Shown: in pieces, positions 1 to 64,000 of the stretch
How positions within the stretch are numbered: the first letter of the stretch is position 1
Layout: every line of letters begins with the position of its first letter
Source: Isoetes taiwanensis
Taxonomy: Eukaryota > Streptophyta > Lycopodiopsida > Isoetales > Isoetaceae
Direction: 5' to 3'
DNA: 64,000 nucleotides
Assembly: GCA_021234155.1 (NCBI GenBank)
Contig: JAJEKV010000071.1
Location: forward strand, 4,836,483-4,900,482
Notes under the pieces: generated by a model
Database searches by the model: none
What the model was told of the DNA's origin: nothing
The model's input: only the letters and a program-made list of their open reading frames with translations
Made by a program: the position numbers and the translations under genes

Positions 1-61
1 GCCCCGACCAAATGTGGTAAATCTCTCATATGTACAAATCAAACTGGAAGTGGCGACCTCT

Positions 62-2967
62 CTACCCCCATTCAATTGCCTTTAACCTTTGCCTCTCTTC
101 CTTGGCCCTACGAACCAGGTTCAAAAATCCAGAGGGTAGCCCCTTCTTCTTGTTCTGTAAGAGTAATGTGAGACAAAGGCACAAACACATAACATATTTT
201 TTGCAAAACTTACCCAAACCCATCGGGTTAGCTCGTGCTCTCGATGATCTTTGCCTCGTGGTACAACTTGGGTACAAAAGTTTGCACTCCTCCCAGTCTT
301 CTAGGTTGAGCTGCTTCATTAACTCGGCCTGGCAAGTGACAATGTCTTTCTGACTGCAAAGGGAAAAATATTATAAGACAAAAAAAGGTAGAAAAAAACA
401 TGGCATAGCAAGTGAGGCTTTTCTTTGCTTTTAAGACCCTGTAACTGCGTCCAGGGTACAATGCTCATATTTTTTTGTTTTGATTCACCACCTTTCTTTG
501 GTTTCTTTCCTGCGTCTTTAGCTTGTCCTTTGAGCTCCCCATCTTCGAACATACAAAAAATTCTTTCTTGAAGATCCCACACCAGAACGGTCAAACGGTT
601 TAGTCTTTGAATGGCGAAGAGGATGGGCACGGCGGTCGGTCGCGGTATAAATTTATATCAGAGGTAATGCGGCGGCGGTAATTTATATCATGTCTGCTCG
701 GTATAAATTTATATCATGACTGTGCACGCGGTATAAATTTATACCGCCGTGCAGCACCGCAGATAAATTTATACCATGATTGTGCACTGCAGATAAATTT
801 ATACGCTGACGAGCTTCTGTATAAATTTACACCGCTGCGAGCACCGCGGTATAAATTTATACTGCGTGCCAGGTGATGAATTTATACCGTCAAGAAGGCT
901 ACTACAAGATTCTAACCACGCTAAACATACTACAAAAAGATTGAATTGAATCTTTTTCGTACTTGACCATCTCTCAAAGCTTAGCCGAAGTAGTTATCGT
1001 ATTGTTTGACACCATAATGGGCTTCTTATCAGAATCATAGCTCGGGCAACACTTTCCACACGGGCTTCTCGAAGCTCTTGAAGCTTATTCTTACGTTTTT
1101 GAAGTCCTCTCCATGCATTTGTTTGAACTCCACGCATTCTCGATGCATGAATCGGATCTTATCTATTAGGCTCATTTTTAACCGAAAAGTCATTGTCAAG
1201 ATTGTGACTTACGGCAATGACTTTTGCCTCTTAGATGCGTGATACCCACGTAAATATGGGCTTCGACGCTTTTCCACACCTCGCTACGGGTTTCCTCCTT
1301 TGAGAGTTCTTTTCTAGCCTTGTAGCCGTGTGTGCCTCCAAGGACGTAGTAGGTGTAATCTTCAAGTTCCGCTTTTTTAACAATCACGCAATCGATTGCA
1401 TTGACTTCTATCAACCATAACAACTAGAGGCGACACATGCGCATGAGGATTTCTTCTCATTCTTTGCTTAAGAATGGCCACATGTGCCGCGTACAACTTT
1501 CGGACCTGCAGCACTCTGACCCCATCTTCATTTTTTGGTGGCCTCTTGATAGTGCTTAGTGTCAAAGAAATGGTTTGTTTGAGCAGTTTGGTTTCATTAA
1601 CCCGCTTGAGAATAGCACTTGACTTATCTGCGGGCTTCACAACGATGTCTGCTCCAGGAGCCTTCTGAAGAGCTTCTGCTGACTCCTCTATAGTCAAGGG
1701 CTTTGTTTTTCTAGATTTTTTCTTGGTAGGAGGCTGTGTATCTAGTACCAGGGAATGCTTCCTACCCTTTCCCTTTGTGTTGACTGGTTCCTCCTCTTCC
1801 TCTTCCTCTTCCTCTTCCTCTACCTCTTCCTCTACTACTTCCTCTTCGATAGTACGGGGGTACCATAGACCCTTGACCAACACTTTTTCTTCGCACAGCA
1901 CTATTGACATCAGAATTTCTACTACGTCCTGTAATGCAGGGTTATGTTAAGAGACTGACGGTATAAATTTATACGGAAAGCAACTAAGAATTACTTACAA
2001 AGCCGTTCTTGTAATTGTCCGAGATGTAATCGTGGACGTCTTTAGGCTTGCACATGCTTAATTTAAACATTTTAGTATTCAGAACATAGTAGACGGGGCC
2101 CTTGTCATGGTTGCACTGCATTAGAACTTCATCATCGTTCTCTGTAGCAACAAGTTTCATAATGTCGCCAGCAGGGTAATAATCATCCGACTTGAACTTG
2201 CCCTTCCCTGATTTATTGCACAAGTAAAGGTACGTATCAGTGGGTTTGCTCTCTCTTGCGCCCCTGTGGACGTACCAAGTGTGATCCTTTAGTTCATAAG
2301 TCTGTGGCTCTGGTGGTGCAGCCTTTGATGATGACCCGGAAAACGCGCAAAAAAAATCATTTTTACACAAGAATATTAACCTTTTTCGAGTTTTTGAAAC
2401 ACAAAAACAGTAGAAAAAGAGGATAAAAAGGCATAAAATCTACACTAAATTAACACTTTATTTGTGTCATTTAAGCTAAAAACACAACAATATTACGAAA
2501 ATATTAAGGTTCGGGACCATTCGTTGAGCACTGGACATCAAAAATCTGAAATAATTCTAAAACGGTATAAATTTATACGGCTCGAGCACGAGCGGTATAA
2601 ATTTATACCGCCTTCGACAACTACGGTATACCGACCGTTTCTATAGAATGTATAAATTTATACCGCCAGGTTCGAGCCGTGATAAATTTATACTCTGATA
2701 TCGACCGGTTCTGCACGCAGATAAATTTATACCGCTCGTGCTCGAGCCGTATAAATTTATACGCCTTGTGCTCGGCGCAGATAAATTTATACCGCTTCCC
2801 GAAGACTTATTTTCGAGGCGGTATAAATTTATACCGCTCGGGCAGAAGGCGTATAAATTTATACCGATCCAGAATCATCTCGGTATAAATTTATACCGCG
2901 GGCTTACACTCAATGATTAAAACAAAAGAGAAACTAAAAAAAGCGGGAAGTAGACTTACGTGGCCAT
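62..2967 (-). CDS. Element A gene with ParB/sulfiredoxin-like domain
   Basis: Spliced minus-strand gene of unnamed function. Exon 1 (2967-2960) is only ATGGCCAC followed by GTAAGT. Exon 2 (2380-1999) joins in phase, adding a 127-residue segment rich in Tyr and Lys with no family I recognise. It ends at a GTAAGT donor, and a 70-bp intron (1998-1929) leads to exon 3 (1928-1213). Exon 3 has a long Glu run, a basic KKKSRKTK patch, then a ParB-like segment: a VRxLYAAHVAxL helix with NPHAHVSPLVVMV, and, after a one-base frameshift near 1410-1440, YYVLGGTHGYKARKEL, matching the G-x-H-x-x-x-A signature of the ParB/Srx fold. It closes at a GTAAGT donor at 1212. Less certain downstream exons lie near 1170-1020, 630-450 and 350-62, ending in a lysine-rich tail with a stop at 62. 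The frameshift may be decay or an assembly error. The ParB call comes from reading the motif, and the intron phases support a real gene. Confidence 0.5.
646..886. repeat. Palindrome cluster A1 (TATAAATTTATA core)
   Basis: Nine intact or degenerate copies of the palindrome GGTATAAATTTATACC start near 646, 676, 702, 732, 762, 792, 820, 850 and 874. Start-to-start spacing is 24-30 bp, most often 30. The sequences between copies are short, GC-richer and different from each other. The cluster lies between putative exons of the minus-strand ParB-like gene. Confidence 0.85.
2566..2897. repeat. Palindrome cluster A2 in intron 1
   Basis: Ten clear copies of the TATAAATTTATA core start near 2566, 2596, 2651, 2682, 2720, 2750, 2780, 2822, 2852 and 2884, with an internally deleted copy near 2626. 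Spacing is mostly 30-32 bp. Some intervening segments are themselves dyads, such as CTCGAGCACGAG and its inverse around 2581 and 2738. The whole cluster sits in the 579-bp first intron (2959-2381). A single extra copy near 1959-1972 lies inside the 70-bp second intron. Confidence 0.85.
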
Positions 2968-3011
2968 GACCGTATGAACTAGCGTATAGAGGTTCCGGAG
3001 AGCAAATAAGA

Positions 3012-3025
3012 GGGGTATATATAGG
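3012..3025 (-). promoter_or_regulatory. TATA box of element A gene
   Basis: The minus strand reads CCTATATATACCCC about 50 bp upstream of the ATG at 2967-2965. The spacing suits a plant core promoter with a short leader. Palindromic sites of cluster A3 lie 150-310 bp upstream of it, and cluster A2 fills the first intron downstream. Confidence 0.5.
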
Positions 3026-3171
3026 CGGACCCTTGGCGCCTTGACGACTAAAGGCTAGCATATATGGAAAATAGGGTGGCCGGGCGCGAGAGCTTAAGTA
3101 CCCCCGCTAAGCCGATTTAGGTCAGAAGCGTTTCTCCATAAAGATTCCAATACAAGTGTTCTGTGAGTTTT

Positions 3172-3330
3172 CGTATAAATTTATACCGTGTCTTCCTCCT
3201 CTCAGATAAATTTATACCATCTCGTATAAATTTATACACCGGCTGCCTCTAAGTTTGCCTTCTCGTATAAATTTATACCATCCCTCGTGTAAACTTTTAC
3301 CACCGCTATTCTCGTAGATAAATTTATACA
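3172..3330. repeat. Palindrome cluster A3 upstream of promoter
   Basis: Six copies, one strongly degenerate, start near 3174, 3205, 3225, 3266, 3288 and 3317. They lie upstream of the minus-strand TATA box at about 3020. Arrangement and consensus match clusters A1 and A2. Confidence 0.8.
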
Positions 3331-3339
3331 AAGGTGACG

Positions 3340-4754
3340 CCTTCTACCTTCGAAAGTATGGCTCTCGAAAAAGAACTGCAGAGCCTCCAACTCGTTCGCG
3401 AGCTTCCTCCCCGCAATGACATTCACACCCCCTCAAGCGACACGAAAAGTAGCCTCGAAATTCTCGCCTCGATATTCAAACCCCGGCTACGTTGATCTTA
3501 CTCCAAAGACCACCACCCGGCTTCCACCACCGATTCAATTTACTCCACCACAACTCCGCCCCGAACGCCGTTTGCCCCCACCAATGCGTTTTACTCCACC
3601 ACAGCCCTAGAGAGGTCGGACTACCTCCTCCACTTCATTTTAGCACGTCGCCTTAGTCCACCATAGGCTAAATCCCCGGAGGCAAATCACGCCAACTCCA
3701 TCAATTTAAGCTAAATGGTACTACAACAAGTGGGGCAAATAAATGACATGCAACTCTGTTTTCTTACGACACTTGGGGGAGCTGGTCAACTCGCCACCAA
3801 CCTCGATTACTTTTTTCCTAGGAGAGAGAAAGCACCTCCCCTCGGGACTTGCACACACCAAACCTATCGGCATCTACAAGTACACCATCCTTTTTCCCGT
3901 GTCGGATTTAAGAAACACCTCATGTTGATCTCTCAGACGAGGACCTACCAAAGCCACAAGACTCTATGTTCGAATTCAAAGCCCCTGCAAGTAAGAATCT
4001 TAAGCGTAACTTACACAAGAAAGCATGTACAACTGTTAGAAGAAAGAAACTCATGGGCCGAGGCTCACTTGCGGGCAACACATACAAAGCACTGTTGTTC
4101 TCAACGTTGTTTGCTTAAGATTGGACTAAAGGAATTGAGGTTGATTCGTGATAGTTACAGTTCAATGACTCTGCTAGACCAAAGGGGCTACTTAGCCTTC
4201 AATATTAGGCCGATGATGGTGATAAGTTTACTTACGGCTGGTGGCCACACCGCGTCTCAATCAAACGGCCTTCAAATTGATTCATGCTTTAGGGCGAAGA
4301 CGACTTGACCGCTGAAGAAAAGGCTTGACAAGAATCCGGGCATCAATGACTCACGCCATTAGGGAGGCATAACCAGAATTCATGCCCTTCAATGTGTTTC
4401 CGGATGGAAGGTTTCTTTAAGGAGTCTTGTGAGAAACTCCCTAATAGCCCTATGTACCACTTGAGTGACAATTTCACCGAAACAAGAAGTCTATGATAAT
4501 TATAAGGAGATGTGTGTGAGAATCTTTGGAGGCGGCTACGCTTACTTTTACATCGTGGCTCCCGGAAAAAAGAGTTTTCTCTGCGTGGCCATTCCTAGAA
4601 AGCATAGGATGTCATTTTGTGCTACATGCTCGAATTAAAAGCTCGGAGACAAAATGCAAGGACACTTCACACTAAAAGTAAGCTTCCGGGGCGTGTTCTT
4701 GCCTAGTTCTACTTAAAAGTAGGTTTTTTCTGAACATATTTTCATTTTTGATCG
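3340..4754. other. Unassigned region with proline-rich and unknown ORFs
   Basis: A plus-strand open frame at 3416-3610 is rich in Pro and Thr, with repeated FTPPQ motifs encoded by tandem-like DNA. A 197-codon frame at 3715-4308 shows no recognisable domain. Its position just upstream of the DUF7869 relic makes it a possible degraded 5' part of that element. I see no convincing promoter or splice pattern here. Confidence 0.3.
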
Positions 4755-6475
4755 TTGGAGAAACCGAACAACAAACACAGAGAACAACAATCTTTGGAAA
4801 GGAGAAAATTGACAAAACATAGGAAGCCTTTGGAACAACCACTCAACTACATATCGCTTGTTATTGATGGAATGGACGTAAGAAGACCACCCTACCACAT
4901 TTTGTCAATGTGCCTAAGGATGTTCTTGAAGAAGATTTCATACATCCGCATGTTGTTGGTTCTATGGTATTTAATGGAAAACTATCTTGCAAGGCATTTT
5001 TGAATTATCCAAACATTCATGCTGATCCAAATCTCACTATCACAATATTGAATAAGCTTCTTTCCAATCTAGAACATATACCACCGGTTCGTATCTTGAC
5101 TAGACAACACGACAAGGGAAAATAAGAAAGCGTTGTTTGCTTATGTGCTATGCTAGTAGAGAAACAAATCTTCAAGAAGGTGAAGATTGGTTTCCCGCTT
5201 GTTGGTCATACACACGACCAAATTGATCGGGATGTTCAAGAGGTTCTCTAAACGTCTTTGCGAAAAAAAGCTCTCGACCTACCAGCAATGATTGAGGTTA
5301 TCCAAGATTCCTACAATCCTCGCCCGGACATCGAGTTGTTGGAAGAAAGAAACTTATGATTTCAAAGAATGGATTTTTGAAGAGATCAACTGGGTCACCG
5401 TGCTATTGAGCCCTTGAGAAATATTACATTTCAAGCATCAGATCAAAATTTCACTTGTAGATGGCGGGGCCATCTTACAAGGAAAGAAATATTCCACATC
5501 TTTGCAAATTGGCGACCATCGCCAGGTATTCAATTCATTCGCACCATCCCCAATACTAGTTCCATGCTCTCAAGCAGAAAGCAAATGCCTCTAAAAAGCT
5601 TGAAAGAAATCACAAAGAGTAAAAAGGAGGGAAGAGCATTTGACTCAAGCAAATCATTGGATTTTATTGAGACAAGTATTGATCGTGCTCTAACCACTTT
5701 GGGAGGCAGATGCTTTATGGTGGCCTCGCTTTTTTCTAAAAGAGCGTGATATTTTGCAAGCTTCATTACAAGGTCGAAGACCAGTTACATTCAACTGGCC
5801 ATCTAGGCAAACTCTCCCTGTGCAAGTTGATAATCAAGAGGAACATGTAGAGATATTGGCTAGCTCAGATGAAGATGACAGAGTCATGTACACTGGCCCC
5901 AGACGCACAGCACAACAAGTTGCTCGAGTATCTGGTTCCCCTCAGAGATTCAGAAAGGAATGCTCATAGCTGTCCCAGCTGATAATGATGAGTCTGGGAA
6001 GCCGTTCTGGCTAGCTAAAGTACTGGAGGTAACAAGAGAGGATGGAATTCCCACTCAACTAAAAGTGCACTGGATGAGAACAAATGCTGCCAGTGCTTTC
6101 AGTGGGAGTTATACTTTGGAGATGGTAAAAACAGGAGTGGGAAAGAGAGCAAAGTCCAAAGCAAGTACTGCTGTCATAGATCTATCTGAAGTGAAGGTTC
6201 TTGCATATGACTTTGTTCTGACTGCTGCTAATAAGTTACGTATGGTCACTCAAACTTTAATAAGGTCAGCATGTGGATTAGACAAACAACCTAGAAAGGT
6301 GGCCAAAAAAGATGATGATGAGGACTCACTTGTAGACAGTGAGGAAGAAGATCGTTCGAGTACATCCAGTTTTGAGAGTGAAGCTGAGGATGAAGGCTCA
6401 AGTGATCAGGGATTAAATGAGTCGGAGGATGAGATGCATCCTGATCTTGCTGCAAAATGTAAGTTTGTCCGATGA
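4755..6475 (+). pseudogene. Decayed DUF7869-type transposon gene
   Basis: Successive plus-strand frames, interrupted by shifts and stops, spell one protein of the plant DUF7869 type. Visible in order: LNYISLVIDGMD (about 4842-4875), LPHFVNVPKDV region, PNLTITILNKLLSNLEHIPP, LDNTTRENKKALFAY (about 5098-5145), then LVEKQIFKKVKIGF and LVGHTHDQIDR (about 5150-5230). The D-N-x-x-x-x-E-N-K and G-H-T-H-D-x-I-D motifs are hallmarks of the family and look like metal-binding acidic residues of an RNase-H-like core; that catalytic reading is inference. The C-terminal part (5754-6475) is the best preserved: a KPFWLAKVLEV segment, HWMRTNA, and an acidic Glu/Ser/Asp tail. At least three frameshifts are needed to join the parts, so I call it a pseudogene. 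Confidence 0.6.
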
Positions 6476-7186
6476 CTCAAACATCTGTCAAAATGTTCTA
6501 TATTTTTGACAATTTTGTTCATAATTTTGTACAATTTTCACAACCATGAATATATCACTTCTTTGTCACTCTATTACCCTTGCTATTTTTTTAATTGCCC
6601 CTTTTTTGCTACACTTTATAAAAGTAATTATTTTTTGTTCTAGTTTAGGAGGATGAAAATTGCTATTTGAAATTTTTGCATGAAAGTTATGTTCAATCAA
6701 CCCCTCAAAAATGGTACCTAAATTACTTAAATTGTCACACCTGTCACAAAAAAATCTTAAAAATGGACTTTTTTAAGGGAATTTTAGGGAATCTTTCAAA
6801 GATTCCTTTTGAAGTGCGTTTCCAGCAAATAAGTGCGTTTCATTTTAAACTTTGTTCCAAGGGAATTGTTGTAGTGGAATCAGCGCAGCGGCAGCTTAGG
6901 TTTTTTAATAGAGGCAGTTTTGGTGAAACAGAGAACTGCCCTTTCCCGCAGTGGAATCTCACCCTTATTCAAAATTTAAAATGGCCAATAAACTTTACTA
7001 AAGTATTTGTTGTCAATGACAGCAACTAAGGTCCAGATTCCACTACGCCGTCCGTTGCTACAGGGACGAATCGGGGAGCCATGAGTGTCCAATTAATACC
7101 ATTGTTGGGATTCAGTCGCAGTTTGAAGCCTGGGTGGAAGTTCCAGATGTGAAGCGAGATATCACAAAAATTACAGGTGGGGGATC
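6476..7186. other. Non-coding DNA after DUF7869 relic
   Basis: AT-rich sequence with short open frames only (for example 6667-7029, no recognisable domain). Probably the 3' region of the preceding element. I see no RNA gene or terminal repeat in it. Confidence 0.4.
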
Positions 7187-7504
7187 TTTTTTTTTTTGAA
7201 GAACTGTGTCATCAATATATTAAAAGAATGGTAATGTTACAAAGCAAGTGAGGAGGAAGGAGAACTGCCCCAAAAAGACAGCGATACCTCGACACTCCAC
7301 AACAAACTCACAGAAAAACAGCAACTCTACTGCTGTACAAATCGACCATCCCCATCTACAACACCCAAGAAGTCCCGCCAACTGGCAAACTTCCGCTCTA
7401 CTAATCCCGGGAACACCAGAAAACTTTGAAATAGCTTGTACCTGAGTCGAGAGGTGACGTTGGCAAATTTTGGGTGACATGGCACCTAGGCTCCAACATG
7501 CCAA
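7187..7504 (-). mobile_element. LINE-like 3' end with poly(A) tail
   Basis: On the minus strand this is an ORF tail (7504 to about 7250) followed by an AT-rich trailer resembling LINE 3' ends (TTTAATATATTGATGACACAG) and an A-run at 7197-7187. The encoded fragment includes LSTQVQAISKF and AEVCQLAGLLG. The order of short ORF tail, trailer and poly(A) is what a 5'-truncated non-LTR retrotransposon leaves. No reverse transcriptase motif is present, so the family is open. Confidence 0.45.
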
Positions 7505-7535
7505 GGCGGCAAAAACATGCCACCTAGGCTCAAAT
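7474..7535 (+). repeat. Isolated copies of the 19-bp satellite
   Basis: About three monomers related to the array at 9969-12092 (CACCTAGGCTCCAACATGCC and variants) occur here, 2.4 kb before the main array. They read in the same orientation as its first part. Confidence 0.7.
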
Positions 7536-9224
7536 ATGTGTTGATGGCAAACCTGGCTAAACCACCAACCTCAGGTCAAAGAAGTGATAATCTTGGTCTA
7601 GGACCTCCAGATCACTTGAGGTGATCACTCTGTGCTGGAATATCTGTGTTTAGACCTCCAGAAAACAAGATTTCACTAGTTTCCCTAAAGCTAAAAAAGC
7701 TAGTCTTGTTCAAACAGGCACAGAAACCAATGCACTCGACATTTTGAGCCCAAATAAGCATAGCATGATACAATGATATGTGTAAAAAGTGTTGTAGAAA
7801 GTCTATGCAAAGAATCTCCACGGTTGGTGAGGAATATTGATTCTTGACTGAGTCAGAAACTAGTCAATGGACTGGACAGTGCACCAAATTTTGCCAAATG
7901 AAAACGATGATGAATTTTTGATTCAACTATATTCTGACAGTGAGCACAGGACCTGCACAATAAGTGCATGCTATTTTCAAGGTCAAAAAATCAGTATGTG
8001 GTTTAAAAAACATGTTTAAGCATCAAATATCTATAGAAAAAATGAGACAGACTTTGAAACATTAGATGATTGCTCTTCCCCCCTTTTTTTACTTTTTCAA
8101 CTTTTCCTTTTCCAAATGATTGTACTAGATGCAACTGTAGCCTCGGATGCAACCAGATACAGATATGTAGTTTTTTTCTATTTTTCGAGTTAATTTAGAT
8201 GCAAGCGCAACAAATAATATTTTCCAAGGTCAGATTTTCATTCAACTGGAAGCAGAGTCATCACATTTGATATCATGTTAATGATCAAGATGATCAATTA
8301 ACAAGTCATCTCTAAAAACACACAAATCATGAATTTTTTTGGATACAAATTGATCATAATATGCCTCAGGATTGATTTCTTAAGGCAGGAGGATCTCTCA
8401 GCATCAATTCTGACTTCACTCTTCAGGTACTTCGTCTTCGAATCGCGCAAAAGCCCACGCCTTTTCTGAATCGATTTGCCCCCCTTTTGAAAATACTCTG
8501 TTCTGTTTCCATTCTTGCAAAATCCAACAGATTACTCGTCGTTTAGCACAGGCTTAGGGTTCTTGAGGTCACTCAGGTTGAATCGGGAGGATATAGTCAT
8601 GATTAGGTAGCTTCCAGCTGCTAAAATCCGTTTCTTGGCCTGCAAATTTTAGGGTTCTTGATTTTTCTTGCGAAGAAATATCCCACAGGCAGGAATGAAA
8701 AAATGGGCCAAGGTATAAATACAGATCTATTTCCCTGTTTATTGATTACGTGGTCTCCTCCCACGCCAAGCTTCGGCTTCGTGTTTTCGACTTGGCATGC
8801 GGGGGGCGCCACTTAGCGAGGATGAGAGGGTAGATAGATGGGGGTAGATGTAGGTAGGTTTTACCATTTTTTTAATGAGGCGCGTTTCCCAAGGAAGCCA
8901 TTTAGAAGGTCAATATAAACTCTTTTTTCAAAAATGTTTGTGCCAGGTGGCATGATTTCATGAGGGCTACCAGGTGGTATCATCAAATTTTCGAATGGAA
9001 TACTTTGATTTTTTTTTGTGGGAAAAATAAATGAAGTGACTAGGCATGGGACTTGGTGAGGTGGCGGGTTGGTAACCATCTTTTCCCCTAGTCAAAATGA
9101 TTTTTTGGCAATAGGTTAGAATGAGGTGGCAAGGAGGAAGAACAAGGCTAATAGGCTCATTTTCCAAGCATTTCAATCTTATGGTTGACCAACTTTTTGG
9201 GTTTGGTCAAAACTTGCCTAGTCA
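7536..9224. other. Non-coding repeat-derived DNA
   Basis: No supported gene. Open frames are short and lack domains. A small dyad surrounds 8758-8800 (CCACGCCAAGC and GCATGCGGGG). Homopolymer runs are common. Confidence 0.4.
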
Positions 9225-9316
9225 TCATTTGATGATGTAAAGTGATGTGATGATGTAGAATGATGTAATGATGTTGAGTGATGTAATGGTGTGGAGTGAT
9301 GTGATGATGTGGACAC
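9225..9316 (+). repeat. GATGATGT-type minisatellite
   Basis: Four to five imperfect copies of a unit of about 21 bp, GTGATGTGATGATGTAGA and variants, in head-to-tail order. The translated His/Thr-rich minus-strand frames are products of the repeat and not a gene. Confidence 0.8.
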
Positions 9317-9968
9317 TTGTTGCTTAGGTGGCAACTTGGTGGATGACATATGGAAGTAGCAAATAATGAGTGGACCAAAGTAGCTTTGTAGGTGATGACA
9401 TGTTTGTCTAGCCATCATGCCATGTCACCTAGAAGTGGTGACTAGGCAAATTCGTGCTTAGCTTTTTCCTTCTTTTTTTTTTATTTTGGCTAGCAAAAAA
9501 TGCTTTTTTAGCTTTAGCTACTTGGTGTGAAGTGCATGATAATGGAATGGTGTGATGAAGAATGGTAACATGAAACTTGATGCTAGGCAATCTCTTTGGT
9601 GTAACAACTTTCTTGGAAATTGTGCCTTAGGTAGTGGTAGGTCAACTATGGAACAAGAGGCTATGTGTGAGATGAATAATGGTATAGGGTGTGGAGATAC
9701 AAAAAACAAAATAAGGGTAATGGTATGTTGGAAATGAGGTCAATGTGAAGGAATAGAGTAGAAATGACAATGTGAAGGAGAAAAATACCATTTTCATAGC
9801 TTGCAAACTTCATAGGGGTCTTCCAAACTTCTAGATGCTTAGATCCTCTCAATGTGTGACCTTGATTCCAGTTCAATGTCTTCACTTGGTTCTTCAACAT
9901 AGTATCTTCTTTTTTCTGTAATATGAATAAGATTTGATGGCACCTTGCCATGTTGCCATAGCAGAGCA
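9317..9968. other. Spacer before satellite array
   Basis: AT-rich DNA without a convincing gene. The minus-strand frame 9972-9661 has no recognisable domain. Confidence 0.4.
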
Positions 9969-12092
9969 ACAATATGCCACCTAGGCTCCAACATGCTAAG
10001 GTGGCTCAACCATGCCACGTGGGCTCCAACATGCCAATCTGGCTCAAACACGCCACCTAGGCCTCAAAGTGCCAAGGTGGCTCAAGCATGCCACCTAGGG
10101 TCTAACATGCCAAGGTGTCTCAAACATGCCACCTAGGCTCCAGCATGCCAGGGTGGCTCAACCATGCCACGTGGGCTCCAACATGACAATATGGCTCAAA
10201 CATGCCACTTAAGCTCCAACATGCCAAGGTGGCTCAAACATGCCACCTAGGCTCAAACATGCCAAGGTGTCTCAAAACATGCCGCCTGGGCCCACGTGGC
10301 ATGTTTGAGCCACCTTGGCATGTATGAGCCACCTCGACATGTTGGAGCCTAGGTGGCATGTTGGAGCCCACATGGCATGTTTGAACCACCTTGGCATGTT
10401 GGAGCGTAGGTGGCATGTTTGAGCCATATTGTCATGTTGGAGCCCACGATGGCATGGTTGAGCCACTCTGACATGTTTGAGCCACCTTGGCATGTTGGAG
10501 CCTAGGTGGCATGTTGGAGCCCACGTGGCATGTTTGAGCTTAAGTGGCATGTTGGAGCCTAGGTGGCATGTTTGAGCCACCTTGGTGTGTTGGAGCCTAG
10601 GTGGCATGTTGGAACCCATGTGGCATGTTTGAGCCACCTTGGCATGTTGGAGCCTATGTGGCATGTTGGAGCCCACGCGGGCATGTGCAGCCACCTTGGC
10701 ATGTTTGAGTCTAGGTGGCATGTTTAAGCCACCTTGGCATGTTTGAACCACCTTGGCATGTTGGAGCCTAGGTGGCATATTTGAGCCACCTTGGCATGTT
10801 GGAGCCTAGTGGCGTGTTATGAGCCACCTTGGCCTGTTGGAGCCGAGGTGGCATGTTTGAGCCACCTTGGCATGTTTGAGCCACATTGGCATGTTGGAGA
10901 CTAGGTGGCATGTTGGAGCCAGCGTGGCATGTTTGAGCCACCTTGATTTTTTGAGCCACCTTGGCATGTTTGAGGCACCTCTTGGCATGTTTGAGCCTAG
11001 GGGGCATGTTGGAGCCTAGGTGGCATGTTTGAGCCACCTTGACATGTTTGAGCTGAGGTGGCATGTTGGAGCCACCTTGGCATGTTGGAGCCTAGGTGGC
11101 ATGTTTGACCACCTTGGCATGTTTCAGCCACTTTGGCATGTTGCAGCATAGGTGGCATGTTGGAGCCCGCATGGCATGTTTGAGCCACCTTGGCATATTG
11201 GACCCTCGGTGGCATGTTTGAGCCACCTTGGGAAGTTGGAGCCTAGGTGACAAGTTGGAGCCCACGTGCCATGTTTGAGCCACCTTGGCATGTTTGAGCC
11301 ACCTTGGCATGATGGAGCCTAGGTGGCCTTGGAGCCCACGTGGCATGTTTGAGCCACCTTGGCATGTTTAAGCCTAGGTGGCATGCTGGATCCTAGATGG
11401 CATGTTTGAGCCACCTTGGCATGTTGGAGCCTAGGTGGCATGTTTGAGCCACTTTGGTGTGTTGAAGCCTAGGTGGCTTGTTGGAGCCCACGTGGCATGT
11501 TTGAGCCACCTTGGCATGTTTAAGCCTAGGTGGCATGTTGGAGCTTATGTGGCAAGTTTGAGCCACCTTGGCATGTTAGAGCCTAGGTGGCATGTTGTGA
11601 GCCACCTTGGCATGTTGGAGCTTAGGTGGCATGTTGGAGCCCCCGTGGCATGTTTGAGCTACCTTGGCATATTTGACCCTAGGTGGCATGTTTGAGCCTA
11701 GGTGACATGTTTGAGCCACCTTGGCATGTTGGAGCCTAGGCATGTTGCCCCACGTGGCATGTTTGAGCTTAGGTGGCATGTTTGAGCTTAGGTGGCATGT
11801 TGGAGCCTAGGTGTTATGTTGGAGCCCACATGGCATGTTTGAGACACCTTGGCATGTTGGAGCCTAGGTGGCATGTTGGAGCTCGTGTGGCATGTTTGAG
11901 TCACCGTGGCATGTTTGAGCCTAGGTGGCATGTTGGAGCCTGTGTGGCATGTTTGTGCCACCTTGGCATGTTTGAACCACCTTGGCATGTTTGAGCCTAG
12001 TTCGCATGTTGGAGCCTAGGTGGCACATTTGAGCCACCTTGGCATGTTGGAGCCTAGGTGGCATGTTGGTGCCTAGGGAGCCTAGGTGGCAT
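9969..12092. repeat. 19-bp-monomer satellite array with one inversion
   Basis: About 2.1 kb made almost wholly of 19-bp monomers of three subtypes: TGGCATGTTTGAGCCACCT, TGGCATGTTGGAGCCTAGG and TGGCATGTTGGAGCCCACG. They alternate in an irregular higher-order pattern. From the start to about 10290 the monomers read as the reverse complement, and from about 10297 to the end they read as written, so the array has one head-to-head switch at the CCTGGGCCCACG junction. Single-base variants and a few 1-3-bp indels occur throughout. Open frames on both strands (Pro/Arg/Leu-rich) are repeat translations. Confidence 0.9.
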
Positions 12093-12159
12093 GTTGGCAT
12101 GTTGACATTAATGATGCCCAAGTTATGGCCTTCTATCTCCAAAAAACTAATAGATCAAC

Positions 12160-12700
12160 GGCCTGATGGGGCTACATAAGAACCTGGAGATGAGAAACCT
12201 TTCCAAATTGTGCAAATATCTCCACAAGTACCATCAGCAGCAGCCTAATGATCCACAAAAATGCGCTTTCAAGGTCCATCTAGAACAGATAGTCCTGAAG
12301 AAAACCATGAGGAAGATGTATAAGAGACTTCGGTCGATAGCAAATATTACAGGATTGAATAAACTTTCAATAGAGAGCAGAGCCTAAGCCACCAATACTC
12401 TCAACTATAAAGTTCAAGAGACTTGACTACTCTAAAATACCCAGTCATAAGTGAATCATGACAAGCTTGGAGAACCCGAAGCCTAGAAGCACCATCAAGA
12501 ACATAAAAAAATCCATCGCGAAACATAAGTCCATCTTGAATCTCAAAATGATCAAAGTCCAATTGCATTTGTCAAGAAGACGATGATGCACAATGATGTG
12601 AAAATACATTTGAGCCAATGGATCAAAAGAGAGAGGTGTGCAAATAGACTCCAACAAAGATGCATCCTGAGGCCTTTCAAACAAAGTGATGGCCATAAAC
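12160..12700 (-). mobile_element. Ty3/gypsy retrotransposon fragment
   Basis: The minus strand encodes the RNase H-integrase junction of a Ty3/gypsy polyprotein. In order: a MAITLFERPQ segment with DPLAQM, then, after a frameshift, DHFEIQDGLMFRDGFFYVLD and LRVLQACHDS, which matches the usual 'dGLlfr..r.yvp..lr...l...HDs' linker. Further on are HLPHGFLQ and DGPWKRIFVDH, matching the start of the integrase core (normally ...DGPW..IS.DF). Several stops and shifts are present. No LTR is recognisable, so this is a truncated relic. It abuts the satellite array. Confidence 0.65.
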
Positions 12701-13426
12701 TGGAAGCGAGGCTCTAAAATAACATATGATTGTTGATCAAATGCTGGATATCAAATACCGTCCCAGATCTCTACAAGGAAAGCTTGATTCTTACGATGAT
12801 GCTCCTATCTTGAGCCTAATTCAGGTGCATGAAATCAATGTAGGACAATACCTCAGTATGCCATCAAGTCTGTCGACAGTTGAGCACTCGATCAGCTTTC
12901 TCAGTCAAGAATCCTATAAGTTTTCCATTAGCTTCCAGCTGTATGAGTATCAAGAATCATATCGTGTAGCTCAATTCTTCAAAAATGTTGTGAATCATAT
13001 GCAACCACATAATATTGGCTTAAAGTGCCATACCCAAGGTCACAAGTTTAAGTATGGCCAACATCGGTCTAGTAATGGAGGCCTTAAAATCCATTGCCCT
13101 GAGGTCACGAGTTTAAGTATGACCAATTGGTCCTATAATAGAGACTTTAAGCCTGCCATATATACTAGATAATCACATGCAAAGTAGCTCCTGGCATAAG
13201 GCATCGCGGCTAGGTAGTGGATTGGCTTCATGTGATATGTAGGATATGATGTAGCTACTGTACTCATGATGTGATGATGTATAGATTGACATCCTTCAAT
13301 AAAAAAAAATAAAAAACATAATATTAGCAAAGTAAAATACCAAATGCATAGTGTTGTTCCCCAATTAACCTTTATTTATGAACTATACAACATAGTGGCT
13401 AACCATCATTATGTTATTGCACCTAT

Positions 13427-13588
13427 GATTTTAATGCCCATGATCTCAGTGACTTGTTTTGCAGAAAGCTTAGCTGGTTCCTTTCTAAGGGGGCTTGTAA
13501 TATATGATCACACCTTAATGTCCATGATCTGAGTGACGTGTTTTGCAGAAAACTTAGCTGGTTCCTTTCTAAAGAGACATGTAACATA
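13427..13588 (+). repeat. Tandem duplication of about 80 bp
   Basis: Two copies, each containing CCATGATCT, GTTTTGCAGAAA and TTAGCTGGTTCCTTTCTAA in the same order, with scattered substitutions. Confidence 0.75.
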
Positions 13589-14451
13589 TGATTTTCCAGT
13601 TAATACTATCATAATCCGTGGCTTTAGCAACCGCATAAGTCATATGTCATATATATTTCTACAACATCCTAGCAGCAGCCTTAAGTAGCCATTTCACATT
13701 TAGATCTATAGCTTATATCCTATGTACAAAACCTGATTATCTATTCGCTATGGCCGATTAGCCAACCAGACAATTATCCTTTCCATCTATGTCATCAGAG
13801 CAAATTTAACCCCATGAGCACATGTAAAGACCAGCAAAACAATCCAAATGCAATCCCCTCCTTATTTAGCAAAAAACCTAAGCATTCTAACCACCTAAAG
13901 TAGCATTTGGCCTCTGCCCTGCACCCTGCTATGTAAACAACAAACGCAAGCAATACTAAACTTGGTAAGCATTTTGTCATTCTTCTATATCCACCTTCAT
14001 GGTTTTGTCCTTTGCTCCCTTTTCTTGGTGTATTGGTATTACAAACATTGTCGCTGATGGCTGCCTTCCTTGTCCAAAACCGTCGAAGAGAACCCTAAAT
14101 GTTTCTGAGGTACTTTGCAAAATCTTAAACTATACCAATATTTTAAGATTTTTTTTACTTGGCTGAAAAGACCAAGCTTCGATACTATAGAATGCTTGTC
14201 TGTTGCTAATTCTTCGTGATAAGGAAGCTAATACTCAGATGCAACTTAACCAAAACCTTAACCTATTAGATTCCTAAAAGAATGCAACAACTGTAAGAAT
14301 ATTTTTGACAAACCCTTCTGCAGAGAAGTTCCATTAAGAAGAGACTTAATCCAATTTAGGCTACTATAAAAGATAAGCACCGATAGTTTAAAACTAATCT
14401 GATGTTAGAACACCAAAGCAGCAATGTGCAAACATTATGTTTATCCATTGG

Positions 14452-14519
14452 ACATTCTTGGTGTGGAACCATGCCAACGCGTGGAGCGTGGAGGCATAGT
14501 TGCACACCAAAAAATGTCT
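14452..14519. other. Short imperfect hairpin
   Basis: Left arm GGACATTCTTGGTGTGGAAC and right arm GTTGCACACCAAAAAATGTC pair with few mismatches, extended by CATGCC/GGCATA. The loop is about 17 nt. Size and shape resemble a tiny foldback element or a small-RNA precursor; nothing in the sequence decides which. Confidence 0.5.
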
Positions 14520-15789
14520 AGTAAATGAACATTTGTAACAAGATGCAATTTAGTTGCAATTCTGTGGCTAGGGTAAAAGCCAACATCGATGCAATTAAAT
14601 TGCTTTTATGTGATGAAATTACATGTTAGTATATGCATTTGACTCTCGCTAAAGTTGAATTATGTGGAAGAATCTTGGGGAAGGAATTTTAGTAGCACCT
14701 ACAGGTATAATTCTTATGCATCTTTATTGGTTTGTATGCATCTTTTGTTCGTGGCCATTGATTTGTAGAATATTCTCCGAAATGTGCTAGATCAATGACC
14801 ACAAATTTTTTCGAACAAAAATCGAATTGCAAGTTCCAATGGTGCAAACGAAAATTAAGAGACTCAATGGTCTATAACATTTAGCAGATAATTCTCTCAT
14901 ATATTTATATCACAATGGTTAGAAACATCAGTAACAAAGCAACCACACATGCCAAAAGCCCTGCTTGGCAGTAAGCCAGGCTGGAGGAATCGAACCTCCA
15001 GGCCGCAAACGACCTCACCAAAGCAAACATAACAATACAAATAGAAAACATAGAGCTCTCCCTTTGCGTGTTGCTCTTTCTTTACATAAAGAAGCTTTCA
15101 TCTTGCAAAACCAACGAAGGAAAGAGCCCTCTGCTCCAATAGAGCTTTCGCTACAAGAAATTCCTTCCAAATGCAAACACCTTCCTTTCACCTGAATCCA
15201 AAATACCCTATGAATCAATGAGCTCATGCATGTTGCCTCCAACCTACAATCACAAAAGACAATTCTTCTCATTCCACTTCCAAGAAGAATTCGAACCTCC
15301 AGGCATAGCCCAATAAACCAAACACATCTGTATGACAAGCAAGAAAGCACAAGGAATCTAGAAACAAAAAATTACACCAGAATGTCTGCCAAATTTTTGG
15401 GTCACCAACAATAAATTTGACCATTTTGTATCCTCAAATTTGTCATATCTGATATTCTATTCCTAGATTATTAGGTCCAAACCCTACCAAGCTGGAAACC
15501 TGAACCAAATGCAAAATCTACCATGAACAGAGCATGAAGCTCTGCCATGAGCTCGCCCATCAGGTCCCGCTGCAACGGGAGATCAAGCCGACAGTCTCGG
15601 CATGGCAAATTAGTAGTGACATCGTGTCTGCCAAACGTAGCTTTCCAAAAATTGCTTCATCTATTTCCTTTTTGGTACCATCGAAAAAAACCACAAATAA
15701 AGCCCTAGAATAGAAATATGCCTTGAAACCAAACAAACAGCTCAAACATACACAAAAATACCATTTTAAATACAATACAATACCAGAAT

Positions 15790-16416
15790 CGTAATGAAAG
15801 GGACCCTCAAACTTTGTCTCTATTCCGTTTGTTTTACCACGCGAAATTGGCTTCCTAAAGTTTTTGAGCGGTGCCGCCGACCAATTTCACACAGAGGCCT
15901 TCGCAGCAGCAGGATTATTTCTTTATAAATTGGCCAGACTATACCGAAGCTTGTTTGTTCAGAAGACCAGAACCGAGGCTTTTTTGCCTTTCTAATCACC
16001 TTTGCTTTAACTGTACTAATTGTGTTGCATTGTTTTTAGATTCATAGTCTGTAACCCAGATGGGTTCAGCTTGAACACAGTTTTAGGCTTATTTTAGAAC
16101 TTGACGGATGCTGCCTTGCTAGAACACGAGATGTTTGGGTTTTTTTCATCGCTTCACCTCAGCCAAATTTACAGAGTCAAGAAACTTTATAATGCTAAGT
16201 ATTAGAGTTTAAATTTGCAGAAGCTCCAAACCTTTGAACCAAAGAAGTTTGCGCCGATTCTTCCAATATCTCACCTTTGCCTTCATTTCTAGTTCCTGGG
16301 CTCTGCTTCTTGTGAAACCTGTCGATTCTCTTTCCTTCCACGGCAGCTTAGATCTGAAGAAAAAACAGAGCTCCAAAAAATTTTACGGCAAAATTTGAGG
16401 GTCCCGTTAGATTACG
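15790..16416. mobile_element. Non-autonomous DNA element with terminal inverted repeats
   Basis: The left end CGTAATGAAAGGGACCCTCA (from 15790) matches the inverse of the right end, which reads TGAGGGTCCCGTTAGATTACG (to 16416). The match continues inward through a TTTG block, for about 28 bp with a few mismatches. The 627-bp interior has no ORF of note. I could not find a clear target-site duplication, so the ends are provisional. Confidence 0.5.
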
Positions 16417-16436
16417 TTTGATATTTTTAGGCAGTC

Positions 16437-16555
16437 GGGATTCTGCCAGAAAATTTCTCGGCAGCCTCGCCAACCTCGGCGGAGCACTTGCAGCTCTGCC
16501 GCTCGTGCACCGTCTTGGCTGGCATCGCCGCCTCAAAATTTTCAGGCAGAATCCC
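16437..16555. repeat. Inverted repeat, GGGATTCTGCC arms
   Basis: GGGATTCTGCCAGAAAATTT at 16437-16456 is mirrored by AAAATTTTCAGGCAGAATCCC (less one base) at 16535-16555. The GC-rich loop is about 78 bp. It lies next to the TIR-bounded segment ending at 16416. Confidence 0.75.
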
Positions 16556-18448
16556 TCCCCCCGAAAATTATCTAATACAGAGTTCCAACCACTGCGAGAA
16601 TACCCTCCACAATACAAAACAAATTGTGCAAACTTAATGATAGTGAAACATAATGTTTTTTCCAAGTATTATGGGTTAGGTTTGTGAGGCTGAATCCCAG
16701 CCGTGGATCTGGAGCATATTCTAAATATGATGCCAGATCAGTGGCCAGCATCTTTTTGGAGACAAGATGTCCTGCCATTTCCTAAGGTCTCCATCGAAGT
16801 CATGGTTACCCAGGAAATGAAGACCATGCATGAATCGCCCCTCCCCTGTGCCGCCATCGTGACAACAAACCCCAAATCTAGCCAACAAACCCCAAATCCG
16901 GCTATCGCTGCCGCTCCAAATCCCAAATCCGCCTAAAATCCACGCTTCCGCTGAGACTAACAAATCGCTCCACGCTCCCGCTGAGGCTAAGAAATCGCTG
17001 CCGCTCTACGCACAAGATTTCTGTGAAATCTGCTATGGCGGGGGTTTCGGTATTTGGCGCCGAGGCGATCCGATCCGTGCCGATGCAGATCGGCTGGGCT
17101 GGCAGACCCCTATAACGGGGCCCCTAACAATCCCCTATACTTGAGGGCCCTTAACGCGATGGTTGCCCCTCGCTGCTCGCCCTTCTTTGGATAATAAAAA
17201 ATTTGCCAACCATGGCAACAATAGACTTACAACAAGATCGAAATTAGAAATCAGACATCTAAATGCCAACAAGCTCCTCAAATCTCTCAAAATATACGGT
17301 TTCCCATACTCTACACAAGTGAAATCTTACTCCACACCACTGAATTCTAAATACGAAACAAAAAACGGGTCTAAATACGAAACAAAAAACGGGGAAGTTT
17401 ATGATAGTAAAATAGGGAGCTCCCTTAAATAGGGGCGACCAATTTATATAGTCCCATTTCACGAGTTTTTCTGAATCGGAAAACGCATGAGCAAAAGGAA
17501 GAAAACAAATATAGACCTATTATTTGTAATGAGAGGAAGGTCGGATCAGCTTTTAGAAGCAGAAGGCCTCGAAAGCCAAGATTACTGTCATAAGCGAACG
17601 GCATATTTGCTGTAGTTTCTCGGGCAGGTATATTTCTTCTGTGACAAACAAATCTGACATGCCAAAGTTACTGGTTCAATTTGGTTGCATGAGAACGATG
17701 CCTTTATTTAGAAGCTTATAATGTAAGTAGTTTCTACCACAAGGCACTTTTTATATCTTTCCAATAAAATGTGTTCTGGACGCATGTCAAATGCGGGCAA
17801 TGTTTTGCAAAGTTGACGACTTTCAGTAAATTCGATTGATTTACTGTTCTGCTGTTTGATTTTTTATTTTATTTGTTCTGCTCAAATGATGGTCGTTCGA
17901 ATAGCGACATATTTGGTTGCAATGTGCTCTCTTTTGCTGCCAGCATCATCAGAATAGACGCATTTGCGCATGAATTTGTCAAAATATTGAATCTTTCTAA
18001 TTCTTTGCTATTGAATTAATCAGTTCCTGTTATTCTGAAACAATTAATTATAGTTCTGATAGTCAATTTAGGTAGGAAATCTTAAGGATATTCCTGATCA
18101 GTCAGGTCATGCAACAGCATTGCCAGGTAATATTTGTCCATCTTTGAAAATCAGGAATGGCAGGTAACATTCGTCCATCCTGGAGAATTGGAGCAGCATA
18201 AGGCCACATTTAATTTTCCATAGACAAAAGAGATCTGATTTTGCACTTCGATATTGTTTTGCACCTCAATATTCTGTAAAGCTGCCCCGATAGTTCTAAT
18301 ATTATGCATCTTCTTGAGCATCAATGTCCTTACTCAGGGTACCGAAGGCATTCCAACTTTTGCAGGCACAGCACAGTACATCCACATTGCTGGGCATCAG
18401 TGTACTACTTAATAAACCTCATCATATTTTGGATATTGGTTTCAGCAT
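16556..18448. other. Intergenic DNA upstream of PPR gene
   Basis: No supported gene. 16860-17000 has short CCCAAATCC and CGCTGAGGCTAA-type direct repeats. 17350-17395 has two copies of TAAATACGAAACAAAAAACGGG. The minus-strand frame 16963-16721 contains LHFLGNHDFDGDL, which resembles a metallophosphoesterase GNHD box, but nothing else supports that. 17700-18448 is AT-rich and may hold the PPR promoter and 5' leader. Confidence 0.4.
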
Positions 18449-20389
18449 ATGACTTATGAAAATGTTTACTATTACATCAGGGAAATGGATAAATGGCCGC
18501 CCGTTAAAAAGACATACAACAGTGTAGAAACTCTATATTTTGATGGTCTGCTGAAAGAGGCAGTTAGTTATAGAAAAAGTGAGAAAGGTCTTACATTTTA
18601 TTACGTTCATATTCTACGGGAATGCATCTTGAAAAAGGCATTCGTGGTAGGAAAGCAAGTACATGCTCACCTTATCAAAACTGGATGCTGTATAAGGATT
18701 CTCTTATGGAATACTATCTTGGCCATGTATGGGAAGTGTGGCAGCGTGAGTGATGCAAGACATGTATTTGACATAGTGCCTGAAAGGGATCCATTTACTT
18801 GGAGCACAATGATTGAAATCTATTGTAAGGCTGGGCATTCTAAGGAGGCTATTGCCCTTTTTCAACAAGCACAAGAGGATTGCACAGAGCTTATAAAGTC
18901 TACCTATATATTTGTCCTTTGTGCAATTGCTAGAATAACAGCATTTGTTTTAGGAAAATTGCTTCATGCTTGCATTATTAAGGGTGAGAAAGACACTGAT
19001 ATTTTCATAGGTAGTGCAGTTATTGACATGTACTCAAAATGTGGATATGTCGGAGGTGCTTTTGACGTGTTTAATCGGATTGTAACAAAAGATGTAGTCT
19101 TATGGAATACTATGATCACAGGGTTTGGCCAATATGGATTTGCCATGCAGGCCCTTGCTCTCTTTGGACAGATGCAGAGTCAGGGGATGCAGCCAAATAC
19201 AGTAACTTTACTTTCTCTTCTAAATGCTTGTGTTAATTTAGCAGCTTTAAATCGAGGAAAAATAATCCATTCCTTCATTCTTACAACTGGTTCCGAGTCA
19301 GATTTGTTAGTGGGCAGTACCCTCATTCACTTATATGCTAAATGTGGGAAGATAGAATATGCGCGGATGGTCTTTGATAGCATGCCCATTCGGAATGTGG
19401 TCACATGGTCTGCATTGCTCTCTGGATATGGTCAACAAGGACAGGGCAAGGATGCACTCAAACTTTTTGTCCAAATGCAAAACGAAGGTGTGCAGCCAGA
19501 TAATATTACATTTATCAACAGCCTAAATGCATGTTCATCTATGGCAGCTTTCACATATGGGAAGTGGGTCCATGCTAATCTTGTAGAAAGAGGTTACAAT
19601 TCAGACATAATCTTGATGAACGCTCTAATAGACATGTATGTTAAATGTGGAGGATTAGAAGATGCATGTGACATACTGGATAGAACATATCATCAAGATT
19701 CCATCTCACGAACAGCCATAATTGCAGGTTATGTACAATATGGAAAATTCAATGCAGCCCTGAAAGTGTTTGATACCATGAGAGAGGAGAAAATGAAACT
19801 AGACAAGGTAACCTTTGGGGGCCTCTTATGTGCATGTGCAAGCGCAACTGCCCTGGAGCAAGGAAAATGGGTCCACTCTTGCATCATAAAGGCTGGTTTT
19901 GCGTCAGATAACTTTGTTGGTAGTTCACTTCTTGACATGTATATTGAATGTGGAGCCATTGAAAATGCTCATCATGTATTTGATAGCATGCCTAGGCGTG
20001 ATATCATTTTATGGGACGCATTGGTTGTAGGATATGCCCAGCATGGAGATGGTGTAAAGGCCATCCAACTTGTAGCAGAAATGGAACAGGAAGGAGTGCA
20101 TCCTGACAAGATAACTTTTGTTTCATTACTTTCAGCTTGTAGTCATGCAGGCTTAATGGAAGAAGGTTATCATTATTTTACTTTGATGATGCAGGTTTAC
20201 TATGTCATCCCTATAGAACAGCATTATGCTTGTGTGATTGACCTTCTTGGACGTGCAGGCCATCTTGATGAGGTGAATGATTTTACCGCTGCAATGCCCC
20301 TTGAACATTGTCCTATTATATGGACAGCACTGCTTGGTGCCTACACCATTAGTGGAAATCCAGAGTTAATCAACATTTATGAGGGTTAG
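18449..20389 (+). CDS. Pentatricopeptide repeat protein (PLS-type), possibly truncated
   Basis: A 646-residue, intron-free ORF built from about a dozen PPR units. PPR proteins bind single-stranded RNA in mitochondria or plastids and guide editing, splicing or stability. The units alternate in length as in plant PLS arrays. Recurrent signatures include GKQVHAHLIKTG, NTILAMYGKCG, ALFGQMQSQGMQPN, TLIHLYAKCG, DALKLFVQMQNEGVQPD and SLLSACSHAGLMEEG. The last units reach CVIDLLGRAGHLDE and WTALLGAY, where most relatives continue into E, E+ or DYW domains. Here the frame stops after NPELINIYEG, so the editing-type C-terminus is absent or lost by a late nonsense or shift. The first ATG at 18449 gives no obvious targeting peptide (MTYENVYYYIREMDKW), so a spliced upstream exon is possible. 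The 3' flank is tandemly duplicated. Confidence 0.85.
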   Translation: MTYENVYYYIREMDKWPPVKKTYNSVETLYFDGLLKEAVSYRKSEKGLTFYYVHILRECILKKAFVVGKQVHAHLIKTGCCIRILLWNTILAMYGKCGSVSDARHVFDIVPERDPFTWSTMIEIYCKAGHSKEAIALFQQAQEDCTELIKSTYIFVLCAIARITAFVLGKLLHACIIKGEKDTDIFIGSAVIDMYSKCGYVGGAFDVFNRIVTKDVVLWNTMITGFGQYGFAMQALALFGQMQSQGMQPNTVTLLSLLNACVNLAALNRGKIIHSFILTTGSESDLLVGSTLIHLYAKCGKIEYARMVFDSMPIRNVVTWSALLSGYGQQGQGKDALKLFVQMQNEGVQPDNITFINSLNACSSMAAFTYGKWVHANLVERGYNSDIILMNALIDMYVKCGGLEDACDILDRTYHQDSISRTAIIAGYVQYGKFNAALKVFDTMREEKMKLDKVTFGGLLCACASATALEQGKWVHSCIIKAGFASDNFVGSSLLDMYIECGAIENAHHVFDSMPRRDIILWDALVVGYAQHGDGVKAIQLVAEMEQEGVHPDKITFVSLLSACSHAGLMEEGYHYFTLMMQVYYVIPIEQHYACVIDLLGRAGHLDEVNDFTAAMPLEHCPIIWTALLGAYTISGNPELINIYEG

Positions 20390-20414
20390 GGTCTGGGTGA
20401 TAGAGCAGCATATG

Positions 20415-21115
20415 ATTAGTATTATAAGTTCTATAGCATACGGAATGGCTGACTACAGATGTTATGGGGATCAGAAAGTATGACATTTACAAGGAAAACA
20501 GCTGAGACAATGCATTCAACATAATTGCACTGCAATTGGTATCATGAAGATGCTAAGGTGCGCAAGTGTGTTATGATCCCTCCAAAATAGTGAGCATCCA
20601 ATGTTCTCGAAATGGATAAAGGGAGCTATTGATCTCTCTTTTTTGGCATTAATTGGCTGGTCCATTGTTTGCTATCTTAGTATTTTTGGGACCAAAGGAG
20701 GAGAGAAATTGTGTTTATTTAGCTAAAGCAGTGCAGCCAGAGGGTGTTCGACAAATCAAATTATTACAGTTCCTAGGATGATTAGTATTATAAGTTTCTA
20801 TAGCATAAGGAATGGCTGACAAGAGATGTTATGGGGTCAGAAAGCATGACATTACAAGGAAACAGCTGAGACAATGCATTTAACATAATTACCCTGCAAT
20901 TGTCTAAGGTGCTCAAGCGTGTTATGAACCCTCCAAAATACTGAAAGCATCAAATGTTCTTGAAATGGATGAAGGGAGCTATTGGTCTCTCCTTTTCGGC
21001 AGCAATTGGCTGGTCCATTGTTCTCTATCTTAGTACTTTGGCCCCTCTATCTTAGTACTTTTGGGGCCAAAGGAAGAGAGAAATTGTGTTTACTTACCTA
21101 AGGCAGTGCAGCTGG
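20415..21115 (+). repeat. Tandem duplication of the PPR 3' flank
   Basis: Copy 1 (about 20415-20740) and copy 2 (about 20778-21115) share blocks such as GATTAGTATTATAAGTTCTA, AACAGCTGAGACAATGCATT, CCCTCCAAAATA, AATTGGCTGGTCCATTGTT and AGAGAGAAATTGTGTTTA in the same order. They differ by substitutions and small indels, so the duplication is not recent. Confidence 0.85.
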
Positions 21116-21806
21116 AGGGATTTCAATACATGATGATGTTTTGCAGATTCTCGATTGGTAAGAAGCCTTCTAATGGTGTTAAAACTTAACATGCTTCCTC
21201 GTGATATTCCTCTAGGTGTCCATATCCTTTTTCTTCCCGCTCACCTTTCCTTTATAGTGAGGAGGAAACTAGAACCAGGGAAGAGAAGTCTATGAAGTAA
21301 TAGTAGATCCGCCATTTTGGCCATGGCCACATGGCCCTCATATTTTTTTTTACAGCAACGCCTCGACGCCGTGGTGTTGTCGTATAACCTTCCGGTTCGA
21401 GGGTTTTCCGCGAGATTAGATCAATCCGGTAGACAAGGGGCTTGCGAGATTCTTCAGCTTGTTTTTGAGCTCTGTTTTTAGAGCATGTATTTGAGCTCAA
21501 GTTTTTTTGAGCTGTGCCGTTTTAGCTTTGTTTTTGCGAGAGAACTTTTTTTTGCAAGGGAAGCTTTGTTACGACGAAGCCCTATTTTGACAAAGCTCCG
21601 GAGATCCAAAATCTCGAAATTCCACTCTAGGACCACTCTTAGAGGTAATCCGCAGAGGAAGGCGTAAAAGAAATTGGGCTGGCGAGAGGTCGCGAGAGAA
21701 AGATCTGTCGAGGGAGGTACAGGAGAAGCAAAGAATCACGGTGCGCATGAGCTTGCAAGGAAAAGATCTGATTAGAAGAGAAGCACCATAGCTTGCAATA
21801 TTCACA
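21116..21806. other. Intergenic DNA before the MULE
   Basis: No supported gene. Ends with TATTCACAT (21798-21806), a candidate copy of the MULE target-site duplication. Confidence 0.4.
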
Positions 21807-22985
21807 TACTGGGGTGGCAATGGGCGATTTCGGGATAGTCTTACCCACGGTTTCGGGGGATCCGGGAGGTAAAAAGCCGTCCTCCGGTATCCACTTGCCG
21901 GAGCTCGGCGAATCCGTTTGAGGACCCCGTTTAGCCGTCTTGCCCGACACCGCGTGAGGGTCACTGCATAAATCGGGCGTCCGACCCTGCGGCGACACAT
22001 CCAAGACGTCAGGTGGTGTTCCGCGCCTCGTTATCCTCTTGCCCGATCCAGCCCTCAGGAATCACCCGGCTGATCAACCCTCGGGATCACCAAGCCCCAA
22101 TGAATGCCAGCGCCCCAGATGTCGGTAGTGGGTGTGATCCCCTCCTCGGGGATAAGCCATCGGCGTGGCGATATCGGCCACCCGATATCGCCACGATCCG
22201 ACCTCGGGATCACCACCATGGCCGACTTCGGTAGGCATCGGGGGCGGGAAGATCGCCCTCCGGGATCGCGGAAAGGACCAGCCGGGCTCTCCAGCGCCCG
22301 ATATCAGCCCGGTGGTGAATCCCTCCTCGGGATCGCCCATTACCCCGTGATTACTTCCTCCGGGGATCACGAGGAATCGGCGGCGTTGATCCCCTCCCCT
22401 CAGGGATCGCCATCATGCGTGGCCGATATCGACCCACCGATATCGCCACGATCCGGCCTCAGGGATCACCACCATGGCGGACTCGAGGCCCAGGCGCCGA
22501 GGGACCGGGAAGATGCTGCCCCTCAGGGATCAGGAAAGGACTACGGCGATGCTCCGGCGCCGATATCAGCCCGTGGTGAATCCCTCCCTCGGGATCACCG
22601 ATACCCCAGTGATTACTTTCCTCCGGGATCACTTAGAATGACGGCGGTGATCCCCTCCTCGGGATCGCCCATGGCGTGGCGATATCGACTTACCCGATAT
22701 CACGCCACGATCCGACCTCGGGGATCACCACCATAACCCGACTTCGGGCGGCATCGAGGACGGGAAGATCTCTTTGCCCTCGGGATCCCAGACACCGGGG
22801 GCGTGATTCCTTCCTCGGGATCACCCGAAGGGGCGGATATCGGCGGACGTAGGCGGCGTTATCCTGCCTCCGGGGATCACTGCCGTGGGGCGATGCTCGG
22901 CGATCCGATATCCGCCTCGTTATCCGCCTCGGGGATCACCACCTCCGGTCGTGATTCCTTCCTCGGGATCCCCGTGCGATTTGCA
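21807..22985. repeat. Left TIR with internal palindromic repeats
   Basis: The outer 200 bp matches the right end without repeats. Inside, several imperfect units of about 230-300 bp contain GTGGCGATATCGG, CGATATCGCCACGATCC, CCTCGGGATCACCACCATGG and GATTACTTCCTC. Each unit is rich in GGGATC and GATATC dyads. The same blocks occur inverted at 31400-32100. Confidence 0.8.
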
Positions 22986-23329
22986 TGAAAATCGACGGTG
23001 GCCGGCGGGCGTGGAATGATCGTCGCGGCGGTTTTGAACATGTCGTACCCATGCGGACCAACCATCCCGATCGGACACGGGACGTCGAAACCACCCTCCG
23101 GGATCGCACATTTGTCTTCGAATTTTCTGCGGCTTTCTTTGCCGCGTGCACGGATGTTGGCGGCCCCTTGCAGCTATGGACGTTTGGGGGCCGGAGGAGA
23201 AGATAGCACGTATTTATCCGCTTAAGATCATCTTTAGGAGGTAAAACGTATATCGAAGTTCCCTTTCGCCATTCCATTTGCGTCTTTGAAATACATGTGG
23301 AGTCACCCCTAATGGCATTTTCGACCACA

Positions 23330-26073
23330 AAGACCTACGCTGGTTTCGTTTTTAAGAGCACCAAGTTCCTTTCATGCGGGGAGGTGGAGAAATGCTTGTG
23401 TGGACTGCTACCTTCCAACAAAACCGGGTTGAAGACTTCATTCTTGGAGAGCAAAAGAAATTGTGTGGCACCGTGCGGCTTCTACTTAAGGAGTTCCAAT
23501 CCAGAGAGGGTGCTAAAGAGGCCAACCGAGGATTCTTATTTGACTATGAAAAGGTATGTATTTAAAAACCCTATCCTCTAGTTTCATTGTTGTTGTTGTT
23601 GTTTATGTAGTAGAAAACATTGTAGCGAGAATCTTAGATGTACATGCACTACTTTCATGCACTAATTTTGAACACTCAAAATAGGTGCTTGGTGCACATA
23701 TGGTCCCAGGGACAAGACTTTGAACACTCACGTGGTTCTTGATGGACCACGCCAACCCGCACACACGCTTGAGAAAAGAGTTGAGAGGGGTGAGAGTGTG
23801 CGTAGGGGCTGCCAATGCCATTTTACCATTAGGCAACTCTACCTTCTCCCGAATGCTCTCAAGTTACTTATTATGGGTTTGAGCATAGAAATCTCCAAGG
23901 TGAGCCTTGCCATGGTAAATTTGTTGGCGAGAGAGAAAGGTATCAGATTCAAGCTAGCACCGTGGATCTCACAGGAATTGAGGGAATGGGTTAGAGAGAA
24001 GCTCGTGCATTGGCACACCCCACGAAGTGTTATGAACATGCACGAGGAGAGGTGGAGATTTAAAGTAGATGTGCATGGCAAGGATAGTTTGTGTAGGGAT
24101 GACATGCTGAAGATTCGGGATGTTTACAACATTGAGAAGAGTGTTGTTAGAAACACTTGGAAGCTACATGAAGACCTTCCCACTAGCATCAACATGTGGG
24201 TGCAACAACATCTAGAGTCCAGTGTTCTTGTATGAACATGGTGACACGTTCAATTGGGAGTGATGACTCCAATCCAAAGAGAGGCAATGCTGAAATTTGG
24301 AAAGAATAGGGCCATTTGCATGGATGCAACCTTCAAAACTAATGACAAGAGGTACACTCTAAGAGTTCATTTCCATTCTAGATCTTTTCCATAGTCACTT
24401 TAAAATGGCTATAGCAGTTGGTTTCAATCATGCAATGACATCTATTGGTTTAAAATTCAAGATGCAATGACAGCTATTGGTTTCAATTATGCAGGTACTA
24501 TCTTTTTACACTCATTGCCTTCGATGACCATTGCAATGGCATGCCATTGGCATATGTCATAACCAATTCTCAAAAAAGTAGGGCTATAACTAAGTGGTTG
24601 AAAGCACTAAAGGATTCATTATGCCAGGATGATCCGGTTGGCACCCTTCTTGCATCATAACCGGCGATCGATCTTTGAAATCAAAGGCGTAAAAATGTAA
24701 GTGATCGTGGCAATTTTCCCCAAGTTATACTTTCTTGCATACTTTCTAACACTAACACTTGTAGGTTTTCCCAAGCGTGCCTGTGCAAATATGCATTTGG
24801 CATGTGAGAAGAGCCTGGATTAAGTGGCTAAGCAAAAATGTAAGGAGTAAGGTGCATAGAAATGAAATGTTCAAGGAGCTAGGGAATATAATGTACAAGA
24901 CAGAGGGTCCTGTAGGGGACAATGAGTATGGTCATGAGTACAGGGAAGCTGTTAGGAAAGAGGCTATCAAGAGATTGGAAGAGTTGGTGAGGAAGTATCC
25001 TCAATACCCTAAATTGTCGGCCTACATGAGTAAGGAGTGGACTAAGAACATCTGTGAATGGGTATTGGCTACAAGAATGTACATGCACTCCAATCAAGAG
25101 ACCAATGCTGCCATAGAGGCATGGCATGCTGCCCTTAAGTTGCGCCTAGGCATATGTAAACGTGCACTTCGAGGAGGGAGAATTGTTGGTTGCTCTACAT
25201 TCTCACTAACAATGTGGAGACACACATGGCTTATATGAGGTAACATTTACATATCACTATTTACCTTGCAAACTTACCTCACCTTGCAAATGGTTGATAT
25301 ATAGCTATGTTCTAGGTCTATGAAGGAACATGGATTTGTAGTGAACACCTCACAGGAACAAATAGTAGAGTGCGCCAATTAGAATTTCGGGAGAATTGCC
25401 GACGAACAAGTCACAATTACCAACCCGAGGAGGGAGAGGCTGAAGTGCAAACCGAGCGCACTCTTGGACAGGGCCCGTACTTTGTTGCTGGAGCACACAA
25501 GAATTGGGCATGTTGTGATTGCCCTTGGGGAGCCAAGGGTAATCTATGTAAGCATCAGGTGAAAGTTATGCAAATGCTTGGCAATTCTGAGGGGATCAAG
25601 ATCTCTTACGGTATTGGGTTCCCAATATGGGACAATAGGTGGGGGCATGGACCACCAAGCAATCTGGCGTGCAAGAGAGTTGTGGAGACCAGGGATCGGA
25701 GGTGCTTGAGATAATGCGCTACGGGGAAGAGTCTCCCTTGCAAACAAGCGATCAAGTGGACTTGAACAAGACTCGAGGAGCCTCCTTGGAGGCGGTAATT
25801 GCTAGAGTGATGTCTAGGGCTCAAAAAGATCCTAACATTTTAGTTGCAACTGATTCTCTCATGAGGCAGCTCGACTTTAGACTTGAGAAGATGGATGACA
25901 TAGTTGGCACGAGCACTAATATATCAACTCTACCCGAACTTACCTTGGAGGTGAATTGTGGTACTAGCTTGTCACGGCTGAAGCCTGTTATAGAACTTGG
26001 AAAACATAAGGTGAAGAAAGCAAGGAAGAGTTGGAAGGAACTTCAGATGGAGGCCTCATGCAAGGCACCATGA
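23330..26073 (+). pseudogene. MULE transposase with MULE and SWIM domains, frame-disrupted
   Basis: Transposase of the Mutator superfamily, which cuts the element at its TIRs. Exons join across canonical introns: 24352-24494 (AAGAG|GTACAC...GCAG|GTACTA) and 24697-24764 are clear and keep frame; others lie near 23553-23700 and 25239-25320. In order: N-terminal region with a GCQCHFTIRQLYLLPNA segment (about 23805-23860), the first catalytic Asp in MDATFKTND (about 24320-24345), AFDDHCNGMPLAYVI, a second Asp in ITGDRSLKSKA (about 24657-24690), VFPSVPVQICIWHVRRAW, and TNAAIEAWHAALK carrying the probable catalytic Glu (about 25100-25140). Then CWLLYILTNNVE and a SWIM finger, CCDCPWGAKGNLCKH (about 25508-25555). 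The C-terminus ends at 26073. Stops or shifts near 24234, 24650, 25190 and 25370 break the frame. Confidence 0.75.
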
Positions 26074-26249
26074 TTCCCAAATTTCGGGACCTGAAACATG
26101 ACTCTCAGAATCAGAACATGACTTTTATTTCTCAATCTTTCAATGAATATCACTAAATGTAATGTTTAAATGTTCTAAGGTTATGGTAAATGGTAAATGG
26201 TAAATGTTATGTAATGGTGAATGTTATGTAATGGTACAATGGTTATAGG

Positions 26250-26660
26250 GTTATCAATTTAATCCCGTCCCTGCGGGTGATCAGGGGAGGATGGGATCGT
26301 GTGGTGATCCCCACCTCGGGATCACCAGCCAGCTTGACGGGATTCATTTTTTAATTTTTTTTTTCCCCCAAGGTACAATGGTTCTAAGGTTATCATTTTA
26401 ATCCCGTCCGCTTTTTGGTGATCCGGAGAGGCGGGATCACGGTGGTGATCCCCACCTCCCGGGATCACCCAGTGACGGGATTCATTTTTAATTTTTTTTT
26501 TCCCCCAAGGTACAATGGTTCTAAGGTTATCATTTTAATCCCGTCCGCCTGCTGGTGATCCCGGAGGACGGGATCACGTGTGGTGATCCCCACCTCCGGG
26601 ATCTCCAAAGCGGACGGGATTCATTTCTTATTTTTTTTACTCCCCCTAAGGTACCATGGT
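26250..26660. repeat. Internal tandem array of GGTGATCC dyads, type 1
   Basis: Three units of about 130 bp. Each runs from GGTACAATGGTTCTAAGG through TTAATCCCGTCCG, a GGTGATCC...GGATCAC dyad, and CGGGATTCATTTTTAATTTT to a CCCCCAAGG end. It separates the transposase gene from the minus-strand accessory ORF. Confidence 0.85.
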
Positions 26661-26871
26661 TCAAAGGTCTATTTATTTCCTAATGGTTTAATTCAATTCA
26701 TTTGCATGTTTCAAATGGATGATAAGTTACAATGGGGCCTTACAATGGCCTAAACCGACATTCTAATTCGAATCATTACGAATCAACATCGCTAATCGTT
26801 CCCATGCCTTACGCCGGACGTCCTCGTGATTACATCCGCACACCCCGAGGGGTAGTGTCCACATGATGTGA

Positions 26872-27369
26872 TCAAGATGTCGCATAAAGATGGATCAGAC
26901 CCTCTAGGACTTCCCTAATTAGAACCTTCTTTTCTGACCTCAGGTGCGGCATACATTTCCTCGAAGCGGGGCTTTTAGGGTGTTGCCTTCCCGCACAATG
27001 TCCGTAGCTAGCAAATTCTTCAAAGCCTTGCCCCGGATAATGCACTTCTTCAATTCCCAAAGCAATGCCACGCGGGCTTGGCCGACCGGGATCATTGTCC
27101 AGAGGCCTAGGGGTCTCTCTGCTGTATTCCCCATTCTCCACGGTCTCTGCATGAACCATGAGGGGATCATGCAAAGATTAGTATGAAAGTAGAACATAAA
27201 TGTGAAGGAAGACAACAACATGCTTACTTTGGAACGTTTTGATGCTGTCGGGTTGGGCGAGATCTAGCCCCACTTCCTCCTGAATTTCATTCAAGTGGAC
27301 GAGAATATCCTCAAGGCTGTGGGCATTGATGGCACTGCCCTGCTGTAGCTGTTGTCGGGTCCTCACCAT
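26872..27369 (-). CDS. Small spliced accessory ORF of the MULE, unknown function
   Basis: Exon 1 (27369 to about 27234) begins MVRTRQQLQQGSAINAHSLE and ends at a GTAAGC donor. The following minus-strand DNA stays open in two frames to about 26872. One, with acceptor CATGCAG near 27150, runs TVENGEYSRETPRPLDNDPG. The other, probably the more protein-like, includes ARVALLWELKKCIIRGKALK. I recognise no domain. Its place between the transposase and the protease, within the TIRs, marks it as a possible element-encoded accessory gene. Confidence 0.4.
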
Positions 27370-27559
27370 CTGTCACTCAGCTACTGAACTCAATTGAAAC
27401 CAAGCCCCAACTTACTTTCTAGCAAGAACCACTAAGGCAAGGGTATATATAGACTCATGAATCAACCGTTGTACTATCCGTTGTACAACGGGTAACCCTT
27501 GATTTCAATTTGTAATGGTAAAGTGGTAAAGTGGACCTTTTTTCCAATGGCTAGGTACC

Positions 27560-28480
27560 TCTATTATTTTTTTTTGGATGGGGATAGGATGATGGATTTT
27601 TGATCCCCACCTCAGGGATGGCTAGGCGAGCCTCTTTTTCTAAGGCTCTATGGTTCAAAGGTTTTCGAATTTATTCCCGTCCGTGATCTGGTGATCCCGG
27701 AGGTCGGGATCACGTCCGTGATCTGGTGATCCCGGAGGTCGGGATCACTAGTGGTGATCCCGACCTCGGGATTATTTCGCGGACTTCCCTGCCTATTAGG
27801 TACAATGGTTATATTCCCGTCCGCCATCTGGTGATCCCGGAGGTGGGGATCACCGTGGGTTATCCCCCCACGGGATCACCCGGATCGCTGAACCGAGCCT
27901 CTTTTTTCTAAGGCTCTATGGTTCAAGGGTTTTGAATTTATTCGGGTCGGGTGAATGGTGATCCCGGAGGTCGGGATCACGTCCGTGATCTGGTGATCCC
28001 GGAGGTCGGGATCACTAGTGGTGATCCCGACCTCCGGGATCACCAGTCGTGGGGACATTTTATTTTTCCCGCTATTAGGTACAATGGTTATATTCCCGTC
28101 CCGCCGGGGATCACCGTGGGTGATCCCCGGATCACCGGATGGCGGACGAGCCTTTTTCTAAGGCTCTATGGTTCTAAGGTTTTCGAATTTATTCCCGGCC
28201 GTGATCTGGTGATCCCGGAGGTGGTGATCCCCACCCATGGTGATCCCCACCTCCGGGATCACCAGATGGCGGACGAGCCTTTTTTTTTCTAAGGCTCTAT
28301 GGTTCTAAGGTTTTCGAATTTATTCCCGTCCTCTGGGATCACCACAATAATTGTTTTTTTTTTGTGTTTGTCTTTTCCATTGGTTGTTTTAATATTTGCC
28401 TCCCTGGGGATCCCGGAGGTGTTCAAACTTCGGGATCCCAGAGCTATTCAAGTTTGGGGATCCCAGAGGTGTTCAAATTC
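27560..28480. repeat. Internal tandem array of GGTGATCC dyads, type 2
   Basis: Repeated units carry CTAAGGCTCTATGGTTC, GAATTTATTCCCGTCCG, TGGTGATCCCGGAGGTCGGG and its inverse. GGTGATCCCGGAGGTCGGGATCAC is itself a near-perfect dyad and recurs about six times. The tail (28405-28475) has three GGGATCCCGGAGGTGTTCAA-like units. Open frames across this block are repeat translations. Confidence 0.85.
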
Positions 28481-28767
28481 CCAAACATCTGTGGCCAACA
28501 TCTGTTATGAATTGAGGAATTGAGGGGATGCAGATTGACAGTTCAGGAGTAAACCCGGATAAGGTAAAACAAAAGCTATTTCCCACATCAATTAACCATT
28601 CAGAAACTGTCATATTTTACAATCATAGCAAAAAATTTACATGTTGAACAAGGATCAAAAGTTTTTTTCGTTATGGACCATTCAAAGATCAAAGCGGGTC
28701 ACGGCCGATCGAATTGGTTGCTACCCCGGGCAAGTAGAAGGTTGATTTTCTGCTTTTAGGCAGATCC

Positions 28768-30624
28768 TTAACTTCGCAGCATGACCTTGAAGCTTGTCCT
28801 CAAATTGTCCATGTCTTCTTTGGCAAACCGGTCCTCGTGGATCACCATCGTACCACGATAGATTATAAATGGATGATAAATAAATTTGCTGATCAAGAAA
28901 AGAGGAAGATAAGACATAGACAACTCACATCTATATCCTTCATGTAGAGTTCTTTGATGAATTTCTGCACACAACCAATAACATAGATGCCACAATCCTG
29001 GTTGTTGTGCTGCTGTGGAGCTTCCATCAAGATTACTGGTGCATTATGCAATGCTGATGCCTCGTGCCTCCACCTCTTAAATACATCACTTAAAAACCTG
29101 CAATTCAAGGCATTAGAAGCCAGACCATTAGAAGATAGGCTATGAATGAATAGTTACCAAATTTTGCACTCACAAAGTGATGAACCCGCGTGTTGGAGCA
29201 TGGAGGGGATCAAAGGAATCGAAGTGCAATATGCAAGGGCAAGGCTTCTTCAATTTCTGGCATGCCAAAGGATCAGCCACCAAAATAAAGAGGCTCCAGT
29301 GGCCACTGCATAGGACAAGCTGTCATCAATTCAAACCAAAACTAAAAAGGCAATAAAAAATCCACTTCCCAAACCCAATTTACCTGGCATTGACCGGTAT
29401 GTAGTAGAACTGTGCATACTGGATTTTCCACACGGCCTTGCCAAAGGGGGATCCCGGAATTAGCTTGACGAACTGCTCGTAGGCACCACAGAGGCCTGGT
29501 TTTGTGCCATTTAGAAACAGGCCAAAAGCAGCAGGGTGGAGGAAGACATGATGACAGCGTTTTTGGTGAGGAATTGAGTGTGCAAGAACCCTGCCAAAGC
29601 TCAACTTAGCATACCATGCAAGAAATAAAAACAAAGACAACACACATACAGTAAATAGGCTCCTAGGCAGTCGGCATCGATCTCTGAATCTTCAATACCG
29701 AGGTCACCTGGAATAGTCGAGAATTTTCGTGCCTCTGTCCTCGAGATGTGGAATTCAACATCGGATGATTTGTTGCCCACCTTCAACAGAGGACTTTGAA
29801 CCACAATTGGATAATCCGGAGAAAATCTAAAGCGCCAAAGCTCCTTTCTAATCCCCCTGTCATATAATTTTAGAGATTCAAAGAAGTGGGGGTCCAAAGA
29901 TATACAAATACCACATTTTTATCTTGCTCGGGTCGGGGAGCCAATTCATGCGCATTTTCGGGCTCCTCCTCCTCCTCGATTCTTCATGCACAATATGGTT
30001 TGGAGCCATCAAATGCATCCCTCGGGGCCTGCACAAAAGTCCGCTTCCTTGGGGTCACCGTAGACTTGGGCTATTCGAATTTGGGGTTTTGGGAGGAGGT
30101 GAATTAAAATCAAAGCGTATCTTGCGCGACTTCAAACTCCGCACTCACATCGTCTTTCGTCCAACCGGTGCTGTTCATAGCTCAAATCACCAAACAAATC
30201 CTTCTCATCCAAATTGCCATGCTTGCCCCTAATCCTTTCCTTGATTTCCCTTATCCGCTCTACCCGCATTTCTAGTTACGTGGCCTCCTTTCTCCGCTTT
30301 TTTGCAGGTTTATAAACTTCGGCTCGGGCGTGTCATCCAAAAGGCCGAGGGCGATTTGCTCATCGCCATACGCTCTGCTGCTGCCCTTGCCCTCACGAAG
30401 TTTTCGATCTCGTTTTGGCTAAATTTGAAGTGGGGGTCAAGAGATCTCTCCACACTTATCTTCCCATAATCTCTAACCCTCACCTTGCCTTGTTCTTGAA
30501 TTCGACCCCTCGAGGCATCCGGAAGCTTTGTAATTTTGCCATAATTGATGCACCACGAACCTATGATTCTCGATTCGATCTTCCTTTGTAGGAGGGATTT
30601 GCGATCCAGGCACTGCAACGCCAT
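28768..30624 (-). CDS. Ulp1/SENP-like SUMO protease (C48) carried by the MULE
   Basis: Cysteine protease of the Ulp1 family, whose cellular members process or remove SUMO. The minus-strand exons read from the N-terminus (30624, MALQCLDRKSLLQRKIESRI) through a charged linker (30300-29900, frame unsettled). The C48 domain follows: EFHISRTEARKFSTIPGD and DSEIDADCLGAYL (29760-29650), FYYIPVNAR (29400), HWSLFILVADPL with the catalytic His (about 29300), CILHFDS with the Asp (about 29220), and QDCGIYVIGCVQKF with the Cys and oxyanion-hole Gln (about 29000-28960). It ends NLRTSFKVMLRS with a stop at 28768. His, Asp, Gln and Cys are all present, so the core looks intact. Introns fall between the exon blocks; one or two 1-base shifts may exist upstream of the domain. 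Confidence 0.75.
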
Positions 30625-30639
30625 TTTCGACCGACATCG

Positions 30640-31399
30640 ATCATACCGTAGTCCTTCAAAATTTCTTGATTGGTCGGTTCCTCGCTTGGATTGGCGTTAA
30701 AACATTCAATATTACTTTTCGGGGCCTCATCCCCTCATCCGCATTTCTAGCATTCTTTAGATCATCCGCTTTTTCGTGGCATTGGCCATCAAGCTGAAGC
30801 CTCGCCCCACGGCGGCAGGGGTATTTTTCGTGGTGAAGCGCCCTTAGCTCTTGCTTACGCCCTTAATCTCTTCTTGTTAGGGATTGAACCTCTTGGTCGG
30901 ATTCAATCGAGCAATATCTTTTGAGGCGGTCGGGCAATGGCCAAGCCGAGTTTCCTTCCATTTCCCCATTCGGTTCGTTAATGGAGGTATTTAGGCTGAT
31001 TTGAAGTTAATCGACTCCTCCACCATCGTAAAAATAACATAACCGGTTAGAATAAGACTAAAATAGACTTTAACAACGGATACGTCCATGGCGCTTACCT
31101 TTAAATACTCGGCGGATGCAACAAGTTAATGGCGCCCTCTGATTCGGCGACAATCGGGCCCTTTCAATCGATTTCGGTCCGGAAAGGGCAATCGTTTGGC
31201 GCCGCGAGTTCGGACATAGCCATCGCACCACCGTGCTCCCTTCCTCCCGGAATCCCCCCGCACGCGTGGCGGCAGCACTGGGCCCGCATTTAATAATCGG
31301 GCGGTTTTCCCGCTCTCCGGTTACACCATTAGTGGATGGCGTCGATTTACCCACCTAGGCCGCCGGGCATTAATTCAAACCAATGGCATCGATTGAACC
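30640..31399. other. MULE interior between Ulp1 gene and right TIR
   Basis: Moderately GC-rich DNA with no clear ORF. Probably holds the promoter and 5' leader of the minus-strand Ulp1-like gene. No TATA box stands out. Confidence 0.4.
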
Positions 31400-32332
31400 G
31401 TGGGACGCCCCCGCCACAAGGCAAGTGGTGATCCCGGAGGTTTTCACCGAAGGACTTTCGGGGATCCCGAGGTCGGAATAAGCCCGGCAATAACGCATCC
31501 GATATCGCCATGGCGATCCCGGAGGAGGGATCACCGCCGTCGCGATCCGTGATCCCGAGGAAGTAATCACGCCCGGGTATCGGTGATCCCGAGGAGGGAT
31601 TCACCACGGCTGATAGACGGGCGGATATCGCCGAGTCCTTTTCCGGGATCCCGAGAGCAAGATCTTCCCCGTCCCGATGCCGGCCCGAGTCGGGCCATGG
31701 TGGTGATCCCGAGGTCGGATGTGGCGATATCGGGTGGCGATCGCCACGCCGATGGCGGTATCCGGAGGAGGGATCTTTGCCGTGATTCGGGTGGGATCCC
31801 GAGGAAGTAATCACGCCGGGGTATCGGTGATCCGGAGGAGGGATTCACCACGGCTGATGTCGAAGCGGATATCCGGCTGGTCCTTCCTCGATCCGGAGGG
31901 CGATCTTCCTGTCCCGATGCCTACCGAAGCCCATGATGGTGGTGATCCCTGAGGCGGGATCGTGGCGATATCGGTGGCCGATATCTACCACGCGATGGCG
32001 ATCCCGGAGGAGGGATCACACCCACGAGCCGGGCGGCGGTTATCGCTTCAGCTTGGTGATCCGAGGCCGGGGTCAAAGGCGTCGGGATTCGGGAGGGATC
32101 GAGGCGTTAGCAGGATAGCCTGCGGGCGAAGGGAACACCACGCGGGCGGCCGGATGTGTGGCGGGTCGGGGCGGGGGATTTATGCAGATCCCCACACGCG
32201 GTGTCGTAAGTCACGGCGAACGGGGGTCCTAAACGGATTCCGTCGAGCCCCGGCGGTGATCTGGGAGGGCTTTTTTTACCTCCGGATCCCCAAACCGGGG
32301 TAAGACTATCCGAGCCGCAATGGACTGGCAGT
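31400..32332. repeat. Right TIR with internal palindromic repeats
   Basis: Contains the inverse of the left-end blocks: GGTGGTGATCCCGAGGTCGG, GTGGCGATATCGGGTGGCGA, GAGGAAGTAATCACGCC twice, and GGAGGGATTCACCACGGCTG twice. The last 200 bp (32130-32332) mirrors the unique outer part of the left TIR. The number of internal units differs between the two ends, as expected from slippage or unequal exchange. Confidence 0.8.
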
Positions 32333-32820
32333 TATTCATCGATAATGTGGGCGAAATTGGGAATGGTATCTTCCTATATATAAGATTACTAGCTGCCTTT
32401 TTGGAATTATAGATATCTATCTTTCCGGCAAAAAATAGGCTAAAATTAGAATTAGAGATGCCCCTTTTTGTTCCCGACTACAGCCTCATTTATTTCCGGC
32501 AATGAGCTCCCATAAGACCGAGATAGGTTGAGGCGTGGATGTAATTTGAAGCTTTTGATTCCATAACAGATATTCATTTCCTCATTAAACCGTCCAATTG
32601 ATGCCGTCCATGCCGGCATAAGTCGCTTATAGTTGAAATCCTTGCTGTGGCATGAGTTTGTCACAGAAAATTTATGAGTTTGGCACAGAAAATTGAGGAC
32701 CCATCGGCTTGTGAGCTAAATGCTACGCTAATTGGTTAATTTGCAGACTCGGGGAACAACCCATTTCTGAGCACTGCCTTAGCCCCGTTTGATCTTTTCA
32801 TCTGGGAAACTGTAGAAGAA
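32333..32820. other. Spacer with short tandem duplication
   Basis: Begins with TATTCATCG, the candidate right copy of the MULE target-site duplication. At 32650-32692 a unit of about 22 bp, GAGTTTGTCACAGAAAATTT, is repeated once with one change. No gene. Confidence 0.4.
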
Positions 32821-32936
32821 GGGGTTAAACCCCCTTTAGAGCCCATTACGGCAAATAAATGGGCGAGCCCGGAGGGGCGAGCCCATTTATTTTTGCCGTA
32901 ATGGGTGAGAAAGGGGGTTTGACCCCTTTAACCGGC
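32821..32936. repeat. Large near-perfect foldback
   Basis: Arms of about 50 bp: GGGGTTAAACCCCCTTTA and CCCATTACGGCAAATAAATG on the left are mirrored by CATTTATTTTTGCCGTAATG and AAAGGGGGTTTGACCCC on the right. The loop is only a few bases, around CCGGAGG. The plus-strand ORF beginning at 32859 crosses the palindrome and is unlikely to be a gene. Confidence 0.85.
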
Positions 32937-32989
32937 AGGGTCCGAGACTGCTTTAGCAGCTACAAGGAAAATCCGCATCAGCGGAGCTC

Positions 32990-33400
32990 CGGTTTAAGCA
33001 GAGATTTAAGCTCCTACCATGACCAAACAAAACAGAGATTTAAACAGAGATTTAAGGCGTTAGAACCTTGTTTTTCCTACCATGACCAAACAAAATCAGG
33101 CGCAGCCATGGCTCAGCTGCAGAAACGAAGTCCATTCAAAAGGCTGAACGGCATAAAACAGGGTCTGAATAGAATAAAGTATGCCCTTCAAAAGCATTCC
33201 GGTTCAGAACTCGGCTTTAGTAGATCGATTTGGTCGAAAATGGGCTACAGAGGAGAAATGCTAGGGTTTGGATGATCTGGGGGCGATTTTGGAGCTTGGC
33301 GGCAGCTGCGGCGATGGCAGCCTCTGCAACATGCTCTAAGTTACCTTGATTTTGTTTTCGTCATGGTAGTGCAAGGCCAGAGCTCCAGAGCTCCAATTTA
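32990..33400. repeat. Direct and inverted CTACCATGACCAAAC repeats
   Basis: CTACCATGACCAAACAAAA occurs at about 33015 and 33081, next to repeated CAGAGATTTAA. A related inverse, TTTTGTTTTCGTCATGGTAG, lies at about 33350, followed by GAGCTCCAGAGCTCC. The whole may be a small inverted-repeat element with the 32821 foldback at one side. Confidence 0.5.
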
Positions 33401-33478
33401 AGAAAAGCCTTCAAGATGGCCGGCTGGAGCTGTCTTCGTTGAGATGCTGATATTTGATAGCCAAGAAATTTGATAGGC

Positions 33479-33532
33479 AGACGGTTTATCAAGATAAACA
33501 GCCAAGCAGATGGTTTATCAAGATAAACAGGC
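33479..33532 (+). repeat. Tandem GGTTTATCAAGATAAAC palindrome
   Basis: Two copies of a unit of about 28 bp, each centred on TTTATCAAGATAAA, itself a dyad. Confidence 0.8.
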
Positions 33533-33809
33533 CGAATATGAGCTGTTACGGCTAATAACTGATTTCAATCTAACGGCTAGGATCTAAAGTAGTCGAGGAA
33601 CTGCCGGTTAAAGGCGGTATCACTGCTATAAAATCAAACGACCTTATTGATTCCATCTGAGTTTAATCAGAGTTTGGATCGTGGTATTCTTGAGTGTTTC
33701 GATGCTAGAAAAAACTAATCTAATACATCTGATTGTGGGCACAGGCAGCCTGGCGCAGCCGCTCTTTTCAAAAATCTGACTCTTCCTGCGCTAGGCGAGT
33801 ACATGCTCT

Positions 33810-33899
33810 ACAAAATTCCAGCCTAAATTGGATTCAAACAGCAACCCATACAAAATTCCAGCCTAAAAATAGGGTAATTGGATTCAAACAGCAACCCAT
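33810..33899 (+). repeat. Tandem duplication of about 40-50 bp
   Basis: ACAAAATTCCAGCCTAAA followed by TTGGATTCAAACAGCAACCC occurs twice in a row, the second copy with a 10-bp insertion (AATAGGGTAA). Confidence 0.85.
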
Positions 33900-35000
33900 T
33901 CAATTCTTCCCCGGGTGCAACGGCAGAGTAGCAACAAAACTCCACGATTGTTAGATTTGACAATTAAGTTAGAGAAGCAAATCAAAGAAACGCGCAAATG
34001 TTCTTCTGGTTCCTGGATTTTTCTTTTCATCATAACCAGAATCTGTGTAGGATGCTTTTCCTGTGGCTGATATATCCAAATGTTACAGGCTTTGTATTGC
34101 TAGTAAGTCCAAAGGGTCGAAGCCTTCCAAATCTCTTTAGTGGAGGTAATGTAGACGTTGTGTCAGTTTTCATTCCAATTCTGATTCTTTTTTTTTGTGA
34201 TATCAGACCATTAAGGCCCATCCTTCTTCATCTGAGGAGATCTATGTTATGTTAATTTCGGCAAAGCAAGTTGGAAAGATAAATTGACCACTGTATGCCT
34301 CTATTTTAGACTCTGAATGCTCTGCAAACCCCTTCAAAACAGGGAAGAGGAAGAAAGCGGGCTCGAATCATTTCCTCACAAATTAGAAATTCTTAACTGC
34401 GAACCTATAAATCGGCCCTCAGAGCATCAAATCAGGCTTCTGAACCCAGTTTTATTTGATAGGTCACAAAATCGATCTCTGAACCATGTTTTGTTGCATG
34501 GGTCTTCATATTTAATGACAAAAGCTTGATGAACCACATCTGCGAACTTACATTGAAGTCTTCGAGCAAACCGGATTCATATTCAAGCTCTTTATAAAGA
34601 AAAAAATGTGTTCTTATCTGCATGTTGATTGCCCAAAACCGTTGCCGTACTCTTTTCTGTAACCTGCATCCAAAATTGTGACAATGCCACATGGCAATGA
34701 GTGGCGGTAGCCAGCCTAACAGAGCAGTTACAGCTCCCGCCGTCTATTCCGCCCGGTTCCAGTCGGTGGTGAGCCACCCAATTTAGGGGTGCTCACTTTT
34801 TTTTCCAATAATTTAAATAAGCAATTAATTGTTTTACTGTTTCGTAACCTACACCCTTGAGATTCCTTGAGATTACCTACTAAGGTTTTTTCATGTCTTT
34901 TTTAACTGTTTTCGAGTGTTTTATTTCAGGCGGCGGTCTGGTGGCGCCGTCACCACATAATTTTTCAATACAATAAGATTTTTCAGTACAGCTTAAATTC
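33900..35000. other. Spacer without supported gene
   Basis: AT-rich DNA. A small dyad at 34769-34796 (GTGAGCCACCC...GGGGTGCTCAC) and an AT-rich run around 34800-34830 are the only structures seen. It may include the 3' side of the recombinase element. Confidence 0.4.
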
Positions 35001-35073
35001 AAAAAAGTTTCACATTTCCAAAAAAGTTTCAACAAAAAAGTTTCACATTTCCAAAAAGTTTCACATTTCCAAG
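35001..35073 (+). repeat. Tandem AAAAAGTTTCACATTTCC
   Basis: Three to four imperfect copies of a unit of about 18-20 bp, just beyond the stop codon side of the recombinase gene. Confidence 0.8.
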
Positions 35074-35127
35074 TTTCCCATTTCAAAGTTCAGTTACTAT
35101 CAGATCTCCAAGTTAGATCAAACACCC

Positions 35128-37326
35128 TCAAGAAATTTTTGGAATTGAAGCCATGACATTTTCAATAATCGGTCCAGCCTGTAAAGGATTCGCAATCGAT
35201 ATTGACAGAAACACGCAATTCTTGTTTGTTGCCGCCATGAAAGACTGACCACCTGTATTAGTCATTGTAGAATTTGCAATCATGCTACCACCTTCTAACT
35301 GAGGACAATTCTTGAGGCACTTTTCCCAAACCTCATTGTCTATTTCCAGCTGCTTCAAACCTGTTACAGTGATACTTCCTGAATTCGGAACATCTTCAAC
35401 AGTAGCAACATCCATATTTGTAGAAACTGAAGCAACAGATATAGAAGCAACAACAGATATAGCAACCTGTTTAAATAAATGGTTACTAAGGAAATTTAAC
35501 AATGAAATCAAGGAATACAGAAATACATTACCTTATCAGAAGCTTTAACTTGATCACCTGCAACTTTCTCACTAGTAGCATCCTTGATTCCTTTACTAGA
35601 ACTTGCTCCACCATTAAATGCTGACATAATTGAACTTTTTCTTGTTTTTTCTTGCTGTAGCACGTCGCTATAAACTTTTAAAGTTCCATCTCATTATATG
35701 GAGATGCCAGAATGCTCATTGTAGCATCAACCTGCATTTCCTTTGTCCTATCATACCTGCAGGAAATACTGTTAGCAATAAGAAAAAACAAACCATAAAA
35801 CAAATAAATATAAAGTACTTACTTGCTATAAGACTCGACCTTCCTGTGCCCAGTGATCAACATGCCAACTTCTGGTGGAACTCCAGCCATCGAAAGCCTA
35901 GAAACTAAAGTAACACGACCACTCTTATTAGTGATTTCGATATCACTCACAAGACTCCCCATTACTTGCAGCCAAGTCCGTAATTTATTAACACCCATAG
36001 GCACCTTTTGATACCACACCTGCAAAAAAACAAGAAACATATTAGCAAAATAAAATATTTAAAGAAAACAATAGTAATTAACTTACATTGTATCGAGGAT
36101 TAGGAATTGTCTGCAAGAAGAAGTGTCGTGGCATTTCATTCTCTTTTTCAGGCAAGTGTCAGACATACTGCTTGCATGTCTCAACAAAATCTGCTTCGTA
36201 GCTCCAAATAGGAGGCCGGAAGTGAAAATCATCAAACCTAGTGATACTACAATTCCAGTTCTTTGATGTGTGTTCTCTGTACTGAACAGACTCTCCAAAT
36301 TCATCATTCCGCAGACTCATGTCACAATCGAGGACCCCATGCAACTCTGCATGACCTCTGATTCCAAACCTACTAACCATATAATAGCACAGCCTTTTTT
36401 GACAACCTATAAAAAAAACAAAAATTACATTAGTGTAAATCATAACCCTGAAAACAATCTAATAACAGTGTAAAAAACCTAAAACATTAAACTAAAACTA
36501 GAAAAAACTAGCTAAAAACTAGCCTACAACTAGAAATAACAAATAAAAGAAGAAAGTTACCTGTGTTAAAGGTAATTTAGTGGTCACGATCTGCCAATAA
36601 TTCGCGCTCAACATTAAAACTAATTTACTGGCGTCTTCTTCTTCGGCTCCCACACCAAAGACGTCGTGAGCGCTCAAAGCACCAATGAACGCCTTGCAAG
36701 CCCTACCAAAGATTGGATGCCTTAAAATATTGAACCTCTCCCTATCAACTCCTGTCTGCTCAATAATCATGTCTCGTCTCTTCCTTATGATTCGACCAAT
36801 AGTCTTAAACAGGTTATTGAGGCTGCAAGAATAACAATTAAAGAGGTTAGAACTAATAATTAAAAACAATATTAACAACACGATTCGCTAACCTTTGCTT
36901 GTGAAACATTTTGCCATTGTTTTTCTTCACGGATCATGAACATGACCAACATATCATTCATCTCTGTAAGGGAACATCTTCAATTGGAACAGAAGTGTCA
37001 AACTTTTCCGAATTCCCTCCAAGCATCAAACTTTTTCCTTGCCCAATTAGTGGCCTTAGAAGACCGATCTTTCCCTCCATGATACACATCATGCATTAAT
37101 TTTTGATCAAGAGGCAAGAACCTCGGATCCTCAACCTCTTTCTCTGTATCTTTTTTTCTTTGGATCCCGAAATCAACTTTATACCACTCTTCTTTCTCAA
37201 CGCCATAAACTTGTCTATTTCGTCAAGATTCCAATTTTCCAGAAACTGATCAACATCCCCTATCTCTTCTTCAGCACCAAGAGCAGCAGTCAACTGTATA
37301 GAAAAGGACGGACATTCCACATCCAT
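35128..37326 (-). pseudogene. Crypton/DUF3504-like tyrosine recombinase gene, degraded
   Basis: Minus-strand, at least six exons. The N-terminal exon (ATG at 37326) encodes MDVECPSFSIQL, LENWNLDEIDKFM and, after a shift, KATNWARKKFDAWREF. The next exon block (about 36830-36562) has RFNILRHPIFGRACKAF, and a third (about 36410-36088) has SRFGIRGHAELHGVL with a candidate catalytic Arg and ends IPNPRYN before GTAAGT. The fourth (about 36020-35822) has SGRVTLVSRLSMAGVPPEV and MLITGHRKVESYSK, the G-H and Tyr region of the active site. The fifth begins YDRTKEMQVDATMS. Plant, animal and fungal Cryptons and DUF3504 proteins share this order. The usual H-x-x-R is K-x-x-R here. A UGA interrupts the third block, and one or more single-base shifts occur, so I call it a pseudogene; splice sites are otherwise canonical. 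Confidence 0.6.
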
Positions 37327-37989
37327 ACTGTTTGAAGTACTAATAAACACACAACAATTAAATAAGATAATCAGGACAGTAAGCCAGAACACACCAACCA
37401 TTGCAACCTACAAACAAAAACTTAAGTTAGAATGCATGTAAGCTTTAATAAACAAAAAAGTACAGCGTTAAACACAAAAAAACAAAGTTCCAAACCTTAA
37501 AACTTCCACGAAAATTTGCAAAACTTGATCTTCTCTGAAAAAACGTCTTCACTTGCACACAAGAGCTGCATGCAACTGCAAATAACTCAAGAAACTTCTC
37601 GACTACCAATACGATCCCGAATAGAGAGTAAATCCAAATGACTAAATCAGAAGATTTACCGCCAAAAAAACAACCGCAGGGAGAGCAGATCTACACAAAA
37701 ACCTGCAAGAAAAACCCAAAATCATATAAGTAATGAAGAAAACAGAAAAAACACAGAAAAATCAAAAGAAAAGAAGATCAAACTGAAGCTTAGATCCTGG
37801 CGCCTCGATTGACGCCACTCCGACGCCCTGCCGCCGACTCTGACGCCCTAGCGCCGACGAAAAAGCTCCGGAGCTCCACTGCCGGAATACACGTCGGCAA
37901 AAAGAAAAAAGGGCATTAAACAAATAAAAAAATTATATTTATACCCCTGCCGACGTGGCAGGGGGAATTTCTAGGTGGATGTAGGCCAC
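37327..37989. other. Upstream region of recombinase gene
   Basis: Holds 5' non-coding sequence of the minus-strand gene. 37800-37880 has repeated GACGCC/GCCGAC motifs. 37940-37965 contains the small dyad CCCCTGCCGACGTGGCAGGGG. Confidence 0.4.
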
Positions 37990-38056
37990 GTAGGGAAACT
38001 TTCGCCACCTGGCGGTTTCCGGGTGGAAATCTGCAGGTGGCGAAAGTTTCCCCCTA
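37990..38056. repeat. Hairpin with GTAGGGAAACTTTCGCCACC arms
   Basis: The left arm GTAGGGAAACTTTCGCCACC (37990-38009) is mirrored by GGTGGCGAAAGTTTCCCCCT at 38037-38056, with GC-rich spacing between. It lies about 660 bp upstream of the recombinase start and could mark one end of that element. Confidence 0.7.
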
Positions 38057-41000
38057 CAACATCTTTCACTCATTGCATAAAATATGTTGTTACCCCTAGT
38101 GTTTTAAATCTATTTATCAACGCCCTTATGCATAAGATATGTCATCCAATATTAGTGCCACCTAGCATCGTTCTCCAATCAACAAAATTCTTCTTCTCAA
38201 TGTTATCTTACTAGAGCTAGATCTCTCTCATGGAATTTGTCGTGTTGTGTATGATTGATTAGCATCATTACCATGTAAACATTCGGCGGTACATACTTGA
38301 TTTTGCCACACATTCAAGTTTAACTCAAGAGCAGAAAACTCAATGACCAAATAGTGGTTTAGAAATATTTCAAAGCTGTTTGCACCTACTCATACTTGCT
38401 CGTGTCATATCCAAAGAGTCTATATATGATAATGCCATGTTGGCAAACAAAATTGCTAGTGGATCATGAGTTCTTACAATCTTAAGGCAAATTTCAACCA
38501 TGATCCTCAACGATGCAATGCAAAATTTGTATTTCAAAGGCAATGAAGAAAGAACACTAAATTTCTCGATGACCAAGTAATGGCTTAGAAAGACTTTCAA
38601 TGCCTTTTTCGCCTCGCCATGGTTTCTCATGTCATCTCCAAAGCCTCACCATGGTTTCTCGTGTCATATCCAAAGATTCTATATATGATATTGTACGGTA
38701 TATGGTATGGATTATAAAATTGCTAATAAGTCACACACTCTTAGACAAATTTCAACCACAATCCTTAACAATGCAATGCAAAATTTGTAATTCAAACGGC
38801 ATGGTATGAGATTATAAAACATAGAGGTAGATGAAATGACATACTAGAAACTGTGCATACTCATGAATGGTCAACTAAATGTCATGTTGGCCAACTAAAA
38901 TTGTTAATGAATCATAAGTTCTTACACTCTTGGATGAATTTCAACTACGATCCTTGACAATGACTCCTCAAGTTGTAGCTTTTATCTTTGTTCCTCCCAA
39001 GTTGCAGCTTTCATCTTTGTTCCATTTTTCCCGTGGCTTACAAACTTCTGACAATGGGTTTGATGGATATTTTGGGATTTGCAAGTATCTGGCTTATGGA
39101 AATCAGGGCTTAACAACAAGATCTCCCATCATGTTATGATATTGAATCATTTTACTCTGAAACATTAAAACATCGCATCAGAATTGGAGTCGAAGAAAAA
39201 CAACCCAAAGGACAAATGTGCAGTAAATTTTCTCAACAAGAAATTGAGCTAACAACATTGCCATATGAGAATGCTTTTAATTTGAACCAAGCAATTGACC
39301 TTGAGTTTGATCTATAATTTGGAGAAATCAAAGCCTCACTTCCATTGAAAATGCAACCCTATACTTTTTCAGAAGAAATGTAAGGCACAGGAATTCTAGA
39401 TTTTCAAATTTCAACAAGGAAAACATAAATGATTTTCATGTTGTGTAATACAACTAGCCGTTCCTTGATTTTTTTTGCCCATAATAAATGCTGACCATGT
39501 TCCTCTGCCAAGCCCAAAACTAGTGTTCTCCTCCCAAGGTGGCCTTTTTTTAAGGTTCTTGCCAATGTAGCAATACCACATAGCGACCACTAGCGACAGG
39601 CCTGACAACCCAATCTGATGCCTATGGTATAAAATATATTGTTCTCCCTAATGGTATAGATATATTGTTGCCCTTGATGGTATAATTTTTTTTAACCATG
39701 GCATAAATTATATTATCACCCCTAACACCTTAGGCCTATTTATCAATGCCCTTAGACACAAATATATCATCCACTGGCATCCCCTAGCCTAAGAAATATT
39801 AAAGTGCACCATAACTTTAGAAATGTTGGCGCAAATAGATGTTGGCGCATCATAAATGTAACATAGAATCTCTCCATGTACATTAGGGGCATCGCAAATT
39901 GTTTTCCAGAGTTTGAAGTTGTTCATATGTAAGCTCGCATTATGTCTAATGCATGTCCGCTGTGTTTTGCCACTAGGACATGCAAGAGGTGTTCAATATC
40001 TAACTAGTGTTACATAGTCTATTTCCTAATCTTTCATTGGCAAGAACTTTGCTCTTACCCCTACTCAACTCCACAATAAACTATCCTACTCCCTATAGAT
40101 TATCATGGCATTTTAAATTTCAAGATCTGGGCTATAAAGGCTAACGAAAGACAAAAACTAAAATTTCAATTTGCAATAAATTGACACATACAAACTTCTG
40201 TCCACTCCATGCAATATATTTTAAATAACATAGCCATTGATTATTCAATCTAACTGCCCAAACTTTTATGTCATCACACAACATTCTTGATTTAATGGCA
40301 AACCATATTATTGTATAATCATCAAGCTTTCAATTTTTCTCAAATATTCCCATTTAAATTTTATCTATGTGATATTCAAAACTTAATCATCTCTAGCATA
40401 TCATTCTACCAATAAAACAACACATTGCTCTGACAAACTTATTGGCAAACATGCACATTTTTCAAGGGGCCCACAGCATCATCTTTAAGTTGCCAAAAAC
40501 AAAGCATTAATTACAATTACAATATACTTAGAAATTTGACCGTAAAATTCATCTTGAACAATAGATCTCTCATCAGAGCTTGAACAACCAAGCGTTCTAA
40601 ATTCATCCACCTATATCAACACACTCTAAAGTATTCTATAATGTTTTGACAACCCATAAATAAGCATCCTCAACAAAAGTAGAGGAAGATATCTTTATTC
40701 AAAGTTTTCGCCCCATATATATCTTGATACATGGGGACCAATGCTCCCTCTACACTTGAGTTCAACCCCCAAGGGTGCACAAGCGCCGGCTCCGCCGGCG
40801 CCAAATTTCTTGTATTTATATAACTTAAGATTTCTGAAGGTTTTATGGGGGTATTCGTATTGTAATACCGTATATTGATGACGGTGGCAACTGGGATTCC
40901 TAACCCTAGAATATTGGGCGGGCATCTTGTGCCCGGTTGGCCAGAACTGTGAGTGCCGCCTTAAGGTGCTCCAGGGATGGTGGAGCTGCTGAGGTCGGAA

Positions 41001-41880
41001 GCCCTGATGTGTCGTGGCTATGGGTTCTTGCTTTTTTTGGAGAGGTGGAGCCTTCTCGAAGGGGATTTGTGCCCGAGGTAAGCCGGCTGTGTGTGTTCTT
41101 CCCGTTGTGTTTGTCTCTAAATTTTGGCAGAGAGATCTCTAAATTTCGGCAGAGAGAGCTCATTGAAGAGGCCCTAGTTTTTTCCGATGAGACGGATGGA
41201 ATGGGTTGAATTTCGAAGCTCTCAAATAGCTGCTCTGTCAGGATTTATCAGACACAAGAACTTGGAACCTTCTTATTACGATTTGCTTTTTTGTTCTTCG
41301 ATGCCTACAAATCCTTTTGCTGACAAGAGCCACAGAACACACATGATGTTGGCATTGTCGTTTCTTGCTTATGTGCTTGAATTTGACCACCTAATTGAAT
41401 CGCGTCACATGAGAATTTTGCCCTTTTCTGCCCTTTAATTAATCTGCTCCTTGAATTTTTTTTTTTCGCGGAGGCCACCGGAGCAAAGACAGGAATTAAT
41501 TCTTCCAACTTGGGTAAATGCCTGCGCCCACCTTTCTTTTTTCAATTGCATAGATTGCCTCAAGATCGAGGCGAAAAATGGAACCCAATTCAACCACGAA
41601 GGATTCAGGGCAAAATCTGAGGTTGAAGTTGTGGGTTATTTCGAAATCCGGATCCAAGAAGAAAGGGCGGATTAAATAGGTCGGGTCGGGCACTGTTGCA
41701 AACAGTAACTAAGAAAAGAAAGGACGGGTTCTTTTAATTGTTCAATTCCGGTCAGAAATTGGATGATGGAAGCAGGGGGTCTCTGGTGTGGTTGGAGCGG
41801 GTGCGCGCCAAAGGTATGTCTTTGTGCATGTCGTCGAAAAAGCCGTAGCCATAGCCAAGAAAATCCTCTGCTTCAAAATA
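38057..41880. other. Non-coding repeat-derived DNA
   Basis: No supported gene in 3.8 kb. 38390-38970 has three degenerate copies of a unit of about 200-250 bp with CGTGTCATATCCAAAGA, ATTTCAACCA and CAATGCAATGCAAAATTTGT. A 90-bp segment at 38076-38165 recurs as a direct repeat at 39708-39790 (TATTTATCAACGCCCTTA and variant). 40776-40803 is GC-rich (CGCCGGCTCCGCCGGCGCC). Short ORFs between 41187 and 41675 lack domains. Confidence 0.45.
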
Positions 41881-41950
41881 AGAGCCTTTGTTTTCTTTTT
41901 TGGATGCTTGGATGAGCGTTGGAACTCACTGGGGTTCGACTCCCCAGGCT
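41881..41950 (+). other. tRNA-like sequence with B-box
   Basis: CTGGGGTTCGACTCCCCAG forms a perfect tRNA T-arm with a canonical GGTTCGACTCC B-box. The flanking GAGCC (41881) and GGCTC (41946) could close an acceptor-like stem about 70 nt long. A T-run follows at 41954. No convincing D-arm or anticodon arm is visible, so this is a tRNA-like or SINE-derived remnant at best. Confidence 0.3.
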
Positions 41951-42004
41951 CATATTTTTTGGGTTGCCCCTAGGGGGGCAAACCCTTGTTTATGTGGGCT
42001 TTTG

Positions 42005-42044
42005 GCATATCCTAGGTATATGCTGGAATATACCTAGGATATGC
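42005..42044. repeat. Perfect 17-bp inverted repeat hairpin
   Basis: GCATATCCTAGGTATAT (42005-42021) and its exact inverse (42028-42044) flank the 6-nt loop GCTGGA. It lies 55 bp before the GNAT reading frame. A second small dyad, TTGCCCCTAGGGGGGCAA, lies at 41964-41981. Confidence 0.9.
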
Positions 42045-42098
42045 TGTGACTGCTAAAAACCTACTCTTACCTGTAAATGCTCGGTCGCCATTGTTGCT

Positions 42099-42728
42099 GT
42101 GCGGCTGGTGTGGGAACTGGTTAACCGGCACCGCCCTCATTCGGCAACACAAAGAGACATTCCTGCCATAGCCGCCCTCATTCGGCAGCTTGCCAAGTTC
42201 GAGCGTCTCTCCGACGCATGCATTGCCACAGAGGATGATTTCAGTGCATCCCTTTTCAAGCAGCCCCCGTTTGAAGGCCCCACTGTTTTTATGCTCGAAC
42301 TACGTGATCCACACATCCAGGCACAAGATTCTCAGCAAATCCTAGACTCTGTTGCAACTCAACATTTTGAGTTTATTACCGCCATAGATGACCCCGACTC
42401 TTCCAGCTTTGTGTCCTCTATTGGCCCAGAATATTTAGTAGTCGGGCTTGCTCTTTTTTTCCCTAACTACTCGACCTTTCTGGCCAAGGCAGGCATTTAT
42501 CTGGAGGATTTGTTTATTCGGGAGCCATATAGAAGGCACGGTCTTGGCAAATTTTTGTTGCAGACACTAGCTCGTGAGGCAGCTCGCAGGGGATCTGGGC
42601 GTGTTGAATGGTCTGTACTTGATTGGAATGTAAATGCTATCAAGTTTTATCAAGAAATGGGGGCTTTGGTAATGCCGGATTGGCGGATCTGTCGATTGAC
42701 TGGGGATGCCCTAAAGGCATTTGCTTGA
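42099..42728 (+). CDS. GNAT-family N-acetyltransferase (plant diamine/SSAT-like type)
   Basis: A 209-codon frame of the GCN5-related acetyltransferase fold, which moves acetyl from acetyl-CoA to an amine. It resembles plant SSAT-like/NATA-type enzymes. Visible: ATQRDIPAIAALIRQLAKFE at the N-terminal strand and helix, a variable loop of about 30 residues, VVGLALFFPNYSTFLAKAGI, LEDLFIREPYRRHGLGKFLL containing the acetyl-CoA pyrophosphate-binding R-x-x-G-x-G (here RRHGLG), and VEWSVLDWNVNAIKFYQEMG. It ends ALKAFA. No in-frame ATG exists between the upstream stop (near 42052) and the start of the domain; the open frame begins at GTG. Either a short upstream exon supplies the start, or it is lost. 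A 14-bp direct repeat (GCCCTCATTCGGCA, about 42131 and 42173) sits at the N-terminus. The catalytic core looks intact. Confidence 0.75.
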   Translation: MRLVWELVNRHRPHSATQRDIPAIAALIRQLAKFERLSDACIATEDDFSASLFKQPPFEGPTVFMLELRDPHIQAQDSQQILDSVATQHFEFITAIDDPDSSSFVSSIGPEYLVVGLALFFPNYSTFLAKAGIYLEDLFIREPYRRHGLGKFLLQTLAREAARRGSGRVEWSVLDWNVNAIKFYQEMGALVMPDWRICRLTGDALKAFA

Positions 42729-43313
42729 ATTCCTTATGTATGCAACCAGGTTATCCTAAACTCTTTGTAAATTAAAACGTTGTGTGTCAGTCATTTCATC
42801 ATTTTATTAATAGCTTCAACAATTTCATCTCCCTAAGCATTCATCTCATACTGTGATGAGTTTAGTTTAATCCCCATCTTTGAGTGCTGCAGAATCAGTA
42901 GTGGAAGTTAAATAAGTTTATTACCCTGACCTTTCATGTTAACTGATCATGACAATGCAGCATTGTCTTCTGTAAGATGCTCAACGTGTTATGTATTCCT
43001 TGGGAGGATGTTATTTCTTAGAGAATGTTATTCGAATCTAATGCAATATGTCTCTGGTCCCCAGACCACATTATTCTTAGCCTTAAGGCTTTAGCTAAAC
43101 TACCCTAATGTTTTTTTTTTTTTTTTTGGTGGTTTGTCATGCTGTTTCTAGAAGGCTACTGTGATTAATTCCTACTTGCTCTGTTTGGTCAGTTTACGAA
43201 ATAAATTGGGGGGCAATTTCCAAGTAAGTGCCTTCATTTCTTGAGGCTGCTGCTTTTGGTCATTTCACATTCTCAATTGCTTCTTCTTATATCGAAGCTT
43301 GTCAGAGTTTCCA

Positions 43314-45234
43314 AGCAAGAGGAGCTCAACACCATTGCCGACATGCGTTGTGTGCATTGAAACACTTGGTACATATGGAGGACCTGCATCATTGCCTTGT
43401 GGCCACAATGGCTGTTTGGAGTGTATTCGCAAGGTGCGATAGTTTACGTCCTCTCTTGTGCTTCATATTGCTTTCACTATTCTATACTGTCGTTTCACGT
43501 GTACTTTTTGATTAGGTACAAAAGCATTCTTCACTGCCGTTGTGCCCTCTCTGTCGAAGTCCCTTTGATGCAGATATAAGTCTGGGACCCAATTTGGAGT
43601 TGAAGGAGGCTCTTGAACGAGCTCATATAGCAGCATCCTCATTACTTTCAGGCACTACAGTCTCTGAATCTTGCAGAACAGCATCATGCAGGAAGCTAGT
43701 GCCAAACAATGGGAAACCACAACTAAAGGACAATAGTGCTTGGATTTCTAAAGCTGGAAACACATATACAGGTGGCATTTTTCCAGAAGATTGCCGGCAG
43801 TATGATATGGGATTTCAGGAGCCACCAGTTTTAAATGTGTGGAATGTCTTCAAAGGTCTGTGTACAGTAATCACAGGGAGAAGAAAGACTGTGCCTGAAA
43901 TACTGGCAGATGATGATGAATGGAATAGAATGTTTCCTCAGTCACATGGTTCTGAAGAGGCTGTAATGCCTGAAGTTACAAATCTGTGGGAAAGTACACT
44001 TATTCCTAGTGCACCTCCAATGATGACAGGTAGAATGATTTTAGAAGCAGAGCCACCACAATGGATTCCTGACAGTGCTGGTTCTTCTTGCATGCAATGT
44101 GCAGCAAGATTTCGTCCAGTGACATGTGGCAGGCACGCAGATTCTGTGGTGGAATATTTTGCAGGAATTGTTCAAATGGCAGATGTTTGTTACCTGTAAA
44201 GTTCCATGAACGTGAACCAAAACGTGTCTGTGATGCTTGCTATGAACGGCTAGAGCCAATACAAAGGATTTTGGCTGACAGAGTTAGTAATGCATCGCAA
44301 GTAGCCACTCATGATGTTACAGACCTGAGCTGTATGAGAAGTTGGTTGAATAGTCCATTTGGAATGTCTATGGAGCAGGAGATTTACAAAGCTACAAACA
44401 CTATAAGGAATTATGCCAATGTAAATAGTTTTTGCTTTAAGCTTTCTTTGTGCATGCATTTCACGTGACCCACTGGAATTTTATTAGGTTGGATTGCTGG
44501 CACCAGAACGTTCCATTCCTGATGTAGTGTTAAAAGGTGCAAAGGGCCTTGCTATACTGACCGTTGTAAAGGCAGGCATGATGGGGACGGGGTTGGTAGT
44601 TGCTCGGCGTCCTGATGGGACATGGTCTGCCCCTTCTGCCATTGCGTCTGTTGGGCTTGGATGGGGCGGCCAGGTTAGTATAGTCACAAATGCATGGTTG
44701 AAGAATATGTACATGAGTGTCCTTTCATAGCTTCTGTGTTAATTATTTTGGTGGGCAGGTTGGTGGAGAGCTTACAGATTTTGTCATTATACTTCGAAAT
44801 TCAAAAGCTGTGAAAGCTTTTAGTGGGAAGCTGCACTTCTCCCTTGGAGCTGGTTTGAGTGCTGCTGCTGGGCCATTAAGATATTCATGCCGGGGTCAAT
44901 GGAACCAGTGCTTGTTATACTTATAGCTGCAGCAAAGGTACCATTATATCATTTCTTCTATATTTTGTGTTTTGTTCTGTTTTAACATATATATACTTTT
45001 TGGTTTAGAGGCATAGTTACAAGACTAGGCATTAATCTATTGCAAATATTCTTAGGTGCATTTGTTGGCATTTCTTTGGAGGGTAATTTGGTGATGACTC
45101 GTAGCGATACAAATGCAAGCTTTTATGGAGATGCTTATGTTACTACCGTGGACATCCTCAGCAATCTTACATCACCAATAGCTGCAGCGCCGTTGTACAA
45201 TGCATTACACGATTTGTTCAGCAGAGAAAACTAG
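43314..45234 (+). pseudogene. RING-FYVE-SYLF domain gene with frameshifting deletions
   Basis: Plant family with a C-terminal SYLF (lipid-binding) domain preceded by zinc fingers. Exons: about 43314-43433 (RING start, CVVCIETL and LPCGHNGCLECIRK), 43516-44420, 44488-44673, 44759-44937 and 45056-45234, all with GT-AG borders. The RING closes with LPLCPLCRSPFD. The FYVE-like finger has CMQCAARFRPVTCGR and then RFCGGIFCRNC in another frame: 4 bp are missing where relatives have H-H-C (about 44137). The SYLF part shows PERSIPDVVLKGAKGLAILT, GLGWGG, AVKAFSGKLHFSLGAG and GAFVGISLEGN. About 5 residues are absent before MGTGLVVARRPDG, and a further deletion near 44880 breaks the frame before NGTSACYTYSCSKG. 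It ends LHDLFSREN. The upstream exon(s) are not identified. Confidence 0.75.
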
Positions 45235-45917
45235 CGCTTCTGTTGACAAGTGTTCATAGATTTCTGGCACTTCTGGTTGTAAATATTTGGGCTGCCTTGT
45301 GAATGTTGTGAATAATATTCTTTTAACCCTGAGAATGGGAGATAAAAAATATATAATGGAAATGGAAAATATATAAGGATTGATATATGGGGCCTTGGTA
45401 TTTATAGCGATTTATACAAAAAATTTATCGTGGCTGCCATTTCTCTTTCCCAACCCCACTTGTTTCATATCCTTTGTCTCGGTCTTTATGTCCTTTGTCT
45501 ACTTGCTGTGCATGAAATTTGTCTGGCAATGAACATGTATCAATTCGTTTGACAATGAACGTGGCAATGAACATGTATCATTCGTTTGACAATGAACGGG
45601 TATAATTCGTTTGACAATGAACGTGTATAATCTAAGAACATGCAGCATTTGAACCTACACTATTGCCTCGTATTGGGAGTCCCGCTAAATTTTTGGGAGT
45701 CCCGCTAACCCGATTTTCCAATAAATTTAGAATGCAACCTGCAATAATATCCAATAAGTTAATAAAAAATTGAAGATGAAGGGGTCCAAATTGCGAAAAG
45801 CTTGTAGGAAGAGTTTACAAAGTTCAATGTAACTTGAAGTGCTAAGGGTACATTTGCACGTGCAGTTAACAGGAATATACCGTTTATAAAAAAATATACC
45901 GTTTATAAAAAAAAAAC
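45235..45917. other. Intergenic DNA with short tandem repeat
   Basis: Contains the 3' flank of the SYLF gene, the 27-bp tandem repeat at 45524-45632 and AT-rich DNA leading into the next ORF. The ACCGTTTATAAAAAAA motif is duplicated at about 45880-45915. Confidence 0.5.
45524..45632 (+). repeat. Tandem GACAATGAACGTGTATAATTCGTTT
   Basis: Four to five imperfect units of 22-27 bp, all containing CAATGAACRTG with TCGTTTGA between. Confidence 0.85.
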
Positions 45918-46562
45918 ATGGGTGATTTTTTGCAGGAGCAACTGAGGAACATGCTCTACCGCACAACTATGGAGCTTGAGAGCATGAAGACGGCAGCAAA
46001 GGCAGAGGCTGAGCTGCATGCTAAAATGCAAAGGGATTTAGAAGTGTTGCTTCATTCGGCAAGGAGAGAAAGGGACAAATTAAAGGAGCAGCTTTTATAC
46101 TTGGAGCATAGGTGCAATATGCCTTCGGTTTTGCCTCAGAAATCCGCCCAAATGGAGCATTTTCTGTACCACGCCCAAGAATGCGACGCTTTTGCAGAAG
46201 AGGATTCAGTGTCCAATATGCCTTCAATTCTGCCTCAAAAATCTGAGCAAATGGAGCAGCACCAGTCCCATGAATGCAACCTTTTCGTAGAGGAAGATTC
46301 AATGTCGATGCCTGCTGGTTTAAGATCCGGCGGATCAAGCAGTGATGATTCTATGGCGAACAAGTGCTCAGGGTTTTCGGGGATGGGTTATAATTTTGAG
46401 AGTTTGCCAAAAAAGGGCAAGCTTTTGCATGGTTATGAGAGAGATAACACTGGGACGAGGGTGTTATGCCCTATTATAACAAACGAGGGCCGGATGGTAT
46501 TAAAATATTTAAGCGCCATATTTCCAATTGGGCCTTCTCTCGCAAGTGACACTTGCAGTTGA
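45918..46562 (+). CDS. DUF1635-like coiled-coil protein exon
   Basis: A 214-codon frame. The first 65 residues, with LRNMLYRTTMELESMKTAAK and RERDKLKEQLLYLE, form a coiled coil resembling the plant-specific DUF1635 N-terminus. The middle holds two copies of a duplicated segment (NMPSVLPQKSAQMEH and NMPSILPQKSEQMEQ). ESLPKKGKLLHG near residue 168 matches the GKLL motif that in relatives starts the C-terminal block, but the usual LLLAGPLP tail is missing. Instead the frame runs into a repeat also found at 47190 (46441-46491), giving RVLCPIITNEGR, and stops at 46562. The ATG at 45918 follows an AT-rich stretch, and 'TTTGCAG|GAG' just inside (about 45942) could be a splice acceptor, so this may be an internal or last exon. 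Function unknown. Confidence 0.5.
   Translation: MGDFLQEQLRNMLYRTTMELESMKTAAKAEAELHAKMQRDLEVLLHSARRERDKLKEQLLYLEHRCNMPSVLPQKSAQMEHFLYHAQECDAFAEEDSVSNMPSILPQKSEQMEQHQSHECNLFVEEDSMSMPAGLRSGGSSSDDSMANKCSGFSGMGYNFESLPKKGKLLHGYERDNTGTRVLCPIITNEGRMVLKYLSAIFPIGPSLASDTCS
46441..46491 (+). repeat. GGGTGTTATGCCC repeat inside the DUF1635-like ORF
   Basis: GAGATAACACTGGGACGAGG, then GTGTTATGCC and ATAACAAACGAGGGCC match the start of the repeat at 47190 in the same orientation, with a few changes. Confidence 0.8.
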
Positions 46563-47189
46563 AAGGGGTTTTTAAGAGGTAGTTCTATATTAGGTGCACA
46601 AATGTTGACATGGATTTTTAAGAGGTAGCTACATTAGGATGTTTGTTTGTTTTAATCAGGATGGTTAGTGACAATTCATTTCTCATATACTTCAAATGAT
46701 ACTGATATTTTAGGGATCAAGGATGAAATTCTTGTTGGAAACAAGAATCAAGTATCAAGTATTGTATTGTTTTGAAGTAGCAATTTTGATTGATTGTGAA
46801 AATATGACTTTGAAGTATGATTTAAGCCACTTCACCTTGAGGACACGGAGGGCAACCCTCCGTGCGCAGCACCTTGTTTATTTGGTCAAAAGTGCTAATT
46901 TCGAGATATTGTGTTTTTTCAATGGTTTAGTTGAATGTGAGGGATAAGTCAAATATGGGGGTTTTGACCCCATCTTGACTTGCACTTGAGGGCTGGAATT
47001 CCGCCCCATGGAATATGCTGTGAGATATGCCAGCATCCAATGGTCCCAAGGTGTTATTCATCGATTATCCTAGGGTGTTGACATTCCCTAAAATTCGAGC
47101 CACCGAAGTTATTTGCTAATAACATCCGTCAAAGCAATGGTTCAGATTAAACCTTACCGTGTAAACCCGAGAACCAGTGCCATAAGAAA
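46563..47189. other. Intergenic DNA
   Basis: No gene supported. Lies between the two copies of the GGGTGTTATGCC repeat and might have been inserted together with them. A small dyad, AGGGCAACCCTCCGTGC, lies near 46850. Confidence 0.4.
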
Positions 47190-47293
47190 GGGATAACACC
47201 CTGGAACGAGGGTGTTATGCCCCACTATAACAAACGAGGGCCGTGTGAGCACGGGCAGTATGGGCATAACACCCGAGCTCTAGGGTGTTATCC
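47190..47293. repeat. Paired AACACCC/GGGTGTT dyads (MITE-like)
   Basis: Two dyads, 47190-47223 (GGATAACACCCTGG...GGGTGTTATGCC) and 47261-47293 (GGCATAACACCCGAG...GGGTGTTATCC), are inverse copies of each other around about 37 bp. Together they look like a small inverted-repeat element of about 104 bp. Confidence 0.75.
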
Positions 47294-47561
47294 GCCTTAA
47301 CAACTTGGGCCCGAGAGTTTTATAGTGGTTTTGTAGTGATTTTATGGTGGTCTTCATAACAAGCTAGGTGTGGTAACACCATTGCAATCAACGGCTGAGA
47401 TTTCATCTCAGCACTAAAACTCGAGGGCCTTGTTGAGAGAGGAGGGAGGAGAATCATGGTTGGGTGCAATTACTCCTTAATTTGCATGTTGCTGGACTTC
47501 GTCATGGTCATCAGTTATGGTGCTCGTCATCGTGACACTCTCACCAGAACCCTGTCCTAGA

Positions 47562-48111
47562 CATTAGGGTTTTTTTGAGATTAAAAAAGGGCCTTCAAAA
47601 CATGCCAACTAAGCCAAATGAAGATAAATGAACTACCAATCAGAAATCAGAGCCTGACGGGTCCAGTCAGCAAAACTATTATAACTAACTCACGGGATCA
47701 CATTTTCTAGCATAACTATTGATAGAAAAGTCCAAATGAGCTCTCGTTTAGTGCAATAGACAGATCTCGTTGAGATCTTTCCAACCTTAGGTGCTTTGCA
47801 CATATTTTAACCACTTATGATTGTCAAAACTCCAAAAAATATGGTTTTTACCATTTTTTACTATCCTATGGGGCTAAAAGATATGCAAACCACCCAAAGT
47901 TGGAAAGATCTCAATGAGATCTATCTATTGCACCAAACAAGAGCTCATTTGGACTTTTCTATCAACAGTTATGCTAGAAAATGTGATCGAGTGAGTTAGG
48001 TATAACTGTTTTGCTGACTGGATTACTAGTTCTGTTTTCTGATTGGTAGTTCATATAGCTTAGTCAGCAGTTCTTAGAAGGCCCTTTTATGATCTCAAAA
48101 AATCCCTAATG
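47562..48111. mobile_element. Foldback element with arms of about 260 bp
   Basis: The left arm (47562 to about 47825, beginning CATTAGGG) and right arm (about 47850-48111, ending CCCTAATG) are inverse copies over nearly their full length. Shared blocks include CATTTTCTAGCATAACT, TTGATAGAAAAGTCCAAATG, GAGATCTTTCCAAC and GGGCCTTC. Only 20-25 bp separate the arms. Long arms with almost no interior define a foldback or very long-TIR MITE. I see no certain target duplication; TA at each end is possible. Confidence 0.85.
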
Positions 48112-50239
48112 GATTGTTAAGTATGTTGACCTTTAAAAAAATGGAGATGGTGCAACGTTAGCCCCAACAACTTCACCTTGACCATCATGGAGAGGTTGTT
48201 GACCAATATAGTTGGCTGGAACGTAACAGGAGGAAGGTGCTTACAACTCATAGAGTGATACAATTCTTGAATGTGTCTGACCCTCGATAATAAAAGATGG
48301 GGAAAACTTCTTTTATGGACCAGAGTAACCTGACAATGGTGAGAGCTTGCATCTAATGTAGAGAGCACAGACGGAACTCAAATTGAGGGAGTGCAAGATC
48401 TGCCTCTTTCAATATGAACATTAGAAACTGAAAGGCCACGATCAATCTCTTTCTTTGTTAACAAGCGACTTGCTCAGTGGCTTGTTGAAGAACTTCGTAC
48501 GTGGTATAGTCTCAATAGAATATGATGAGAAATGTTTGAAGAAATCTATCTGAGACTCGGTGTCAGCAATAGTTTTAGTTTTTCGGTTCAGGTTCGGGAT
48601 GCATATTCATACAAGAATGGCATAGGCAGCGACATCCCTTTGTTACTCTTTACTTGAATTGTTTAATAAATGTACAAAATCAACAACAATTAGTGAATTA
48701 CATTTAACCCGTATAGTATTTTGCAAGCCTCGCTATACGATTTAACCTAGCTTGTGGGAGCATACCCCATAAATGAGGACTACTATCTACGACCCAAAAT
48801 GAAGCATAACTTGCAAATATACCCATCCAATAGCCCTCGATGCCCGACATCAACGAACATGGGATACCATATATTGTAGAATACAAAATAGGGCAAATAC
48901 CCCTGGAGCACACCCATATGTTGTAGAATACAAGGTGGTGTAAATATCCCTAGAGCACATCTTCTTCTCGTTAGGTTGCCTTGAAGCCTCAAATACCTCA
49001 ATAATATATCATGGTCTTTCAGACCATTGACATATGCTTAGGGTCGAAGGCAACCTTGTGGCAAGTAATAAAAACAAATAAAGGAAAGCAATAACATAGC
49101 ACGATTACCTTACGAAAAGACAAACAAATGTATAAATAATAAAAAAAATGTATGCCAATATAAATCATAATAATATGTATTCAAGATACAAATTGAAATT
49201 ACATTACAAACAGAGATTTCAAGACATCATATATATAGTTTGTCCATTGGCAACAATTTAGCTTATTACAACTTGCAACTTTGGTCTCCATCCTATGGAA
49301 TAACCCTTGCCCAACACGGAAATCACAACTATGCAACCATACAACTTGACGAACCTTACTTCAGAGCTTTCTTCACATGGATGCACATCACGAAGAGATC
49401 TGCAAATTATGCTTTAAGAGGTACGTCCTTCTGTTTTTCTTTTAGTGGCTAAAATACAAGTGAAAGCAATGAAATTAATCATGGACACAGTACTGCAGCT
49501 TGCTGCCTGCGTAAACACAGCATCACAGCTTGCCACTCAAGCATAATAAGTTATATCTATATAAATTGTGGATTTGTGAGTTCTAGCTCTGATACAAACG
49601 AAGCTAATCTGCAGATTTACAGTTAAGATGAATCATGTATGGAGGATGATGGTTGCCAATTCTTAGGCTAACACAATACATGTCACTACAATTTCAAGAG
49701 CAAGTAAATACGTTTCAAAATAAAGAGAGGTTGATTCCTTGGGATGGAAATTCCTTGAGTTTGTTGACCAATAATAACAGGCAATCCACAGACTCACAAG
49801 GGACTATGTGGTCCATTGCTGCCCTCATTGAATTGCATGAGAAGTTGTTGATCACCAGTCAATGAACTATAATGATCTAAAAAGGATTGTTTCATGTGTC
49901 TGCTGACCGTTCTTTATTGGCCATTAACTCTTGATGGGAGGCAACCCTTAGAGCTGCGGTAAAAAGCTGGGAAACTCTATATGTGCTTGTCGACGACCAT
50001 TGAGGAATGCAAGAGACTCAAATTCTTCCATACGCGATGGGTGGAAACGTCCATTCCCGTATCATACGGTGAGGCATTAGTCTTGAAGTTCCGAGGCGCC
50101 ATATCTTGTATTAGCATGGAAGTTTAGGCTGAAAAAACATCCAGGTACGAATGCCACAAGCAGGTTTATTTTTTTCCCTTCCGGCTCCATAGTTTTGGAT
50201 GTTTTCTGCTTCTTACAGATTGACAATGTTCGGTGTTGT
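48112..50239. other. Gene-poor DNA
   Basis: Short frames without domains. 48868-48960 carries a tandem duplication of TTGTAGAATACAA...AAATACCCCTGGAGCACA. Nothing else is supported. Confidence 0.4.
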
Positions 50240-50485
50240 GGCGTGAAGCACTTTGAAATCTGCTGCTCTTAGGAAGCTTAAGAGTCCCGGTGGTAACGTT
50301 CACAAGGGAATATCATGAAACGGTCGTTGAGCACTACAACAACCCTAAAAATGTAGGTTCATTTGATAAATCCAAATGTTGGTGCAGGACTTGTTGGCAC
50401 ACCAGCTTGTGGCGATCTGATGAGGCTTCAAATAAAGGTCGACAAGGTTACTGAAAAGATTGTCCATTCACGGTTCTTCTGTTGG
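50240..50485 (+). pseudogene. Fragment of iron-sulphur cluster scaffold ISU/ISCU
   Basis: The ISU/ISCU scaffold builds Fe-S clusters in mitochondria. A frame reading LLLLGSLRVPVVTFTREYHE continues VVEHYNNPKNVGSFDK, the conserved N-terminal block with the Y-H-x-x-V-x-x-H-Y-x-x-P core. A 5-bp loss near 50370 (relatives have D-K-N-D-P-N) shifts into NPNVGAGLVGTPACGD, containing the first cluster-binding Cys, and LMRLQIKVDKVTEKIVHSRF. Beyond about 50480 the sequence diverges: the F-G-C-G-S-A-I and LHCSMLAE parts with the other Cys residues are not found. No in-frame ATG precedes the block. The gene is shifted and 3'-truncated, so a pseudogene or retained fragment. Confidence 0.7.
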
Positions 50486-51259
50486 CAAGTATTTTGGTTT
50501 TTACCAGATATAGTACCTATTTATGTTGTTTCTTATGTATGTCCTGGTAATGTATGATGCAGCTTAAAGAGTTATTTGCAGAAACAAGTTCGGCAAAGGA
50601 GTTTTAGGCTACAAAAATATGAAAAACATACAGGTAAAGCCTCAAATGCATCCTCTGTTTGTTCTGACAGTTTCACAGTTCTCTTTCTTAGGTTTTTTGC
50701 GCAAGGTAGTTTCTATAGGTTCTATAATGCTAGATTAAAATAAGGTTTTGGTTATGGTTGAAGGACAGAATATAGGTGCTTTATGCTATGTTAATCAGTG
50801 ATTTCAAAGTGTTTAGTAACTAGGGCTAAGAACTGGGATAAACTGGTGGCAGAAGTGAAAAAGGAGGTGTAACCATCATCCAATTAAATTGGGATTATGT
50901 CAACTCCAAAATCACGCCAACCTGCTATTGTCTTCTAGGGGGTTTTTGTTTTTTTTAATCTTTTTTTTTGGACTTCAAAAATAACATAAGGTTGCGATTC
51001 ACGTGTGACTTTTCATATGCGAATTGAAATATGCAGAAATGAAGAGCAAGTTGCTAACATAGATGAGACAAATATTGCTTGCTCGATAGATGATAATATT
51101 AGGTTTGATAATAACAAATTGCATTATTTGCGAGGCACTTCCAGACTCGAAATTATCGCTACATGGCACAAATATCATACAAAAATATCATATATTCCAA
51201 TAAAACATTAAGGGATCAATCCATGTTTTTCCACGTATTTAACAAGGTGTGGTTCCATG
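50486..51259. other. Spacer between ISU fragment and element D
   Basis: AT-rich, with T-runs near 50940-50970. LKELFAETSSAKEF can be read near 50570-50610 but fits nothing I know. No element boundary is recognised. Confidence 0.35.
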
Positions 51260-54100
51260 TCACCGTTCTATCCGGCCTGGTAACGAATCTAACACTTCAC
51301 CCACCGTCATCCCCATAGCCAAATTATGCATAATAGACACAAACTTCACGTAAAAATCATCCGTCAAGAAAGTTTTTGGATCGTAAGATGGTGGATTCAG
51401 GGCCTGTGTTTGATTGTAGAAGCATTTGAGAGCATCATCATCCACTATGATTATATCATCCTTATTCTCGATACCAAGTTCGTCCATCATGTTACTCAAG
51501 TGTTTGATGAAGATAGGCTTGCCTGTTGGATCCTTGGGATTAGTGAACTTCACACATTTGTTCTGATCCCAAAGGGTCAACCAATGTCTAAATATTTCCA
51601 AAGTGCCTCCAAAGTATCCTTGATGTTCCTTAGTTCCATGGATGACCAAATACCAACTTCGAAATAACACGAATGCCTCGCCTAGCATCTCCTTCAAGTG
51701 CGGCCGCGGATAGATCCACTTGGTGTTTGATTCTACCGGTGTTAATGAAACCGTTCTCTAGCCACTTTATTTTTCGGAAAAGTCTTGCAAAGGACTCCGT
51801 TTAGGTCGAACACCACAACCTTCTTAGAAACGCAATGGAAGCTGAAACATCAAACATGTATCCGGTCAGCAAGATACGATAACACAAACAATACAAACGC
51901 GCCAAGCGTGATTTGAAATAGTCATAACCAAATCGCGCTCGGCGTGATTTAGTTTGACAACGAAAAATAATCAAAGCACGCTTGGCGATTTAATTCAAAG
52001 GTAATACAAATTAAATCACGCTGTGGCGCTATTTAAATGGGCAAGGCCATACCTATCATCTTCGGGTTTTCGGCCGTCATCTATCCATCATTCTCCCTTC
52101 GCCACCCTTAATCTTAGTCTTCTTCGATTTGTTAGAATTGTTATTTTCTATTAGTTCCACAAGGTCCTTCACAAACTGACATTATTTTACTATTGATTTG
52201 GCAAACCTGCGGAATCACTAGAGCCGCCGTTGCCTTCATTTTCGGTTTCCTGTCAATTAGTTCATTGTTAACTTGTGAATCTACTCTATTGTTGCTTGCA
52301 TCACCGCAATGTGGGCAAAAATATTCCCTAAGTTAGCCGCCATCACGATTACTTTGAGCAACCAGTTTAGCGGCTATTTGTTCATTCTCGCTTTCCTTAT
52401 CAGTGCATAGATTACTAGTTCCCACTCCGAAGCAACGCCCACTTTCGAATTGGACAAGTCTACTAGACTTTTGATTGCTGATGATTTCAGGTTGCCATAA
52501 GGGCCTTTAGGAGACTTGGCAAGCACATGCATGAGGAATGGTTCAAGAAAGTCTTTGGCCTGCTCATCACTCACAAAGCAAAGTGACATCTTCTTGCACC
52601 CATAAGAGCCTCGGGCAATATAACCTCCAACATGAAGCTCCAAGCAGTTGTATCAATTGGAGCAAATGCCTCGACGAGGTAAGCAGCCATAGACGGGGAA
52701 ATCCATTTTTATTTAAGGGCCCTTCTCCTTAGTTTGTAGCTCGTGCTTGATTTCCCCACTTGGGGGGTCCCGATCCTCATCCTCTTTCTCGACTCATCCC
52801 ATTCTCGACCGATCCCGATCCGCTTTGAAAGAATATAGTTCTTATGTCCGGATCATCTAGAAGAAAACATTCCCATGCAATCGCTATTGTCACCCTTGGC
52901 CTTAGCAATATCATATTCCTCGCCCGACAAAGCATGGATATCATAATAAAGATCACATGTGCCATCTTCCGCCTGTTCATGACTCATTATCCTTAACATC
53001 ATATATTAGGCATCCCTCCCTAATAACTTTGAGGCACTCTGCATCATGAGCGCAGATAGTGCATGCAGATGTGACTCACCAAGGACAAACGATGACAATA
53101 GTGAAGGACCTCTCGGTTTGTCAATCCTATATACCGGTAAAGAAGCTACCGTAGTCCTTCCTCGGTTCATGCCCATATCTCCTCTCCCACCCCCGTTGTC
53201 CAACACAAAGAGTGATATATTTTTAAGGCCGGAAGTTGAATCGGCAAGAGACCTTTGTACCCAATGGAGACTGAATCATTTGGGATGTCGTCTTCTCCAA
53301 GAATCTTCTTCACAAGGGCCACTTTTCTTCTCAACTCGGCCCAATTACCTTAGGGGGTAGAGTCTCCTTATGTTTTGTATTTTTAGCCTTCCAATTCTTT
53401 AGGAAGTCCTTTGACCGAATACAAACTTCTTGATGTCATCATTATCGACCTTGTATTTGTCCAAAGAATCCAATTTCGGATAATGCCACATCCCCCGATA
53501 GCCTTTGTAACTAACTCCTCCAGGTGACTTCATTGTATCGTTACATCCTTTACATGATTGCAAAGACTCAACGAAGGACATCCTATCCTTGGTGAAAGCA
53601 CCCTTCTTGTATAAGACTTCCTTCTTTAAGCACCGGTCTAAAACCCAAATGGTCTCAAAGGATCGTTTAGCCCCCGAGTCTTTCTCATCTCTGTCACATT
53701 CAAGTCAAAGATGCTTACATCAGCGGGGAGGCACCCTACCCATAGTATCGGCGGCTTCCCTTGTGCATAAGCGTCCTGCATTCATTCCACTTGAGCCATC
53801 GCCTCCTTACAAAACACAATCTTATACGAAACCGTTGGTCCCGACTCTTTGATGAGCTTTCGGAGAAGGATCCGCAATGTCATCACCACCTTTTTCTTTG
53901 ATTTTCTTGCGGTCTTCTTCTTCTCAGTATAATTGTTGCGCGACAGAAGTCCGCTCCAAAGAGCTTGAATGCCTCGGACTTTGACCCGCCCTCGCCCGGT
54001 GGGCAATGGGCAGCCATATTCCACCCAATCGCTGACGGGCGGGCGCAGCTTGTTCAACGATGGACCGCAATAGTACGTACATTGAATCAAAGATCATAGA
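51260..54100 (-). CDS. Element D downstream exons, unknown function
   Basis: Minus-strand reading frames following the ParB-like block in the same element. From 5' to 3' on the gene strand: 54090-53782 (YYCGPSLNKLRPPVSDWVEY, then a KKKTARKSKKK basic patch), 53581-53399 (SCKGCNDTMKSP, YRGMWHYPKLDSLDKY), 53260-53006 (SLFVLDNGGGRGDMGMNRG and FVLGESHLHALSALM), 52980-52800 (DGTCDLYYDIHALSGEEYD), 52643-52374 (HVGGYIARGSYGCKKMSLCF and DEQAKDFLEPFLMHVLAKSP), and 51697-51260 (IFRHWLTLWDQNKC, ending VLDSLPGRIER). They are hydrophilic, protein-like and consistently on one strand, but split by introns or frameshifts I cannot all resolve. I recognise no enzyme family. They could be one large gene or several. 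Confidence 0.4.
51896..52032. repeat. Palindrome cluster D1 (CACGC-GGCGTG type)
   Basis: Four sites, GCGCCAAGCGTGA, GCGCTCGGCGTGA, CACGCTTGGCGA and CACGCTGTGGCG, centred near 51902, 51939, 51981 and 52022. Spacing is 36-42 bp, with AT-rich segments between. Confidence 0.8.
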
Positions 54101-54109
54101 ATAGAAACA

Positions 54110-54362
54110 CGCGCGCGCGATTTGAATAGAATTGATGAAGAGAAAAATCACGCCTGGCGTGAAATGAATAAAGTTACTAATGCAATTCCACGCCAGGCGT
54201 GCTTTCAAATCAAACCAATTCACGCCGGGCATGTTTTCAAATCATCGAATCACGCGCGTGTTTTCAAATCAATTGGTTGACTTGAAAACACTGGCGTGAA
54301 TTGATTGATTTCAAAACACCGGGCGTGAATTGGTTTGATTTGAAAGCACGCCTGGCGTGAAT
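54110..54362. repeat. Palindrome cluster D2 in intron after ParB-like exon
   Basis: Sites of the form CACGCCTGGCGTG, CACGCCAGGCGTG, CACGCCGGGCATG, CACGCGCGTG and CACCGGGCGTG are centred near 54155, 54195, 54227, 54256, 54292, 54321 and 54353, with spacing 29-40 bp. AT-rich spacers share TTTCAAATCAA, and 54187-54362 as a whole is an imperfect dyad. Confidence 0.85.
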
Positions 54363-54388
54363 ACAATTTATGAAACCAGGTTGATTAC

Positions 54389-55600
54389 CTTTTGTATAGA
54401 AATGTCTTCCCCATTTCATTCAAAGTTGCACTAATCTCAAACCAAATCTGCAGTGAAGTATTGGCATCCAAGATACGACACCTCCTATACGCATAGTGAT
54501 TGTAGAACACTTTTTGGCCTGTTTGTTCTGCCTGCCTGATGATGGCCTTTTGTGCCTCAACGGAATGCTGCCCGTCGATGATGACATATTTAATATCATC
54601 ACTTGATAATATCTCCTGGACGTTCGTCCACACAGCAGGCTTGTTCGAGATCATATCCCAAGGTAGCACATCCGCTGGCATAGGCATTTGACCTGGATTA
54701 CTAATCATGCTCTGAACAATCTCCATGGCATGTGCTGGATCATATCTTCTGCTAACATAAATGGAGCTTGGTGAACGGATGAGGGACTTCACATGGATCG
54801 CAAAAGTTTCCTTAAGACCCAGTGGATAATGGTCAGAGTATTTATTCAGCTTGTTCATGGCCTCTAGCTGCGCCACTCTGTCCTGTTCATTCTCAAAAAC
54901 AGAAGCCTCCATGCCTTCGACAACTGCAGGTTGAACATCCTTCCCTAGATCTAGGACCCTCTTAGAAGCTTTCAAGTCAGCTAATTCCCTAGCTTGCTGC
55001 AAATAGTGACTTGGTGTCGGTTTAGTGAACATGCCTCTACGCACAGCTGTAACCCCTTGGCAAATAGATATTGGCGAATCGCTACATTGGTTGGCCAACC
55101 ATACTTAAAACATGTCTCACCGTTCACATCTGTCTTCATGAACGTATCCTTGTATGCAGTAGCTCTACAGTGAGTAAGTCTGAGCAGATCTTTCTTCTGC
55201 TTCTGTGTAATCTCCAAGAGCAATTTGCAGTTGGTGTCATCCTCTTCCTCACAAGAGATTAGGATCCCTTGTTTGGCCATCTTGTCTGCTTCCTTTTTCC
55301 TCGAGAAGAGAGTTAAGTCGAGCTTGCCATTTGTCTTGGCAAGGTCAACGCATTCACTCGGCACCCTCGTCCATTTCCTCTTCGAGGCGTGCGAGGGTCA
55401 TTGGTTGCTATAAGAATCGGCCCTTCATCATCTAAGGTGAGATCATATGGTGCTGCATCACGATCCGGGTCGTCCCTTGCTTTCTTGGCGTGATTAGAAC
55501 TTCGAATTAGTAGGGGTTTTCTTCCTCTTGAGCATCGCAAATGAAGATGAGCACTTTTTAGAGTACTTTTTCGGAACAAGAGATCACGGCAGGCGTGCAT
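54389..55600 (-). CDS. Element D ParB/sulfiredoxin-like protein
   Basis: Minus-strand coding block joined from three frames: 55600 to about 55385 (basic HAKKARDDPDRDAAP and LTLDDEGPILIATNDP), about 55385-55050 (RVPSECVDLAKTNGKLDL, TQKQKKDLLRLTHCRA), and about 55050-54389 (TAVRRGMFTKPTPSHYL onward). The last part carries the ParB/Srx-like features: YDPAHAMEIVQSMISNPGQM, PADVLPWDMI, and YVIIDGQHSVEAQKAIIRQA, whose D-G-Q-H-x-x-x-A motif is typical of the ParB-N/DGQHR fold, then VFYNHYAYRRCRILD. It ends TFLYKR at a GTAATC donor (54388), and an intron packed with palindromes follows. Two one-base shifts (about 55385 and 55045) may be decay or sequencing error. ParB-fold proteins bind DNA and can bind or hydrolyse CTP; whether this one does is unknown. 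Confidence 0.5.
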
Positions 55601-55645
55601 TTAAACCTAAATTAGTACAAATCACGCTTGGCGTGTTGGTATCTC
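55585..55645. repeat. Palindrome pair D3 at the start of the ParB-like block
   Basis: CACGGCAGGCGTGC and CACGCTTGGCGTG lie about 38 bp apart, overlapping the first codons of the open frame that begins at 55600. Confidence 0.75.
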
Positions 55646-56709
55646 CTATTATTGACCATGCTATCGTTAATTTGAAACTAAATTATTTTGCATCCACATT
55701 TTAAGCTACATACCCTTCATGAATCCATATTTCACACTATTTAACCTCATTGAACATTGCTATCTCCAACTGTCTAACACCGCTATATTCTATATATAAA
55801 ATGAGCAAAATTATGTTCTCTAAGCGGACAATCGAGCATTGGCGATGTTAATATTTTAAAATTCATGCAAAGCATAATAACTCAAACTCATGCAAAGCAT
55901 ATTATCTCAAGGCAAGGAAATATCTCAAATTCATGCAAGCATAATACTCTCCACAAAGGTGTATACGTGGGCAAATTAAATACCTTGAATAGGGTTACGG
56001 TATTATGCGATCAACGCCCTCCAAGCTTGAGAAGAGCCGGGTTTAGAGATTCCTCTTCCACCGCTTCCTCCCTCCTCGCCGTCGCCTCGACCTCGATTCG
56101 CTTTAGAAGACATCTCACGGAGTCGCCTAGTATGAGTAGGAAGATTTCCGGTCGGATGATTTCGAGCCGCTTTCGAAGAAATAGCTTTTCTACCAGATGC
56201 GAGGGAAATAGAGAAATTTGAATTTCAAGAAAACACAAAAAATGGGTTTGAAATATTCTTGACACATACAAATAATAATGAGCGAAGACCCGCCCGTGGG
56301 CTTCTTTCATTAAGTTTTTAAAACCAATCTACCCAAAAAGTATCATGCCAAATTTATCCAGCCTAAGCGTAGTTAACCTAATCTTTCTTCTAATTCAATT
56401 TTCCGACCGGGAGGAGTTTCCATAGCGCCTTAAGCTTCTCAAATCAGCTTCGTGAGACTCAAATCAGCTTCTCAAGAATGGCTGCAATTGGTACTCATCT
56501 CATTCCAATAGCTTGAACATTAATTTCCAATAGTAGGTGTCAATAGCAATTTTTCGGTCGGTCGAAGATGAATGTTTCATGTTAACTACAAATCAGAAAA
56601 GGAAAGTAGGATTATGCAAGATCGACTCCATCGATCCGATTGTAAACTGTCATGGAATTCGCCGGGGGATAAGTACGTCCGGAAGTTACTGATTGATTAA
56701 CTCACAAGG

Positions 56710-57577
56710 CTATGGATGAAGCTTTACTCGCAGACACTCCCGGTGGGGATACGGTTGGAGAAAGTGTTGGAACATTTGTTGCATGGCCAAGAAACCTTTA
56801 AAAAGGTATGTAACATGTATTACATTGTAGAAATATAGAAGTAGACAAAATTTGTTGTATTCATTGGAAAAGATTACAATTGTATATAATCGGATAAACC
56901 GATAAAAACCGCATAAAATCCTGTGATTATCTTGTTTCAAGCCCACTCCGAGTAGCCGGGCTATCGATACTCCCATTTCCATTGGTAGGGGGCATAGTGA
57001 ATTCTTCTCGTAAAACCCCAAAGAAAAAACACTGTGCTCTAGCTCCACCACCCCCCGCCGCTCCACCTCCACCTCCCACCTCGCCCGCCTCACCGCTCCC
57101 TGTTGAACCTCCAATGCATCGTATAGCGCCTGCGGTAGTGGTTCCATTGGTTGAGCCATCTCCATTGCATCGTATACCGCCTGTGGTAGTGGTTCGTGTT
57201 GGGGCATCCGGGCATAGAGGCTAACCACTAAGAAACGCAGCTCCTCATTTTGAATCTCGAGCTGACGGATGCGAGATTCACTCTCGATCAATGCATGTAC
57301 TGCATTCTCGAAGTGATTAGATAAGAGGGCGAGCCTCCGTGCGATTGCAAGGGCCCCAGAGCCCAGATCTATCATTGCCCCAAGGCTCCGCCATCATCAT
57401 TACTTGATCCAAGTACTCCGGGGTTGCAAGATCGGTGCTCCCGAACCGGTGCTCTACGTGGTTCAACGGACTCGAGATTGAGCCGAAACCGAGCTGGGCT
57501 GTGTGATTGCTGGCCCAAATGTAATTCCAATCCATCTTCGCTACCAACCGGTGATTAATGTAACCGGCATCTATCAA
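56710..57577 (-). CDS. Element D coiled-coil segment with internal repeat
   Basis: Two overlapping minus-strand frames join near 57370: YINHRLVAKMDWNYIWASNH and LATPEYLDQVMMMAEPWGND, then ALAIARRLALLSNHFENAVH, SRIRQLEIQNEELRFLVVSL and a tandem 16-residue repeat (EPLPQAVYDAMEMAQPM / EPLPQALYDALEVQQG). The Gln/Glu-rich helical stretch predicts a coiled coil. No domain is recognised. It lies between the ParB-like block and the duplicated promoters of element D and probably belongs to the same transcription unit or a sister gene. Confidence 0.4.
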
Positions 57578-57602
57578 TAGAGGAAGTGAGCCGGATTATC
57601 GC

Positions 57603-57915
57603 GATTCACGCTGGCGTGTTATATTTCTTTTATTTATAAACTTAGAAACTAAAGAGACACGCGGCGTGTTTAGCGAAAAAGTTGAAAGTAGGGATACAAT
57701 TGTTTGCACATTTATGTAAACCGCTATATAGGAAAACTATACACGCTCGGGTATGCATTCAACGTCACCAGTGTAAATAATTGCCTGGCCTTTATCTATT
57801 TACTTATCTATCTGTACATTACAGGTTTTTTTTTTCTCCCTCCCTGCTGAATGCACGCCGAGCGTGTATTCATGTTGAAGGCCAAGGTTACCATAAAACA
57901 CGCTTAGCGTGTTTC
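57603..57915. repeat. Palindrome cluster D4
   Basis: CACGCTGGCGTG (57606), CACGCGGCGTG (57658), CACGCTCGGGTATG (57740), CACGCCGAGCGTG (57853) and CACGCTTAGCGTG (57899), all variants of the element D dyad. Located upstream of the coiled-coil segment. Confidence 0.8.
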
Positions 57916-58282
57916 AAATATTATCTTCAGATTTTTTTCTAATGCTTTCTACTACACTTATTCATAATAGAAACTTGCATGCAATAGCATGATTAATTCA
58001 GAAGAGAAACTCAAGAATTTACTCGAAACAAAGAAGCGTAGATGAAGTTTATAAAAACTATTCTGGTTTTCATAAACATCATCCGCTTCCTCTCGCTCGA
58101 GCAAATGCAAAAGCTTGTCTTCTTGGATTAAACCTCCGCCATTGAGATGCAACTTAAAACTAAATGAAAACTAACCTTGAGTTCTCGAGGCTGGAAGGAT
58201 TCAAGAACGGAGGACTATGCTTGTGGTTTTAATTAGGGAGGCTTTTCAATCGCAGACCTTAGTCCCTCGCTTTTGGTTTTAC

Positions 58283-58500
58283 CTCGAGTCTCCATTTCCT
58301 CCGCCATGGATGCTCTGTAACAAAAGGCTGAGTCTTTTAGTAAGTTAGAATTGCCAAACCAAACATCTAACATTGATGAATATAAATCGCTCACCAAGAT
58401 TTCGGACTACGGATCCAAAACACAAAGGTTAAACCGCAAATCGTATGAAGGAAGGAAGAAAATGTAGGAACTTTGAGAGCGTAAAATGGATTTATATAGG
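58283..58500 (-). promoter_or_regulatory. Element D promoter 1 and first exon
   Basis: The minus strand reads CCTATATAAATCC (58500-58488), then a leader with a probable intron (CTTG|GTGAGC near 58396 to GTTACAG|AGCATCC near 58314), and ATGGCGGAGGAAATGGAGAC (ATG 58307-58305), possibly spliced at CTCGAG|GTAAAA (58282). A spaced GCGTGTTAA...TTCACGC dyad lies 15-57 bp upstream of the TATA box. Confidence 0.45.
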
Positions 58501-58635
58501 CACAATTAGAAAAAGTTAGCGTGAATAATTGATTGCTTGAATTAACACGCTTTGGCGCACGGTCTTCCTCCTGGATATGACATGTATATGGTATATATGG
58601 AGAATATTGCATTTCATGCAATAAATTCTCACCAA
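58462..58635 (-). repeat. Promoter-region duplicate, copy 1
   Basis: Shares TTGAGAGCGT, GGATTTATATAGG, TTAGCGTGAATAATT, AACACGC and AATAAATTCTCAC in the same order and spacing with 59610-59755. The copies lie 1.15 kb apart and are direct. Confidence 0.75.
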
Positions 58636-59025
58636 GATTTTATTCCATTCATTGCATTCTAAAAAAAAAAAGAATTTCAAATTTTATATAGGCTAAATTA
58701 AAAATAATTTTAAAGGCAAAATTATCAAGGCTAAAAAATGACTTGTTGAGTTGGGGACTTGTTTTAGGTCGATAGGAAAATTTCCTGCATCTTTGCGTGA
58801 TTGATTTATAGTGTTCCCTAGACTTTGTTGAGACAAATGCGAGACAAAATTTTGGAGAAAACACTTTTTGGAGACAAAATGCTTGGAGAAAACAGTTTGA
58901 TTTTTATTCAAAATATTTTTATGTACGTAAAAACTGCTTTGAAGAAAACTGCTTTGAAGAAAAAAAGTTTGTGAAGAAAACTATTTGATTTCATTCAAAA
59001 TTGATATGTACAGATGCCAAGAATG

Positions 59026-59092
59026 GTTTTTACAAAATGCCCCGGTTTTTTACAAAATGCCCGGAAGGTTTTTACAAGATGCACCGGATTCA
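59026..59092 (+). repeat. Tandem TTTTTACAAAATGCCCCGG
   Basis: Three units of 20-22 bp. Just before it (58930-58985), CTGCTTTGAAGAAAA is also repeated. Confidence 0.85.
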
Positions 59093-59213
59093 GATCATTG
59101 ATCTTCCACTTCGAACAAAGAAGAAAGAAAGGTGTTAGAAAAGAAAGAAAGGTGAAAAAAAAAAAAAACAGACATGCAAACCTCGCTCATCTCTAAGCTA
59201 TTCTAAAAACTGG

Positions 59214-59642
59214 TCAATTCCTCACCTTCCTCCTCATCCTCTTCCTCCCCCTCCTCCTCCTCTTCCTCCTCCTCCTCTTCGAGATTTCATTCTCTGTTTC
59301 AGGGTCAAGCCAACCCTGAAGCAGAGCGGTTTCATGCTCTTGGGAGGACATCTCCTCCTCTTCCTCCAACTCCTCCTCTTCCTCCTCTTCCTCCTCTTCA
59401 GAATCAGAGGAATCAGAGGAGCTCAACTCCTCCTCTTCCATCTCGAATCAGAATCATCCTCCAACCGGAATCAGAGGAGAATTGGGCAAGGAAATCGATG
59501 AGCGGGGAAGAGAGGGTTTTTCAACCCGACGCCTTTGATGAGACCTCGGTTCTTCATGAAGCGCCGAGGTTGAACGCCATGGCGGTAAAAAAAAAAAAAT
59601 TGGGACGTAATGGTCTTGAGAGCGTGAACCGGATTTATATAG
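59214..59642 (-). promoter_or_regulatory. Element D promoter 2 and acidic first exon
   Basis: CTATATAAATCC (59642-59631, minus strand) is followed at about 50 bp by ACCGCCATGGCGTTCAACCT (ATG near 59582). The coding sequence then meets a stop after eight codons in this frame. With one- or two-base corrections it would reach the strongly acidic ORF 59441-59214 (MEEEELSSSDSSDSEEEE, with a long Glu run and then RRRRKRRRRGRKRM). Acid-basic composition parallels exon 3 of element A. The same GCGTG...CACGC dyad stands upstream of the TATA box. Confidence 0.45.
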
Positions 59643-59755
59643 GGTTAATTAGCTCTTAGCGTGAATAATTTATTGCCTCAAATAACACGCCAGCGCATTT
59701 AAATTCCAGCTATATTATCTAGGGTATATTATTATGGATAATAAATTCTCACGCC
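59610..59755 (-). repeat. Promoter-region duplicate, copy 2
   Basis: Counterpart of 58462-58635. Conservation is strongest from the TATA box through the dyad and again at the distal AATAAATTCTCACG. Confidence 0.75.
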
Positions 59756-60099
59756 TATTAGTTATATGTCTTTTCAGATCATATATCCAAATTTTCGATA
59801 ATTAAAATTTGGATATATTTATATAAATGTCATTTCCTTTGTTGTTGCCATGAAAATTTTGTTTTAAATGATTTCGCTTACGCCCATTGTTATTATTATA
59901 TTAAACCTATTTCCAAGGAATTTTTTGCTTTTAAAAAATTTGATTTACCTCTACATATTCCATAAATGTAACGTACTTTTTTTTATCTTATGGTGTAATA
60001 ATGTTTTCTTTACTCATTGACTAAAAAGGGTGCAATTTGCCTAGGTCAATGGTGCCTCTCCAACTCAAGATGGTGTGCAACATATTGAAAAGAGCAATA

Positions 60100-62220
60100 T
60101 CAATGAAAAACCAACTCCTAGCAAGAATGTTGAAGAAAACAATTAGTCCTCTATAGTAGGTGCAATGGAGGAACAAGAAGGTGAGAATCATGCACAAGTG
60201 CAACAAGGAAATAGTAGGCCAAGGAGTCATTGTGCTAGCAGATCCCGGTCAAGCAATTAATGATGAAAGGCTAGGGAAGACAATATTGGTATTGCAATTT
60301 GATGTTGGAAGACAACGGAAAGGTAAAGGTTTGGGTGACAAGGAATGTTTTGGTTGTGTCAAGCAATTGAGGTTCTTGCATCATGGCATGGCCTATAAGT
60401 AGTGTTCAATTTGTGGAGGATTATATTTTTCCGTGAGCCCCGAGGTTGTTGGGGACAATGATTGTCTTGATATTGATCCATTGGCGCTTGGAACTCTAAA
60501 CCTAGGCAAAAGGGGAGAAGTATCGGTTGCCGTGACATTATCCCAGCAAAAGAGCCAAGTTGATTAGTGACACCAAACGTGAGACAATGGTGAAGGTTAG
60601 GGGCCTCGATTGTTGTTGAGTGATTGTATGCAATTCTTCACAATAGAACAATTGGTGGAAGCAAGAGCCACTTTTCAAGAGTACAATCGTTGATGAGAGG
60701 AGGACCTACATGTACACAATCTCGAAAGCATGCACTTCAAGATGAAAGAAACCCAAACAGAAAAAGATACCCTTTGCTAGGCAAATGGATATGTGCAAAA
60801 GCATGGCGAGTATCCATGCAATTCCAACTTCTTCATGGCATAATTGGCAAAAAAAAAAACAAAAGAGGGGAACGTGATTGTTTTTTACATGGAAATAATG
60901 GTTTGTTGAGACCAATAAGCCTAGGACCCCGGCCGCCTGGGGAGATATTTGAAAAATATATTGATTTCAATGCGTAGTCTATGCCACACAAAAGCGTAAG
61001 GGATGAAAAGGGAAGAGCAAATTGTTGAGAAAAGGTTGCCATCACATTGTACTCAAAAGAGTATTTTGAAGAAGTGAATTCCCTACTTGAGAATTGGGAA
61101 TTCTTCCAATATCCCAACCTAGCTTTAGTAGGTTATGGAAGAAGCATTTCAATCATGTCACCATAGCAACTTCAAAAACAACTTTGCAAAGTGCAATTTA
61201 TGTGCTAAGTTGAAGGAGACTCTTGATAAGACTGTGCAACCTAGTCAAAGGGCTAGGATAAGGAGCATATGAAGGACCATATGACTTAATTAACTATCAT
61301 GTAGATCATGTTATTGGATGTGGAGGACTTTATCTGCATTGGAACCCAATAACTATTTATGTATTATACATGACAAGATGGACCAGCAAAAGACTTGTCT
61401 TCCACAATTCAAGTACATACCAAAGTCATGTGGAAGATCATACCCTTTTCTGCATCTCAATGATCGGGGCAATCTTGCATGGGCGTAATCAAACCTACTA
61501 TGGCCATTTTAGTTTGGAGTTGTGGAGTGATGGTCCAGATTTTCATATTGGGAGTATCATGAGGTGTTTGAGAAACTATGAAAATGGATACAATGGTCAC
61601 CTCCAGGACCTTACAAACTAGCCTGTGCACTACATAGAGCATTGTTAGATGGAAACCCTAACAATATTGAAAAGTTCAGCAAGGCAAGGTTTAGGAAGCA
61701 TGGGTCTAATGAACATGTTGGAGCTTCAACTTCACGCATAAACCTCAAGATCTACCCAAAAGGTTTCTCTTTGCAACTTGATAATTGTGCCGGCCAAAAT
61801 AAGAACAGTGGATGTTTTCTTTCCTATCCTACTTAACATTGTGGGGATATTTGAAAGAGTTAATTTAGGGTTTCTATGCCCGGCATACCCATGAGGATGT
61901 GGATGCATTATTTGGCAAATATAGTTGTATAATCAAGCAAAGAACAAAGGACCAACTTTCCTAGGCTAATGGAAATCTTGCATGAATGCACTACTCCAAA
62001 CCCTATAGCTTCTCTCATAGAAGAAGTGCCCCATTGGAAGAGCTTTGTGGATGGTTATACATTGGATCTTGAAGGTCATTCCAGGCCTCCGCAGTTCACT
62101 TTTTGGGTGAGAGATGGGATTCCAATCTTCCAATGGAAGATGAGACCTTCGTGAGGATGAGTGGAGAGGAGGGAGGAAATATGGCGTAGAGATGAGAATG
62201 GCAAGCCTATGATACCTCTA
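60100..62220 (+). pseudogene. Second DUF7869-type transposon relic
   Basis: Plus-strand frames, interrupted many times, give the same protein family as 4755-6475 but clearly diverged from it. In order: YPLLGKWICAKAWRVSMQFQ (about 60765-60830), FKNNFAKCNLCAKLKETL (about 61170-61215), IHDKMDQQKTCLPQF (about 61365-61410), ALLDGNPNN (about 61640), SLQLDNCAGQNKN (about 61770-61808), and HTHEDVDALFGKY (about 61885-61922), where the usual G before H-T-H reads R. The D-N-C-x-x-Q-N-K-N and H-T-H-E-D-V-D boxes are diagnostic. The part from about 61990-62150 has PHWKSFVDGY and PPQFTFWVRDGIPIFQWK. Stops and shifts show decay. An alternative is a poorly sequenced but live copy. Confidence 0.6.
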
Positions 62221-63143
62221 GGTCAACCAAAAGCTTTAAAACCCATCAAGAAGTGAAGCAATTGGGATTGACTAAGGAAGGAATCCAAGACTATATAAAG
62301 CATTACAAAACCAATCCGTGATGACACCAACCGTGCCTTGGTGGCTTACCGGAAGAAGGTGGTTGGGGAGATAGACACATCCTCCATGAATTGAAAGAAG
62401 GGTGGTTGCCTAAGACTAGGTGGAAGACCTTAGCAGGTGCCGAGGATTTTGATGACACCGTAAGTAGCATTCGCAAGCAATATGCTCCTCCTCCTTCCTC
62501 GACAAACACTATGTTGGTCCTAAGAACAATAGGCCAAAGTTTCTAGGCATGGATGCTTATGAACCTTCCATCGACTTGGAATGCCACCAATTTGTGGTAG
62601 TAAAGCCATCGATTTAGATACATATCCAAAGGTGGTTGGGGTTCACTATCTCTCGATATTTGCAAAGAAGAAGGTAATATTAACTTCAACCATGTGCTGG
62701 TGGAATGGTGGTGTCCAAAGTGCATCGGCTTGACCAAAAGGTACTCGCATTGTTGGACAAAGAGATGGAGGAGAAACTGAAAGTGATCCCGATCTTTGGC
62801 TAGACTATGAAAGTGTTTTGTACTCATGGACTCCAAACACTATTCCAGCTAGAAATGCGAGAATTACAATACCCTCGTGGATGTCGGGAAGAAGGCTATG
62901 ATATCATTGGGGGTGCTTGAAGAAAGTTGAATAACTATGTAAATTTTTTTGTTATCACGTTTTATGATATGGTGCTATATTGTGAAATATTGACTATTTT
63001 GTAAATAACATGATATTACGTTTTCATAAATTTGAGGTGAAATGTGTGAATTTGAATATGCTACTAAAAACATGCAATATGAAATTTGTCCCAAAATTAA
63101 GACATAAACCCAATTTAATTGAATGATGGTTGTGTGTTTCTAT
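62221..63143. other. 3' part of DUF7869 relic and AT-rich spacer
   Basis: 62390-62520 reads KGWLPKTRWKTLAGAEDFDD and IRKQYAPPPSS on the plus strand, probably the C-terminal part of the preceding transposon protein. 62930-63120 is AT-rich with no feature. Confidence 0.4.
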
Positions 63144-63880
63144 GTTGTTGGGCTTGTTGGAAAGCCGGTTTCAGAGCTTTCCAACCGTGTATGATACCCA
63201 TGATGCTTGTCTTTGTTTCAGTTGCTCAAATCTGCACTTTTTCCGGCTGTGTGCTAGGGTTTTTGTGGCAGCCCTTCGTCTTCCTTCTTTGAGAAGTATA
63301 GCCCTCACCGATGCCGTTGTTGGCCTTGGCCACGGTGTTGTTGAAAGGTGTGCTTTTGTACTCTTATTGAAGGTTAGAATGTTTTACTAATTCATACCCT
63401 AATTCCTGATGGTGTTGTTGATGAAAGTCCCACACCAATATAGGGATTGGCGTATGTTTTAGTAAGTATTCGATTGGATTGGTCTCTGCCTTTAAGCTAT
63501 GCAGAATTTTGATCGGTCATATCTCTCACATCTTAGGTGTCGATTTTCATGTATTGTTTTGGGCTTGTTGGAAAGCTGGTTCAGAGATCTTTCCAACGGT
63601 GTATGGTACCCGCATGCTTGGCTTTGTTTCTGTGCTCAAATTGGCACTTTTTCGGGCTGTGTGCTAGGGTTTCATGGCAACCGGTAGACACTTTGACGGG
63701 ATCAGATTCTCAGATCCTGCGGTCGATTTTCATGTGTTAGCTTGTTGGAAAGCTGGTTCAGAGAGCTTTCCAACGGTGTATGATACCCGCATGTTTGTCT
63801 TTGTTTCAGTGCTCAAATCTGCATTTTTCGGCTGTGTGCTAGGGTTTTGTGGCAGCCGGGTACACACCGTGATATCCAGG
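63144..63880 (+). repeat. Three copies of a repeat of about 130-150 bp
   Basis: Copies begin near 63144, 63559 and 63732. Each runs GGGCTTGTTGGAAAGCTGGT, AGCTTTCCAACGGTGTATG, ACCCGCATG, TTTGTTTC, GTGCTCAAATCTGCA, TTTTCGGCTGTGTGCTAGGG and a TGGCARCC end. GGAAAGCT...AGCTTTCC within each copy is a hairpin. The second and third are only 173 bp apart, the first 415 bp away. ORFs here are repeat translations. Confidence 0.85.
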
Positions 63881-64000
63881 AGTCGATTAGCCACTTTTTT
63901 TTTTTTGCCCTCTTTCAGCCCCCTTTGCTCCCAACCCTAATTTGGGCAGTCGAGCATACAAATTAATGTTGAGCTAGGCTCCAACATCTACCGACATTGC

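Follow-up and report, generated by a model that had tools for sequence, protein, structure and literature searches.

Element D occupies positions 50871-63131 of the window (the whole analysed stretch of 64,000 nucleotides from Isoetes taiwanensis) and represents a single copy of a DNA transposon that is abundant in the genome and has two divergent genes. Its length is 12,261 bp, the limits being the points at which the similarity to other copies in the genome stops. A transposase gene is found on the plus strand and an accessory gene containing a ParB-like exon on the minus strand, with both frames being broken in this decayed copy. The following features were located, in order of position:

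50867..50870, no strand: target site duplication GTGT, low-coordinate side (copy comparison)
50871..63131, minus strand (sense of the accessory gene): whole element D (ends from copy comparison)
50871..50893, plus strand: terminal inverted repeat AACCATCATCCAATTAAATTGGG, 23 bp (copy comparison)
51211..51849, minus strand: NIF/FCP1-like phosphatase domain with DLNGVL (Pfam NIF)
51896..51946, no strand: palindrome pair (51898, 51934), before the phosphatase exon
52168..53018, minus strand: accessory region resembling a degenerate methyltransferase, broken in this copy (tblastn; weak evidence)
53445..54027, minus strand: linker region of the accessory gene, broken in this copy (tblastn)
54108..54359, no strand: palindrome array (54108, 54149, 54189, 54221, 54251, 54347), after the ParB-like exon
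54389..55534, minus strand: ParB-like exon containing DGQHS, with a frameshift in this copy
55585..55635, no strand: two palindromes (55585, 55623) immediately upstream of the ParB-like exon
57607..57911, no strand: palindrome cluster (57607, 57658, 57854, 57899)
58473..58550, minus strand: promoter-like copy 1 with TATATAAAT (repeat families D8, D10)
59214..59447, minus strand: low-complexity segment, acidic followed by basic, assigned to the accessory gene (open frame)
59616..59690, minus strand: promoter-like copy 2 with TATATAAAT (repeat families D8, D10)
60045..62346, plus strand: transposase gene, broken (tblastn with the open frames of copies C1027 and C953)
roughly 61740-62140, plus strand: DUF7869 region in the transposase gene (placed by tblastn)
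63109..63131, minus strand: terminal inverted repeat AACCATCATTCAATTAAATTGGG, 23 bp (copy comparison)
63132..63135, no strand: target site duplication GTGT, high-coordinate side (copy comparison)

Termini and transposase gene

Terminal inverted repeats of 23 bp and target duplications of 4 bp are present in 4/4 element D copies read at both ends, the duplications being ACAC (window copy, minus reading), TTAT, AATT and AATA. Such a combination of terminal inverted repeats with a target duplication of constant length is that of a DNA transposon. The end sequence AACCATCATYCAATTAAATTGGG occurs 1,285 times on the plus strand and 1,307 times on the minus strand of the genome, compared to 0 and 0 for the reversed control. 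Among the 100 ends listed, 15 of 28 inward-facing pairs of D-type ends less than 40 kb apart span 12.1-12.5 kb. Host genes as the identity of the region were rejected on the copy number, the termini and the duplications. A retroelement or provirus was likewise rejected, with no such domain in the scanned frames and termini of the DNA-transposon type. The original prediction had placed a minus-strand gene in an 8.5-kb region, 51260-59755. The gene was confirmed, but the region is only part of the true extent and the plus-strand transposase gene had been overlooked; the termini and target duplications, which the prediction had proposed to look for, were recovered by comparing copies.

The pieces of the transposase gene in the window are 49-100% identical to the open frames of copies C1027 and C953. 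The gene was recognised as such by its match to Pfam DUF7869 in copy C1027 (E=9.4e-30), with a further match in copy C953 (E=2.2e-11), so that the Pfam E-values for element D stem from these copies. The Pfam name denotes a domain of unknown function, a literature search for DUF7869 returned no publication, and we infer that DUF7869 is a catalytic transposase. Related families in the same genome are designated A, B, C, E and D2, and one family E element also contains DUF7869 (E=4.9e-38). For family A, 20 of 21 pairs of DUF7869 and ParB matches within 8 kb of each other are divergent among the matches listed (150 for DUF7869 and 150 for A), the single pair on the same strand being a point against the explanation favoured below. 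For family B, 21/21 pairs are divergent in a biased sample, in which 30 of 150 matches were picked by eye for shared contigs. Upstream of family E genes, one stretch (L047) has a DUF7869 gene, whereas in another (L048) this gene is absent and a histone gene is found instead. The 4-bp duplications of element D presumably fit the Sola superfamily. The element had been predicted not to belong to a standard transposon superfamily, a view not supported by its terminal inverted repeats, 4-bp duplications and DUF7869 gene, and by a Sola-1 precedent from Ectocarpus in the available portion of PMC12477816.

Domains of the accessory protein

The acidic/basic segment and the D-G-Q-H-S block of the accessory gene had both been predicted correctly, and the predicted TATA promoters correspond to the two promoter-like copies, the repeated parts of which are 84 and 89% alike. 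The ParB-like exon is open in several other copies, with a frame of 405-408 aa, and its putative limits are given by a GT at 54388-54387 and by a CAG at its start in other copies. Genome-wide, 150 scored matches to this exon were obtained among 4,930 candidates. The dN/dS of 0.58 is a point estimate and is one of the points against the explanation favoured below.

Bacterial ParB has a GxRR motif and clustered palindromic parS sites. Element D resembles this system in its clustered, class-specific palindromes as candidate sites, and in a G-x-H-type motif at the place of GxRR. However, no curated ParB model from Pfam or NCBIfam matches the scanned frames above cut-off. TIGR03764 remains sub-threshold in one family B protein (E=0.003, 17.3 bits vs a cut-off of 143.75), as does DndB (PF14072) in D (E=0.025-0.031, 13.8-14.1 bits vs a cut-off of 29.1), although the D-G-Q-H motif of the DndB/DGQHR proteins is common to the D block; these ParB-type matches stand among other sub-threshold matches of similar strength. 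Comparison of D with the ParB blocks of A, B and C is not significant (hhalign probability 0.8). AlphaFold gives no confident fold for the ParB-like exon (12-row alignment, pLDDT 30.5) or for the third exon (5-row alignment, pLDDT 30.4), and neither the D exon, the D phosphatase domain nor two profiles retrieved anything convincing from solved structures. Scans with the A/B/C ParB profile confirmed no relatives in viral and bacterial/archaeal contigs. Partition or maintenance of an extrachromosomal stage, in the manner of ParB/parS, would account for a ParB-like block next to clustered palindromes. It is nevertheless highly improbable, as the assembled copies that were read show terminal repeats and target duplications, and Pfam scans of the frames given contain no ParA-like ATPase; a partition context is also lacking. 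The earlier comparison with parS/ParB thus stands for a protein with clustered palindromic sites and fails for partition, given the missing curated match and confident fold.

The second half of the accessory protein differs between families. Family B carries an N6/N4 methyltransferase (PF01555, E=2.7e-16) and the family C protein probably has a methyltransferase as well, while a motif search found none in the listed A loci, which are short or cut. In the D frames scanned, Pfam reports no methyltransferase. The region of D that resembles a degenerate methyltransferase has only weak links to family E and to the family B methyltransferase, the hhalign probability of the third exon against the latter being 1.8. 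The phosphatase domain is matched by Pfam NIF in the window copy (E=4.7e-5, 23.6 bits), in copy C1027 (E=1.4e-15, 57.8 bits) and in D2 (L054, 66.7 bits), all above the cut-off of 21.8 bits. DxDx is the catalytic motif of NIF/FCP1-like phosphatases. Its second Asp is missing in D and D2, both of which read DLNGVL, and five other NIF loci (L049-L053, with neither a ParB-like match nor a palindrome) read DINGVL, DVNGVL, DLNGVL or DMNGVL at this position.

A comparable gene is described in the available portion of PMC12477816 for Sola1-1_Ec32 of Ectocarpus, a large DNA transposon in which a gene for a ParB and methyltransferase protein lies on the strand opposite to the transposase; the same source cites green and red algal proteins (Iyer 2011; Petroll et al.). 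The methyltransferase of Sola1-1_Ec32 is of the N4C/N6A type, as in family B (PMC12477816). Unlike Sola1-1_Ec32 as presented there, D and D2 contain a phosphatase domain of the NIF/FCP1-like type, any methyltransferase-like region being degenerate at best. In the families of this genome the likely DNA sites can also be seen, as palindrome arrays specific to each family; the main text of that paper does not use the word "palindrome". Furthermore, the host of element D is a land plant rather than Ectocarpus.

Palindrome arrays and protein classes

The palindrome of element D, CACGCCnGGCGTG, was counted genome-wide with the pattern CACGCCNGGCGTG, which occurs 2,137 times vs once for the reversed control. 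Between 51260 and 59755, 16 matches were found when at most one mismatch and gaps of 0-5 were allowed and overlapping matches counted, compared to a mean of 0.5 and a maximum of 4 in 100 first-order Markov sequences. With gaps of 1-3, 13 palindromes lie inside the element and 3 in the remainder of the window, whereas the spacing NN instead of N gives no excess above chance. More than 20 palindromes had been announced, a figure that by the definitions used falls to 13-16 in the window copy. The predicted clustering of GC-rich palindromes at about 30-40 bp holds, with 32 bp as the commonest neighbour spacing over eight copies. Seven other copies of element D, four of them only partly fetched, have 14-21 palindromes each. 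By the inferred exon limits, the arrays occupy the part of the element outside the transposase gene, around and between the accessory exons.

Many DNA transposons have repeated transposase sites near their ends, and the palindromes of element D, which lie inside the element, might be such sites, comparable to the internal or subterminal repeats of hAT and CACTA. This is improbable: in four full copies, 0/68 palindromes fall in the first 3.3 kb or the last 0.8 kb, and the palindromes of D and D2 differ although both adjoin D-type ends. For the latter observation, the sites were examined for a D-type end that faces inward and lies no more than 13 kb away, on one side or on both. Such an end accompanies 16/16 D2 sites (10/10 clusters) and 36/50 D sites (14/22 clusters), compared to 0/50 A sites (8 clusters) and 0/15 E sites (4 clusters). 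These figures cover in full the 50 sites listed for each of D and A, together with 16 of the 50 listed D2 and 15 of the 50 listed E sites, as the listed ends reach contig C124. Judged by these positions, D2 seems to share D-type ends. Since the D and D2 palindromes differ next to the same type of end, the palindrome seems to follow the ParB-like protein rather than the ends.

Five further palindromes are found in families A, B, C, E and D2, which together with that of D make six classes. The palindrome of element A, GTATAAATTTATAC, is a different sequence from that of D, as had been predicted, and occurs 12,556 times genome-wide vs 17 for its control. The D2 and E palindromes number 695 and 448, each vs 0 for the reversed control, the genome-wide counts covering the four families D, A, D2 and E. 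In 41 loci classed by the ParB-like protein alone (tblastn), six of which are the sources of the six class queries, own-class palindromes make up 273/277 exact sites, and 40/41 loci have at least one. The co-variation of protein clade and palindrome, the absence of which had been named beforehand as refuting the idea, is thus present, and A and D can be regarded as separate families of one design with family-specific palindromes. In the 31 loci whose core could be read, two ParB cores have an identity of 0.70 or more if they belong to one palindrome class and of 0.67 or less if they belong to different classes, the labels here being taken from the palindromes. A 42-locus table gives 277/281 own-type sites; it includes L015, which has B palindromes without a ParB-like match and is outside the 41-locus count. 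Results against this pattern are L024, L031, L032, L038 and L044, with one exact own-type site each, and L041, with a 16-residue E match as its only match and no palindrome. L013 was retrieved through DUF7869 and is assigned to E by its ParB-like match; its 3 A-type sites are near the A-type DUF7869 gene that this locus also has. L017, which like seven other loci was retrieved through DUF7869, has neither a recurring palindrome nor a ParB-like match and was left out of all matrices. No ParB-like match is present in the neighbouring stretches L008-L010, L011 (1 A site), L047 (3 E sites), L048 and L054 (1 D2 site).

The variation of array length between copies would be expected of neutral tandem repeats whose family differences reflect separate ancestry alone. 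Moreover, aligned palindromes are not better conserved than their flanks, with pairwise differences of 0.280 vs 0.134 and of 0.096 vs 0.071 in two stretches, a third having no palindrome columns. Neutral repeats are still an unlikely explanation, as in the pairs A/C and D/D2 both half-sites differ together and the symmetry of the palindrome is kept, and exact copies of the D, A, D2 and E palindromes are numerous across the genome. The variation of the palindrome together with the protein suggests that each family recognises its own DNA.

Candidate self-recognition by transposon families

The explanation that we consider best, and hold to be somewhat probable on the basis of sequence, is a sequence-specific self-recognition by the two-gene transposon D, most likely for anti-silencing. 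The ParB-like block, probably as a dimer, would bind the palindromes of its own family and thereby mark the copies of the element. The effector half, being a methyltransferase in B and probably in C, and a degenerate methyltransferase-like region with an FCP1-like phosphatase in D and D2, may then act on chromatin or on the transcription machinery at the marked copies. The most likely outcome would be that the genes of the element stay expressed against host silencing, with the family-specific sites confining the effect to own copies. Points against this explanation include the conservation of the palindromes, which does not exceed that of their flanks, the lack of a curated ParB match and of a confident fold, the non-significant similarity of D to the A, B and C blocks, and the missing second Asp of the phosphatase.

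Alternatively, the accessory protein could do no more than repress or activate the two divergent genes of its own element, without countering host silencing, which would agree with the clustering of sites around and between the exons of its own gene. This possibility is considered rather unlikely, by the argument alone that arrays between exons and methyltransferase or phosphatase domains exceed the needs of a simple repressor. The sequence by itself would fit activation and self-repression alike, which counts against the favoured explanation.

The proposed self-recognition appears to follow the logic of VANC, the anti-silencing proteins of VANDAL transposons in Arabidopsis, built from other parts. 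VANDAL elements are Mutator-like, with a 9-bp duplication, and VANC proteins are not known to have a ParB-like block. Unlike VANDALs, element D has 4-bp duplications and DUF7869 and is not of the Mutator-like type; in addition, the motifs of the families described here are palindromes and the protein has a methyltransferase or phosphatase-like half. The family-specific motif arrays in non-coding parts (by the inferred exon limits) are nonetheless shared. In the available portions of PMC5735166 and PMC10398659, VANC is likewise an accessory protein with family-specific short motifs in the introns and upstream regions of its own element, the arrays gain and lose units, and the motif changes along with the protein.

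ParB-methyltransferase genes in eukaryotic transposons are already known, and a role in binding and marking their own element is put forward as a suggestion in the available part of the literature. Here the sequence itself reveals the likely targets, with six protein classes and six palindromes in one genome; for four of these palindromes, the genome-wide counts of exact copies range from hundreds to thousands. With the likely targets readable, what these proteins bind becomes testable. Tentatively, the families may represent a new class of self-recognition, in which ParB-like proteins read family-specific palindrome arrays, the effector has shifted from a DNA methyltransferase to a CTD-phosphatase-like domain, allowing a plant transposon to influence the transcription machinery at its own copies, and joint change of protein and palindrome under unchanged terminal repeats gives rise to new families. 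If true, this would be a second case beside VANC, made of other parts, of transposon families that differ in their self-recognition code, and the phosphatase variant would indicate a target in the transcription machinery and not in DNA methylation.

Limits and ends of element D

Element D is a DNA transposon spanning positions 50871-63131 of the window, where similarity to other copies stops sharply at both borders (compared with seven further copies and the upstream flanks of three). The original prediction had confined it to 51260-59755, which these breaks show to be wrong, and had judged it apparently outside the standard transposon superfamilies, a view that is not supported, since element D has inverted terminal repeats, 4-bp duplications and a DUF7869 gene. 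The terminal repeat reads AACCATCATTCAATTAAATTGGG at the start and a near-perfect inverse at the end in all four D copies read at both ends, and each of these carries a 4-bp target duplication (ACAC in the window, in minus reading, TTAT, AATT and AATA). Throughout the genome searched (1,658,258,908 bases, 1,110 contigs), the end sequence occurs 1,285 times on the plus and 1,307 times on the minus strand, against 0 and 0 for the reversed control. The 100 listed ends include 28 inward-facing pairs separated by less than 40 kb, 15 of which span 12.1-12.5 kb; the four full copies measure 12,261-13,714 bp.

Genes of element D and the ParB-like label

Features in the window
About 60.0-62.3 kb, plus strand: putative transposase gene of D, broken (window copy by tblastn)
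Minus strand: accessory gene of D, with acidic/basic segment, ParB-like exon, linker, third exon and NIF/FCP1-like phosphatase domain
58473-58550 and 59616-59690: promoter-like unit in two copies with TATATAAAT, half-sites GCGTG and CACGC 22 bp apart
1 to about 6500: element A, continuing below position 1 and cut by the window start
1377-1946, minus strand: ParB-like exon of element A
5147-5347, plus strand: DUF7869 remnant of element A
10272-11367, minus strand: GC-rich stretch, open frames built of a repeated 'NMPPRLQHAKVAQTC'-like unit

The two genes of D are divergent, on opposite strands. In better D copies the plus-strand gene matches Pfam DUF7869 (E=9.4e-30 and 2.2e-11) and is taken to be the transposase, which the Pfam name itself does not say. 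DUF7869 is abundant, with at least 150 scored matches genome-wide (the best 150 of 9,909 candidates) and none in 14 control genomes. The DGQHS exon of the accessory gene likewise has at least 150 (the best 150 of 4,930 candidates), several of which are open over 405-408 amino acids. Its mean dN / mean dS of 0.58 (21 pairs of seven D copies, one partial; range 0.33-0.78) suggests past constraint. The NIF/FCP1-like domain is recognised at E=4.7e-5 in the window and at 1.4e-15 in the better-preserved copy C1027. FCP1-type enzymes carry DxDx at the first catalytic motif; enzymatic activity of the D domain is doubtful because DLNGVL stands in its place. Further NIF-like loci with D[LIVM]NGVL are L049-L053, of which L049, L050 and L052 show a RING-like cysteine cluster, judged from residue letters; the genome holds many similar NIF matches of about 520 bp.

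Profile comparison shows homology between the ParB-like blocks of D and E (hhalign probability 96.3, E=1.9e-9, 147 columns) and probable homology between those of E and A/B/C (78.1, E=1.8e-5); D compared directly with A/B/C gave no significant match (0.8, E=0.07). Curated models matched below threshold only (DndB in D, DUF6551 in A/B/C and, in a single B protein, TIGR03764 ParB, alongside further such matches), and AlphaFold gave no usable model of the D block; 'ParB-like' is therefore a motif-level call. Gene order and motif suggest that the third exon of D may be a degenerate methyltransferase: it weakly resembles an E exon (E=0.0047, probability 7.5), which in turn weakly resembles motif I of the B methyltransferase (E=0.0086, probability 4.7).

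Palindromes and protein classes

The D palindrome, with up to one mismatch, gives 16 hits in 51260-59755, where 100 Markov sequences averaged 0.5, and CACGCCNGGCGTG occurs 2,137 times genome-wide, compared with once for the reversed control, so the palindromes reported from the sequence are real. They are placed upstream of the accessory exons and between them; of 68 in four full copies, none falls within 3.3 kb of the start or 0.8 kb of the end, and the number in the main array varies from copy to copy. Counting against a role in self-recognition, single palindromes are no better conserved than their flanks in the two comparable stretches; this fits array turnover by tandem duplication and equally fits neutrality. 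Frequent site spacings are about 28-32 bp in A, 32 bp in D and 42 bp in B (L019, L018, L035, L002 and other loci), near whole DNA turns, as if the sites lay on one helix face.

The survey of related families covered a further eight DUF7869 loci, besides the flanking sequence of element A. The B palindrome lies in four of the eight, often 42 bp apart, and those of C, A (about 28-32 bp apart) and E (beside an A-type DUF7869 gene) in one each; element A in the window holds 13 exact A copies. The remaining locus, L017 (9.8 kb), has neither a recurring palindrome nor a ParB-like match; it may be a truncated copy, or stand for a family that lacks an accessory gene. The ParB-like gene of A, B and C carries VLGG(N/T)HS. 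In the genome lists, 21 pairs of a DUF7869 and an A-type ParB match lie no more than 8 kb apart; 20 are divergent and one has both on the same strand. A divergent DUF7869 gene (E=4.9e-38) also occurs in one of two stretches read upstream of E copies. The B gene runs on into an N6/N4 methyltransferase (PF01555, E=2.7e-16) and C has methyltransferase motif I; none was seen in the A loci at hand, which are short or cut. D2, reached through its NIF match, is 56% identical to D in the DGQHS block and 57% in the phosphatase domain. Beside an E copy, a 470-aa open frame (L048:2106-3515, plus strand; core histone match E=9.2e-27) is probably a host histone H3 gene.

Exact palindromes of a locus's own type among all exact sites, by family
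Family; loci; own-type sites; palindrome
A; 13; 142/142; GTATAAATTTATAC
B; 9; 43/43; TGTATTCCGGAATACA
C; 4; 10/11; GTATGAATTCATAC
D; 7; 40/40; CACGCCNGGCGTG
E; 8; 37/40; AAATGGCGCANNTGCGCCATTT
D2; 1; 5/5; TCGCGCCNGGCGCGA
All; 42; 277/281

Loci were picked by protein similarity, ignoring the palindrome. One of them, L015, had no ParB-like match and was labelled by its palindrome; classes were therefore reassigned by protein alone in the other 41. The best ParB-like class equalled the label in 41/41, at least one exact own-class palindrome was present in 40 (exception L041), and 273 of 277 sites were own-class. Core identity (31 loci with a readable core) is at least 0.70 within a palindrome class and at most 0.67 between classes. 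The proposed co-variation of protein clade and palindrome is thus present, and parallel families with family-specific operators are strongly supported at the sequence level. A and C palindromes differ by one base per half-site, as do D and D2.

A listed, checkable site was scored as near an element end if an inward-facing D-type end lay no more than 13 kb away on one or both sides, a reach covering at most 2% of the genome. Such ends accompany 16/16 D2 sites (8 on both sides; 10/10 clusters) and 36/50 D sites (12 on both sides; 14/22 clusters), against 0/50 A sites (8 clusters) and 0/15 E sites (4 clusters). Two palindromes therefore seem tied to one kind of terminus, for D2 as judged from positions, and the palindrome seems to follow the accessory protein.

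Proposed self-recognition by the accessory protein

In build, element D is nearest to Ectocarpus Sola1-1_Ec32, in which a 1104-aa ParB-like and N4C/N6A methyltransferase gene lies opposite the transposase; its authors propose that proteins of this kind could act on the element that encodes them, by binding and modifying it (PMC12477816). In its way of working, D would be nearest to the VANDALs of Arabidopsis, whose VANC proteins bind short family-specific motifs arrayed in the introns and upstream regions of the element that carries them (PMC5735166), arrays that evolve through tandem repeat formation (PMC5735166; PMC10398659). Among the open-licence PMC papers listed for these subjects, none reported palindrome arrays of this type or a phosphatase variant. 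We infer that the accessory protein of D would recognise its own element sequence-specifically. Such recognition might serve plain autoregulation, the less likely reading, or anti-silencing, which is more likely and is favoured here.
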